A stretch of DNA of 39,961 nucleotides from a virus: the IMG/VR virus record IMGVR_UViG_3300002835_000441, positions 1 through 39,961 of that record, one strand, 5' to 3'. A program made the translations under genes and the position numbers. The notes under the pieces were generated by a model. It was not told the DNA's origin and ran no database searches. It saw only the letters and a program-made list of their open reading frames with translations. This document shows positions 1-39,961 of this stretch, piece after piece. Position 1 is the stretch's first letter, and each line of letters begins with the position of its first letter.

Positions 1-987
1 GGCCGCGCTATTATCACTTCGACTCCTAACTCAGACGAAGATCAGTTCGCTATGATTTGGACTGAGGCAAGTAAGAAATTTGACGAATACGGTAATGAAC
101 AAGAGATAGGAGTTAACGGTTTTTTCAGTTACTTTGCTCACTGGAACGAGCATCCTGACAGGGACGAAGAGTGGGCAAGAACTGAAAGAGCAAAAATAGG
201 AGAAGAACGTTTCCGTAGAGAATTTGACTGTGAATTCTTGATCTTCGACGAAACACTAATTAATGCAGTTAAGTTAGCAGAGCTTCAAGGAAAAGAACCT
301 TCAATGACCATGGGTCAGACTCGTTGGTATAAAGATATAGATCCAAGAGCTACTTACCTAGTAGCATTAGATCCCAGTTTAGGCACAGGAGGAGACTATG
401 CTGCTATTCAGGTATTTGAAATGCCTAGCATGGAACAGGTAGCAGAGTGGCGACATAATCTAACACCTATACAAACCCAGATAAAACATCTAAGAGAAAT
501 TTGCAAGTACATAGAAACTAGATCTCAAGAAAAGGGCAGCGTAGCACAGATTTATTACAGCGTTGAAAATAATACGTTAGGTGAAGCTGCATTAATTGTT
601 ATTCGAGATATTGGCGAAGAAAACTTTCCGGGGTTATTCTTATCTGAACCCATAAGAAAAGGACACGTTCGTAAATTCCGTAAGGGATTTAATACAACAC
701 ATAGAACTAAAATTTCTGCTTGCAGCCAATTAAAAAATCTTTTAGAAACCAGTAAAATGAGGATATATTCAAAACCTTTGATATCAGAACTAAAAACCTA
801 TGTAGCACACGGTATTGGTTTTGGAGCCAAAACCGGAGAACATGACGACTTGATTTCGGGCATTTTGTTAGTTATACGAATGGCTAATGTACTCAGTGAT
901 TGGGATCCTCATATCTACGAAAAAATGACGGAGAAAATCTCAGAAGAGCAGATGCCTATGCCTATATTTGTAAGCACTGGATTTTGA
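1..987 (+). CDS. gp17: Terminase large subunit, C-terminal part (gp17-like), 5' truncated by window edge
   Basis: Packaging motor ATPase/nuclease of the T4 gp17 family, which cuts concatemeric DNA and pumps it into the prohead. The frame is open from base 1, so the N-terminal ATPase with its Walker A and B motifs lies outside the window. The first visible residues (RAIITSTPN) match the ATPase coupling motif. The nuclease domain shows the three expected acidic sites: Asp in ALDPSLGTGGDY (codon 370-372), Glu in VENNTLG (565-567) and Asp in HDDLISG (844-846), equivalent to T4 D401, E458 and D542. About 328 residues are present. The gene ends one base before a late promoter box that serves the next gene. 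Family assignment is firm; partner proteins are not in view. Confidence 0.95.
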   Translation, partial: GRAIITSTPNSDEDQFAMIWTEASKKFDEYGNEQEIGVNGFFSYFAHWNEHPDRDEEWARTERAKIGEERFRREFDCEFLIFDETLINAVKLAELQGKEPSMTMGQTRWYKDIDPRATYLVALDPSLGTGGDYAAIQVFEMPSMEQVAEWRHNLTPIQTQIKHLREICKYIETRSQEKGSVAQIYYSVENNTLGEAALIVIRDIGEENFPGLFLSEPIRKGHVRKFRKGFNTTHRTKISACSQLKNLLETSKMRIYSKPLISELKTYVAHGIGFGAKTGEHDDLISGILLVIRMANVLSDWDPHIYEKMTEKISEEQMPMPIFVSTGF

Positions 988-994
988 TAAATAC
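986..994 (+). promoter_or_regulatory. T4-type late promoter box (GATAAATAC)
   Basis: GATAAATAC matches the T4 late -10 element (TATAAATA) recognised by a gp55-type sigma factor with gp33 and the clamp. It overlaps the terminase stop and ends 4 bases before the ATG at 999, so the transcript would have almost no leader. Confidence 0.6.
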
Positions 995-998
995 AACT

Positions 999-2738
999 AT
1001 GAATGCAACAAATAATATAGCTACGGACTTATTCTTTAAAATTAGAAGCAGATTCCAGGGGTTGAAATTGGGCGATGAGATGGGCCAAATTACTATCAAT
1101 CCCGAAGATGCAAGATTTTTTGACTTTGACTATATGGAAGGAGAACGCCCTATAGGACACGTCAGTGTAAGTCTAGCCGAACCTAATTCTATGAAAGTCT
1201 ATTTCAGTTCTGGCATCACAGAATCGATGGACAGTACCCAAAAAACTAATTGGTACGGATTTCTAAAAGAATTGAGAAATTTTGCCAAAAGACGATTAAT
1301 GGCGTTTGATACTAGAGATATCGCAAAAGACAATCTAGACAAAAGAGATTATGAATTTCTTTCTCAATATAACAAGCCTAAACCATCTGAACCAAATCAA
1401 GTAATACAACAACCAGTTGGAGAAAATATTATGACAAATGTTGTCAGCGAAAGCTCTTTGTACGGATCTAAAACTGTGAGCTACCAAAAATTAGAAGATA
1501 CTCGACTAATAATTAAACACAATCAAGCAGTAATGGATGACACACAGCCGGGTGCAAGAACTAGAAATATTTCAGCACTGTTTGTAGAAAATCAAGATGG
1601 CGAAAGATTCAAATATCCGTTTGTTCATCTAGCAGGTGCTCGAGCTATGCAACGCCATGTGGCTAATGGCGGATTACCGTACGACGACATAGGTAAAAGT
1701 ATTATTGGAATGAGTGAAGAAATCGCTCAATTAAAGAGCTTTGGCAATTATGTTGTTCGTAATGATCTAATGAATTCAATGAATAACAATATTGTTGAAC
1801 GTAGTTCAGAATATCTAAACGGATTAAGAGAACAAATCAAGGCATTATCTAAACAGAGCCATTATGAAGCTTATAGAGAAAATTTTGAGGCACAAGAAAG
1901 ATTAGATGTACCAGAAGAAGTTGTAGAACAATTTACCGATCAATTTACAGTTAGGAACTTCAAAGAAGATATTAAAAACGTATTTCCGGTATTATATAAA
2001 TTAATGAAAGAAAACGAAATAGGCTATGACGACATAGTCGAAATGACAACACAAGCAGAAATAGACGAAGAGACTGCTGTGCATAATAACGACCCTTTTG
2101 AAAATTTTGAAAAGTGGGTGTACGCACTAGGCGAAGAATCGGCTATAGTGAGCCAAGATCAAGAAGAACAACAGGCAGCTATACAACAATTACAGGAACT
2201 AGTAGGCGAGCATTTTCCGGCTGGAGTAGACGGATCAAATGCTATAGAAAGTTTAAAAGGCATAATTGAGGATCCCGAATTATTCAAACAGATCAAAGAT
2301 CAGGCTAAAGAAGATCCTGATAGCTGTGTTAGAGGGTTAGTTAAGGATTGGTTGGAATCTAATTCTCCGGAAGTGGTAGATCAATTAGATTTTGGAGATT
2401 TTGTTGAAGAGCCTGTAGCCGGCGAAGAGCCTGCAGCAGAGGTTCCAACAGAGGTTCCGGCAGAAGAACCTCAAATGGCAGACATGGATCAAGAGCAAGA
2501 ACCGCAGAAACTTAGCGTTCAAGAACTTGCAGAATTTATAACATCATTCTATGATAAAGAGTCAGGCACATTCCCCAAAGGTCCAGAAGGCGTTTGCACT
2601 ATGGTAGGTAAGAAATTTGGCGAACAGGCGGAAAATGTTGCTCGTAAATTTGTAGAGCGTATGGCTCCGCACCAGACCACTGAACAAAATCCAGAATTAG
2701 CAGAATTGGCAAGAGTTAGAGAACTAGCAGGCTTATAA
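999..2738 (+). CDS. Large acidic protein of unknown function, possible virion protein
   Basis: A 579-residue protein. The ATG at 999 is chosen because it directly follows a late promoter box; a longer frame reaches back to 900 but only by overlapping the terminase. No enzyme motif is recognised. The N-terminal 120 residues look folded (mixed hydrophobic and charged). The middle is rich in Glu and Gln and predicted largely helical. Around residues 465-510 there is a Pro/Glu/Ala/Val-rich low-complexity hinge (repeated EEP and VP units). The C-terminus ends with an ELAxxRELAGL segment, which I associate from memory with marine phage virion proteins. Its late promoter and its place after the terminase suggest a structural or assembly role. 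This is inference. Confidence 0.75.
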   Translation: MNATNNIATDLFFKIRSRFQGLKLGDEMGQITINPEDARFFDFDYMEGERPIGHVSVSLAEPNSMKVYFSSGITESMDSTQKTNWYGFLKELRNFAKRRLMAFDTRDIAKDNLDKRDYEFLSQYNKPKPSEPNQVIQQPVGENIMTNVVSESSLYGSKTVSYQKLEDTRLIIKHNQAVMDDTQPGARTRNISALFVENQDGERFKYPFVHLAGARAMQRHVANGGLPYDDIGKSIIGMSEEIAQLKSFGNYVVRNDLMNSMNNNIVERSSEYLNGLREQIKALSKQSHYEAYRENFEAQERLDVPEEVVEQFTDQFTVRNFKEDIKNVFPVLYKLMKENEIGYDDIVEMTTQAEIDEETAVHNNDPFENFEKWVYALGEESAIVSQDQEEQQAAIQQLQELVGEHFPAGVDGSNAIESLKGIIEDPELFKQIKDQAKEDPDSCVRGLVKDWLESNSPEVVDQLDFGDFVEEPVAGEEPAAEVPTEVPAEEPQMADMDQEQEPQKLSVQELAEFITSFYDKESGTFPKGPEGVCTMVGKKFGEQAENVARKFVERMAPHQTTEQNPELAELARVRELAGL

Positions 2739-2760
2739 GATTGTTCGTAGCAGTGAAATT

Positions 2761-2781
2761 GGGCACCTTGGTGCCCTTTTT
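2761..2781 (+). terminator. Rho-independent terminator
   Basis: A perfect 7-bp stem GGGCACC/GGTGCCC with a 2-base TT centre (the tight apex would open a pair or two) is followed by TTTTT. It ends the transcript of the large acidic protein and isolates the gp32 unit. Confidence 0.85.
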
Positions 2782-2937
2782 CTTGACATTAATATCAACG
2801 TAAGTTTTTCTTTTGGTGAAATAATATTCACATTTGATAAGAAACTATTTGCATTTGCTAAATAAAAAGCGCATAATAGTTGTTATGCGAAAGGCATATA
2901 AAAAGTCATTTACATTAAGGCATAAGGAGGCTACAAA
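2782..2937 (+). promoter_or_regulatory. gp32 leader with alternative base-pairing and strong Shine-Dalgarno
   Basis: This 156-base non-coding stretch precedes gp32. It contains TTGACA at 2783 without a good -10 at 17 bases. It also has an inverted repeat CGCATAA (2870-2876)/TTATGCG (2883-2889), and a second GCATAA copy at 2920-2925 touching the AGGAGG ribosome site (2925-2930). TTATGC can therefore pair with either GCATAA copy. T4 gp32 is known to repress its own translation by binding its mRNA leader, so an autoregulatory structure is plausible here but unproven. A TTTGCTAAA stretch near 2854 loosely resembles a T4 MotA box; this is weak. Confidence 0.5.
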
Positions 2938-3918
2938 ATGGCAACACTAGCAGAAATTCGTGCTAAACTTCAAGAAGCACAAAACAAAACTTCAGGAAAC
3001 TCCACCGGCGGTGGCGACAACGCAATTTACCCACATTGGAATATGCAAGAAGGCAAAGAAGCCGTAGTACGTTTCTTACCTGATGGCAACGCCAACAATA
3101 CATTCTTCTGGGTAGAACGTGCAATGATTAAATTGCCGTTTGCGGGTGTAAAAGGAGAAACTGATTCGCGTCAAGTACAAGTACAGGTCCCCTGTGTAGA
3201 AATGTACAACGATGGTACTGTTTGTCCAATCCTATCAGAAGTACGTGGTTGGTTTAAAGACAAATCACTAGAAGAAATGGGCCGTAAGTATTGGAAGAAA
3301 CGTTCATACATCTTCCAAGGATATGTGGTTGAAGATCCACTCAAAGAAGATACTACACCAGATAACCCTATCCGTAGATTTATCATTGGTCCTCAAATCT
3401 ATCAAATCATCCGTTCAGCACTAATGGATCCAGAGTTGGAAGAATTGCCAACTGACTTCCTGCGTGGTGTTGACTTCCGCATCGCTAAAACTAGCAAAGG
3501 CGGTTTTGCTGACTACAGTACTTCAAAATGGAGTCGTCGTGAGCGTTCATTAACTGACCAAGAGAAATCGGCGATCGAGTCGCACGGACTCTTTAATCTT
3601 TCAGACTTCTTGCCTAAAAAGCCCACAGACGTCGAACTAAAAGTAATGAAAGAAATGTTCGAAGCATCAGTTAACGGAGAAGCTTATGATATGGACCGTT
3701 GGGGCCAATATTTCAAGCCAGCCGGAATGAGTGCTGCCACAGGCGATCCGAATAAAGCTGTTGCTAGACCTCAAGTCGATGAAGATGCCGACGACGAGCC
3801 TGTGTCGACTGCAAAATCTGCACCTGCAACAGCAGCGCCAGCAGCATCAACAGCCAACGGCGATAATTCAAGTCGTGCGCAAGACATCCTTGCAATGATT
3901 CGCAATCGTAAACAGTAA
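2938..3918 (+). CDS. gp32: Single-stranded DNA-binding protein gp32
   Basis: A 326-residue protein that coats single-stranded DNA during replication, recombination and repair and recruits UvsY, helicase and primase partners. The N-terminus carries a basic helix (IRAKLQEAQNK), as in the cooperative domain. The core shows the family block with GRKYWKKRSYIFQGYV near residues 115-130 and a Cys-X9-Cys pair (C86, C96). The second Cys pair of the T4 zinc site (T4 C87/C90) is not fully kept, so zinc binding may be altered or absent. Residues 281-288 are acidic, followed by an Ala/Ser/Thr-rich linker and a basic end. The ribosome site AAGGAGG is strong, and the gene sits between two terminators as an independent unit. 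Confidence 0.93.
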   Translation: MATLAEIRAKLQEAQNKTSGNSTGGGDNAIYPHWNMQEGKEAVVRFLPDGNANNTFFWVERAMIKLPFAGVKGETDSRQVQVQVPCVEMYNDGTVCPILSEVRGWFKDKSLEEMGRKYWKKRSYIFQGYVVEDPLKEDTTPDNPIRRFIIGPQIYQIIRSALMDPELEELPTDFLRGVDFRIAKTSKGGFADYSTSKWSRRERSLTDQEKSAIESHGLFNLSDFLPKKPTDVELKVMKEMFEASVNGEAYDMDRWGQYFKPAGMSAATGDPNKAVARPQVDEDADDEPVSTAKSAPATAAPAASTANGDNSSRAQDILAMIRNRKQ

Positions 3919-3930
3919 TAGTTAATACGG

Positions 3931-3969
3931 CCCGAACCTCTGAGACCTAGTCTTACCGTTCGGGTTTTT
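3931..3969 (+). terminator. Rho-independent terminator after gp32
   Basis: Outer stem CCCGAAC (3931-3937)/GTTCGGG (3958-3964) is followed by TTTTT. A small inner hairpin, AGAC-cta-GTCT, sits in the loop. Confidence 0.8.
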
Positions 3970-3986
3970 CATTCCAGGAGACTTAA

Positions 3987-4178
3987 ATGACAAAATTATC
4001 TAAACTAACGAAAGTAAGTGAGTCGATCACGATTTACCGTTATGATAACGGGTGGATGGTAGAAGTAGGTGGTCGTAATAAAAAAGAGGACTGGGCAAAC
4101 ACAAAAACTCTTTGTAACACCGAAGAAGAATTGATTCAGCTAATTAAAGAATATAATAGTATGGAGTTAGATCAATAA
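3987..4178 (+). CDS. Small conserved protein upstream of UvsX
   Basis: A 63-residue protein with a good ribosome site (CCAGGAG) just before the ATG. It starts MTKLSKLTKVSES and has a GWMVEVGGR core and an acidic end, which suggests a small beta-rich domain. No catalytic motif is seen. Its last base is shared with the UvsX start (TAATG), so translation is coupled to the recombinase. Similar small proteins lie beside uvsX in some marine T4-like phages, as I recall them. Function is unknown; a recombination accessory role is inferred from position only. Confidence 0.8.
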   Translation: MTKLSKLTKVSESITIYRYDNGWMVEVGGRNKKEDWANTKTLCNTEEELIQLIKEYNSMELDQ

Positions 4179-5254
4179 TGGCAAAAGCATTTGATATTTC
4201 TAAATTTAGAAAGTCAATTACAAAGTCTATCGAAGGCTTGTCAATTGGCTTCAATGATCCAACCGATTGGGTCAGCACAGGTAATTACGCACTGAATTAT
4301 CTGATCAGCGGTGATTTCCACAAAGGTGTTCCGTTAGGTAAAGTGACTGTATTTGCAGGTGAGAGTGGCGCAGGAAAGTCATACATCTGTTCTGGTAATC
4401 TTATTAAGGCAGCACAGGCACAAGGCATTTATCCTATCTTAGTTGATACAGAAAATGCGCTTGACGAGGATTGGTTAAAAGCCTTAGGTGTTGATACCAG
4501 CGAAGATAAGCTATTAAAACTTAATATGGCAATGATTGATGATGTAGCAAAGACTATTACAGAATTTGTTGCAGAATATAAAGCAATGCCAGAAGAAACT
4601 CGTCCTAAAGTTTTGTTCGTGCTCGATTCGCTCGGTATGTTGCTCACCCCAACAGACGTTAATCAATTTGAAGCAGGTGATTTAAAAGGTGATATGGGTC
4701 GTAAGCCTAAGGCATTAACAGCACTTGTTCGTAACTGTGTGAATATGTTCGGTTCATTGAACATTGGTCTAGTAGCAACTAACCACACCTATGCAAGTCA
4801 AGATATGTTTGATCCTGATGATAAGATCTCCGGGGGTCAAGGCTTTATCTATGCTTCATCTATAGTTGTTGCAATGAAGAAACTTAAACTTAAAGAAGAT
4901 GATGACGGTAATAAAATTACAGAAGTACGTGGTATTCGTGCAGCCTGTAAGATTATGAAAACACGTTATGCTAAACCTTTCGAATCAGTACAGGTTAAGA
5001 TTCCCTACGAAACAGGGATGAATCCATATAGCGGTTTAGTAGATTTAGCCGAGGCTAAAGGCATTCTCAAGAAAGAAGGCAATAGTCTTGCATATACGAC
5101 CAAAGATGGAGAAATCATCAAGCAGTTTCGTAAGGCGTGGGAAAGAAATGAGAATGGCGGATTAGATGCTATTATGTCAGACATTTCAAAACACGGTGAA
5201 AATTCCGTTTCCGAGATAACTAATAAAGTTGAACCCGAAACGGAGACAGTCTAA
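4178..5254 (+). CDS. uvsX: UvsX RecA-like recombinase
   Basis: A 358-residue ATP-dependent strand-exchange protein that forms filaments on single-stranded DNA with UvsY help and drives recombination-dependent replication. Walker A is GESGAGKS at residues 61-68. The catalytic Glu lies in VDTENALD (E92), and Walker B ends in FVLD (D150). The GGQGFIYASS segment corresponds to the DNA-binding/loop region. Length is close to T4 UvsX (about 390). It is the second gene of a tight unit with the small gene before it and two genes after it, ending at uvsY. Confidence 0.96.
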   Translation: MAKAFDISKFRKSITKSIEGLSIGFNDPTDWVSTGNYALNYLISGDFHKGVPLGKVTVFAGESGAGKSYICSGNLIKAAQAQGIYPILVDTENALDEDWLKALGVDTSEDKLLKLNMAMIDDVAKTITEFVAEYKAMPEETRPKVLFVLDSLGMLLTPTDVNQFEAGDLKGDMGRKPKALTALVRNCVNMFGSLNIGLVATNHTYASQDMFDPDDKISGGQGFIYASSIVVAMKKLKLKEDDDGNKITEVRGIRAACKIMKTRYAKPFESVQVKIPYETGMNPYSGLVDLAEAKGILKKEGNSLAYTTKDGEIIKQFRKAWERNENGGLDAIMSDISKHGENSVSEITNKVEPETETV

Positions 5255-5488
5255 ATGAAAGATGATTTAATTGCAGATATCTGGACCCTGGTAGTTGAAC
5301 ATATTCCTGAAAAACATAGAACTGACGTTGCTTTTGATTTCGTTAACACATTAGTCGATCACGGAATTAAAGATACAGTGTTAGAAAGTCTACAAGGAAT
5401 TGATCCCTATCTTGACGGTGCTATTGAATACGCCATCGACGGTGAAGAAATCGAAGACGAAGAAGATTACTACGAAGATGAGGAATAA
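5255..5488 (+). CDS. Small very acidic protein between UvsX and UvsY
   Basis: A 77-residue protein that starts immediately after the UvsX stop and ends directly against the next start. The last 20 residues are almost all Glu, Asp and Tyr. No known domain is recognised. The acidic tail could mimic DNA or compete for basic surfaces on gp32, UvsX or UvsY, but this is speculation from charge and context. Confidence 0.75.
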   Translation: MKDDLIADIWTLVVEHIPEKHRTDVAFDFVNTLVDHGIKDTVLESLQGIDPYLDGAIEYAIDGEEIEDEEDYYEDEE

Positions 5489-5944
5489 ATGAATTGGTAT
5501 GATCGAGTTTCGAAAGATATCTCACAAATACCAGATGCTGTGGCATACTATGAAGCTGAATTATTAGCAGCAAAAATAGATTCTCGAATAACGGGAAATC
5601 TTGAAAAAGCTGCTGCTAATATGCCCGGCATTGTAGAAAATCGATTTAACCAACTTCAAGAAATTGAAGCTATATTAGAATATCTTAATATTGAACTTCG
5701 ACGACTTCGCAGCCAGCATTTTCGTAAATACCTTGAAAATTACCAGCGCAGTCTATCTTCTAGAGATTGTGAAAAATTTGTAGAAGGCGAAGCCGATGTC
5801 GTAGATTTTGAAAAAATCATTAACGACTTTGCCTTACTACGTAACAAGTGGCTAGGTATTATCAAGGCTCTTGACATTAAGCAATGGCAGATTTCTAATA
5901 TTGTTAAACTTAGAACTGCTGGCCTCGAAGACGCCACTCTTTAA
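5489..5944 (+). CDS. uvsY: UvsY recombination mediator
   Basis: A 151-residue helical protein, close to T4 UvsY (137). UvsY loads UvsX on gp32-covered single-stranded DNA. Support comes from position after uvsX, size and pattern: an N-terminal helical segment, a central LRRLRSQHFRKYL basic stretch fitting UvsY-type DNA contacts (about residues 72-84), and a C-terminal helical part with NKWLGIIKALDIKQWQ. It ends a compact gp32-uvsX-uvsY block. Assignment rests on family pattern and synteny rather than one diagnostic motif. Confidence 0.85.
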   Translation: MNWYDRVSKDISQIPDAVAYYEAELLAAKIDSRITGNLEKAAANMPGIVENRFNQLQEIEAILEYLNIELRRLRSQHFRKYLENYQRSLSSRDCEKFVEGEADVVDFEKIINDFALLRNKWLGIIKALDIKQWQISNIVKLRTAGLEDATL

Positions 5945-5964
5945 ATCACTCCATAAAGTGCCCA

Positions 5965-5972
5965 TATAAATA
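5965..5972 (+). promoter_or_regulatory. T4-type late promoter box (TATAAATA)
   Basis: An exact TATAAATA ends 5 bases before the ATG at 5978. A start site 6-7 bases past the box would fall at or beside the ATG, predicting a leaderless or near-leaderless mRNA for the first glycan gene. Confidence 0.75.
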
Positions 5973-5977
5973 AGACT

Positions 5978-6745
5978 ATGAAAATAGTCTTAGTTACAGG
6001 GGGCTTTGACCCTATACATTCCGGGCATATTGCCTACATCAAAGCAGCAAAAGAGCTAGGCGATAAATTAATAGTTGGAATTAATTCTGACGAATGGCTA
6101 CGTAGAAAGAAAGGGCACGAGTTTATGCCCTGGGCAGAACGTGCAACCATAGTTGCCAATCTTTATGATGTCGATCGTGTTATAAACTTCGATGACGCAG
6201 ATAACAGCGCCAAGGATGCTATTAGAAAAGTACGAGACATTCATCCCAATGCACATATTATTTTTGCCAACGGCGGAGATCGAACCAAAGAAAATATTCC
6301 AGAAATGGATTTACTTTCTGAAATGTTGCATCTTGAGTTTGTATTTGGTGTTGGCGGCGAAGATAAAAAAAATTCTAGCTCTTGGATTTTACAAGAATGG
6401 AAAGCACCTAAAACAGAACGTAGTTGGGGTTATTATAGAGTTCTTCATGAGCCCAATGATAGAGTTAAGCTCAAAGAACTAACTGTTGATCCTGGAAAAT
6501 ATCTAAGTATGCAACGCCATGCAGATCGATCAGAATTTTGGTTTGTATCAGAAGGCGAAGCAACACTTTATACAGTTAACAAATCAACCGATGCTGAATT
6601 GGTCGGAAAATTTGCCGAACATAACCATATGTGGATTCCTAAGACCGCCTGGCATCAGTTAGTCAATGAATCTGAGTCACCTCTGAAAGTCATCGAAATT
6701 CAATTCGGAGATAAGTGCATCGAAGAGGACATCGAAAGAAAATGA
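5978..6745 (+). CDS. Bifunctional sugar nucleotidyltransferase-cupin fusion
   Basis: A 255-residue, two-domain protein. Residues 1-140 form an RfaE/TagD-type cytidylyl- or adenylyltransferase with the HxGH motif (H14-S-G-H17 in TGGFDPIHSGH) that activates a sugar phosphate. Residues about 150-250 are a cupin resembling the C-terminal phosphomannose isomerase part of ManC (ERSWGYYRVL entry, QRHADRSEFWFVSEG metal-binding block, and a late His in TAWHQLV). In ManC this cupin follows a GDP-mannose pyrophosphorylase, so here the partner domain is different. It starts the first glycan block and overlaps the next gene by ATGA. Substrate unknown. Confidence 0.88.
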   Translation: MKIVLVTGGFDPIHSGHIAYIKAAKELGDKLIVGINSDEWLRRKKGHEFMPWAERATIVANLYDVDRVINFDDADNSAKDAIRKVRDIHPNAHIIFANGGDRTKENIPEMDLLSEMLHLEFVFGVGGEDKKNSSSWILQEWKAPKTERSWGYYRVLHEPNDRVKLKELTVDPGKYLSMQRHADRSEFWFVSEGEATLYTVNKSTDAELVGKFAEHNHMWIPKTAWHQLVNESESPLKVIEIQFGDKCIEEDIERK

Positions 6746-7422
6746 TTCCAATTTTTATCGGATACGATCCTAGAGAAGCTATTGCCTATCACGTGTGTTC
6801 TAACAGTATTATAAGGCATAGTTCTCAGCCAGTAGCTATTAGTCCTTTGGCACTTAATATTTTAAAAGATTATGACGAGACTCACACCGACGGCAGCAAT
6901 CATTTTATCTACAGTAGATTTCTTGTACCTCATTTAATGAATTATAAAGGATGGGCAATCTTTATGGACGGCGATATGCTGTTAAGAGATGATATTACAA
7001 AATTATGGGAACTAAGAGATGAATCAAAAGCAGTCCAGGTCGTCAAACACGAGTATAGAACCAGATTTACTGAAAAGTATCTTGGAGCGAAGAACGAGGA
7101 TTATCCGCGTAAAAATTGGAGTTCTGTTATTCTTTGGAATTGCGGTCATCCTGGAAATGCTAAAGTAACACCCGAATTCATTCAATCGGCCACTGGAGCA
7201 CAAGTACATAGATTTACTTGGTTAACAGACGATCTTGTCGGAGAATTGCCTAAGGAATGGAATTGGCTAGACATAGAATACGATCATACGCCAGACGCTA
7301 AATTAGTACATTATACGTTAGGAACTCCTTGCTTTCACGAATTCTCTAATCAAGGAAGTTTTTCAAACGAATGGCATAGGGAAAGAATTTATACAGAATT
7401 CTGTCAGCAACACGGATTATGA
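6742..7422 (+). CDS. Glycosyltransferase, GT-A fold
   Basis: A 226-residue putative nucleotide-sugar transferase. The N-terminus PIFIGYDPREAIAYHV is a typical opening for this phage and bacterial family. A DxD-type metal/sugar-nucleotide motif is at D76-G-D78 (FMDGDMLL). The C-terminal part has the VHYTLGTPCF segment that usually closes the active site. Start at ATG 6742 overlaps the upstream stop by four bases (ATGA); a longer frame from 6715 is less likely. The next gene is coupled in the same way. The donor sugar cannot be told from sequence. Confidence 0.85.
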   Translation: MIPIFIGYDPREAIAYHVCSNSIIRHSSQPVAISPLALNILKDYDETHTDGSNHFIYSRFLVPHLMNYKGWAIFMDGDMLLRDDITKLWELRDESKAVQVVKHEYRTRFTEKYLGAKNEDYPRKNWSSVILWNCGHPGNAKVTPEFIQSATGAQVHRFTWLTDDLVGELPKEWNWLDIEYDHTPDAKLVHYTLGTPCFHEFSNQGSFSNEWHRERIYTEFCQQHGL

Positions 7423-8225
7423 AAAACTGGATTTGCCTAAGTAAAGAAGGAGAAGACCCCTTCATTGAAAAATTCGCACAAGGCTGCGGAGTTAAGCCTA
7501 CAGATTCTGATAAATTTGTCTATGAAGATTCAAGTGATCCTATAGTATTAAGGGGTATCCTGAAGAAAAAAATTATAAAAAGATGTTGGAAAGAAAATAG
7601 AACATTTTACTACATGGACACAGGATATTTTGGAAATGAAATCTCATCTAAAAATCCCCACGGATGGAAATACTGGCACAGAATAGTAAAAAATAATTTG
7701 CAACACAGAGAGATCGTTGAACGCCCTGGAGATCGATGGGAAAGTTTTAAAATTCCTATAAAGTCCTGGAAAAAAGATGGTCGAAAAATATTAATCGCCA
7801 AGCCCGATGAAAAACCTATGAAATTTTATGGGTTAGATGCTGATAGTTGGATCAATGAAGTTATAGAAACAATTAAACAAAATACTGATAGACCGATAGA
7901 AATTAGAGAACGTGCAAAAAATAGGATCGACAGAGTCGCACATAATACCTTAAAAGAAGCACTAGATGATGATGTATTTGCCCTAGTTACATTTAACAGT
8001 AATGCAGCTACGGAATCAATCTTGCACGGAATTCCTGTTTTTACTCTCGCCCCAGTCAATGCTGCAGAACCAGTAGCTTCTAAAGATCTTACTAAAATAG
8101 ATACTCCTTATTATCCAGACAAAGATAAAATCTTTTCTTGGGCCAGTCATTTAGCTTATGGTCAATTTCATACTGGCGAATTTACTTCTGGGCAAGCACA
8201 ACGTATGTTAACTGAATTATGGTAA
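7419..8225 (+). CDS. Capsule-synthesis-like glycan protein, paralogue 1
   Basis: A 268-residue protein, first of five related genes. The N-terminal half has a FYYMDTGYFGN segment and a WKYWHRIVKN segment shared with paralogues 2 and 3. The C-terminal half has a Rossmann-like strand (KILIAKP), a sugar/nucleotide-type segment (DRPIEIRER) and the hallmark FNSNAATESILHGIP (N193 onward). This NSxxxxE(S/A)xxxG(I/K)P pattern is seen in KpsC/KpsS-type Capsule_synth proteins and other GT-B transferases. The proposed role is transfer of sugars onto a surface glycan. Coupled by ATGA to the glycosyltransferase before it. Exact activity unknown. Confidence 0.75.
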   Translation: MKNWICLSKEGEDPFIEKFAQGCGVKPTDSDKFVYEDSSDPIVLRGILKKKIIKRCWKENRTFYYMDTGYFGNEISSKNPHGWKYWHRIVKNNLQHREIVERPGDRWESFKIPIKSWKKDGRKILIAKPDEKPMKFYGLDADSWINEVIETIKQNTDRPIEIRERAKNRIDRVAHNTLKEALDDDVFALVTFNSNAATESILHGIPVFTLAPVNAAEPVASKDLTKIDTPYYPDKDKIFSWASHLAYGQFHTGEFTSGQAQRMLTELW

Positions 8226-9001
8226 AAGACGAAGATCAAAACATTTTAGAAAGTTTTTCAAGTAGTTCGCAAGGACAGCTGACAACTAATTTTGACGACA
8301 AATCAAAACCTTTTGTCGTTCGAGGCGTCGTAAAAAGAAAAGAAATAAAAGAATGTGAAAAAGAAAAAAGAGATTATTATTATATCGATACAGGATATGT
8401 AGGAAATTTTCCTAGTAGGGGAAATTCTTCAGGAAAAAAAATCTGGCATAGAGTAGTTAAAAATGATGTGCAACACACCAAGGCGGAAGATCGACCTAGC
8501 GACAGATGGAATACATTAACTAGTCAAGATCCTCGACTAATTTGGTCCGGCTGGAAAAATTACAATCAAAAGATCTTATTAGTATTGCCAAATCCCAAAG
8601 CCACTAATTTTTATGGTTTTGATTGTGATACTTGGATAAAAGAAACAACTGAAAAAATTAAAACTTATTCAGATCTACCTATAGAAGTTAGATCCAAAGG
8701 ATCTAGATCTTACAGAAACCAAGAATACTCAATTTACGATGCATTTAATTCTGGAGTTTACGCTACAGTAGCATTTAACAGCATCGCAGCTCTAGAATCT
8801 GTCTTATACGGTATTCCAGCATTCGTATCAGTGCCGTGTGCCGCAACTCCATTAGCATCTACTGATTTGTCGATGCTGAAAAATCCTTTTCGGCCAGAAG
8901 TTAACGTAATTCAAAAACAATGTCACACTATTGCTTATGGTCAATTTTCTGTAGGCGAGATATCTAATGGTACTGCTTATAAAATTCTAAACAATCTATG
9001 A
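8219..9001 (+). CDS. Capsule-synthesis-like glycan protein, paralogue 2
   Basis: A 260-residue paralogue of the gene before it. Shared marks are YYYIDTGYVGN, KKIWHRVVKN, the KILLVLP strand, the LPIEVRSKG segment and FNSIAALESVLYGIP. The start ATG lies 7 bases inside the end of paralogue 1. It is clearly diverged rather than a recent duplicate, so the two probably differ in acceptor or sugar. Glycosyltransferase activity is inferred from the GT-B-like C-terminal motif. Confidence 0.72.
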   Translation: MVKDEDQNILESFSSSSQGQLTTNFDDKSKPFVVRGVVKRKEIKECEKEKRDYYYIDTGYVGNFPSRGNSSGKKIWHRVVKNDVQHTKAEDRPSDRWNTLTSQDPRLIWSGWKNYNQKILLVLPNPKATNFYGFDCDTWIKETTEKIKTYSDLPIEVRSKGSRSYRNQEYSIYDAFNSGVYATVAFNSIAALESVLYGIPAFVSVPCAATPLASTDLSMLKNPFRPEVNVIQKQCHTIAYGQFSVGEISNGTAYKILNNL

Positions 9002-10089
9002 AACTATTATTAAACAACAAAGAAATAGCATATTTTTTATTAAGTCTCATTGATCATTATAATCCAAGTCTTTCTATTGTATTAGAAGAGGACGAGCTTA
9101 ATGATGTCAAAGAGTATATAGGTATAGAAACAAGAAAAAGAAAATATAGTCTAGACAAAATGAGGAAGAAATTCAAAGACAAGATACAACGTGCAGTAGA
9201 AAGAGATCTAGGAAGATACAGAGATCAAGTTATTGAATTCGTTAGAAATAGAAAAGAAGAATACTATAACAATGTTCACGGAAATATAGAATATTTTATT
9301 GAAAAAATTGGCGAAGAAAAAATTCTTGACCTTTATAAGACCAGTAAAAAAGAAAACTTTGTAAAAAGTCTAGGATTAAGATTATCCGAGAATGCTCAAT
9401 TAGTTAGAAGACAAAATTTTAACAACTATGAAGAAGATTGTTTAATTAGAAATACTGTAGGAAACGAAAAACTTTTAATTTCTAAGATAGATAATAAATT
9501 TCCTTTTTGGTTTATTGACAGCGGATATACAAATTTTGTCGAGACAAATAAAAAATGGCATAGATTAGTTAGAAATCATTTACATCAAGGAAAAGAGTTT
9601 TCTGCTCCGGTAGATAGATTAGGAGTTTTTAAAACATTTCCAACACAATGGAGAACTCACGGAGAAAAGATTCTTATTATTGAACCTGGATCGTTTGCTG
9701 CAGGAATTTTTCATGTTGATATTAAAACCTGGAAATACGAAGTTGAATCTGAGCTAAGAAAATATACAGATAAGCCTATAGTTTTTAGAGAAAAAGCAGA
9801 AAAAAGAGTTAGAACTAATCTGTATAAAGAATTATGTGACGAAGATTATTATTGTGTAGTTAATATCAATTCTAATGCTGCTACTGAGGCAATATGGGCA
9901 GGAATCCCAGCTATCACATTAGACAAACATATAACTAATCCTGTTACTAGAAACAAACTATCAGATATAAACGATTTGCTTAGACCGAACCTATCGAACT
10001 GGTTATGTATGCTCAGTTACAGTCAATTTACCTATGACGAACTAATAAACGGTACAGCATTAGAAATTGCTAGAAAATATCATGTCTAA
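8998..10089 (+). CDS. Capsule-synthesis-like glycan protein, paralogue 3, with N-terminal helical extension
   Basis: A 363-residue paralogue. It has an extra N-terminal region of about 100 residues that is highly charged and helical (many Arg, Lys and Glu), followed by FWFIDSGYTNF, KKWHRLVRN, the KILIIEP strand, KPIVFREKA and INSNAATEAIWAGIP. The extension is not seen in the other copies and may hold a partner or bring the enzyme to a membrane or glycan. Overlaps paralogue 2 by ATGA. Role as for the array: probable surface-glycan transferase. Confidence 0.72.
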   Translation: MKLLLNNKEIAYFLLSLIDHYNPSLSIVLEEDELNDVKEYIGIETRKRKYSLDKMRKKFKDKIQRAVERDLGRYRDQVIEFVRNRKEEYYNNVHGNIEYFIEKIGEEKILDLYKTSKKENFVKSLGLRLSENAQLVRRQNFNNYEEDCLIRNTVGNEKLLISKIDNKFPFWFIDSGYTNFVETNKKWHRLVRNHLHQGKEFSAPVDRLGVFKTFPTQWRTHGEKILIIEPGSFAAGIFHVDIKTWKYEVESELRKYTDKPIVFREKAEKRVRTNLYKELCDEDYYCVVNINSNAATEAIWAGIPAITLDKHITNPVTRNKLSDINDLLRPNLSNWLCMLSYSQFTYDELINGTALEIARKYHV

Positions 10090-11011
10090 ATTAACTGCGG
10101 TTGCATACTACGGAGGAATTCCTTCCAAGAATAATAATCCCGAGAAGCCCCTGATACTAGATAATTTTTGTCAAGGCGTTATAGCTTCGGGAGATACAGC
10201 CATCGCTCACCGAACCATGACAGCGATTCCCTGTGACGTAGCCTTAATACAAGGATTCGTTCACGATGACGGTAAAAGATTGCCTCATTTAATATTAAGA
10301 CAACAAGCTATAGACTTACAAAGAAAAAACAATAAAAAAAGTCTTATAGTTGACAGTAATTTATTTCTTTATGCAGATCCCGAAAATTCTAGAAGATATC
10401 TAAGGTACAGTTTTGATGGTGTGTTTCCTACTACAGGATTTTATTTTAACAAAGATGTAGATCCTATAAGATGGCAAAAAATTTCTCAGGCGTTAAATCT
10501 TAATTTAAAACCTTATAGAACCAGCGGCGATCATATTTTAATCTGTCTTCAAAGAAATGGAGGCTGGAGTATGCGAGGACTATCGGTTATGGACTGGCTT
10601 AATGATACTATCCAAAAAATTCGACAGCATTCAAGAAAAAGACCGATCATAGTTAGATCTCATCCCGGCGATAAAAAAATAAAAAGATTTTTAACAATAA
10701 ATCATAAAAATGTTAGACTAAGTACCAATGAAAAATTAGTAGACGACCTGAGAGGTGCGTGGGCGTCTGTGGTATATAACAGCAGTCCTAGTGTAGCTAG
10801 TCTAATAGAGGGAATTCCGACATTTTTAACAGATCCTTATCCTCAACACAGCCAGAGCTTCGAAGTAGCTAACACTGATTTGAGTTTATTAGAAAATCCG
10901 GAATTAAAAGAACGGCAGTACTGGATAGAAAAATTATCAATGTGTCATTGGAATTTTGAAGAACTTAAGTCTGGAGAAGCTTGGTCTTTTTTTAAAAGAT
11001 ATGTTATTTAA
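10082..11011 (+). CDS. Capsule-synthesis-like glycan protein, paralogue 4
   Basis: A 309-residue, more distant paralogue. It lacks the DTGYxGN segment but keeps the C-terminal half: HILICLQR strand, SMRGLSVMDWLNDT helix, RPIIVRSHPGD and YNSSPSVASLIEGIP. The RSHPGD segment is typical of GT-B enzymes related to capsule and Kdo transferases. The start at 10082 is preferred to 10067 because it gives a short overlap with paralogue 3. Its 3' end meets a minus-strand gene tail to tail. Confidence 0.72.
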   Translation: MSKLTAVAYYGGIPSKNNNPEKPLILDNFCQGVIASGDTAIAHRTMTAIPCDVALIQGFVHDDGKRLPHLILRQQAIDLQRKNNKKSLIVDSNLFLYADPENSRRYLRYSFDGVFPTTGFYFNKDVDPIRWQKISQALNLNLKPYRTSGDHILICLQRNGGWSMRGLSVMDWLNDTIQKIRQHSRKRPIIVRSHPGDKKIKRFLTINHKNVRLSTNEKLVDDLRGAWASVVYNSSPSVASLIEGIPTFLTDPYPQHSQSFEVANTDLSLLENPELKERQYWIEKLSMCHWNFEELKSGEAWSFFKRYVI

Positions 11012-11834
11012 ATTGTTGCCAATAAGGCTCAGTTCTCTTAACAACCAAGTCTTCTCTTTTACTTTTACCTAATTTCTTTCTAGAACCTTTTAAGTGATCT
11101 AACCAAGCTCCCCACTCGCTGTTAATCAGTGGATGCCCCTCGCCAGTTATCAATCCCTCACTCCAATCTAATTGTTTTAGATAAGGAAATTTTGATCTAA
11201 CTGCATCAAAGACAAAGCTGTCATGCCACTCGTCTAAGTTAAAAATACCACCTTCTGCATTATCATACATTCTTTGAAATTCAAACAAAAAATTTCGTGT
11301 CTGTTCGGTTTTAAGATTCATCGAGTATAGACCGCACTCAGAAAATTTTCCTTTTCTTCCTAAAAAACAAAGATCTTTGTCTGCAGGAATCATCCTATAA
11401 AGGTCCGCCATAGTAATAGGACTATGGCAATAAGTATCTGCATCCATCCAAATCAAAATATCAGATTCTGTTTGTCTGGCACAGTCGAATATGGCATAGA
11501 CTTTGTGTGAAAATCTAACTGCATCCCACTTGAACCCTTTGCCGGAGTCTCTCCTTTTTGATCTTACCGGATCTTTGCTAACATCACCGTTGGCTTTAGG
11601 AACTCCCTTCCACTTATTTTTAAATTTTGTTAGATCGTCAACACTGTCTAAATCAATTAAGGTAACTCGTGAGTGGTCAATGATTGCAGGATTGCATTTT
11701 TCAGGATAGACATATAATTTAACTTCTACTGGCCAAGTTTTACAAAAACTATCGATCATTCGTTGGCCATAAATTTTTAAACCTTCTTCGTGAAATGTTG
11801 TTACTACTGATATTTTCAAGGGGCTAGTCTCCAT
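11004..11834 (-). CDS. Glycosyltransferase, GT-A fold (minus strand)
   Basis: A 276-residue putative glycosyltransferase. The opening ISVVTTFHEEGLKIYG and the DxD motif at D131-A-D133 (IWMDADTYCHSP) are standard GT-A features; GRKGKFSECGLYSMN is the usual middle block and NLDEWHDSFVFD lies near the acceptor region. ATG at 11834 is used. A TTG overlapping the upstream TGA stop (start near 11819, giving a protein that begins at KISVV) is an alternative. It forms a two-gene minus-strand unit with the gene upstream and converges on paralogue 4, overlapping it by 8 bases. Confidence 0.82.
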   Translation of the reverse strand: METSPLKISVVTTFHEEGLKIYGQRMIDSFCKTWPVEVKLYVYPEKCNPAIIDHSRVTLIDLDSVDDLTKFKNKWKGVPKANGDVSKDPVRSKRRDSGKGFKWDAVRFSHKVYAIFDCARQTESDILIWMDADTYCHSPITMADLYRMIPADKDLCFLGRKGKFSECGLYSMNLKTEQTRNFLFEFQRMYDNAEGGIFNLDEWHDSFVFDAVRSKFPYLKQLDWSEGLITGEGHPLINSEWGAWLDHLKGSRKKLGKSKREDLVVKRTEPYWQQFK

Positions 11835-12217
11835 ACTTGTTTTCCATCGGATATTTCCACACATTTATAACCAATTAATCCTATTGGTCGAGATTCTTCC
11901 TTGCCGAGATATTCTTCACCTTGAATATAAATTGGAGGATTGAATCTTGTTAAAATATGTCGTAATGCTTCTAAAGAATTGATGTATTTTCTATCAACTA
12001 AGACTAAATCTATCTCTGGATATATTGTTATATTTTCAAAATTTTCTCGATAAATTAAATTTCGTTTTCTTAACGAGCCAAAGGTTGAGGTCAATACAAA
12101 TATATTGTCTGCCTCTTCTAAAAGCTGATCCATATGTCCAAACCCTGTACCTAATACTACAATATTTCTTAGATTTTTAAGACCAGACTTTTTTAACCGT
12201 TTTATAAATTTTGCCAT
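11816..12217 (-). CDS. Small Rossmann-like protein of unknown function (minus strand)
   Basis: A 133-residue protein. A glycine-rich turn, VVLGTGFGHMDQLL (about residues 20-33), followed by strand IFVLTST and later DLVLVDRKYI, resembles a shortened nucleotide- or SAM-binding Rossmann fold, but no complete signature is present. It overlaps the glycosyltransferase downstream on the same strand by about 19 bases, so they are probably co-translated. A helper for glycan transfer or a reduced methyltransferase is possible; neither is shown. Confidence 0.65.
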   Translation of the reverse strand: MAKFIKRLKKSGLKNLRNIVVLGTGFGHMDQLLEEADNIFVLTSTFGSLRKRNLIYRENFENITIYPEIDLVLVDRKYINSLEALRHILTRFNPPIYIQGEEYLGKEESRPIGLIGYKCVEISDGKQVWRLAP

Positions 12218-12226
12218 GTTTGCGAA

Positions 12227-12248
12227 TTAAATACTACTATATTTATTT
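12227..12248. promoter_or_regulatory. Divergent late-type promoter region
   Basis: Between two divergent genes lie TTAAATAC (plus strand, 12227-12234), 20 bases before the ATG at 12255, and AATAAATA (minus strand, 12247 to 12240), 22 bases before the start at 12217. Both resemble the ATAAATA late core, the plus one imperfectly. Confidence 0.35.
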
Positions 12249-12254
12249 TTAATC

Positions 12255-13094
12255 ATGAAGCTTAAAATTTATAGAGAATTTGGTGCGTTGAACAGCGAAC
12301 CTATTTTTAATGCTGTAGAATCAGGTATTAAGAGAATAGGCTGGCAACTTTGCAACGACAACGAGGATATTCCAGTTATCTGGTCGGTATTGTGGGGAGG
12401 CCGGATGAGAAATAATCAAGTTGTTTATAATCAAGCACGATTAAAAAATAAACCTGTAGTAATAGTCGAAGTAGGAAATTTGAAAAGAAATGAAACTTGG
12501 AGAATTTCTTTAAATCACATTAACAGTCTAGGTGAATTTGCCAATGATAAGAATCTGGACGAATTAAGGCCAGAGAAGTTAGGTATATTTTTAAATGACC
12601 GTAACGAAAATCGCAAGAATAAAATATTAATTGCAACACAACATAAACTCAGTCTCCAATGGCAAGGACAAAAATCTATGGAAGACTGGACTGAAGATAA
12701 GATTAAAGAGATACGTCAGTTTTCTGATAGACCCATTATAATAAGACCCCATCCTAGATCACCGTTTGTTAGAAATATTGTTGGTGCTGATTTAGAATTA
12801 CCTAAAAAAATAAAAGACACTTACGACGATTTTGATATTGATTATAATTACCACTGTGTTATTAATTTTAATAGCGGTCCAGCTGTTCAGGCGGCTATTA
12901 AAGGTACTCCAATTATCTGCGATCGTACAAGCCTAGCGTTTCCGGTTAGCGATACGATCGAAAATATCGAAAAAGTAACACTACCTGATAGACAAGATTG
13001 GTTCTTAAAACTATGTCACACAGAATGGACTGTAGAAGAAATATTTAAAGGAATTCCTTTCGCCAGATTGAAAGAAAAGTTTGATCTTCTATAA
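12255..13094 (+). CDS. Capsule-synthesis-like glycan protein, paralogue 5
   Basis: A 279-residue paralogue, separated from the other four by the minus-strand pair. It keeps the C-terminal half: KILIATQH strand, SMEDWTEDKIKEIRQ helix, RPIIIRPHPRSP and FNSGPAVQAAIKGTPII. The IRPHPRSP block is the clearest GT-B-type nucleotide-sugar segment in the array. The N-terminal half differs from paralogues 1-3. Probable transferase for a surface glycan, donor unknown. Confidence 0.72.
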   Translation: MKLKIYREFGALNSEPIFNAVESGIKRIGWQLCNDNEDIPVIWSVLWGGRMRNNQVVYNQARLKNKPVVIVEVGNLKRNETWRISLNHINSLGEFANDKNLDELRPEKLGIFLNDRNENRKNKILIATQHKLSLQWQGQKSMEDWTEDKIKEIRQFSDRPIIIRPHPRSPFVRNIVGADLELPKKIKDTYDDFDIDYNYHCVINFNSGPAVQAAIKGTPIICDRTSLAFPVSDTIENIEKVTLPDRQDWFLKLCHTEWTVEEIFKGIPFARLKEKFDLL

Positions 13095-13109
13095 TATTCA
13101 TGCTATAAT
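13081..13109 (+). promoter_or_regulatory. Sigma70 promoter, leaderless type
   Basis: TTGATC (13081), a 17-base spacer and TATAAT (13104) with an upstream TG (extended -10). The -10 ends 6 bases before the ATG at 13116. A second TATAAT at 13090 forms a near direct repeat with it (CTATAATATT twice). Confidence 0.7.
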
Positions 13110-13115
13110 ATTACT

Positions 13116-14309
13116 ATGTTAAAGTATGATTTCTTCGAAGATATTTTTTTAGATTTTTATCCTATTAGCATCACACGAGGTTTTCCCTTACAGCCTCAAG
13201 ATCGTTCAGCATCTTCGAATTTTTATGAAATTCTTACAAAGAACGACCCACTCACTGAAAATCAATCTAGGTACATTCTAAAGATTTTAGACAAATATAA
13301 AATTATTTCAGAAAAATTTGGAATAACTTACAAAAGCGATCTCGAAACTGCTAAATGGAAATTGCCTTTTAGGACTATCGACTACACGAAGAAAATAAGT
13401 GTAGAAAAAGATGAAGAAAATCGTATTTGGGTCACTGCTAAGTTTCCGTATTCGTTCAAATCTAAATTTGAAACTGAATTTTTAGTAGATAGTCATTCCG
13501 CTGGACATTCAAAGTGGGATGCTGATCGAAAAGTTAGAAAAATTCCCTTCTATAGTATCAATACAATTTCATTCTATAATTATTGTAAGAGTAACGACTT
13601 TGAAATCGACGAAACTTTCCTCTCTGCTATGAATGAAGTGGAAGAAATTTGGAACAGGACAGAAGAGATCGAACATTCGTGCGCAATTGCCAACGGGGAA
13701 GTTTGCTTGATAAATGCAAATGACGAAATTTTAGATTTTTGGAACTCCAACAGAACTGGCGTTATGACTAATGATTTATTTTTGGCAAAATCTATGGGAT
13801 TTTTGTTAAAACAGCCATCTAAAAAAATCACAGTACCTGAAATTATATCTTCGTCAAAAGAAAATATTTTTTGGATATCAGACTTTGATAAGTTTTTTTC
13901 CGTTGCCAAGGACTTGGAAGGAAAAATTTGTATATTGATTGATAGGGTTTCGTCTCGCCGAGATTTTTTAGAAGAATTCATTAATGCTGCTGATAAAAAT
14001 GGTATCTTGAGAGAAGAAATAAAAGTATGCCACCGAGAGTCTAATCAAGCAAATTCTGAATTTAACGATTGGGTTAAAGAAAATTCATTAGGTGGTAAAG
14101 TGGCTGATGGAAAATATTTAATTTTTAATCACAAGCCAAGCAAATGGTTGTTTCAGCAAGAAAATTCAGTTAAAATTATAGTTACCAACGGGCTATATAC
14201 CGATACCTCAACTTTTGTTAGAGATTGGATAAATCATCATCCTTGTGTTGTGTATCTCGGATCAGTAAAACCATCATTGCAAAAGGAAAAGAAGATTGTC
14301 GATCTGTAA
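13116..14309 (+). CDS. Protein of unknown function upstream of UvsW
   Basis: A 397-residue protein with its own promoter. No catalytic motif is recognised. Visible features are an N-terminal DFFEDIFLDFYPISITRGF segment, a helical stretch with QSRYILKILDKYK, and a C-terminal segment with IIVTNGLYTDTS and HPCVVYLGS strands that could be a Rossmann or helicase-like fold. It overlaps the TTG start of uvsW by 14 bases, so the two are probably co-translated. A UvsW partner in branch processing is a reasonable guess from context only. Confidence 0.7.
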   Translation: MLKYDFFEDIFLDFYPISITRGFPLQPQDRSASSNFYEILTKNDPLTENQSRYILKILDKYKIISEKFGITYKSDLETAKWKLPFRTIDYTKKISVEKDEENRIWVTAKFPYSFKSKFETEFLVDSHSAGHSKWDADRKVRKIPFYSINTISFYNYCKSNDFEIDETFLSAMNEVEEIWNRTEEIEHSCAIANGEVCLINANDEILDFWNSNRTGVMTNDLFLAKSMGFLLKQPSKKITVPEIISSSKENIFWISDFDKFFSVAKDLEGKICILIDRVSSRRDFLEEFINAADKNGILREEIKVCHRESNQANSEFNDWVKENSLGGKVADGKYLIFNHKPSKWLFQQENSVKIIVTNGLYTDTSTFVRDWINHHPCVVYLGSVKPSLQKEKKIVDL

Positions 14310-15750
14310 ATTAATTATCAAGGATGAGGTCAATATCAAAGTCGATGGTCTCAGCGTAGAGACTAGACGAAAAATTGTCAATAAATTAAAGTTTGATCTT
14401 CCCTACGCTCGTCATATGCCGGCTTATAAATTAGGCAGATGGGACGGGACTAAAACCTATTTTGGTATAGGCGGATCTGGGTACTTAGCTCATTTAGATG
14501 TAATATTACCAATTGTCGAAGATGCTGGATATGATATAGAAGTTGAAGATCTTAGAGAGCATAAGACACTGAGCTTTGCCGAAATTAATGAAAATTATTG
14601 GGCAGATAAAAATAAGACATGGCCCAAGGGACATCCTGCCGAAGGGCAACCTATAGTCTTACGAGATTATCAATACGACGTTATCAACAGATTTACTAAG
14701 AATCCTCAGAGCCTCCAAGAAATCGCTACAGGGGCAGGCAAAACGATTACTACAGCGACACTAAGTCACTTATGTGAACCTTATGGGCGAACAATGGTCA
14801 TTGTTCCTAACAAGTCGTTAGTTGTTCAAACTGAAGAAGATTATAAAAATTTAGGTCTTGATGTTGGAGTATATTTTGGTGATAGAAAAGAATTAAATCG
14901 TACACATACAATCTGTACCTGGCAAAGTCTTAACATTTTAGAAAAGAAAAGTTATGATGATGATACTCTGTCATTGGCCGAATTCTGTGAAGGAGTCGTG
15001 GCAATCATTGTCGACGAAGTACATCAGGCAAAGGCAGATGTATTGACAAGACTTTTAACACAAAACTTTCGTAATTGCGCTATCCGATGGGGGTTGACTG
15101 GAACTATACCCAAAGAACAGTGGGAATTTCAAGGCCTTCTCGCTAGCATAGGACCGGTAATAGGGAATGTATCTGCACATGATTTGCAAGAGAAAGGTGT
15201 ATTGGCTCAATTAGATATACAAATTCTTCAAACGAACGACATTGAAGTTTTTAGAACTTACGCAGAAGAATATTCCTGGTTAGTAACAGATCCGAATAGA
15301 TTAAATTGGATATCTGAAAAAATAAAAGAATTTTCGCTCACCGGAAATACTTTAGTGTTAGTGAACAGAATCGATACAGGTAATAAGTTAATCGAAAAAA
15401 TCCCAGGCGCAGTTTTTATATCAGGAGCTGTAAAATTAGACGATCGAAAAGAAGAATATGATGAAATTAAAACAAGCGATGGCAAGATTATTGTGGCGAC
15501 TTATGGTGTGGCCGCTGTGGGTATTAATATTCCAAGGATTTTTAATTTGGTTCTTATTGAGCCCGGAAAGAGCTTTGTCCGCGTTATCCAAAGCATTGGA
15601 CGAGGCATTAGAAAAGCAGAAGACAAAGACTTCGTCCAGATCTGGGACATAACCAGCGCCTGCAAATATGCCAAGCGACATCTTACAGAAAGAAAAAAAT
15701 ATTATAAGGAAGCAAAATATCCTTTTACAATTACCAAGGTAACAATATGA
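14296..15750 (+). CDS. uvsW: UvsW DNA/RNA helicase
   Basis: A 484-residue superfamily 2 helicase; T4 UvsW unwinds R-loops and branched DNA and shifts the phage from origin- to recombination-dependent replication. An N-terminal substrate-binding domain (about residues 1-95, with the YKLGRWDGTKTYF block) is followed by Walker A ATGAGKT (144-150), the DEVH box (240-243), motif III LTGT (267-270) and motif VI QSIGRGIRK (432-440). The start is TTG, with family-typical N-terminal sequence right after it, and lies inside the end of the preceding gene. A good match in length to T4 UvsW (about 500). Confidence 0.95.
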   Translation: MSICKLIIKDEVNIKVDGLSVETRRKIVNKLKFDLPYARHMPAYKLGRWDGTKTYFGIGGSGYLAHLDVILPIVEDAGYDIEVEDLREHKTLSFAEINENYWADKNKTWPKGHPAEGQPIVLRDYQYDVINRFTKNPQSLQEIATGAGKTITTATLSHLCEPYGRTMVIVPNKSLVVQTEEDYKNLGLDVGVYFGDRKELNRTHTICTWQSLNILEKKSYDDDTLSLAEFCEGVVAIIVDEVHQAKADVLTRLLTQNFRNCAIRWGLTGTIPKEQWEFQGLLASIGPVIGNVSAHDLQEKGVLAQLDIQILQTNDIEVFRTYAEEYSWLVTDPNRLNWISEKIKEFSLTGNTLVLVNRIDTGNKLIEKIPGAVFISGAVKLDDRKEEYDEIKTSDGKIIVATYGVAAVGINIPRIFNLVLIEPGKSFVRVIQSIGRGIRKAEDKDFVQIWDITSACKYAKRHLTERKKYYKEAKYPFTITKVTI

Positions 15751-16253
15751 AAATTTTAACATTAAACAACAGATCATTTGATCTAAACGAGCTGCCCGAA
15801 GAAATTGATGAGGATGTTCGATTTAGCGTATTAGATAATAGCAATCCGCAAGAACCTGATTTCTTTTTTATGCCACTGATATTTTTAGAATCATTTAATA
15901 GTCCTGCGATATTGTTAAATGTCGGAGGCTATGAGGTACAGATGCCACTAGATTGGTGTATGATAGTCGGGGATAAAGATAGCGGTCTTGATCCTGAAGT
16001 CTTGCCGTTAACTTCATTAAATGAAAGAGGATTCGATGCATTTGTGTTTAATCCTGTGAAAGGTTTCAAACCAGAATATATGCCAATTGAAATTGTTAAT
16101 ATCTATCAAGATGTTAAGTGGTACTTTCCTAAAATGAAAAATGGACAGTTGCTTACAGTACCATTGCACGATGACGTAAATCCACCATGCATTTATTTTG
16201 TTAAAGAAGTCAGCAGACAATGCGAAGTTTTACAGTTACATAAAGTATTATAA
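15747..16253 (+). CDS. Conserved unknown phage protein after UvsW
   Basis: A 168-residue protein coupled to uvsW by ATGA and to the next gene by TAATG. It is mostly beta in pattern, with blocks LPLTSLNERGFDAFVFNPV and MPIEIVNIYQDVKWYFPK. No catalytic residues stand out. I recall proteins of this kind in other marine T4-like phages, without a known function. Its tie to uvsW suggests a replication/recombination-era role rather than glycan work. Confidence 0.75.
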   Translation: MKILTLNNRSFDLNELPEEIDEDVRFSVLDNSNPQEPDFFFMPLIFLESFNSPAILLNVGGYEVQMPLDWCMIVGDKDSGLDPEVLPLTSLNERGFDAFVFNPVKGFKPEYMPIEIVNIYQDVKWYFPKMKNGQLLTVPLHDDVNPPCIYFVKEVSRQCEVLQLHKVL

Positions 16254-16495
16254 TGCCGATGGATAGTCTTATGTGGCAGGAAAGTGCTAACCAAGCATTT
16301 AAAAGAAGATGTATTGGCTGGGAATTAAAGTTCAGTTTATTACCAAGAAGGTGCTATTACACTGGTAAATATCTTTGGTTTAAAACAGCATATGTGGGCA
16401 CGTCGATGCTAACTGGGCCTGGCGAACCTATATTTGAACATAGATGGTGTGAAAAACGAGAATACCTATTTTTAAAAATTAAAGGAACAATATGA
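16253..16495 (+). CDS. Small conserved phage protein
   Basis: An 80-residue basic, Trp- and aromatic-rich protein. Four Cys residues (one each near RRCIGW, RRCYYTGK and HRWCEKR, plus pairing His) could bind a metal, but the spacing does not fit a classical finger. It sits between the UvsW-linked gene and the first gene of the second glycan block, overlapping both by a few bases. Function unknown. Confidence 0.7.
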   Translation: MPMDSLMWQESANQAFKRRCIGWELKFSLLPRRCYYTGKYLWFKTAYVGTSMLTGPGEPIFEHRWCEKREYLFLKIKGTI

Positions 16496-16836
16496 AAGCA
16501 GGTAAAGTATGGGGTCAAACAGAACTCCTTGAAGCTAACGGTGTATTAGAGTTTCACCGCATTGAAGCCAAGAAAGGTGGTGTTTGTTCAAAGCATAGAC
16601 ACAAATACAAATGGAATGGTTTCTTCGTAGAAAAGGGCGAAATGATCATTCGCGTGTGGAAAAACAATTACGATCTAGTAGACGAAACATTGTTAAAAGC
16701 AGGTCAGTATACTAAAGTTGCACCAGGCGAATATCATCAATTTGAAGCAGTAACTGACTGTATTGCTTTTGAATTGTATTGGGCAGAATTTGATCACGAC
16801 GACATTGAGAGAGAAACTGTAGGATTTGCAAAATGA
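16492..16836 (+). CDS. Single-domain cupin (sugar isomerase-like)
   Basis: A 114-residue cupin. Metal ligands fit H35 and H37 in SKHRHKYKWN, a Glu in FFVEKGE and H82 in PGEYHQFE. It resembles phosphomannose-isomerase-type or WxcM-type sugar cupins and the cupin half of the fusion gene at the start of the first block. A likely role is isomerising or epimerising a nucleotide sugar. Coupled to both neighbours by ATGA; opens the second glycan block. Confidence 0.8.
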   Translation: MKAGKVWGQTELLEANGVLEFHRIEAKKGGVCSKHRHKYKWNGFFVEKGEMIIRVWKNNYDLVDETLLKAGQYTKVAPGEYHQFEAVTDCIAFELYWAEFDHDDIERETVGFAK

Positions 16837-17669
16837 AAGAAAGAAACATATTTGTTTTCTGTGACGGCGGTTTAGGAAACAGACTAAATTCTTTGATAGG
16901 CGGGCTTGTTACAGCCGAATCTTATAATCTTAATCCTATTATCTGTTGGCCAGAAAATAATTGGTGTGGCTGTTCTTTTGAAGATTTATTCGATAACGAT
17001 TTTAATGTAGTTAAAGACGATGTTTTTTATTTTTTTAAAGAAGAATCAAATAATTTATTTCTTTCTATAACAGATAATAATATTAAATTAAAGAATTATC
17101 TAGAACCAAACGAACACGGTTTCGAATCAATTAAAAATACAGATGTTGATGTAGTTTACTATCACAACAAAATTCCTAAAAGTCTCAGTCAAGAAAAAGT
17201 TTTAAAATTTTCTAGACAATTAAAGATAAAGTCGAACATTGTTAGTAAGGCTATGGAGTTTGTGAATAAAAATTCTGTCAGTAAAAGTACCAAAGGTCTA
17301 CATATTAGGAAAACTGATTTTCCTAATCAGCTAGACAGTGATGTATTGTTTCAAACAGTAAGCAAAGATACCAATACAAAATATTTCGTTTGTTCAGATG
17401 ACAAATCTACAGAAGATCAATTCTCTGCACTTCGAAATGTTTGCGCCTTCGAAAAAACTAGTTACGTACAAAAGCTCAACGATGGTGAATGGCGACAAAC
17501 TACAACGGATACCAGCGGCAGAATTTTTGATTTCAATGTTGATAGACCTAAACAATCAGTGATCGAAGCCTTTGTAGATATGCTAGTCTTATCTAAAACT
17601 ACTATTTCAGTTAAAAATAAAAGTACTTTTTTAAGTTGGGCTCAGATGTATTCAACTATAGGATTTTAA
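16833..17669 (+). CDS. Fucosyltransferase-like protein
   Basis: A 278-residue protein with two marks of GT11/GT23/O-fucosyltransferase-type enzymes: an N-terminal GGLGNRLNSLIGGL block (residues 12-25) and an HxR donor-binding motif, H157-I-R159 in KGLHIRKTDF. A late SxxSVKNKSTFLSWA segment corresponds to the third conserved block. It would move a GDP-linked sugar, fucose or a related product of the GDP-mannose enzymes downstream, onto a glycan. Overlaps the cupin by ATGA. Confidence 0.72.
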   Translation: MKERNIFVFCDGGLGNRLNSLIGGLVTAESYNLNPIICWPENNWCGCSFEDLFDNDFNVVKDDVFYFFKEESNNLFLSITDNNIKLKNYLEPNEHGFESIKNTDVDVVYYHNKIPKSLSQEKVLKFSRQLKIKSNIVSKAMEFVNKNSVSKSTKGLHIRKTDFPNQLDSDVLFQTVSKDTNTKYFVCSDDKSTEDQFSALRNVCAFEKTSYVQKLNDGEWRQTTTDTSGRIFDFNVDRPKQSVIEAFVDMLVLSKTTISVKNKSTFLSWAQMYSTIGF

Positions 17670-17672
17670 CGG

Positions 17673-17681
17673 AATAAATAC
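17673..17681 (+). promoter_or_regulatory. T4-type late promoter box (AATAAATAC)
   Basis: AATAAATAC ends 7 bases before the ATG at 17689. It lies in the only clear gap inside the second glycan block, so it probably drives the long downstream run of coupled genes. Confidence 0.6.
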
Positions 17682-17688
17682 CCTGTTA

Positions 17689-18669
17689 ATGGGAAAAGTT
17701 ATGAAAAAAATTTTAGTATGCGGAGCAGGGGGCTTTATCGGCACCCATCTAGTAACTAGTCTAAAAAAGCAAGGACATTATGTCATTGGTGCCGATTTAA
17801 AATATCCCGAATTCAGCAATACCGATGCCGACGAATTTCATCTAATGGATCTTAGAAATCAAAAAAATGTCGAGCAGCTACTTAAAAACGACATCTATGA
17901 AATTTATCAATTAGCTGCTGATATGGGCGGTGCGGGTTATATTTTTACCGGTGAGAACGATGCTGACATTATGCACAACTCTGCAATGATTAATCTTAAC
18001 ATTGCGCACGAGATGATTAAAAAAGATATTAAAAGAATTTTTTATAGTTCTAGTGCCTGTATGTATCCTGCCCATAATCAAGAAGACCCTTCGAATCCAT
18101 TGCTCAGTGAGGATAGTGCATATCCTGCTGCACCTGACAGTGAATACGGTTGGGAAAAATTGTTCAGCGAACGAGTCTTCATGGCATTTGCAAAAAATTA
18201 CGGAATTCGTGCAAGGATAGCAAGATTCCATAACATCTTTGGTCCACTTGGTTCTTGGAACAACGGAAAAGAAAAAGCTCCTGCAGCCTTATGCAGGAAA
18301 GTTGCTATGTGTGAAGATGGCGGGACTATTGAAGTTTGGGGTCCTGGTATTCAGACACGTAGTTTTCTTTACATAGACGAATGTGTTGAAGGAATTCATA
18401 AGATAATGAATAGTGATTGTGAATTTCCTCTGAATCTCGGCAGCGAACGTATGATCAGTATAAACAATCTAGTTTATCTCATCGGAGAAGTAGTCGGTAA
18501 GACAGTGCATATTAAAAATGTTCCAGGCCCTATGGGTGTAATGGGCAGAAACAGTCATAATAAACTGATAGAAGAAACCATTGGCTGGAGACCTGGAGAG
18601 GATTTAGAAACAGGTATTAAACATACATATCAATGGATTCAAGAACAAATTAGAATGGAGAAAAAATGA
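17689..18669 (+). CDS. GDP-mannose 3,5-epimerase-like short-chain dehydrogenase
   Basis: A 326-residue extended short-chain dehydrogenase/reductase. The NAD site is GAGGFIG (residues 12-18). The block LAADMGGAGYIF, SSSACMYP (C124), the YxxxK pair Y153/K157 and RFHNIFGPLGSWNNG match GDP-mannose 3,5-epimerase closely, including the epimerase Cys. This makes GDP-L-galactose-type sugars from GDP-mannose. Start at 17689 follows the late box; ATG 17701 (MKKILVCG) is a close alternative. Overlaps the dehydrogenase after it by ATGA. Strong family call; exact product may differ. Confidence 0.9.
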   Translation: MGKVMKKILVCGAGGFIGTHLVTSLKKQGHYVIGADLKYPEFSNTDADEFHLMDLRNQKNVEQLLKNDIYEIYQLAADMGGAGYIFTGENDADIMHNSAMINLNIAHEMIKKDIKRIFYSSSACMYPAHNQEDPSNPLLSEDSAYPAAPDSEYGWEKLFSERVFMAFAKNYGIRARIARFHNIFGPLGSWNNGKEKAPAALCRKVAMCEDGGTIEVWGPGIQTRSFLYIDECVEGIHKIMNSDCEFPLNLGSERMISINNLVYLIGEVVGKTVHIKNVPGPMGVMGRNSHNKLIEETIGWRPGEDLETGIKHTYQWIQEQIRMEKK

Positions 18670-19433
18670 AAGTAGGAATAATAGGTTACGGATGGATCGG
18701 TAAAGCTACGAAAAAACTATTTCCCGATGCACAGATTTATGACAAGTTCATCCCTGAATACAGCAAACCTTTAGAAAATTGCGACATCGCATTTTTAGCT
18801 GTGCCAACTCCTTGGGAAGGCGGAAAAGAATTAAACTGCGATGCTGTTGAAGATGCTATTGCCAGTTGCGGTTGCGATTTTATCGTTATTCGATCAGCCA
18901 CTCAACCTGGATTTGCAGATAGAATGGTTGCAAAATACAATAAAAGAATTGTAGTGCAACCGGAATATCTAGGCGAAACTCCAAATCATCCTTTCTTACA
19001 AATGGATGCTAGACAATTTATAGTGTTAGGTGGTACGCCGGGCGATCGACGAGCAGTTATCGAATGCTATCAAAAGGCATATAATGCCAATGTTCGTATA
19101 AGACAGGTTACAAGATACGAAGCTGAAATTATTAAGTTCAGTGAAAATAGAGCAATTTTTTACAAGGTCATGCAATGCCAAGAATTGTATGATGCCTGCG
19201 AAGCTGCCGGAGTTGATTACTATACCATCAGAGAAGCTGTCTATGGCGATGACCCTAGAATGAATCTATGGTGGACATTTGTGTTTCCCGATAATCGAGG
19301 AGCTAATAGCAAATGCATTCCTAAAGATGTATATGCTTGGTGCGCTTGGGTAGAAAGCCTAGGATTAGATCCGAAGGCAACTAAATCCTTACTTGAGTAC
19401 AATGAAGGTTTAATTAAAAAGAATTCTGTATGA
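18666..19433 (+). CDS. Short UDP-glucose/GDP-mannose 6-dehydrogenase-like protein
   Basis: A 255-residue enzyme of the nucleotide-sugar 6-dehydrogenase family, which oxidises a sugar to a uronic acid. It has the NAD site GIIGYGWIG (residues 4-12), catalytic Cys in NSKCIPKD (C217), Lys157 and Asn161 in EIIKFSENRA, and Lys220/Asp221. Full-length family members run to about 390-450 residues and have a C-terminal nucleotide-sugar domain; here that domain is missing. Either the short form works with a partner or its substrate differs. Coupled to both neighbours by ATGA. Confidence 0.82.
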   Translation: MKVGIIGYGWIGKATKKLFPDAQIYDKFIPEYSKPLENCDIAFLAVPTPWEGGKELNCDAVEDAIASCGCDFIVIRSATQPGFADRMVAKYNKRIVVQPEYLGETPNHPFLQMDARQFIVLGGTPGDRRAVIECYQKAYNANVRIRQVTRYEAEIIKFSENRAIFYKVMQCQELYDACEAAGVDYYTIREAVYGDDPRMNLWWTFVFPDNRGANSKCIPKDVYAWCAWVESLGLDPKATKSLLEYNEGLIKKNSV

Positions 19434-20008
19434 ACCCTTGGGAAAAAACTGAAAATTTCGAAGGCGACGTGAAAGTCTACTACGATAATTTATTAAATCA
19501 TTTTAAAAAATTTAAAAACGAATTATTTGTAGAATCTGGAACCTTTTTAGGTAACGGATTAAAATGCGCCTTAGACGCCGGATTTGAAAAATGCTTTACT
19601 ATAGAAATACATCCGCATTTGTATGAAAAAGCACAGTCTAGATTCGAGAATGAAATCAAAGAAGGCCGGGTAATTTCTTACCTAGGAGATTCTGAAAAAT
19701 TATTACCTGGAGTGGTTAGAGATTTAACAGCTCCAGCAACTTTTTGGTTAGATGCACATATTAGTTCTCAATACGGAAAAAAGTTAGCAAAAAATTGTCC
19801 GATTATAGAAGAACTAGAGACGATAAAATCTCACTTCATCAAAACTCATACATTGTTAATCGATGATTTAAATTGTTTCGGAAGACCGGCTCACGATCGA
19901 ATTACATTAGATCAGGTCAAAAATAAAATTTTAGAAATAAATCCGAATTACAAATTTGAACTTCTAGATGCTGCTCGCCCTCAAAATATTTTAGCGGCTT
20001 ATGTATGA
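19430..20008 (+). CDS. SAM-dependent methyltransferase, class I
   Basis: A 192-residue Rossmann methyltransferase. Motif I is FVESGTFLGNG (about 33-43), motif II ends in TIEIHP (E59), FWLDAHIS is the motif IV region, and HTLLIDDLN is the later acidic strand. The pattern resembles TylF-type sugar O-methyltransferases and FkbM-like proteins. It probably methylates a sugar in this glycan block. Overlaps genes on both sides by ATGA. Confidence 0.78.
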   Translation: MNPWEKTENFEGDVKVYYDNLLNHFKKFKNELFVESGTFLGNGLKCALDAGFEKCFTIEIHPHLYEKAQSRFENEIKEGRVISYLGDSEKLLPGVVRDLTAPATFWLDAHISSQYGKKLAKNCPIIEELETIKSHFIKTHTLLIDDLNCFGRPAHDRITLDQVKNKILEINPNYKFELLDAARPQNILAAYV

Positions 20009-20718
20009 ACGAAATTTCTATTGTAACGTTTAAGTGGAAAAAACCGTCGGCGGGGTATAAACTTAAATCTCCTGTAGAATATTCTGCTGAACACGTAAAC
20101 ATTCTTTATAGATCTATCAAACGTAACACTACTGTACCTTTCAAATTTATATGTGTAACCGACGACACATCTGGATTAGATAGTGAAATTCAAGCCGTTG
20201 AACTCTGGGACAAATATAAAAGTTTAGGCGGATGTTACAATAGGCTTTACATTTTTAGCGAACAAATAAAATCTATTTTAGGTGAAAGATTTATATGTAT
20301 TGATCTTGATTGTGTAATTGTTTCTAATATTGATACTATTTTAACCCGTAAAGAAGATTTTATTATAAACAAATTTATCAGCAAAGGCGGACACAATCAA
20401 ATTTACAACGGTGGTTTAATTTTAATGACTGCCGGGTCTAGACAAAAAGTCTGGAATGATTTTGATCCGAATAAATCTTTGACATTGTTAGATAAGTTAA
20501 GAAACGAAAAAAATCTAGTAGGTTCAGATCAAGCATGGATACAGGTTAGTCTTGGCGAAAGTGAACCAATGTTTACTGAAGATGATGGTGTTTATGATTA
20601 CAGCTTTTTGACTGATAGAAAATTACCCGACAATGCAAAAATGATTTTCTTTCCTGGAAAAGTTGATCCCTCACAAGAAAAAGATAAGAACGAATGGGTA
20701 GCCAAACATTGGAGTTAA
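20005..20718 (+). CDS. Glycosyltransferase, GT-A fold
   Basis: A 237-residue transferase with DxD at D100-L-D102 (ICIDLDCVIVSN), a QIYNGGLILM block after it, and a Gly/Asn-rich GSDQAWIQ segment typical of GT8-like and related nucleotide-sugar transferases. Ends with FFPGKVDPS, an active-site closing segment. It overlaps the methyltransferase by ATGA and is one base from the next gene. Confidence 0.8.
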   Translation: MNEISIVTFKWKKPSAGYKLKSPVEYSAEHVNILYRSIKRNTTVPFKFICVTDDTSGLDSEIQAVELWDKYKSLGGCYNRLYIFSEQIKSILGERFICIDLDCVIVSNIDTILTRKEDFIINKFISKGGHNQIYNGGLILMTAGSRQKVWNDFDPNKSLTLLDKLRNEKNLVGSDQAWIQVSLGESEPMFTEDDGVYDYSFLTDRKLPDNAKMIFFPGKVDPSQEKDKNEWVAKHWS

Positions 20719-20719
20719 T

Positions 20720-21973
20720 ATGGGATTAGAAACAAATTATTTAAAATTTATAAACAGTTTAATTGGCCAAGCTAGTGGAAACCGAATGCTTGAACTCGGA
20801 AATCAATCTCTTAATCATAGTAAGAGACCAGAGAAAACAGGTAAAGAGTATTTTACCAATAATGGGTTTGATCATATTTCGGTAGACAGGAATGGATTAG
20901 ACGGCGCTGTAAAAAAAGATCTAAGAAATATATCTGAATTCAGAGAATATGTAGATTCGTTTGATGTAGTTACTAATTGTGGAGTAACTGAACACGTAGA
21001 ACCTATTGCCAACCAACATACAGTGTTTAGAATAATTCACGATAGTCTTAAAGTAGGAGGGATTGCCTTTCATATACTTCCTGATTCTGACGAAGCAGAA
21101 AATAACCGATGGGGACCGCACTGTAGATTTTGGTATAATGAAGGTTTTTTCAAAAATTTATGTATTCTAAATAATTATGAACTTTTAAAAATTGACAAAA
21201 TCGATAGTTTAATTGCAGTAGCATATAAAAAAACTTCTCCAATAAAATTTACAGACGACATAGAGTCTTTTCAAAAAAATATTGTTGTAATAGGCCATAA
21301 TAAACCATTGTTACATGAAGCGGTGTATCCGAACACAATGGTCACTAGAGGAAAAGTTTCTGAGCTTAATAGTTGTTTGTATAAAACAATTACCGAAGAA
21401 ATTGTTGGAGATTATATAGAATGCGGAACCTACAGAGGAGGACTATCTGCATTAATGTTAGATACTATTCTTTATCACAGACTAGACAAAAAATTGTGGA
21501 TTTATGATACATTTCAAGGTATGTCAGAGCCTACTGAACTTGACATAAGCAATAAAAATGAAATAGCTAAATCAACTTTTGAAGCCTCAAAAAATCAATC
21601 AACAGGGTATGCAGACTGGTGTAAAGCAACTATAGATATCGTTCAATCTACATTAAGTATTGTCAGTCACGAATATGAAAAATACGCTCATCTAATAATA
21701 GGTAAAGTTGAAGACACACTCAAATATGAAAATAACATACCTAAAAATATTGCATTAATGAGATTAGATACCGATTGGTACGAATCTACTAAAATCGAAT
21801 TAGAAAAGTTCTATCATTTATTGTCAATCGGTGGAGTTGTAATAATCGATGATTATAGATTATGGCAAGGACAAAAATTAGCGGTGGATGAATTTTTTGA
21901 TAAATTAGATAAAGATTCATATAAGTTCACCGATGGAGATGATGGGTCTCTTATTATAACAAAATTAGGATAA
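20720..21973 (+). CDS. Double methyltransferase: SAM methyltransferase fused to TylF/MycF-type O-methyltransferase
   Basis: A 417-residue protein with two methyltransferase domains. The N-terminal one (about 1-175) has a weak motif I (MLELGNQSL) and FDVVTNCGVTEHV (82-93) followed by a typical LKVGGIAFHILPDSD segment. The C-terminal one (about 200-415) matches TylF/MycF macrocin O-methyltransferases: YIECGTYRGG (232-241), RLDTDWYEST and VIIDDYRLWQGQ carrying the metal-binding Asp residues. Probably two methylations of one sugar or glycan. No frameshift is needed, so the fusion looks real. Confidence 0.82.
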   Translation: MGLETNYLKFINSLIGQASGNRMLELGNQSLNHSKRPEKTGKEYFTNNGFDHISVDRNGLDGAVKKDLRNISEFREYVDSFDVVTNCGVTEHVEPIANQHTVFRIIHDSLKVGGIAFHILPDSDEAENNRWGPHCRFWYNEGFFKNLCILNNYELLKIDKIDSLIAVAYKKTSPIKFTDDIESFQKNIVVIGHNKPLLHEAVYPNTMVTRGKVSELNSCLYKTITEEIVGDYIECGTYRGGLSALMLDTILYHRLDKKLWIYDTFQGMSEPTELDISNKNEIAKSTFEASKNQSTGYADWCKATIDIVQSTLSIVSHEYEKYAHLIIGKVEDTLKYENNIPKNIALMRLDTDWYESTKIELEKFYHLLSIGGVVIIDDYRLWQGQKLAVDEFFDKLDKDSYKFTDGDDGSLIITKLG

Positions 21974-21975
21974 AA

Positions 21976-22557
21976 ATGTCTAAAAAGAAAAAATACACCG
22001 AAGCGTTAGATCCGAATAAACCTCACTTAGGTGGGAATTTTATCGAAGTAAATCCCAGCACTTACTGTCCATCAGTGTGGTATTATATACTTAGAAAGTA
22101 TAATGTGAAATCTGTTATGGATGTCGGATCCGGTAGAGGCCACGCAGCCAAGTGGTTTTTTGATCAAGGTCTCGACACGACAGCAGTTGACGGTCTAGAA
22201 GATAATGTTAAAAATGCAGTGTATCCTACAATTTTATGTGATTTAACTGAAGGGTCATATAGCAAGAGTGTAGATCTAGTAAATTGCATAGAAGTAGTCG
22301 AACATATCGAAGAAAAATATATTAACAATTTACTAGATACTGTTTGTTCTGGAAAATACCTTTTTATGACTCACGGACTTCCGGGACAAGAAGGACATCA
22401 TCATGTGAATTGTCAACCCACAGAATATTGGATAGATCATTTAGCTAGTAGAGGATACAAAGAACTTGCGGAAGATTCTCGTGAATTGCGAAGGATCGCT
22501 TCATCTACAAAGGCACATCATATCAAAGATACAGGAATGTTGTTTATAAAGGTATAA
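21976..22557 (+). CDS. SAM-dependent methyltransferase, class I
   Basis: A 193-residue methyltransferase with motif I VMDVGSGRGHAA (47-58), VDLVNCIEVVEHIEE (motif IV/post), and a LFMTHGLPGQEGHHHVN segment usual in sugar and small-molecule methyltransferases, including the conserved His run. It starts 2 bases after the double methyltransferase stop. Probable target is a sugar or glycan; substrate unknown. Confidence 0.8.
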   Translation: MSKKKKYTEALDPNKPHLGGNFIEVNPSTYCPSVWYYILRKYNVKSVMDVGSGRGHAAKWFFDQGLDTTAVDGLEDNVKNAVYPTILCDLTEGSYSKSVDLVNCIEVVEHIEEKYINNLLDTVCSGKYLFMTHGLPGQEGHHHVNCQPTEYWIDHLASRGYKELAEDSRELRRIASSTKAHHIKDTGMLFIKV

Positions 22558-22558
22558 T

Positions 22559-23875
22559 ATGTGTGGATTCGGCGTAACATCGAGATCGGGATTATCGAAA
22601 GTAAACAAATTTTGTCAACGGCGAGGTCCCGACCTTACTAATTCAAAAACTATCAACGGTGTAGAATTTTTACATAATCTTTTACATATCACCGGAAATG
22701 TAACTCCGCAGCCATTTGTTAAGGGAGATGTTGTCTGTACTTTCAATGGTGAAATTTACAATTATAGGGCATTTGGATCTTATCAAAGCGATGGAGAATG
22801 TTTAATTGATCTTTATTTAGATCAAGGAGATGAATTTATAAAATCTCTCGATGGTGAGTTTGCTATTTGTCTTGTGGATTTTAAAAATAACAAAGTAATT
22901 ATTGCTACAGATACATTTGCCTGTAAGCCTCTTTGGTACGAATTTAACCGATCAGAATTTTGCGCAGCCTCATATAACAGTCAACTGCAAGGTCTAGGAT
23001 TTAATAACGGTAAAAAATTAAAAGGCAATACCACAGAAGTTTACAATCTCCGAACTGGCGAAAAAATCACACAGTACACGAATAGGCAGTTTGATTTAAA
23101 TCAATTTAAAATGTCTTTCGATGGTTGGATAGAAGCGTTTACCGCTAGTATCAAGAAAAGAACAGCTAATACTACACATCGTATGTTCTGCGGTATGAGT
23201 TCAGGATATGACAGCGGCGCTATAGCCTGCGAACTGCAAAAACAAAATGCCAACTTTAAAGCATATACGATTGTCAATAACGAAAATCCTGAAATATTAA
23301 GTGCGAGATTACAAAAAATTAAAATCAATGAGGCATTTTCTTTGTCCTCAGAAGAATTCCAACAATGGAAACGAGAATTAAATTCTAATTGCGAAAATTT
23401 TAATTATAATGGTTATGATATAAAAGGTGATCAAGCCTCAATGGGATTATCTGCCATTTGTAATCGGGCTAGGCAAGACAACAGAAGAATTTATTTTTCA
23501 GGTCAAGGCGCCGATGAAATAATCAGCGACTACGGGTTTGGTGGTAGAAAAATATACAAGCACAGCGGATTTGGTGGTTTGTTTCCGGAAGATTTAAACG
23601 GATTCTGGCCTTGGAATAGTTTCTTTGACGGCACCCAAGTTCAATATCTTAATAAAGAAGAATACGTAGCAGGACATTTTGGCATAGAAACACGATATCC
23701 TTTTTTAGATAATAATTTGGTTCAAGAATTTTTGTGGTTATCTCCTAAGTTAAAGAATAGCAAATATAAGAGTTGTTTGGACGAATATCTTAAAGTAAAT
23801 GGATTTCCTTATGAAAGCGGTGAAAAAAGAGGATTCCATGTAACTGAAAAAGGCGGAAAGAGTAAACGAGTATGA
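22559..23875 (+). CDS. Asparagine-synthetase-like glutamine amidotransferase
   Basis: A 438-residue protein of the AsnB type. Cys2 is the glutaminase nucleophile (MCGFG), followed by RRGPD, FNGEIYNY, SDGE and LDGEFA blocks. The ATP pyrophosphatase domain has SSGYDS (214-219) where SGGLDS is usual, then FSGQGADEI (313-321). In surface-glycan clusters such proteins often amidate uronic acids, which suits the dehydrogenase here. It is shorter than E. coli AsnB (554). Whether the changed loop keeps ATP binding is unclear. Overlaps the next gene by ATGA. Confidence 0.85.
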   Translation: MCGFGVTSRSGLSKVNKFCQRRGPDLTNSKTINGVEFLHNLLHITGNVTPQPFVKGDVVCTFNGEIYNYRAFGSYQSDGECLIDLYLDQGDEFIKSLDGEFAICLVDFKNNKVIIATDTFACKPLWYEFNRSEFCAASYNSQLQGLGFNNGKKLKGNTTEVYNLRTGEKITQYTNRQFDLNQFKMSFDGWIEAFTASIKKRTANTTHRMFCGMSSGYDSGAIACELQKQNANFKAYTIVNNENPEILSARLQKIKINEAFSLSSEEFQQWKRELNSNCENFNYNGYDIKGDQASMGLSAICNRARQDNRRIYFSGQGADEIISDYGFGGRKIYKHSGFGGLFPEDLNGFWPWNSFFDGTQVQYLNKEEYVAGHFGIETRYPFLDNNLVQEFLWLSPKLKNSKYKSCLDEYLKVNGFPYESGEKRGFHVTEKGGKSKRV

Positions 23876-24522
23876 GAAATGATATTACAGTTGTGATTGC
23901 CGGAGATTCAAATTTTAAACCTTATGTAGAACAAGGCATACGATGGACAGAAAAATTAGGTTACCCAATCTTAGCTTATGATTTAGGTAATTTAGGTTTC
24001 GGAAAACCTTTCAGCGGTAGATTCAGCGATGCTGCCAATGCTAAAATTCCCTGTAAACCACATATTATAGCAGATGCTCTTGAATCAATTAAAGACGGAG
24101 AATATCTAGTATGGCTCGATGCCGATGCCTTGATATATCAGAACATAGATGAAATTGCCCAAGACTACGACATAGGAGTTACGGTCAGAGCCCCTAAAGC
24201 TGTTGAACATCAACTACCGATCAATGCTGGTATAGTCTTTATAAGAAAAACTATGGCTGCAAAAGAGTTCGTAGAGAGATGGAAAGCATTATCTGATCAA
24301 GGTGTCAGTGATCAACCGCCGTTGAATGAATTATGTAAAGTAAACACTCAGGATCGAGATAACACAGTATTGAGAGATGGAGTGAAAATAAAAGTTTTTA
24401 AATGTGAAGTATATAACAACTTTTACAAACAAGGAAAACAAGCTGACAAAGTTAGACCAGTGGGCGTAAAAATTGTTCATTATAAAAGTAAATTGAGACA
24501 CCTTTATCCTCTTGGAAAATAA
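23872..24522 (+). CDS. Glycosyltransferase, GT-A fold
   Basis: A 216-residue transferase with DxD D83-A-D85 (WLDADALIYQNID), PINAGIVFIRK and SDQPPLNEL blocks, and a VKIVHYKSKLR end, all common in GT77-like and related nucleotide-diphospho-sugar transferases. Linked to the amidotransferase by ATGA, one base from the epimerase gene. Likely one of the later steps of glycan assembly. Confidence 0.8.
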   Translation: MRNDITVVIAGDSNFKPYVEQGIRWTEKLGYPILAYDLGNLGFGKPFSGRFSDAANAKIPCKPHIIADALESIKDGEYLVWLDADALIYQNIDEIAQDYDIGVTVRAPKAVEHQLPINAGIVFIRKTMAAKEFVERWKALSDQGVSDQPPLNELCKVNTQDRDNTVLRDGVKIKVFKCEVYNNFYKQGKQADKVRPVGVKIVHYKSKLRHLYPLGK

Positions 24523-24523
24523 T

Positions 24524-25357
24524 ATGAAGAAAATTTTAATTACCGGAAACTCCGGATATATAGGATCACACCTTACAAAAATTTTAACAGAACAGAATGT
24601 GTATGAACTGTATGGTTTAGATAAGGATGTTCCAAAAATTGGTATTACAAATTTTGTAGTAGAAGATATTAGAAATTCTGGAGAATGGATTTACGCAGAT
24701 ATCGAATTTGATTGTGTAGTTCATTTGGCAGCAGAAGTTGCCGTAGGAAGAAGCGTATTGAATCCTACACTATATTATTTGACAAATACCTTAGGAACAT
24801 TGAATGTATTGAAGAATCTAAAGTTTAAAAGATTTGTCCACGCCAGCACAGGATCAGCCGGTCCTATGAATAATCCCTATGGTATAAGCAAACGTGGCGC
24901 TGAAGATGTTGTAAGACAATTTTGTACAGAACAAAATATACCTTATACTACTTTTAGATTTTATAACGTAACAGGCACCGATGGAATTGAACCTACAAAC
25001 GTTGATGGATTAATGTGGAATCTTATGAATGCTCAAAAAACGGGTGAGTTCAATCTGTTCGGAGACGATTACAATACTGAAGACGGATCGGCAATCAGAG
25101 ACTATACACACGTGAATGAAATATGTTATAGTGTTATTAAAGGAATAGAATATTCTTCTAATCAAATAGAAAATCTTGGTCACGGTGTAGGAACCAGCGT
25201 AAAACAAATGATTGAAATTTATAAACGTGTTAACGATTGTGATTTCACTGTAAACATTTGCCCAAGAAGGTCTGGCGATTTGGAAAGAAGTGTTTTAGAT
25301 AATCCTTCTACATTTATGCAAAAATTGTATACGATGGACGATTTACTAAGGGTATGA
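24524..25357 (+). CDS. NAD-dependent nucleotide-sugar epimerase (GalE-like)
   Basis: A 277-residue extended short-chain dehydrogenase. GNSGYIGSH (8-16) is the NAD site, the YxxxK pair is Y119/K123 in PYGISKRGAE, and FRFYNVTG and VNEICYSVIKGIEY are typical of UDP-glucose 4-epimerases. The ATG at 24524 is preferred to one at 24512 because it gives a separate start just after the upstream stop. It closes the second glycan block. Substrate may be UDP-glucose, UDP-GlcNAc or a related sugar. Confidence 0.87.
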   Translation: MKKILITGNSGYIGSHLTKILTEQNVYELYGLDKDVPKIGITNFVVEDIRNSGEWIYADIEFDCVVHLAAEVAVGRSVLNPTLYYLTNTLGTLNVLKNLKFKRFVHASTGSAGPMNNPYGISKRGAEDVVRQFCTEQNIPYTTFRFYNVTGTDGIEPTNVDGLMWNLMNAQKTGEFNLFGDDYNTEDGSAIRDYTHVNEICYSVIKGIEYSSNQIENLGHGVGTSVKQMIEIYKRVNDCDFTVNICPRRSGDLERSVLDNPSTFMQKLYTMDDLLRV

Positions 25358-25358
25358 T

Positions 25359-25640
25359 ATGGGATCTTTAACACCAGGGGCAACATATATCTACGAACGA
25401 AACGGCGAAGAGATTTATGCTAGAGAAGTTGGTAAAACTGAACGCAGGTTAATTGGATACCAATACGAAAATAAAATAGACCCAAGAACTAACGACGGTC
25501 GTCCTTTATTTGAACATCTCAAAGAAGATAAACTCTGGGGTGAAATTCGTCGTGCTGCAAAATCAAATGAGGCCTTGCAAAAAGCTCTAGAAAGTGTTAA
25601 AATATTATATTGTTTGAGTAAACAAGATGGGACAAAATAA
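25359..25640 (+). CDS. Small conserved phage protein before gp62
   Basis: A 93-residue protein, starting 2 bases after the epimerase stop and overlapping gp62 by 14 bases. An N-terminal beta-like TYIYERNGEEIYAREVG and a helical WGEIRRAAKSNEALQKALESVKILY end are visible. No known activity. The overlap with gp62 suggests it belongs to the replication genes rather than the glycan block. Confidence 0.75.
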   Translation: MGSLTPGATYIYERNGEEIYAREVGKTERRLIGYQYENKIDPRTNDGRPLFEHLKEDKLWGEIRRAAKSNEALQKALESVKILYCLSKQDGTK

Positions 25641-26136
25641 ACACGTAGATCTATTCAAAGATATGATTCCAGCTGTAGATATGGGAGTCAAAGAGCTTTG
25701 GGATGCGGCCACAGACGATGGTCGAAAAGAGATCAAAGGAGATCTTTGGAATCTCAATAGATATATTAGCAACGTTGCTACAACTGCAAATCCCTATGTG
25801 CAGGTTAAACGTCCTTCGAGAGAAGAAAAAGAACATTTTCTTCTAACAGTTAACGAATACTATAATAAAAATTGGAACGAAATATCTAAGCATCCTAAAC
25901 TGCAATGGATGAGTTTGTGTGTATGCAGTAAGGAAAACAAACAAACATACTTTCACGAATGGTTACCTCTTAAGAAAGAAAAGAATAAAAAAGAGGAATT
26001 TTTAGCTCAACTTTTTCCTAATATGAAAAGGTCAGACATTGAAACACTTGCAATTACTACAACCGACAAAGAAATTAAAAAATACTGCGAGGACCTTGGT
26101 TGGGACAAAAAAACAATCAATGGAATTAAGTTATAA
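25627..26136 (+). CDS. gp62: Clamp-loader small subunit, gp62-like
   Basis: A 169-residue protein; T4 gp62 (187) is the subunit that joins the gp44 ATPase to load the gp45 clamp. Support is the opening VDLFKDMIPAV, which matches the LFKDxI start of the family, the central helical region with PKLQWMSLCV, and a C-terminal MKRSDIETLAITTTDKEIKKY. No gp44 is in the window. Identity is by family pattern, so moderate. It overlaps the next gene by 17 bases. Confidence 0.72.
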   Translation: MGQNKHVDLFKDMIPAVDMGVKELWDAATDDGRKEIKGDLWNLNRYISNVATTANPYVQVKRPSREEKEHFLLTVNEYYNKNWNEISKHPKLQWMSLCVCSKENKQTYFHEWLPLKKEKNKKEEFLAQLFPNMKRSDIETLAITTTDKEIKKYCEDLGWDKKTINGIKL

Positions 26137-26803
26137 TTGCGAATATTGTTCGAAAGTTTTTGCCAAAGAAAAAACATTGGCAGTGCATATTTGTGAACAA
26201 AAGCGTCGACATCTAAGTAAAACTGAAAAGCATGTTCAAGCGGGTTTATTAACCTATCAAAGATTTTACGATATTACACAAAAAGGTAAATCAAAAAAAA
26301 CATTTGATGATTTTGCTTCTAGTCCGTACTATACTGCTTTTATAAAATTCGGAAGCTTTTTAGTCAATACTGCACCCATTCACCCTGAACGATTTATTGA
26401 CTTTGTGGTCAAGAGTGGGATAAAACTCGATCATTGGTGTAGAGACGAGATATATGAAACATATATCATAGATTTAATCAAATCTGAACCATCAGAGAGT
26501 GCAGTACAACGATCAATAAAAACTATGATGGATTGGGCTGATTCAAATAATTCGGTGTGGGAACACTACTTTCAATATGTAAATTTAAACAGAGCGACCC
26601 ATGATATAAAAGAGGGATTAGTAAGTCCTTGGCTGGTATTAAATACAAAGTCTGGTAAAGAAATGCTTAAAAAAATGAATGACGAACAGTTGGAAATTAT
26701 ATCGTCGACAATAGATCCAACATTCTGGGTTAGAAAATTCAAAGCATTACCAGCAGACATTGAACTAGTAAAAGATATCGTCAGGGAGGCGAAAATTTTA
26801 TAA
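26120..26803 (+). CDS. Zinc-finger phage protein of unknown function
   Basis: A 227-residue protein. ATG at 26120 is chosen because the finger starts right after it; an earlier ATG at 26039 would run inside gp62. C7-X2-C10-X12-H23-X-C25 forms a C2HC zinc finger, followed by a basic EQKRRHLSKTEKH stretch, good for nucleic-acid binding. The rest is helical with many Trp. I recall similar proteins near gp62 in marine T4-like phages, without a tested function. A replication or transcription accessory role is possible. Shares its stop with the next start (TAATG). Confidence 0.78.
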   Translation: MELSYNCEYCSKVFAKEKTLAVHICEQKRRHLSKTEKHVQAGLLTYQRFYDITQKGKSKKTFDDFASSPYYTAFIKFGSFLVNTAPIHPERFIDFVVKSGIKLDHWCRDEIYETYIIDLIKSEPSESAVQRSIKTMMDWADSNNSVWEHYFQYVNLNRATHDIKEGLVSPWLVLNTKSGKEMLKKMNDEQLEIISSTIDPTFWVRKFKALPADIELVKDIVREAKIL

Positions 26804-27027
26804 TGCCTAAACGAAAACAAGAACCAGTTGTTGTAGAAGAAGAATTAAAAGATAACGAAGAATTTATTTCTAGAGATGATATCGATATTGAAGTTAGACT
26901 CACGGAAGATAACACAGTAATGGTACAATTTTCTGGGTTTGACGACGACGAAGATGCAGAAGAGTACGCTCACTTTCTTGCGGAAACATTGCCTTTATTA
27001 TTATTCGAAAGCACAAGGTTACAGTAA
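26803..27027 (+). CDS. Small acidic protein upstream of mini polymerase
   Basis: A 74-residue, strongly acidic protein with a VEEELKDNEEF N-terminal stretch, a beta segment DIEVRLTEDNTVMVQFSGF and an acidic helical end. It is joined by TAATG on both sides to the zinc-finger gene and to the DnaE-like gene. No known domain. It may form a complex with one of them. Confidence 0.75.
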   Translation: MPKRKQEPVVVEEELKDNEEFISRDDIDIEVRLTEDNTVMVQFSGFDDDEDAEEYAHFLAETLPLLLFESTRLQ

Positions 27028-27605
27028 TGCCTGATATTGATATAGATTTCGTTGACAGAGACCAAGCCCTTAAATTTTTTAAGACAATACCTGCCAGTCG
27101 ATTAGAAAAAGAAAAATTAATTAAACATAATACAGGTGTATATTTTCATCAGGTGCCTGTATGCGCAGAGGAAAATCTCTGCGCAGTTCCATATAATGAA
27201 GCAGAAGAAAAAGGTTTCTTTAAAATAGATTTTCTTAATGTTGGAATATACAAGGGTGTTCGAGACGATGAACACTTAGAACAACTAATGAATCAGGAGC
27301 CATTATGGGATCTTCTAGAAGACGACTCTTTCGTCAGCTTGCTCTTTCACGTCAACGGGCATGGTGGTATATTGCGACAAATGAAACCGAAGAATGTGGA
27401 ACAATTGGCAGCGATATTGGCGATGATTCGACCTGCCAAGAAATACCTAGTTGGAGAAAGTTGGTCGAAGATCTTGAACGAGGTTTGGCAGAAACCAGAA
27501 AGCGATGAATACTATTTTAAGAAAAGTCATGCCACTGCATACGCCATGGCTATCATCGTTCAAATGAATTTAATTTGTGAACAGATTAGTTACGAATATA
27601 GTTAA
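27027..27605 (+). CDS. Miniature DNA polymerase III alpha (C-family)-like protein
   Basis: A 192-residue protein that retains the core marks of bacterial DnaE in order but in far fewer residues. PDIDIDF (2-8) has the two catalytic Asp (as E. coli D401/D403). HNTGVYF (34-40) fits HAGGV; FKIDFLNV (65-72) has the third catalytic Asp (as D555, here D68); AAILAMIRPAKK (128-139) fits VALFRPGP, and FKKSHATAYAM (164-174) fits FNKSHSAAYAL. The PHP, tau-binding and clamp-binding regions are absent. Catalysis is not assured; a structural or primer-handling role is possible. Confidence 0.8.
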   Translation: MPDIDIDFVDRDQALKFFKTIPASRLEKEKLIKHNTGVYFHQVPVCAEENLCAVPYNEAEEKGFFKIDFLNVGIYKGVRDDEHLEQLMNQEPLWDLLEDDSFVSLLFHVNGHGGILRQMKPKNVEQLAAILAMIRPAKKYLVGESWSKILNEVWQKPESDEYYFKKSHATAYAMAIIVQMNLICEQISYEYS

Positions 27606-27973
27606 GTTGCTTTTCTAATTAATGTAATAGATTTTCGTTTAATTCTTTTAACTATAATATCATTTAAGCTAGTACACGGTCCTAACAAAACTTTAACATC
27701 TTTTGTACTAAAGTTTTTAATAGCGTACTTGAATGGGCCAATTTCTCGATGCAAGAAAATATTGATAGGAATCTGACGGTTACTTTCCCACCACCAAGCC
27801 TCACCGAGTTCTAAGAACTTAGTTTTTTCCCAATCGCTACGAATAGATGTATAATCATAGAAACTGGTTATTTGCTGATCTTGATTGATAATAACACCCA
27901 CGTACTCTTGGGCTACGTGTGTTATTATGCTGATAAAAGGAAAGTTGTCTTGTAAGTTTTCTGTAATTCTCAT
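27602..27973 (-). CDS. Conserved unknown phage protein (minus strand)
   Basis: A 123-residue protein. The start at 27973 is chosen because a longer frame from 28009 runs over the late promoter and start of the opposite gene. It has an N-terminal FPFISIITHVAQEYVGVIINQDQ beta stretch split by charged turns, a WWWESNRQIPINIFL block (Trp-rich) and a basic KRIKRKS tail. It resembles a protein I recall from other marine T4-like phages without a known function. Its 3' end overlaps the mini polymerase gene by 4 bases tail to tail. Confidence 0.72.
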   Translation of the reverse strand: MRITENLQDNFPFISIITHVAQEYVGVIINQDQQITSFYDYTSIRSDWEKTKFLELGEAWWWESNRQIPINIFLHREIGPFKYAIKNFSTKDVKVLLGPCTSLNDIIVKRIKRKSITLIRKAT

Positions 27974-27974
27974 A

Positions 27975-27982
27975 GATAAATA
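27975..27982 (+). promoter_or_regulatory. T4-type late promoter box (GATAAATA)
   Basis: GATAAATA ends 21 bases before the ATG at 28004, with a TAAGG ribosome site between. A late structural gene follows, which fits the promoter class. Confidence 0.6.
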
Positions 27983-28003
27983 TGCATAAAGGGCCGCTAA
28001 GGT

Positions 28004-29080
28004 ATGCAACTTAACTCAGTTTATTTATATCCAAACAAAGTTGATGTATTTACAAATCTCGGCGCCTGGAAAACAGAGAGGTATCGTAGAGTGTATAACA
28101 GAAACTTAAAAATATACAGAAGTGTAGATAACAGGATAGATTTCCAGGTAAGAAATTCCGACGAAAAGGCAACTAGTATAGAAAACTATTATATAGTTTT
28201 TAAATTAGTTTCAGCCGATACACAAGAATTAATCATCGAGAAAGATTGTACAGTACAGTCCTCGTCGACTGGTAAAGTTTATGTTATTCTCACTGAAAAT
28301 CAAGTTAGAGAACTAGATTTAGGTTTCTATAACTATTCTTTGACACAAGAGTCTAGAACCTATATAGATAATGATAATTATACAGTTTCGTCAAAATCTC
28401 CGCTATATGTCGATGCACAATACGAAGTATCGGGACTGATCGAAGTAAACGGTGATATCAGTGGAAATTTAGTTTCTAGTAAAGTTATTAATAAATTTGA
28501 TTATGTTAATCCGGCTACTACAGGGTATAACGATCCTGTATACTATGTTAGCAGTATTATAAACGCTAATCCAGAAATAACAACAGGAAATTCATTACAT
28601 ACATTTCAACTTTATATGAACAATTATACGGGAACTATTACTGTTCAAGGAAGTTTAAGTGAAGGCGGAGTTCCTCACGTTTGGTCCGATGTGTCTGTGA
28701 AAAATTACAATGAATCTAATCTAGAATATATTAATGTAACAGGAAAGTGGAATTGGTTAAGAATCAAACATCAACCAACTACTCCTAATACCATAGCTAG
28801 TTTTACTATACAACAAACTATCTTGGGAAATTACATTGTTAATATTGGTAATAGAGGAAAATCTTATTCGGTAGGACAGATATTAACTATCTTAGGATCA
28901 AACTTGGGAGGAGAATCTCCTGCCAATGATCTCAATATTACAGTTACCGCTACTAATTCCTTGGGCGGGATAACCGGAATCACCTATTCTGGTGTAAGTT
29001 ATAACGGTGTTCGAACCTATACGCTTTCACCAAATCAAAATATCAATTCCGGTGCCGTTGACAAGATATTGTATAGATAG
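28004..29080 (+). CDS. Virion structural protein, probable tail or neck component
   Basis: A 358-residue beta-rich protein. The first half starts with a LYPNKVDVFTNLG segment and is rich in Asn, Ser, Thr and Tyr. Residues 283-325 contain GKSYSVGQILTILGSNLGG and ANDLNITVTATNSLGGITGI, a GxxYxVGxxxTIxGSxLGG/ANDLxxTVT repeat type seen in cyanophage tail-fibre and appendage proteins. Start after a late promoter box supports late expression. Exact place in the virion is not known. Confidence 0.78.
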   Translation: MQLNSVYLYPNKVDVFTNLGAWKTERYRRVYNRNLKIYRSVDNRIDFQVRNSDEKATSIENYYIVFKLVSADTQELIIEKDCTVQSSSTGKVYVILTENQVRELDLGFYNYSLTQESRTYIDNDNYTVSSKSPLYVDAQYEVSGLIEVNGDISGNLVSSKVINKFDYVNPATTGYNDPVYYVSSIINANPEITTGNSLHTFQLYMNNYTGTITVQGSLSEGGVPHVWSDVSVKNYNESNLEYINVTGKWNWLRIKHQPTTPNTIASFTIQQTILGNYIVNIGNRGKSYSVGQILTILGSNLGGESPANDLNITVTATNSLGGITGITYSGVSYNGVRTYTLSPNQNINSGAVDKILYR

Positions 29081-29086
29081 TATAAT
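29058..29086 (+). promoter_or_regulatory. Consensus sigma70 promoter, leaderless type
   Basis: TTGACA (29058), exactly 17 bases, then TATAAT (29081). The -10 ends 6 bases before the gp61 ATG. The promoter lies partly inside the end of the preceding structural gene. The transcript is predicted to begin at or next to the start codon. Confidence 0.82.
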
Positions 29087-29092
29087 TAATCT

Positions 29093-30115
29093 ATGACTCT
29101 AGTCGTAGATAAATTTCGTTCGTTACTCCCACCACGTGCAAAAAGCAGTCCGAGTGGGTGGACATCATTTAATGCACCTTGTTGCCAGCATCGAGGACAT
29201 AGTCCAGATACTCGTAAACGGGGAGGTATCAGGTTTGACGGTAACGGTATAGTCTATAATTGTTTTAACTGCAAATTTACCACAGGCTGGCAACCTGGAT
29301 CCCCGTTTGGCGAAAAGATGAAAAGCCTCAGTCGTTGGCTAGGCGGCGGCGAGGATGACATAAAGTCCATGGTTTTTGAAGCAATGAAGACCGAAGCCGA
29401 AGATTATCAAGCTGCAGAATATCAACCAACGATAGAATTTGAAAATAAACCCTTGCCTGAACACTCAATGAGTTTAGTAGATTGGGGTGACATTATTGAA
29501 GGTGAAATCGAAGAAAAGATCGGTTCTCAGTTTGTAGAAGTTTTACAGTATCTAATAAGTAGAGGATATGATAATCCTTTTGACTACGATTTTTATTGGA
29601 GCCCTACGTCCGGATATATTGATAGAGTCATCGTTCCATTTCGTTGGCAAGGACGCATTGTAGGTAATACTGCTAGAAAAATCACTGACGGTAAACCTAA
29701 ATATCTATCGGATCAACATCCGCACTTTGTTTTCAACTTTGATAAACAAAAAGAAGATCAGAAGTATATATTTGTATGTGAAGGTCCTTTTGATGCACTA
29801 TCTATAGGCGGTGTGGCTTTATTAACTAACGATATTGCAGATCAACAGGCTAGGATTATCAATAGTTTAGGTGCAGAAGTTATTGTTGTTCCGGATCAAG
29901 ACGAAGCCGGGCTTCAACTAATTAATAAAGCTATTCATTATAATTGGAGTGTAGCATTTCCTAATTGGGATAATGATGTCAAAGACTGTGCAGATGCCGT
30001 GCAGAAATACGGTAAACTGTTTGTGATAGTTGATTTAATTAAAACCAGTTTAAAAGGGGAGATCAAAATAAAAATGCACAAGAACCATTTAGAAAAAAGG
30101 ATAAGAGATGTTTAA
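29093..30115 (+). CDS. gp61: DNA primase gp61
   Basis: A 340-residue primase that makes RNA primers for the lagging strand with the gp41 helicase. The N-terminal zinc domain shows C30/C31, H33, C57 and C60 (NCFNC). The TOPRIM domain has E230 in VCEGPFDAL and the D268-Q-D270 pair in VVPDQDEAGL. T4 gp61 has 342 residues, so length is full. It has its own consensus promoter with almost no leader. The end overlaps a small gene that couples it to the carbamoyltransferase. Confidence 0.94.
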   Translation: MTLVVDKFRSLLPPRAKSSPSGWTSFNAPCCQHRGHSPDTRKRGGIRFDGNGIVYNCFNCKFTTGWQPGSPFGEKMKSLSRWLGGGEDDIKSMVFEAMKTEAEDYQAAEYQPTIEFENKPLPEHSMSLVDWGDIIEGEIEEKIGSQFVEVLQYLISRGYDNPFDYDFYWSPTSGYIDRVIVPFRWQGRIVGNTARKITDGKPKYLSDQHPHFVFNFDKQKEDQKYIFVCEGPFDALSIGGVALLTNDIADQQARIINSLGAEVIVVPDQDEAGLQLINKAIHYNWSVAFPNWDNDVKDCADAVQKYGKLFVIVDLIKTSLKGEIKIKMHKNHLEKRIRDV

Positions 30116-30212
30116 GATATTGTTGTGGCCGTTTAAGAGAATCAAAGAATATTTTGAAATTAAAAAAAGAATTAAAGAATTAAAAGAACGGGATCCTTTT
30201 ATCTACAAATGA
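30108..30212 (+). CDS. 34-residue basic peptide gene between gp61 and carbamoyltransferase
   Basis: Starts with ATG inside the end of gp61 and ends with TGA overlapping the next ATG (ATGA), so it links the two genes by translational coupling. The product MFKILLWPFKRIKEYF... is an amphipathic or short membrane-leaning N-terminus followed by a highly basic and acidic helix and a RDPFIYK end, which I recall as a recurrent ending in small phage proteins. Function unknown. Confidence 0.7.
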   Translation: MFKILLWPFKRIKEYFEIKKRIKELKERDPFIYK

Positions 30213-31681
30213 TTACCTGGGGAATATCAGCAACCAGCCATAATGCTGCATTGGCAGTATTTGAAGATAGCGAGTTACTATTCGCTAGCGATTCCGAACG
30301 ATTTAGCAAAATTAAAAATGATCCAAATCTCAACGAAGATCTTATTGAATATGCTAGAATGATCGGAGGATTTCCGGACCTAGTATGTTGGTATGAAAAA
30401 CCTTGGTTAAAAACTCTAAGACAATTTTTTGCCGGTCAGGGACTACAAGATAATAATATTAAAAAATATCTAGCGAAATACGAAATAAAAGCTCCAGTTA
30501 AAACTTTTAAACATCATCTTACTCACGCTGCTAATGCTTATTATACAAGTCCTTACGATTCGGCATGCGTTATTATCATAGATGCCATCGGAGAATTTGA
30601 AACCTTAACTATATGGCAAGCTGAGGGTAAAAGACTTAAAAAAATCTATAGTAGTATCTACCCAGACAGTCTTGGATTGTTTTATTCTGCAATGACTCAA
30701 CGGTGCGGTCTTAAACCAAATGAAGAAGAATATATTTTAATGGGTATGGCCGCATATGGCGATCGCAAACGTTTATATAAAGATATAATAGAAGATTTTG
30801 TAACATTTCCTCATTCCGAAAGTTACAATCCTATTATGTTTAAGAAAAATCTACATAGGGGATGCAATTGGTGGAGACCTGATCTACAATCTGATCAAGA
30901 TCGATTTGATATAGCAGCCGCTACCCAATACACATACGAACAATCATTTACACGCATACTGCAAATGGCAAAAAGTTTGACCGGCAGTGATAATCTTGTT
31001 ATCGGTGGAGGGTGTTCTCTTAATTGTTCTGCAAATCCTATAGCGTTTGATTATTTTGATAATGTATACATACCGCCAGCCCCCGGAGACAACGGCAGCA
31101 GTATAGGTGCAGTTTTAGCATATCAAAAAAATCATTTAGATAACTTTACACCTTATTTAGGTAGTAACATATCGTCTAAGGTATCAAATGAAGTAATAGT
31201 CGATTATTTGATCAAAGAAAAGATATGCGGATTAGCTCGTGGACGAGCAGAGGTTGGGCCTAGAGCATTGGGTAATCGGAGCCTGTTAGCAGATCCTAGA
31301 GATCCTAAAATAAAATCTTTGGTTAACAATATAAAACAAAGAGAACAATTTAGACCCTTTGCTCCTGCCATCTTAGAAGAATTTGCTAATGAATATTTCT
31401 ATATGCCTTCTAAGAAAACTCCTTATATGCAGTTTACAGTTCTCTGCCGCAGACCAGATCTTTTTCCTGCGATAGTTCATAAAGATGGAACAAGTAGAGT
31501 TCAAACTGTAGGAAAGAATGACAATCCAGAATTTAGAAAATTATTAGAGATTTGGCACTCAAAGACTGGGTGCCCGATGTTGTTGAATACCAGTCTAAAT
31601 GTAAAAGGATCTCCTATGGTAAATGATATCAGCGATGCCTTTAATTGGTCTAAGACCTATGGTTTACCTGTGTTTAATTAG
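30209..31681 (+). CDS. Carbamoyltransferase, NodU/TobZ family
   Basis: A 490-residue O-carbamoyltransferase. The N-terminal Kae1-like domain has the metal motif H102-X3-H106 (KHHLTHAANAYY), D125 in IIIDAIGEFE and a GGGCSLN block; the C-terminal YrdC-like part has RGRAEVGPRALGNRSLLADPR and RPFAPAILEE, which bind the carbamoyl-adenylate. Such enzymes carbamoylate sugars or nucleotides, so it may act on the glycans made by the blocks to the left or on virion DNA. Located between gp61 and gp41, not in the glycan block itself. Length agrees with the family (about 500-570). Confidence 0.92.
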   Translation: MITWGISATSHNAALAVFEDSELLFASDSERFSKIKNDPNLNEDLIEYARMIGGFPDLVCWYEKPWLKTLRQFFAGQGLQDNNIKKYLAKYEIKAPVKTFKHHLTHAANAYYTSPYDSACVIIIDAIGEFETLTIWQAEGKRLKKIYSSIYPDSLGLFYSAMTQRCGLKPNEEEYILMGMAAYGDRKRLYKDIIEDFVTFPHSESYNPIMFKKNLHRGCNWWRPDLQSDQDRFDIAAATQYTYEQSFTRILQMAKSLTGSDNLVIGGGCSLNCSANPIAFDYFDNVYIPPAPGDNGSSIGAVLAYQKNHLDNFTPYLGSNISSKVSNEVIVDYLIKEKICGLARGRAEVGPRALGNRSLLADPRDPKIKSLVNNIKQREQFRPFAPAILEEFANEYFYMPSKKTPYMQFTVLCRRPDLFPAIVHKDGTSRVQTVGKNDNPEFRKLLEIWHSKTGCPMLLNTSLNVKGSPMVNDISDAFNWSKTYGLPVFN

Positions 31682-31691
31682 AATGTATAAT
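31663..31691 (+). promoter_or_regulatory. Sigma70 promoter, leaderless type
   Basis: TTTACC (31663), a 17-base spacer and TATAAT (31686), preceded by TG. The -10 ends 7 bases before the gp41 ATG. It lies across the carbamoyltransferase stop. Confidence 0.65.
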
Positions 31692-31698
31692 ATTAACT

Positions 31699-33144
31699 AT
31701 GATTAAAGATTACGGATACGAAGTACAAAAATTATATCTCGAACTAATGCTGGCAGATGCCGAAATATTTGTTCGTTGTCAAGGCATTTTCGATCATACA
31801 CTATTTGAAAGAAAATTGCAAGATGCCGCAGAATTCATTAATGTCTATGCCAAAGAATATTCTGTAATGCCAGACTTTGACATGGTCAATGCAAGTTGTA
31901 GAACCGACTTGAAAAAACCTGAAGACATTAAAGAAGGACACAAAGACTGGCTTATGGATGAGTTTGAAAACTTTACTCGACATAAAGCTCTTGAACGTGC
32001 AATCATTGAATCAGCAGATCTTTTGGAAAAGAAAGACTACGGTCAAGTTGAATCTAAAATCAAAGAAGCTGTACAGATTTCATTAACTAAAGATCTTGGT
32101 ACTGACTACTTTGAAGATCCCCGAGCACGACTAATGCGAATCAAAGATAAGAACGGACAAATATCCACAGGTTGGCCAAGTCTTGATCGCAGACTGTTTG
32201 GTGGTATGAACAGAGGCGAATTGAATATCTTTGCTGGCGGGTCAGGTGCAGGTAAATCTTTGTTCTTAGCAAACTTAGGTGTGAATTGGTGTTTGCAAGG
32301 ATTGAATGTGTTGTATCTAACATTAGAGCTTTCAGAAGATCTAGTTGCGATGCGTATTGATGCAATGACCACTGGTGTTTCAACTAAAGAGATTTTTAAA
32401 GATCTCGAAAACGTTGAAATGAAAGTTAGAGTCATTGGAAAGAAATCAGGAAAACTACAGATCAAATATATGCCATCGGGAAAGACTGCTAACGATCTCA
32501 GAGCGTATATGAAAGAGTTTGAAATCAAAACAGGATCTAAAATTGATGTGCTGTTAGTAGATTATTTAGATTTGTTGATGCCTGCTAGCCGTAAGATCAG
32601 TGCAGAAAATCTGTTTATCAAAGACAAATACGTATCAGAAGAACTTCGTAATCTAGCAATGGAAAAACAATGTATCTTTGTTACAGCGGCACAGTTGAAT
32701 CGTGGTGCAGTTGAAGAAGTTGAATTCGATCACAGTCATATTTCAGGCGGACTTAGCAAGATTCAAACAGCAGATAATGTGTTTGGTATCTTTACTAGTC
32801 GTGCTATGCGTGAACGTGGTCGCTATCAGATACAATTGATGAAGACTCGTAGCAGTAGCGGTGTTGGACAGAAAGTAGATTTAGAATTTAATCTAGAAAC
32901 ATTGAAAATCAGCGATTTGCCAGAAGAAGAACAAGAAAGCCATAATGGTGCGAGCAGAGGCGCAAGTAGTATAATTGATTCAATAAAACGTAAGACAGAA
33001 GTGCAAAAAGTAGACCAAGAAACAGGTGAGATTAATCCTACCCAAGGCGCTAGTTTAGGCAAAGTTCGGGCCAACGTAGAATCGACAAAACTACGTGAAA
33101 TCTTGAACAGCATGGGTGGAGATGATGAAGACTCACCGTTTTGA
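31699..33144 (+). CDS. gp41: Replicative DNA helicase gp41
   Basis: A 481-residue DnaB-type hexameric helicase that unwinds the fork and binds gp61 primase. Walker A is GGSGAGKS (180-187), Walker B ends in LLVD (D288 in VLLVDYLDLLMP), AAQLNRG is the H3 region and an RSSSGVGQ segment follows it. The N-terminal 130 residues form the helical primase-interacting collar. C-terminal tail ends acidic (MGGDDEDSPF), fitting interaction with gp61 or gp59. Length is close to T4 gp41 (475). Confidence 0.95.
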   Translation: MIKDYGYEVQKLYLELMLADAEIFVRCQGIFDHTLFERKLQDAAEFINVYAKEYSVMPDFDMVNASCRTDLKKPEDIKEGHKDWLMDEFENFTRHKALERAIIESADLLEKKDYGQVESKIKEAVQISLTKDLGTDYFEDPRARLMRIKDKNGQISTGWPSLDRRLFGGMNRGELNIFAGGSGAGKSLFLANLGVNWCLQGLNVLYLTLELSEDLVAMRIDAMTTGVSTKEIFKDLENVEMKVRVIGKKSGKLQIKYMPSGKTANDLRAYMKEFEIKTGSKIDVLLVDYLDLLMPASRKISAENLFIKDKYVSEELRNLAMEKQCIFVTAAQLNRGAVEEVEFDHSHISGGLSKIQTADNVFGIFTSRAMRERGRYQIQLMKTRSSSGVGQKVDLEFNLETLKISDLPEEEQESHNGASRGASSIIDSIKRKTEVQKVDQETGEINPTQGASLGKVRANVESTKLREILNSMGGDDEDSPF

Positions 33145-33376
33145 AATAGCTAGATTCCTGCCTACCGAAGCAGACAATACTGGCGACATCTTTATTGACT
33201 GGCCTAGGATACATCGACAAGCAGGGTTGGATCATATACAATGGTTGAGATCTCAACATCGCTCAGAATGTCAGCTTCTGATCGAGCGACGTCCCGGCGA
33301 TTCTTATAACTATGTTGTTGCTGAAATTTACTCAGATAAATTAGCCACTGTTTACAGCCTAATGTGGGCTAAATAA
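33122..33376 (+). CDS. Small conserved protein after gp41
   Basis: A protein of 84 residues, out of frame with the end of gp41 and overlapping it by 23 bases. ATG at 33122 after GGTGGAG is used; a GTG at 33116 is an upstream alternative. It has a basic RIHRQAGLDHIQWLRSQH stretch and a beta-like YVVAEIYSD end. No known domain. The overlap suggests coupled translation with the helicase. Confidence 0.65.
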   Translation: MMKTHRFEIARFLPTEADNTGDIFIDWPRIHRQAGLDHIQWLRSQHRSECQLLIERRPGDSYNYVVAEIYSDKLATVYSLMWAK

Positions 33377-33403
33377 TGAATGCGCAGCAAATATGGAGTT
33401 TAG

Positions 33404-34117
33404 ATGAGACTAAGGCAGCTCGACGAACAGTCAGACATTGTAACAGTAAATCGACGTCTAAATCCTAAGATCTGGGACAGCGATGATCTTAGGCCCGAAG
33501 TCAGAGATAAGCTCATCGAGATAGCATCAGCCTTTGAAGAATTCATAGGAGTAGATCTCGATATTATTGATTATACCATCACAGGATCTAATGCCAATTA
33601 TACCTGGACAGAATACAGCGATTTGGATCTACATCTCATTATACCAGGCACACCCACAGACGAGCAAAGAGAACTGTTCAATGCTAAAAAAAGTCTGTGG
33701 AGCGAGCAACACGATATCAGCATACGAGGTCTGCCTGTAGAATGTTATGTGCAAGGCAAAGACGAGCCCCATCACAGCACGGGTGTCTATAGTCTAACTG
33801 ATCAAGAATGGTTAGTTGAACCTAAGAAAGTAAAACCTCAGCTAGACGACAGTGCCATCGAAGCTAAAAAAGATGCTATTTTAGCACAGATACAACAGGC
33901 CCTGCTCAGCAAAGATCTAGATCGTCTTCGCACAGTCAAAGACAAAATCACACAGATGCGTAAAGCGGGTTTAACTCGTGCTGGTGAATGGTCTGTGGAG
34001 AATCTTGTGTTTAAGATCCTGCGTAATCTAGGACTGATCGACCAGATCACTGAAAAGATTCGCGAACTAGAAGATCAGCAGTTAAGTCTAGAACAACAGG
34101 ATAATCTTTTAGATTAA
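33404..34117 (+). CDS. Pol-beta-type nucleotidyltransferase-like protein
   Basis: A 237-residue protein. G61-S62 followed 10 residues later by DLD (D73, D75) in GSNANYTWTEYSDLDLHL is the GS-x9-DxD signature of nucleotidyltransferases of the polymerase-beta superfamily. The C-terminal part is a helical segment rich in Gln and Leu (QQALLSKDLDRL to LEDQQLSLEQQ). Such proteins occur in marine phages, and their substrates (RNA, protein or nucleotide) are unknown. The third acidic residue is not obvious (the E in PVECYVQ is a candidate). Stop is followed by a hairpin shared with the opposite gene. Confidence 0.75.
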   Translation: MRLRQLDEQSDIVTVNRRLNPKIWDSDDLRPEVRDKLIEIASAFEEFIGVDLDIIDYTITGSNANYTWTEYSDLDLHLIIPGTPTDEQRELFNAKKSLWSEQHDISIRGLPVECYVQGKDEPHHSTGVYSLTDQEWLVEPKKVKPQLDDSAIEAKKDAILAQIQQALLSKDLDRLRTVKDKITQMRKAGLTRAGEWSVENLVFKILRNLGLIDQITEKIRELEDQQLSLEQQDNLLD

Positions 34118-34126
34118 CGAAGTTTA

Positions 34127-34154
34127 ATGTGCAGAGTATAGCGTTTCTGCACAT
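34127..34154. terminator. Hairpin between convergent genes
   Basis: A 9-bp perfect stem ATGTGCAGA/TCTGCACAT with a 10-base loop lies between two converging genes. There is no T-run on either side, so it may be a transcript-end stabiliser or a weak bidirectional terminator rather than a classic one. Confidence 0.5.
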
Positions 34155-34163
34155 GATCCCCAT

Positions 34164-34760
34164 TCATACTAGATCCATTCCTACGCTGATGCGATTTCTT
34201 GAACTGCGGTTTTGCCCAGTCCAATGTAGAACCCAACTGGGCATTATCAACAATTTTCCGGGTGTGGGTTTATAGACCACACGTTCGAAATTAAATCTGT
34301 TGTTGTTGAGAAAAAACGTTTTTAGGGCATAGCTGCCTGAACTGGGGTTGTTCATCACAAAATCTCCGCTGTCTAGATCTGACTGCGCATAATAGACCGC
34401 GCTGAATGCAGAATTGCGATGATGATGCGGTTCAGTGAAACTCATAGGATAGATCACATTAAACCAAAGATTGTGGACCTGAGGATCAGTATGCAACAGT
34501 CCCATTTCTTTGGCCAGGTCCACTGTGGCCGCCTGTACCCAATTTACCAGCTTCTGAGTCTCTGGAATATCTCCCTTTTGCAGATACGGAATTAGATCAC
34601 TGCTGGTCCAACTGTTGCTCTTGGTAAAGGGATGGCCGGGCTCTCGCTTGGCCTGCAGTCCTGCTTCAAGACTCACAGTCTCAGGATTGACCTCATTGTG
34701 GGGTATGTCAGTGGCCCAGATTACCGTGGGCCACCATTCTTCTCTCTGCCAATCAGTCAT
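34164..34760 (-). CDS. 2-oxoglutarate-Fe(II) oxygenase, TIGR02466-type
   Basis: A 198-residue putative dioxygenase, with H112-H114 in EPHHHRNSAFSAVYYA, a GDFVMNNPSS turn, and distal H179 with R188/R190 in VLHWTGQNRSSRNRIS for Fe(II) and 2-oxoglutarate. The start at 34760 is the ATG next to the upstream stop; a TTG at 34772 is possible. Oxygenases of this type are common in marine T4-like phages, mostly with unknown substrates (protein or nucleic-acid modification). Overlaps the BI-1 gene by 8 bases, in one transcript. Confidence 0.88.
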   Translation of the reverse strand: MTDWQREEWWPTVIWATDIPHNEVNPETVSLEAGLQAKREPGHPFTKSNSWTSSDLIPYLQKGDIPETQKLVNWVQAATVDLAKEMGLLHTDPQVHNLWFNVIYPMSFTEPHHHRNSAFSAVYYAQSDLDSGDFVMNNPSSGSYALKTFFLNNNRFNFERVVYKPTPGKLLIMPSWVLHWTGQNRSSRNRISVGMDLV

Positions 34761-35439
34761 TGCGATTGCCAAACAACTGTAACAGGCTTAGGAATATATT
34801 GATGAAGTTCAGATACAGGCTCAGTGCGCCCCAGACTTCCATCTTACCATCGTTTTCATAGCTGACCATTTCACGTAGTCGCTGTGTGTCGTAGGCCGTG
34901 AGCCCTAGGAAGATAACGATAGCGATCGCTGAAATCACCATCTGCATCACAGAGCTGCCAATAAAGATGTTGATGATCGAAGCTATGACGATAGCGATCA
35001 ATCCCACGAACAGGAACTGTCCCATACTGGTCAGATCTCTGCGGGTAAAGTAACCATAGAAACTCATCACGGCAAACAACACCGCAGCACTCATAAACGC
35101 AGATACTATACTGCCCATGGTAAACACTACGAATATCGCAGCAAAGCTCAGACCCATCACAGCGGCAAAACCGTGTAGGAATAGCTGTAGAGCACTGCGG
35201 TTCATACGATCATAGGCCAAGCTGCCAGCTAGAATAGCCACCAGGGGCAGGAACATCACTACCCATTTCATAGCGCCTGTGAAGAAAAACGCCATCAGCG
35301 CAGGCGAAGCACTGACCGCAAAGCTGACGATCATACTGGTTAAGACAGCCAAGGCCATATGGCCATAGACCCTGCCCATGGCGGAATTGATGTCGCCGGC
35401 GGATCTTGATATACCTGTGTGTAGAACTGTGTCGTACAT
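34753..35439 (-). CDS. Bax inhibitor-1/YccA family membrane protein
   Basis: A 228-residue integral membrane protein with about seven hydrophobic segments. The C-terminal block TAYDTQRLREM and GALSLYLNFINIFLSLLQLFG is the BI-1/UPF0005 signature. Bacterial YccA, a family member, binds the FtsH protease; a phage copy could protect a phage protein from FtsH or alter membrane ion flow. This is inference. Strong ribosome site AAGGAG and consensus promoter upstream. The oxygenase follows in the same operon. Confidence 0.9.
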   Translation of the reverse strand: MYDTVLHTGISRSAGDINSAMGRVYGHMALAVLTSMIVSFAVSASPALMAFFFTGAMKWVVMFLPLVAILAGSLAYDRMNRSALQLFLHGFAAVMGLSFAAIFVVFTMGSIVSAFMSAAVLFAVMSFYGYFTRRDLTSMGQFLFVGLIAIVIASIINIFIGSSVMQMVISAIAIVIFLGLTAYDTQRLREMVSYENDGKMEVWGALSLYLNFINIFLSLLQLFGNRND

Positions 35440-35469
35440 TTTGGACTCCTTGTAGTTGATTGTATAACA

Positions 35470-35498
35470 ATTATACAGTATAATATTTAATCAGTCAA
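35470..35498 (-). promoter_or_regulatory. Sigma70 promoter of the BI-1/oxygenase operon
   Basis: On the minus strand TTGACT (35498-35493), a 17-base spacer, TATAAT (35475-35470) preceded by TG. The leader to the ATG at 35439 is about 30 bases and carries AAGGAG. Confidence 0.8.
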
Positions 35499-35509
35499 GG
35501 ACTGATCCA

Positions 35510-35531
35510 GGTAAAAACCAGGTTTTTTACC
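35510..35531. terminator. Hairpin between divergent promoters
   Basis: An 8-bp inverted repeat GGTAAAAA/TTTTTACC lies between the BI-1 promoter and the late box at 35538. It may insulate or be a weak terminator in either direction, given its A- and T-runs within the stem. Confidence 0.4.
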
Positions 35532-35537
35532 AGAATC

Positions 35538-35545
35538 TATAAATA
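35538..35545 (+). promoter_or_regulatory. T4-type late promoter box (TATAAATA)
   Basis: An exact TATAAATA followed by CGC ends 20 bases before the ATG at 35566. An AGGAA ribosome site lies between, so this late transcript has a short leader. Confidence 0.72.
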
Positions 35546-35565
35546 CGCATATAATAGGAAACAAA

Positions 35566-36000
35566 ATGCTACACATCATCGAAGATCTCAGAGACGACCT
35601 GCTGGCACTGATCAAAGACGACCCAGTGCGTCCAGAACTGTCCCCAGAATTCCGTGTCAATGACAATTCCAGGATTTTCGTGTTGAAAGATGATGAGGGT
35701 CGCAGTTTGGCCGTGACCTGTGTGAAGTTTCTCAATGGAATACCTTCGGGTGTGGAAGACCTAGCAGATCTAGCTGTGAACACCAATACCGCAGTGTTCT
35801 ATACCATATGGAGTTATGCCCAGGGTGCGGGTCGTAGATTGATCACAGAAGCCAAACAGCACATCCAGGCCACACAGCCCGAAGTCAGTACCTATGTGAC
35901 ACTGAGTCCCAAAACAGAAATGGCTCGTAGATTCCATTTAAAGAATGGTGCGGAAGTCTACAGAGAAAATCCAGACACTGTGAACTATCTCTACAGATAG
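35566..36000 (+). CDS. GNAT-like acetyltransferase fold protein
   Basis: A 144-residue protein. The pattern of strand, then QGAGRRLITEAKQHI (Q/R-x-x-G-x-G/A-like acetyl-CoA loop, about 87-101), then TYVTLSPKTEMARRFHLKNGAEVY is that of a small GNAT enzyme, with the FHLKNG segment in the place of the late motif. The first acetyl-CoA contact is imperfect, so activity is uncertain. Expressed from a late box, unlike its neighbours, so it may act on virion or late proteins. Confidence 0.6.
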   Translation: MLHIIEDLRDDLLALIKDDPVRPELSPEFRVNDNSRIFVLKDDEGRSLAVTCVKFLNGIPSGVEDLADLAVNTNTAVFYTIWSYAQGAGRRLITEAKQHIQATQPEVSTYVTLSPKTEMARRFHLKNGAEVYRENPDTVNYLYR

Positions 36001-36001
36001 A

Positions 36002-36208
36002 TCAACCACGCTGTGATGGCGTGTATTTTTCCGTGAAACCCAGCCAAGAATCACCAGTGCGATCAGTGAGAGCCTGCGCCAATTGATCTGCTCGGCTCTG
36101 TGCCAGCTTACGCTGATGTAGCCCAAATCTAGTGCCTGTGAGATCCTGGCTGACCACAGTTTCCCCTGTGACCGTGTTACGTGCTTTGGCTATGAGATAT
36201 TGTTGCAT
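36002..36208 (-). CDS. Small conserved phage protein (minus strand)
   Basis: A 68-residue protein. ATG is 3 bases past a late-type box. The sequence has a beta-like MQQYLIAKARNTVTGETV opening, an amphipathic helix with many Ala and Gln (LAQSRADQLAQAL) and a WLGFTEKYTPSQRG end, a type I recall from other marine phages. Function unknown. Ends facing the GNAT-like gene. Confidence 0.68.
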   Translation of the reverse strand: MQQYLIAKARNTVTGETVVSQDLTGTRFGLHQRKLAQSRADQLAQALTDRTGDSWLGFTEKYTPSQRG

Positions 36209-36211
36209 CCA

Positions 36212-36220
36212 GTATTTATC
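36212..36220 (-). promoter_or_regulatory. T4-type late promoter box (GATAAATAC), minus strand
   Basis: GATAAATAC on the minus strand, ending 3 bases before the ATG at 36208. It predicts a leaderless transcript. Confidence 0.6.
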
Positions 36221-36223
36221 ATC

Positions 36224-36448
36224 CTAGTCAAACAGTGTGCGTACTATACGTGACTGTTCGGGATACTTGATCAGCCACAGATCCGCATACAGAGGATTTG
36301 AAAACAGCAGCCACCAATCTGTGGGTATGGCTGCATTGTACAGATCAGTGTGTGCATAGCTACGGGGCCAATAGTGTACAGAATCACGCCACGATATCAA
36401 CAACTGCCGTTGACAGATCTGAAACTGTTCTAGGTACACGATCAACAT
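36224..36448 (-). CDS. Small Trp-rich protein of unknown function (minus strand)
   Basis: A 74-residue frame with an ATG start and several Trp/Tyr residues (LLISWRDSVHYWPRSY, DWWLLFSNPLYADLWL). No known domain, no clear ribosome site. Just upstream is an ATTTACA/TGTAAAT inverted repeat with a GTAAATAAC box that only weakly resembles a late promoter. It is accepted because it fills an otherwise empty stretch between two genes on the same strand; it could still be a chance frame. Confidence 0.45.
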   Translation of the reverse strand: MLIVYLEQFQICQRQLLISWRDSVHYWPRSYAHTDLYNAAIPTDWWLLFSNPLYADLWLIKYPEQSRIVRTLFD

Positions 36449-36566
36449 ACAGTTATTTACAAAAAGCTGTAAATATGTGTGAGGGCAAATTTTCTAGGCG
36501 CAGCCCGCGCGATTTTTTTTATAGCGCGAAGCGCAAGCGGTAAGCGGTTTTTAGGAGCGAAAAACA
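36449..36566 (+). other. Intergenic GC-rich repeat region before the GTG-start membrane gene
   Basis: This 118-base gap holds the inverted repeat ATTTACA (36455-36461)/TGTAAAT (36468-36474), then a GC-rich patch: CGCGC (36506)-T-run-GCGCG (36524), overlapping GCGC-gaa-GCGC and repeated AAGCG units up to 36547. It ends with the ribosome site AGGAGCG before the GTG at 36567. The patch is unlike the surrounding AT-rich DNA and can form alternative hairpins; a terminator/regulatory role is possible. Confidence 0.45.
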
Positions 36567-37355
36567 GTGGATCCAGTGACCCTGTTTGCCTTGGCCAACG
36601 GTGCTGTAAAGTTAGTCAAAGAAGGCTGTAAACTATACAAAGATATCAAGGGTGCTGCAGGCGACGTCAAAGACGTGCTGCGAGATCTGGATGATCAATT
36701 CCATAACAAATTTCGAGATCGACAGCCCACAGTCGCTGAACGTAATCAATACGTAGAAGAAAAGAATCGCATAATAAACCTAAACAAGCAGAGTGTAGAT
36801 ACCACTAATATCTACAGTGAGATAGGCAATCACTTGGGCACTTACTACGACAACTACTATAAGTGTATGGCCATATTCGAAGAAGAAGAGCGTAGATCAA
36901 AGACTGAAGTCTACACTGGCGAAGAAAGCCTAGGACGTAGAGCACTACAGCGTGTGCTGATGCGTAAACAACTGGAACAAATGGGCAAAGAAATACGTGA
37001 AATAATGGTCTATAATTCACCTCCAGAATTGGGCGCACTGTGGACTGAAGTTGAAGAAATGATGCAGCAGGTGGGCAAAGAGCAGAAAACAGCCATAGCA
37101 GAGCATATGCAGAGATCTAGAACTGCGGCACTGCGGCGCAGTCGCAGACTACAGAAAATACGCACAACTGTGGCCACTGTAGTGGGATGGCTGATATTGG
37201 TGATCTATCTAGTGTGGATGATCTGGGCAGTGGTACAGATAAGGATAGAAAGAGAACCTGATCTGGGAGTGTGTCTACTGCCCAAAGGATCGTGGCTGTA
37301 TGAGCAATACAATAATCTGCGATGGGTGGACTGTGAGCCCAGAGGCGGCGTATAA
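36567..37355 (+). CDS. Coiled, single-pass membrane protein of unknown function
   Basis: A 262-residue protein with a GTG start 7 bases after AGGAGCG. It opens with DPVTLFALANGAVKLVKEG, a type seen in other marine phages. Residues about 50-195 are charged and helical (coiled-coil likely), a basic LRRSRRLQKIR stretch (189-199) precedes one transmembrane segment (about 201-225), and a short outside tail follows with two Cys. Positive-inside rule puts the long N-terminal part in the cytoplasm. Could be a host-takeover or lysis-timing membrane protein; no proof. Confidence 0.72.
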   Translation: MDPVTLFALANGAVKLVKEGCKLYKDIKGAAGDVKDVLRDLDDQFHNKFRDRQPTVAERNQYVEEKNRIINLNKQSVDTTNIYSEIGNHLGTYYDNYYKCMAIFEEEERRSKTEVYTGEESLGRRALQRVLMRKQLEQMGKEIREIMVYNSPPELGALWTEVEEMMQQVGKEQKTAIAEHMQRSRTAALRRSRRLQKIRTTVATVVGWLILVIYLVWMIWAVVQIRIEREPDLGVCLLPKGSWLYEQYNNLRWVDCEPRGGV

Positions 37356-37366
37356 GCGAGCAGTTT

Positions 37367-37636
37367 TTATATGGCTCCTCGCAGTATGCTCATAGTGATC
37401 TCAGCGTCCGCAATCCTATATACATTGTAGCACTCTCTTCGAATGGGCTTTTGACGGGGTCGGCCTCTACGACCACCTGCAGAGCTGTTCAGTGGCTGTA
37501 ACTGTAGGAAATTACTGGAGTCGTAGAGTTTAATCACACGAGCTAGAATGATCCTATTGTGTTCAGTGACTAGGCAGTGATCTCCGGCGGAGAGAGCAGC
37601 GCCTGCGATGTCTCGATGTTGTAATATGTAGTTCAT
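37367..37636 (-). CDS. Small basic protein of unknown function (minus strand)
   Basis: An 89-residue protein with an ATG start. The first half (ILQHRDIAGAALSAGDHCLVTEHNRIILARVIKLYD) looks like a small beta domain, with a basic GGRRGRPRQKPIRREC turn and a short C-terminal strand. No known motif. It converges on the membrane protein gene. No clear promoter lies upstream. Confidence 0.6.
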   Translation of the reverse strand: MNYILQHRDIAGAALSAGDHCLVTEHNRIILARVIKLYDSSNFLQLQPLNSSAGGRRGRPRQKPIRRECYNVYRIADAEITMSILRGAI

Positions 37637-37797
37637 AGTAGGTATTGTTGCTTGGTGTAGAAAAAGGGTATACAGGGATAAAAAAATTGGTCGCGCAAAA
37701 AATTAGGGTGGAGTACTTTTCTTTTCAGGGTGGTGATTTGCTACCACTACTACTATAGTACTACAGTACACACACTATAGCCGGCCACCCCCCACCA
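37637..37797. other. Non-coding gap between two minus-strand genes
   Basis: About 160 bases without a convincing gene. It holds A- and T-rich runs, a TATACC that could be a weak -10 for the gene at 37636 but without a -35 at 17 bases, an ACTACTACTATAGTACTAC stretch with short inverted repeats, and a C-rich patch. I see nothing else that I can name. Confidence 0.4.
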
Positions 37798-38004
37798 TCA
37801 GCACCGGTCGGTCATCATCGCGGTCCTCTGTTCAGGTCTCAGGTGACCACCGCAGAGTCTCTGTGCTGCTGAATCCCAATGAGGGATCTGTTGGAACATG
37901 CTCTGACCTCGAGGTGGGTCCCAGGGTGTCTGGTCAGGCCGCCACCCTGCGCAGCCCTGCAGCAGTAGGCTAATAACTGCTAAGGATATCGCGAGCAGTC
38001 TCAC
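37798..38004 (-). CDS. Small lipoprotein
   Basis: A 68-residue protein with a GTG start. Residues 1-17 form a signal with a lipobox-like LLLQGC, so C18 would be lipidated and anchored to the membrane. The mature part is Pro-, Arg- and Trp-rich with two more Cys. Size and style recall Rz1-like outer spanin lipoproteins, but no i-spanin with coiled coil is embedded beside it. A phage surface-exclusion or inhibitory lipoprotein is another option. Its start lies inside the end of the upstream gene on the same transcript. Confidence 0.7.
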   Translation of the reverse strand: MRLLAISLAVISLLLQGCAGWRPDQTPWDPPRGQSMFQQIPHWDSAAQRLCGGHLRPEQRTAMMTDRC

Positions 38005-38209
38005 AGTCTGCCTCCGTCAGTGTCTGTTGATCTATATACTCGTAGGCCAGCATCATGATCATAGCTGTACAGATCTGCTGCTGTGCTGTGTTGGGCAGGC
38101 TGTCGCGGAACTGTAGGCACTGCTCCATGGTATCGAACTGCCACAGTGTGTCTAGGATCATCTTCTGGAAAGGACTGCGCACTTCTATCTGTATATCAGC
38201 CACGGTCAT
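37970..38209 (-). CDS. Small unknown protein (middle gene of minus-strand set)
   Basis: A 79-residue helical protein with three Cys and a Met-rich middle (ICTAMIMMLAYEYIDQQ). The ATG lies inside the end of the upstream membrane gene (14-base overlap). The 3' end overlaps the lipoprotein gene by 35 bases. No membrane segment is clear. Part of a three-gene set from one promoter. Confidence 0.65.
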   Translation of the reverse strand: MTVADIQIEVRSPFQKMILDTLWQFDTMEQCLQFRDSLPNTAQQQICTAMIMMLAYEYIDQQTLTEADCETARDILSSY

Positions 38210-38375
38210 TCTCCTGCTGCATCATCAGTGTTGCACACCACAGGATGCCCAGGCCTGTGACGCTGACTGCCAGGGCCTGCAACAGCTCTGTGTCAGTGAT
38301 ACTGTTCTCTACGCCGCCTACGCCAAACATAGTAGTGATCAAGCCAGTTAAGAATAAGAACATTACTCGAGTCAT
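38196..38375 (-). CDS. 59-residue two-segment membrane protein
   Basis: A gene first in a three-gene minus-strand set. The ATG follows AGGAG and a consensus promoter about 30 bases before it. The product has two hydrophobic segments (VMFLFLTGLITTMFGVGGV and LLQALAVSVTGLGILWCATL) split by an ENSITDTE turn, so it is a small membrane hairpin; size and topology resemble class II holin-like peptides, which fits its neighbour, a small lipoprotein. Function is not shown. Confidence 0.7.
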   Translation of the reverse strand: MTRVMFLFLTGLITTMFGVGGVENSITDTELLQALAVSVTGLGILWCATLMMQQENDRG

Positions 38376-38407
38376 TTACTGCTCCTGTGTTGTTAGTGTA
38401 TGTGTGT

Positions 38408-38436
38408 AGTATACTGCCAAAAGCCCAAAGTGTCAA
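38408..38436 (-). promoter_or_regulatory. Sigma70 promoter of the 59-residue membrane protein set
   Basis: Minus strand TTGACA, 17 bases, TATACT (38413-38408). The leader of about 32 bases includes AGGAG and an ACACTAAC-type segment that also follows the next promoter. Confidence 0.85.
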
Positions 38437-38441
38437 CCAAA

Positions 38442-38825
38442 TTACACCCAGCTCTCCACCATCAACACAGGCTTTTTAGTTGCTCTTTTAGCAAAGCTTT
38501 CTGGGTCATCATCTGAGCGCACCAACATATGGCCCAGGCTCTCTACTAGATCCACGCTCTTGACCTCTAGGTCTACGCCAGCGGCTTCTAAGGCCAGATT
38601 GATCTTGGTCAGAGCGTAGTGTACGCCTGCGTCGAAGGCCTGGTACTCTGAGTCTGAGACCTCTTCAAAGTCGAACTCTCGCTCCATGACATTGACATAC
38701 TCTTGACTGTCTGCTACGATGAACCGGCCGATCTTCTTCCACTGCTTTTGGTCCTCACAGTCAAAGTGATCACAGGCTTCATTGAGGTCAAATCTGTGGA
38801 AGTTGTCATAATCTACTTTAGCCAT
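38442..38825 (-). CDS. Acidic protein of unknown function (minus strand)
   Basis: A 127-residue protein, ATG at 38825 chosen since a longer frame to 38882 would run through the promoter. Very acidic: DFEEVSDSEYQAFDAG and DDPESF, with a C-terminal KRATKKPVLMVESWV. The MAKVDYDNFHRFDLNEACDHFD opening has Cys and His residues that could bind metal. No known domain. Acidic small early proteins in T4-like phages often bind host nucleic-acid proteins; role here is unknown. Confidence 0.68.
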   Translation of the reverse strand: MAKVDYDNFHRFDLNEACDHFDCEDQKQWKKIGRFIVADSQEYVNVMEREFDFEEVSDSEYQAFDAGVHYALTKINLALEAAGVDLEVKSVDLVESLGHMLVRSDDDPESFAKRATKKPVLMVESWV

Positions 38826-38853
38826 TTTCTGCTCCTTTTGTGTTAGTGTGTGT

Positions 38854-38882
38854 ACTATAGCATAGCACACACACCCTGTCAA
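38854..38882 (-). promoter_or_regulatory. Sigma70 promoter of the 127-residue acidic protein
   Basis: TTGACA, 17 bases, TATAGT on the minus strand; a GTGTGTGTGC/CACACAC-rich spacer and start region follow, with AGGAG before the ATG. Confidence 0.85.
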
Positions 38883-38887
38883 CCAAT

Positions 38888-39070
38888 TTAATCCACGTAA
38901 TAACCTACACTGTCTGTAAGTGTACGCAGTGCAGTGTCTATCTCAGCTGCCCAGCCCATTTCTTCTTCAAAGTTTTCTGCAAAAGTTTGCCCATCGCAAG
39001 TTGCTTGTTCTAGCAAATCTTGCACTTCTGCTAGTTTAGCAAATAGCTGTTGTTTAGTTGCTGTTTGCAT
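38888..39070 (-). CDS. Small acidic helical protein (minus strand)
   Basis: A 60-residue protein with ATG at 39070 after GGGAG. A predicted helix KQQLFAKLAEVQDLLEQAT is followed by an acidic EEEMGWAAEIDTALRTL segment. One Cys. No known function. Own consensus promoter. Confidence 0.68.
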   Translation of the reverse strand: MQTATKQQLFAKLAEVQDLLEQATCDGQTFAENFEEEMGWAAEIDTALRTLTDSVGYYVD

Positions 39071-39103
39071 TGCGTCGCTCCCTGTTGTTGTTTAAGTGTG
39101 TGT

Positions 39104-39132
39104 ATAATAGCACCACCCGTCCACGCTGTCAA
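39104..39132 (-). promoter_or_regulatory. Sigma70 promoter of the 60-residue gene
   Basis: TTGACA (39132-39127), 17 bases, TATTAT (39109-39104) on the minus strand, then a leader with ACACACAC and a GGGAG ribosome site. The -35 overlaps the stop of the gene upstream. Confidence 0.85.
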
Positions 39133-39359
39133 CCAAAATGACGGATTAACCCTGTGACGCATAGGGTTATTGCCACTGCATTGATAGTCATCTGCGGATA
39201 GTTCTTTACACGCACAGTCCAAGCGAAGAAGCTGGCTGCACCCAGCAGTCCAAACAACTGGATGAATACGAAGTGCTGGGGAAACAGATTCATCACTGCA
39301 TACATCAGCAGTACGAACACTGTGCCCGTCCATTGGATTATTTCATTTGCTTTGTTCAT
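39129..39359 (-). CDS. Small membrane protein with about three segments
   Basis: A 76-residue protein with hydrophobic stretches at about residues 12-26, 30-47 and 58-73, so probably three membrane passes. The ATG at 39359 is 6 bases past the -10 box, so its mRNA would be leaderless. No known family. Probably an early membrane factor such as a superinfection-exclusion protein, on the grounds of size and promoter only. Confidence 0.68.
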   Translation of the reverse strand: MNKANEIIQWTGTVFVLLMYAVMNLFPQHFVFIQLFGLLGAASFFAWTVRVKNYPQMTINAVAITLCVTGLIRHFG

Positions 39360-39365
39360 GATCTT

Positions 39366-39394
39366 ATTATATGATCATGCAGCCAAACTGTCAA
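39366..39394 (-). promoter_or_regulatory. Consensus sigma70 promoter, leaderless type (minus strand)
   Basis: TTGACA (39394-39389), 17 bases, TATAAT (39371-39366). Only 6 bases separate the -10 from the ATG at 39359, the same spacing as upstream of gp61. Confidence 0.85.
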
Positions 39395-39399
39395 CCGAT

Positions 39400-39765
39400 T
39401 TAGGTGTTGTTTTTCTGCAACAGATCTGCGCCGTCTTCCTGTGCTATAATCACCCTGCAGGGAGTGAGGTTCTCTGTGAGCCTCGCGATCAGTGCTTCTC
39501 GATCCGGACCTTGACCTAGGAACTGATCAGTGTCTTTGCGAAAGGCCAGGATGGTTCCCGAATGCTGCTCTAGCTTGACTTCTACGATGTCTAGTTGGGG
39601 TTCTTCTGTGAGGCTCTGATGCAGTCGCTGTTTGAGTCGCGCTAGGTCTTGATCATTGAACTGCATGACTTCGAGGAAGTCCCGCATGATCCTACGATGG
39701 AAACGATCTGTGACCCAGATTCCTACAGCGATACCAACCGCCAAGGCCAAGAAGATTTCAGTCAT
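39400..39765 (-). CDS. Membrane-anchored small protein (minus strand)
   Basis: A 121-residue protein, ATG at 39765 chosen because a longer frame from 39846 would overlap the upstream gene. Residues 1-22 form one hydrophobic segment (MTEIFLALAVGIAVGIWV), then the charged helical part DRFHRRIMRDFLEVMQFN and a beta-like VEVKLEQHSGTILAFRK to RVIIAQED end, so the bulk faces the cytoplasm. No catalytic motif. One base separates it from the gene upstream on the same strand. Confidence 0.68.
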   Translation of the reverse strand: MTEIFLALAVGIAVGIWVTDRFHRRIMRDFLEVMQFNDQDLARLKQRLHQSLTEEPQLDIVEVKLEQHSGTILAFRKDTDQFLGQGPDREALIARLTENLTPCRVIIAQEDGADLLQKNNT

Positions 39766-39766
39766 G

Positions 39767-39961
39767 TCAGTTCCTACGGGGTGATTGCAGAGCGGCTGCT
39801 TCCTTACGCAGTTGTCCCGCTCTACGATACATGTCATCAGCGGCACGAGCCATAGCTTCTGATTTGGCCTGACTGAGCTTTGATCCGCCGAACTCTCGCT
39901 CGATGTAGTATTCTACTAACCTATTGCGGATCATTGTAGGGAGATCAAAGCCAGTGTCTTC
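39767..39961 (-). CDS. Partial gene at right edge, helical basic protein (minus strand)
   Basis: The frame runs off the right end; 64 residues are visible and end at TGA, one base before the next ATG. An inner ATG (at 39934) may be the true start, or the gene may be longer. The visible part is helical and Arg/Ala-rich (SEAMARAADDMYRRAGQLRKEAAAL). Function unknown. Codon use is like the neighbouring genes. Confidence 0.6.
   Translation of the reverse strand, partial: EDTGFDLPTMIRNRLVEYYIEREFGGSKLSQAKSEAMARAADDMYRRAGQLRKEAAALQSPRRN

What the first reader, a model, noticed from the sequence alone, without database searches (positions are those of the whole stretch)
27027..27605. Miniature C-family DNA polymerase (DnaE-like) of 192 residues with all three catalytic aspartates
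The protein keeps, in DnaE order, PDIDIDF (two catalytic Asp), HNTGV, FKIDFLNV (third Asp), a RPAKK helix and FKKSHATAYAM, while bacterial DnaE spreads these over several hundred residues. PHP, tau and clamp-binding parts are gone. A stripped-down palm/finger is unusual beside a T4 replisome, which uses a B-family polymerase. It could be a primer-extension enzyme, a template-switching factor or an inactive decoy. I recall similar conserved short proteins in marine T4-like phages, but I know of no function.
Basis: partly seen in the sequence, partly recalled or inferred. Interest (0 to 1): 0.8.

Follow-up and report, generated by a model that had tools for sequence, protein, structure and literature searches.

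The report
Half of a split mini DNA polymerase
This phage gene makes the metal-binding half of a very small bacterial-type (family C) DNA polymerase whose other half is encoded by a separate, distant gene in related phages; the split enzyme was predicted in 2021, and I found no report that it has been tested.

Summary
The 192-aa ORF at 27027-27605 is real and conserved (phrog_11778; 63 GenBank phage records, hundreds of IMG/VR contigs). In 134 distinct homologues D3, D5, D7, H34, K66, D68, R135, K138 and H168 never vary. An AlphaFold2 model (pLDDT 92.4) aligns over 188 of 192 residues to residues 461-841 of Taq Pol III alpha (Z 10.1; best unrelated chain 3.4).

It is only half an enzyme. The GRGS nucleotide-binding half of the palm is a second, unlinked gene (Mini-2, 150-185 aa, phrog_11127), outside this contig. 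Mini-2 ends 0-7 residues after the DnaE 'FLN' position (E. coli ~393); Mini-1 begins near residue 400. Fusing the two in silico raises the DnaE score from about 18 bits each to 48.9 (E 4.9e-12), continuous across the junction. All nine reference phages tested carry both halves plus a B-family polymerase; PHP and HHH_6 are absent from 16 genomes tested.

Best reading: a two-chain, minimal family C nucleotidyltransferase/polymerase serving a T4-type replisome as an accessory polymerase. Iyer et al. 2021 already described this split enzyme in jumbo phages, so this is a new environmental member; activity and role are untested in the literature I could search.

The parts
27027..27605 (+). Mini-1: C-terminal half of the split minimal Pol III alpha (catalytic Asp triad D3, D5, D68; K66; finger residues R135, K138, H168), 192 aa
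27027..27050 (+). MPDIDIDF: first two catalytic Asp (D3, D5) plus D7; equivalent of Taq DnaE 461-468 (MPDIDTDF)
   Evidence: the split point of the palm lies immediately before it
27219..27236 (+). FKIDFL: K66 and third catalytic Asp D68 (DnaE KxDFLG motif)
27423..27443 (+). MIRPAKK: finger helix end, R135 and K138 invariant (DnaE ALYRPGP)
27516..27551 (+). FKKSHATAYAMA: finger motif, H168 invariant (DnaE FNKSHAAAY)
26803..27027 (+). 74-aa acidic ORF whose stop overlaps the Mini-1 ATG by one base; relatives in 63 of 83 loci, abutting Mini-1 in 41; candidate translationally coupled partner (inferred)
   Evidence: no family match in PHROGs
26120..26803 (+). Conserved protein with an N-terminal C2H2-like zinc finger (phrog_11058, unknown function), upstream neighbour (present in 83 of 83 loci)
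25627..26136 (+). Conserved protein of unknown function (phrog_11758)
27602..28009 (-). Convergent conserved ORF of unknown function (phrog_11637), overlapping the 3' end of Mini-1 by 4 bases; the conserved part starts at an internal ATG
29093..30115 (+). DNA primase (gp61-like), downstream in the same conserved block
31699..33144 (+). DnaB-like replicative helicase (gp41-like)
14296..15750 (+). UvsW-like helicase, upstream flank of the replication/recombination block (here separated by a glycan-gene island)

Best explanation
The gene encodes the C-terminal half (Mini-1) of a minimal two-chain family C DNA polymerase. Mini-1 carries the three metal-binding Asp of the Pol-beta-like palm and a shortened finger; a second protein (Mini-2), expected elsewhere in this phage's genome and outside the contig, carries the GRGS nucleotide-binding half of the palm. 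The two chains are inferred to assemble into one active site and add dNTPs to a primer end. PHP, thumb, part of the fingers, and the clamp-, OB- and tau-binding parts are missing, so it should be distributive and rely on phage partners (candidates: clamp loader near Mini-2; zinc-finger protein, SSB, primase and helicase near Mini-1). Most likely role (inferred): an accessory polymerase beside the B-family replicase, extending primers or filling gaps in recombination-dependent replication. Shown here: homology, fold, split point, conservation, co-occurrence. Inferred: assembly, catalysis, role.
For: Catalytic residues invariant in 134 of 134 Mini-1 and R86, E90, G121, G123-S126, S130 in 76 of 76 Mini-2. 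Mini-1 model aligns to DnaE 461-841 (Taq) / 400-781 (E. coli), 188 residues, Z 10.1, with unrelated chains at 3.4; Mini-2 model aligns to E. coli 276-379 (Z 5.7) and Mtb 304-399 (Z 7.2), all top chains C-family: complementary, non-overlapping. Same six genomes: Mini-1 profile 17.8 bits, Mini-2 18.1 bits, joined 48.9 bits, continuous over the junction. Co-occurrence: 59 records with Mini-2 against 63 with Mini-1 by plain tblastn, 9 of 9 reference phages by profile. Correlated divergence, Mantel r 0.83. Gene context UvsW ... zinc finger - Mini-1 - primase - helicase; Mini-2 near the gp44 clamp loader. Intact B-family polymerase. Same conclusion in Iyer et al. 2021.
Against: Nothing biochemical. 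No thumb and no HHH motif, so DNA binding and processivity are doubtful. The halves could be structural or regulatory while keeping metal or NTP binding. Mini-2's GS segment is predicted with low confidence on its own; no complex could be modelled with the tools. Mini-2 was not found in a 280-kb contig that has Mini-1 (G002), which may be incomplete. The window itself holds no Mini-2, so the pairing in this phage is inferred from relatives such as G003 (Mini-1 79% identical).
Confidence: 0.75

Rival explanations
1. Catalytically dead or regulatory remnant: the pair binds NTP or DNA but does not polymerise, for example as a decoy of host Pol III or a structural replisome part.
For: Loss of thumb, HHH and part of the fingers; an intact B-family polymerase is already present.
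Against: All three Asp, the KxD lysine, the finger Arg/Lys/His and the GRGS motif are invariant across 134 and 76 sequences down to about 32-40% identity, which is not expected of a dead scaffold.
Confidence: 0.12
2. A two-chain nucleotidyltransferase with another substrate (non-templated tailing, end repair, NMP transfer to protein or RNA), using the same Pol-beta-like fold.
For: Pol-beta-fold enzymes are often not templated polymerases (general knowledge); template-gripping parts are mostly lost.
Against: The finger residues specific to family C are retained (R135, K138, H168) and the genes lie in replication blocks.
Confidence: 0.13
3. Mini-1 works alone as a complete stripped-down palm/finger.
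For: The model is confident on its own (pLDDT 92.4) and holds all three Asp.
Against: It lacks the GS-motif part of the palm; that part exists as a co-occurring gene cut at the complementary position.
Confidence: 0.04

Closest known systems
Split minimal DNA polymerase III alpha of group 2.2 jumbo phages (Iyer et al. 2021, PMC7824862); PHROGs 11778 (this half) and 11127 (other half)
   Same: Same protein family, same two-gene split into NTP-binding and Mg/template-binding parts, distant genes, accompanied by a B-family polymerase
   Different: This instance is on a 40-kb uncultivated T4-like contig; the partner gene lies outside it. Exact split point, residue invariance and structural mapping are added here
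Bacterial DnaE (DNA polymerase III alpha, family C)
   Same: Colinear palm and finger motifs; predicted fold aligned over nearly all of Mini-1
   Different: DnaE is one chain of about 900-1200 residues with PHP, thumb, full fingers, clamp- and tau-binding parts; here about 350 residues in two chains
PHP-less single-chain phage DnaE-like polymerases (e.g. L225; Streptomyces phage NootNoot relatives)
   Same: Family C palm and finger; no N-terminal PHP domain in L225
   Different: One chain of about 560 residues (L225), not split, longer palm/thumb and finger regions
B. subtilis DnaE beside PolC (functional analogy, own knowledge)
   Same: A second polymerase beside the main replicase that extends primers and hands over
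   Different: Full-length, single-chain enzyme with PHP; here the role is only inferred

Membership tests
Split minimal Pol III alpha of jumbo phages (Iyer et al. 2021; phrog_11778) | C-terminal chain with catalytic Asp triad and template-binding finger, standalone | tested here: met
Split minimal Pol III alpha of jumbo phages (Iyer et al. 2021; phrog_11778) | Second, distantly encoded chain with the NTP-binding GS motif in the same genome | tested here: inconclusive
   Met in 9 of 9 reference phages and 7 large IMG/VR contigs, including G003 whose Mini-1 is 79% identical; the window is a 40-kb fragment without it
Split minimal Pol III alpha of jumbo phages (Iyer et al. 2021; phrog_11778) | B-family polymerase in the same genome | tested here: inconclusive
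   Present in 16 of 16 relatives tested; no such gene seen in the 40-kb fragment, which is incomplete
Family C DNA polymerase (DnaE/PolC), fold and motifs | Pol-beta-like palm with PDxDxDF and KxDFLG Asp motifs and family C finger motifs in order | tested here: met
Family C DNA polymerase (DnaE/PolC), fold and motifs | GS (GRGS) motif in the same polypeptide | tested here: not met
   Supplied by a separate chain
Full-length bacterial DnaE | PHP domain and HHH (HHH_6) motif | tested here: not met
   0 of 16 relatives' genomes carry PF02811 or PF14579; controls positive
Family C DNA polymerase, activity | Template-directed dNTP incorporation | not testable with these tools
   Needs purified proteins

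The most novel reading that the evidence does not exclude
A family C polymerase active site assembled from two separately encoded short chains (GRGS on one, Asp triad on the other) works without PHP, thumb or clamp-binding parts as a second, primer-extending or gap-filling polymerase of a T4-type replisome: a minimal, possibly ancestral-like form of bacterial Pol III.
Probability: 0.4. Interest if true: 0.75.

Novelty: new member of a known kind. Interest (0 to 1): 0.5.

Why it matters
If active, this would be the smallest family C polymerase known to me and one whose palm is built from two chains. It would show what the core of bacterial Pol III needs to work, explain why phages with a good B-family replicase keep a second enzyme, and test the proposal of Iyer et al. 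that such minimal versions model ancestral replicases. The two short proteins make it directly testable.

Tried and rejected
Single-protein phmmer against the PDB found nothing; only profiles did. Pfam alone is sub-threshold for Mini-1 (14.7 of 22 bits), so Pfam would have missed it. Intein or trans-splicing: rejected, since neither chain has room for it at the junction (Mini-2 stops 0-7 residues after FFK, Mini-1 starts at most about 19 residues before DxDID). Replacement of a dead B-family polymerase: rejected, the sampled B-family genes keep exo and polymerase motifs. Other DnaE pieces encoded elsewhere: no PHP or HHH_6 and no finger match beyond Mini-1 itself. Assembly artefact or pseudogene: rejected by conservation and dN/dS. 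A search for Vibrio-type relatives in IMG/VR returned none. The hydroxylase 8fhc hit in profile searches was set aside: it does not appear among the structural matches listed. The join test was not run with the halves in reverse order.

Full report
OBSERVATION. Window 27027-27605 (+) encodes MPDIDIDF...FKIDFL...IRPAKK...FKKSHATAYAM, 192 aa, as reported. PHROGs names it phrog_11778 'DNA polymerase' (E 8e-67), with weaker matches to long DnaE families. Pfam sees only the finger domain, below its cut-off. Homologues cover at least 80% of it in 63 GenBank phage records: RaK2, 121Q, GAP32, CBB, PA5oct/Paride, Atu_ph07, Phosso, XacN1, SCTP-2, Vibrio 2.275.O and others.

CONSERVATION. Among 134 unique sequences D3, D5, D7, H34, G37, P44, K66, D68, R135, P136, K138 and H168 are 100% invariant. 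The register against Taq DnaE is M461-P-D463-I-D465, so D3/D5 are D463/D465; D68 is the Asp of the KxDFLG motif (D618 in Taq by my own knowledge). dN/dS is about 0.09-0.12 against the two closest relatives.

FOLD. The AlphaFold2 model of Mini-1 has mean pLDDT 92.4. The top 13 Foldseek matches in the PDB are all bacterial Pol III alpha. VIA-align 2: 3e0d_A Z 10.1, rmsd 3.4, 188 residues aligned, model 1-190 to chain 461-841; 5lew Z 9.7; E. coli 2hnh Z 8.9 to 400-781; all 13 top rows are bacterial C-family polymerases (9qrn and 9qpc by their titles 'DNA polymerase') and the best unrelated chain has Z 3.4. The roughly 380 DnaE residues spanned are covered by 188: the thumb between the DxD strand and the HNTGV hairpin, and the stretch between RPAKK and FKKSH, are cut out (inferred).

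THE MISSING HALF. DnaE's palm also needs the GRGS segment just before PDxDxDF, which Mini-1 lacks. A Pfam PF07733 search of relatives' genomes found a second small ORF in seven of them, matching only the first third of that domain. These ORFs (Mini-2, 150-185 aa; phrog_11127) end in ...WGVGRGSSVASYVLFLIGVHKIDSVKYxLPIxEFFK(GE)-stop. In 76 unique Mini-2 sequences R86, E90, G121, GRGS (123-126), V128 and S130 are invariant, and all end 0-7 residues after the FFK/FLN position. E. coli DnaE reads ...FLN at 393 and its PDxDxDF motif begins near 400, so the two genes divide the palm at one point with essentially nothing lost or duplicated.

JOIN TEST. Profiles from the same six genomes score 17.8 bits (Mini-1, E 0.02) and 18.1 bits (Mini-2, E 0.022) against Mtb DnaE. 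Joined as Mini-2 + Mini-1 they score 48.9 bits, E 4.9e-12, with one alignment running through the junction (Mtb 335-424). The reverse-order join was not run. The Mini-2 model (pLDDT 79.5, low confidence in the GS part) aligns to DnaE 276-379 (E. coli) and 304-399 (Mtb), all top chains being C-family (Foldseek E-values weak). Low confidence of the isolated GS strand is what a missing partner strand would give, but it is not proof.

CO-OCCURRENCE. Plain tblastn with one environmental Mini-2 finds 59 records, very nearly the Mini-1 set; Phosso, missed there, is found by profile. By profile 9 of 9 reference phages have Mini-2. Of large IMG/VR contigs, G003-G006, G012, G013 and G015 have both; G002 (280 kb) and G001 (199 kb) show Mini-1 only and G014 (199 kb) Mini-2 only, and these may be incomplete. 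Divergence of the two proteins is correlated over 16 genomes (Mantel r 0.83, permutation p 0.0002), as shared inheritance alone would also give. The halves lie far apart, for example about 34 kb in RaK2.

CONTEXT. The block UvsW - (phrog_11758) - zinc-finger protein (phrog_11058) - small ORF - Mini-1 - convergent ORF (phrog_11637) - primase - helicase is kept from the window to RaK2: of 83 loci with Mini-1, the zinc-finger protein is in 83, the convergent ORF in 80, primase in 74 and helicase in 66, many loci being cut by contig ends. Mini-2 lies two to three genes from the gp44 clamp loader in RaK2 and Paride. All 16 relatives tested have a B-family polymerase, with intact exonuclease and polymerase motifs in those read. 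None has a PHP or HHH_6 domain, while control genomes do.

MECHANISM. Shown: family C homology, fold, complementary split, invariance of all catalytic positions on both chains, near-strict pairing. Inferred: the chains assemble into one two-metal active site and transfer nucleotides. With no thumb and no clamp-binding part the enzyme should be distributive and be brought to DNA by partners. The setting (recombination genes, primase, helicase, clamp loader) suits short synthesis: primer extension before hand-over to the B-family replicase, or gap filling at recombination intermediates. I put about 0.75 on a two-chain nucleotidyl-transferring enzyme with an accessory DNA synthesis role, and cannot choose between primer extension and gap filling.

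WHAT IS KNOWN. Iyer et al. [quoted passage not shown] Genome papers had noted a truncated Pol III alpha of 172 aa, which by size and annotation is the Mini-2 half (CBB_328, PMC5259590), and an alpha subunit in Atu_ph07 (PMC6102473). Searches for later functional work found none in the open library, which lacks most subscription journals. This window is therefore a new environmental member of a described but, as far as I could find, untested family.

Noticed in passing
window 30209-31681 (+): A NodU/CmcH-type carbamoyltransferase gene (both Pfam domains) sits between the primase and helicase genes.
   Followed up: no
window 34753-35439 (-): A Bax inhibitor-1 family membrane protein (PF01027, E 1e-53) encoded by the phage.
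   Followed up: no
window 5978-13094 and 16492-25357: Large islands that look, from the translations, like sugar/glycan genes (nucleotidyl- and glycosyltransferase-like, NAD-dependent epimerases, methyltransferases, cupin), with an asparagine synthase-like gene confirmed by Pfam (22559-23875), lying between UvsY, UvsW and the Mini-1 block.
   Followed up: no
window 36000-39961: G+C rises to 0.48 from about 0.36 and the ORFs look unlike the rest; one has a weak Bestrophin-like match. Possibly a foreign segment or an assembly join.
   Followed up: no
L225 109-1779 (-), contig of L018: A single-chain, PHP-less family C polymerase of about 560 aa (PF07733 E 3e-38) on the same 36-kb contig as a Mini-1 gene; relatives in over 1100 phage records. 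Could be a chimeric contig or a phage with two kinds of mini Pol III.
   Followed up: partly
L197 5992-6564 (Atu_ph07, NC_042013.1): The GenBank gene FDI40_gp074 starts 81 bases inside the conserved ORF, so the annotated protein lacks the first two catalytic Asp; probably a start-site error.
   Followed up: no
L086 / W02 88.9-92.7 kb (Paride): The B-family polymerase frame runs from YGDTDS into an intein-like sequence, and the rest is in another frame about 3 kb on: probably interrupted by an intein or homing element.
   Followed up: no
IMG/VR contig of L015 (G002, 280 kb): Has Mini-1 and a B-family polymerase but no detectable Mini-2: incomplete, diverged or lost; a useful test case for obligate pairing.
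   Followed up: partly
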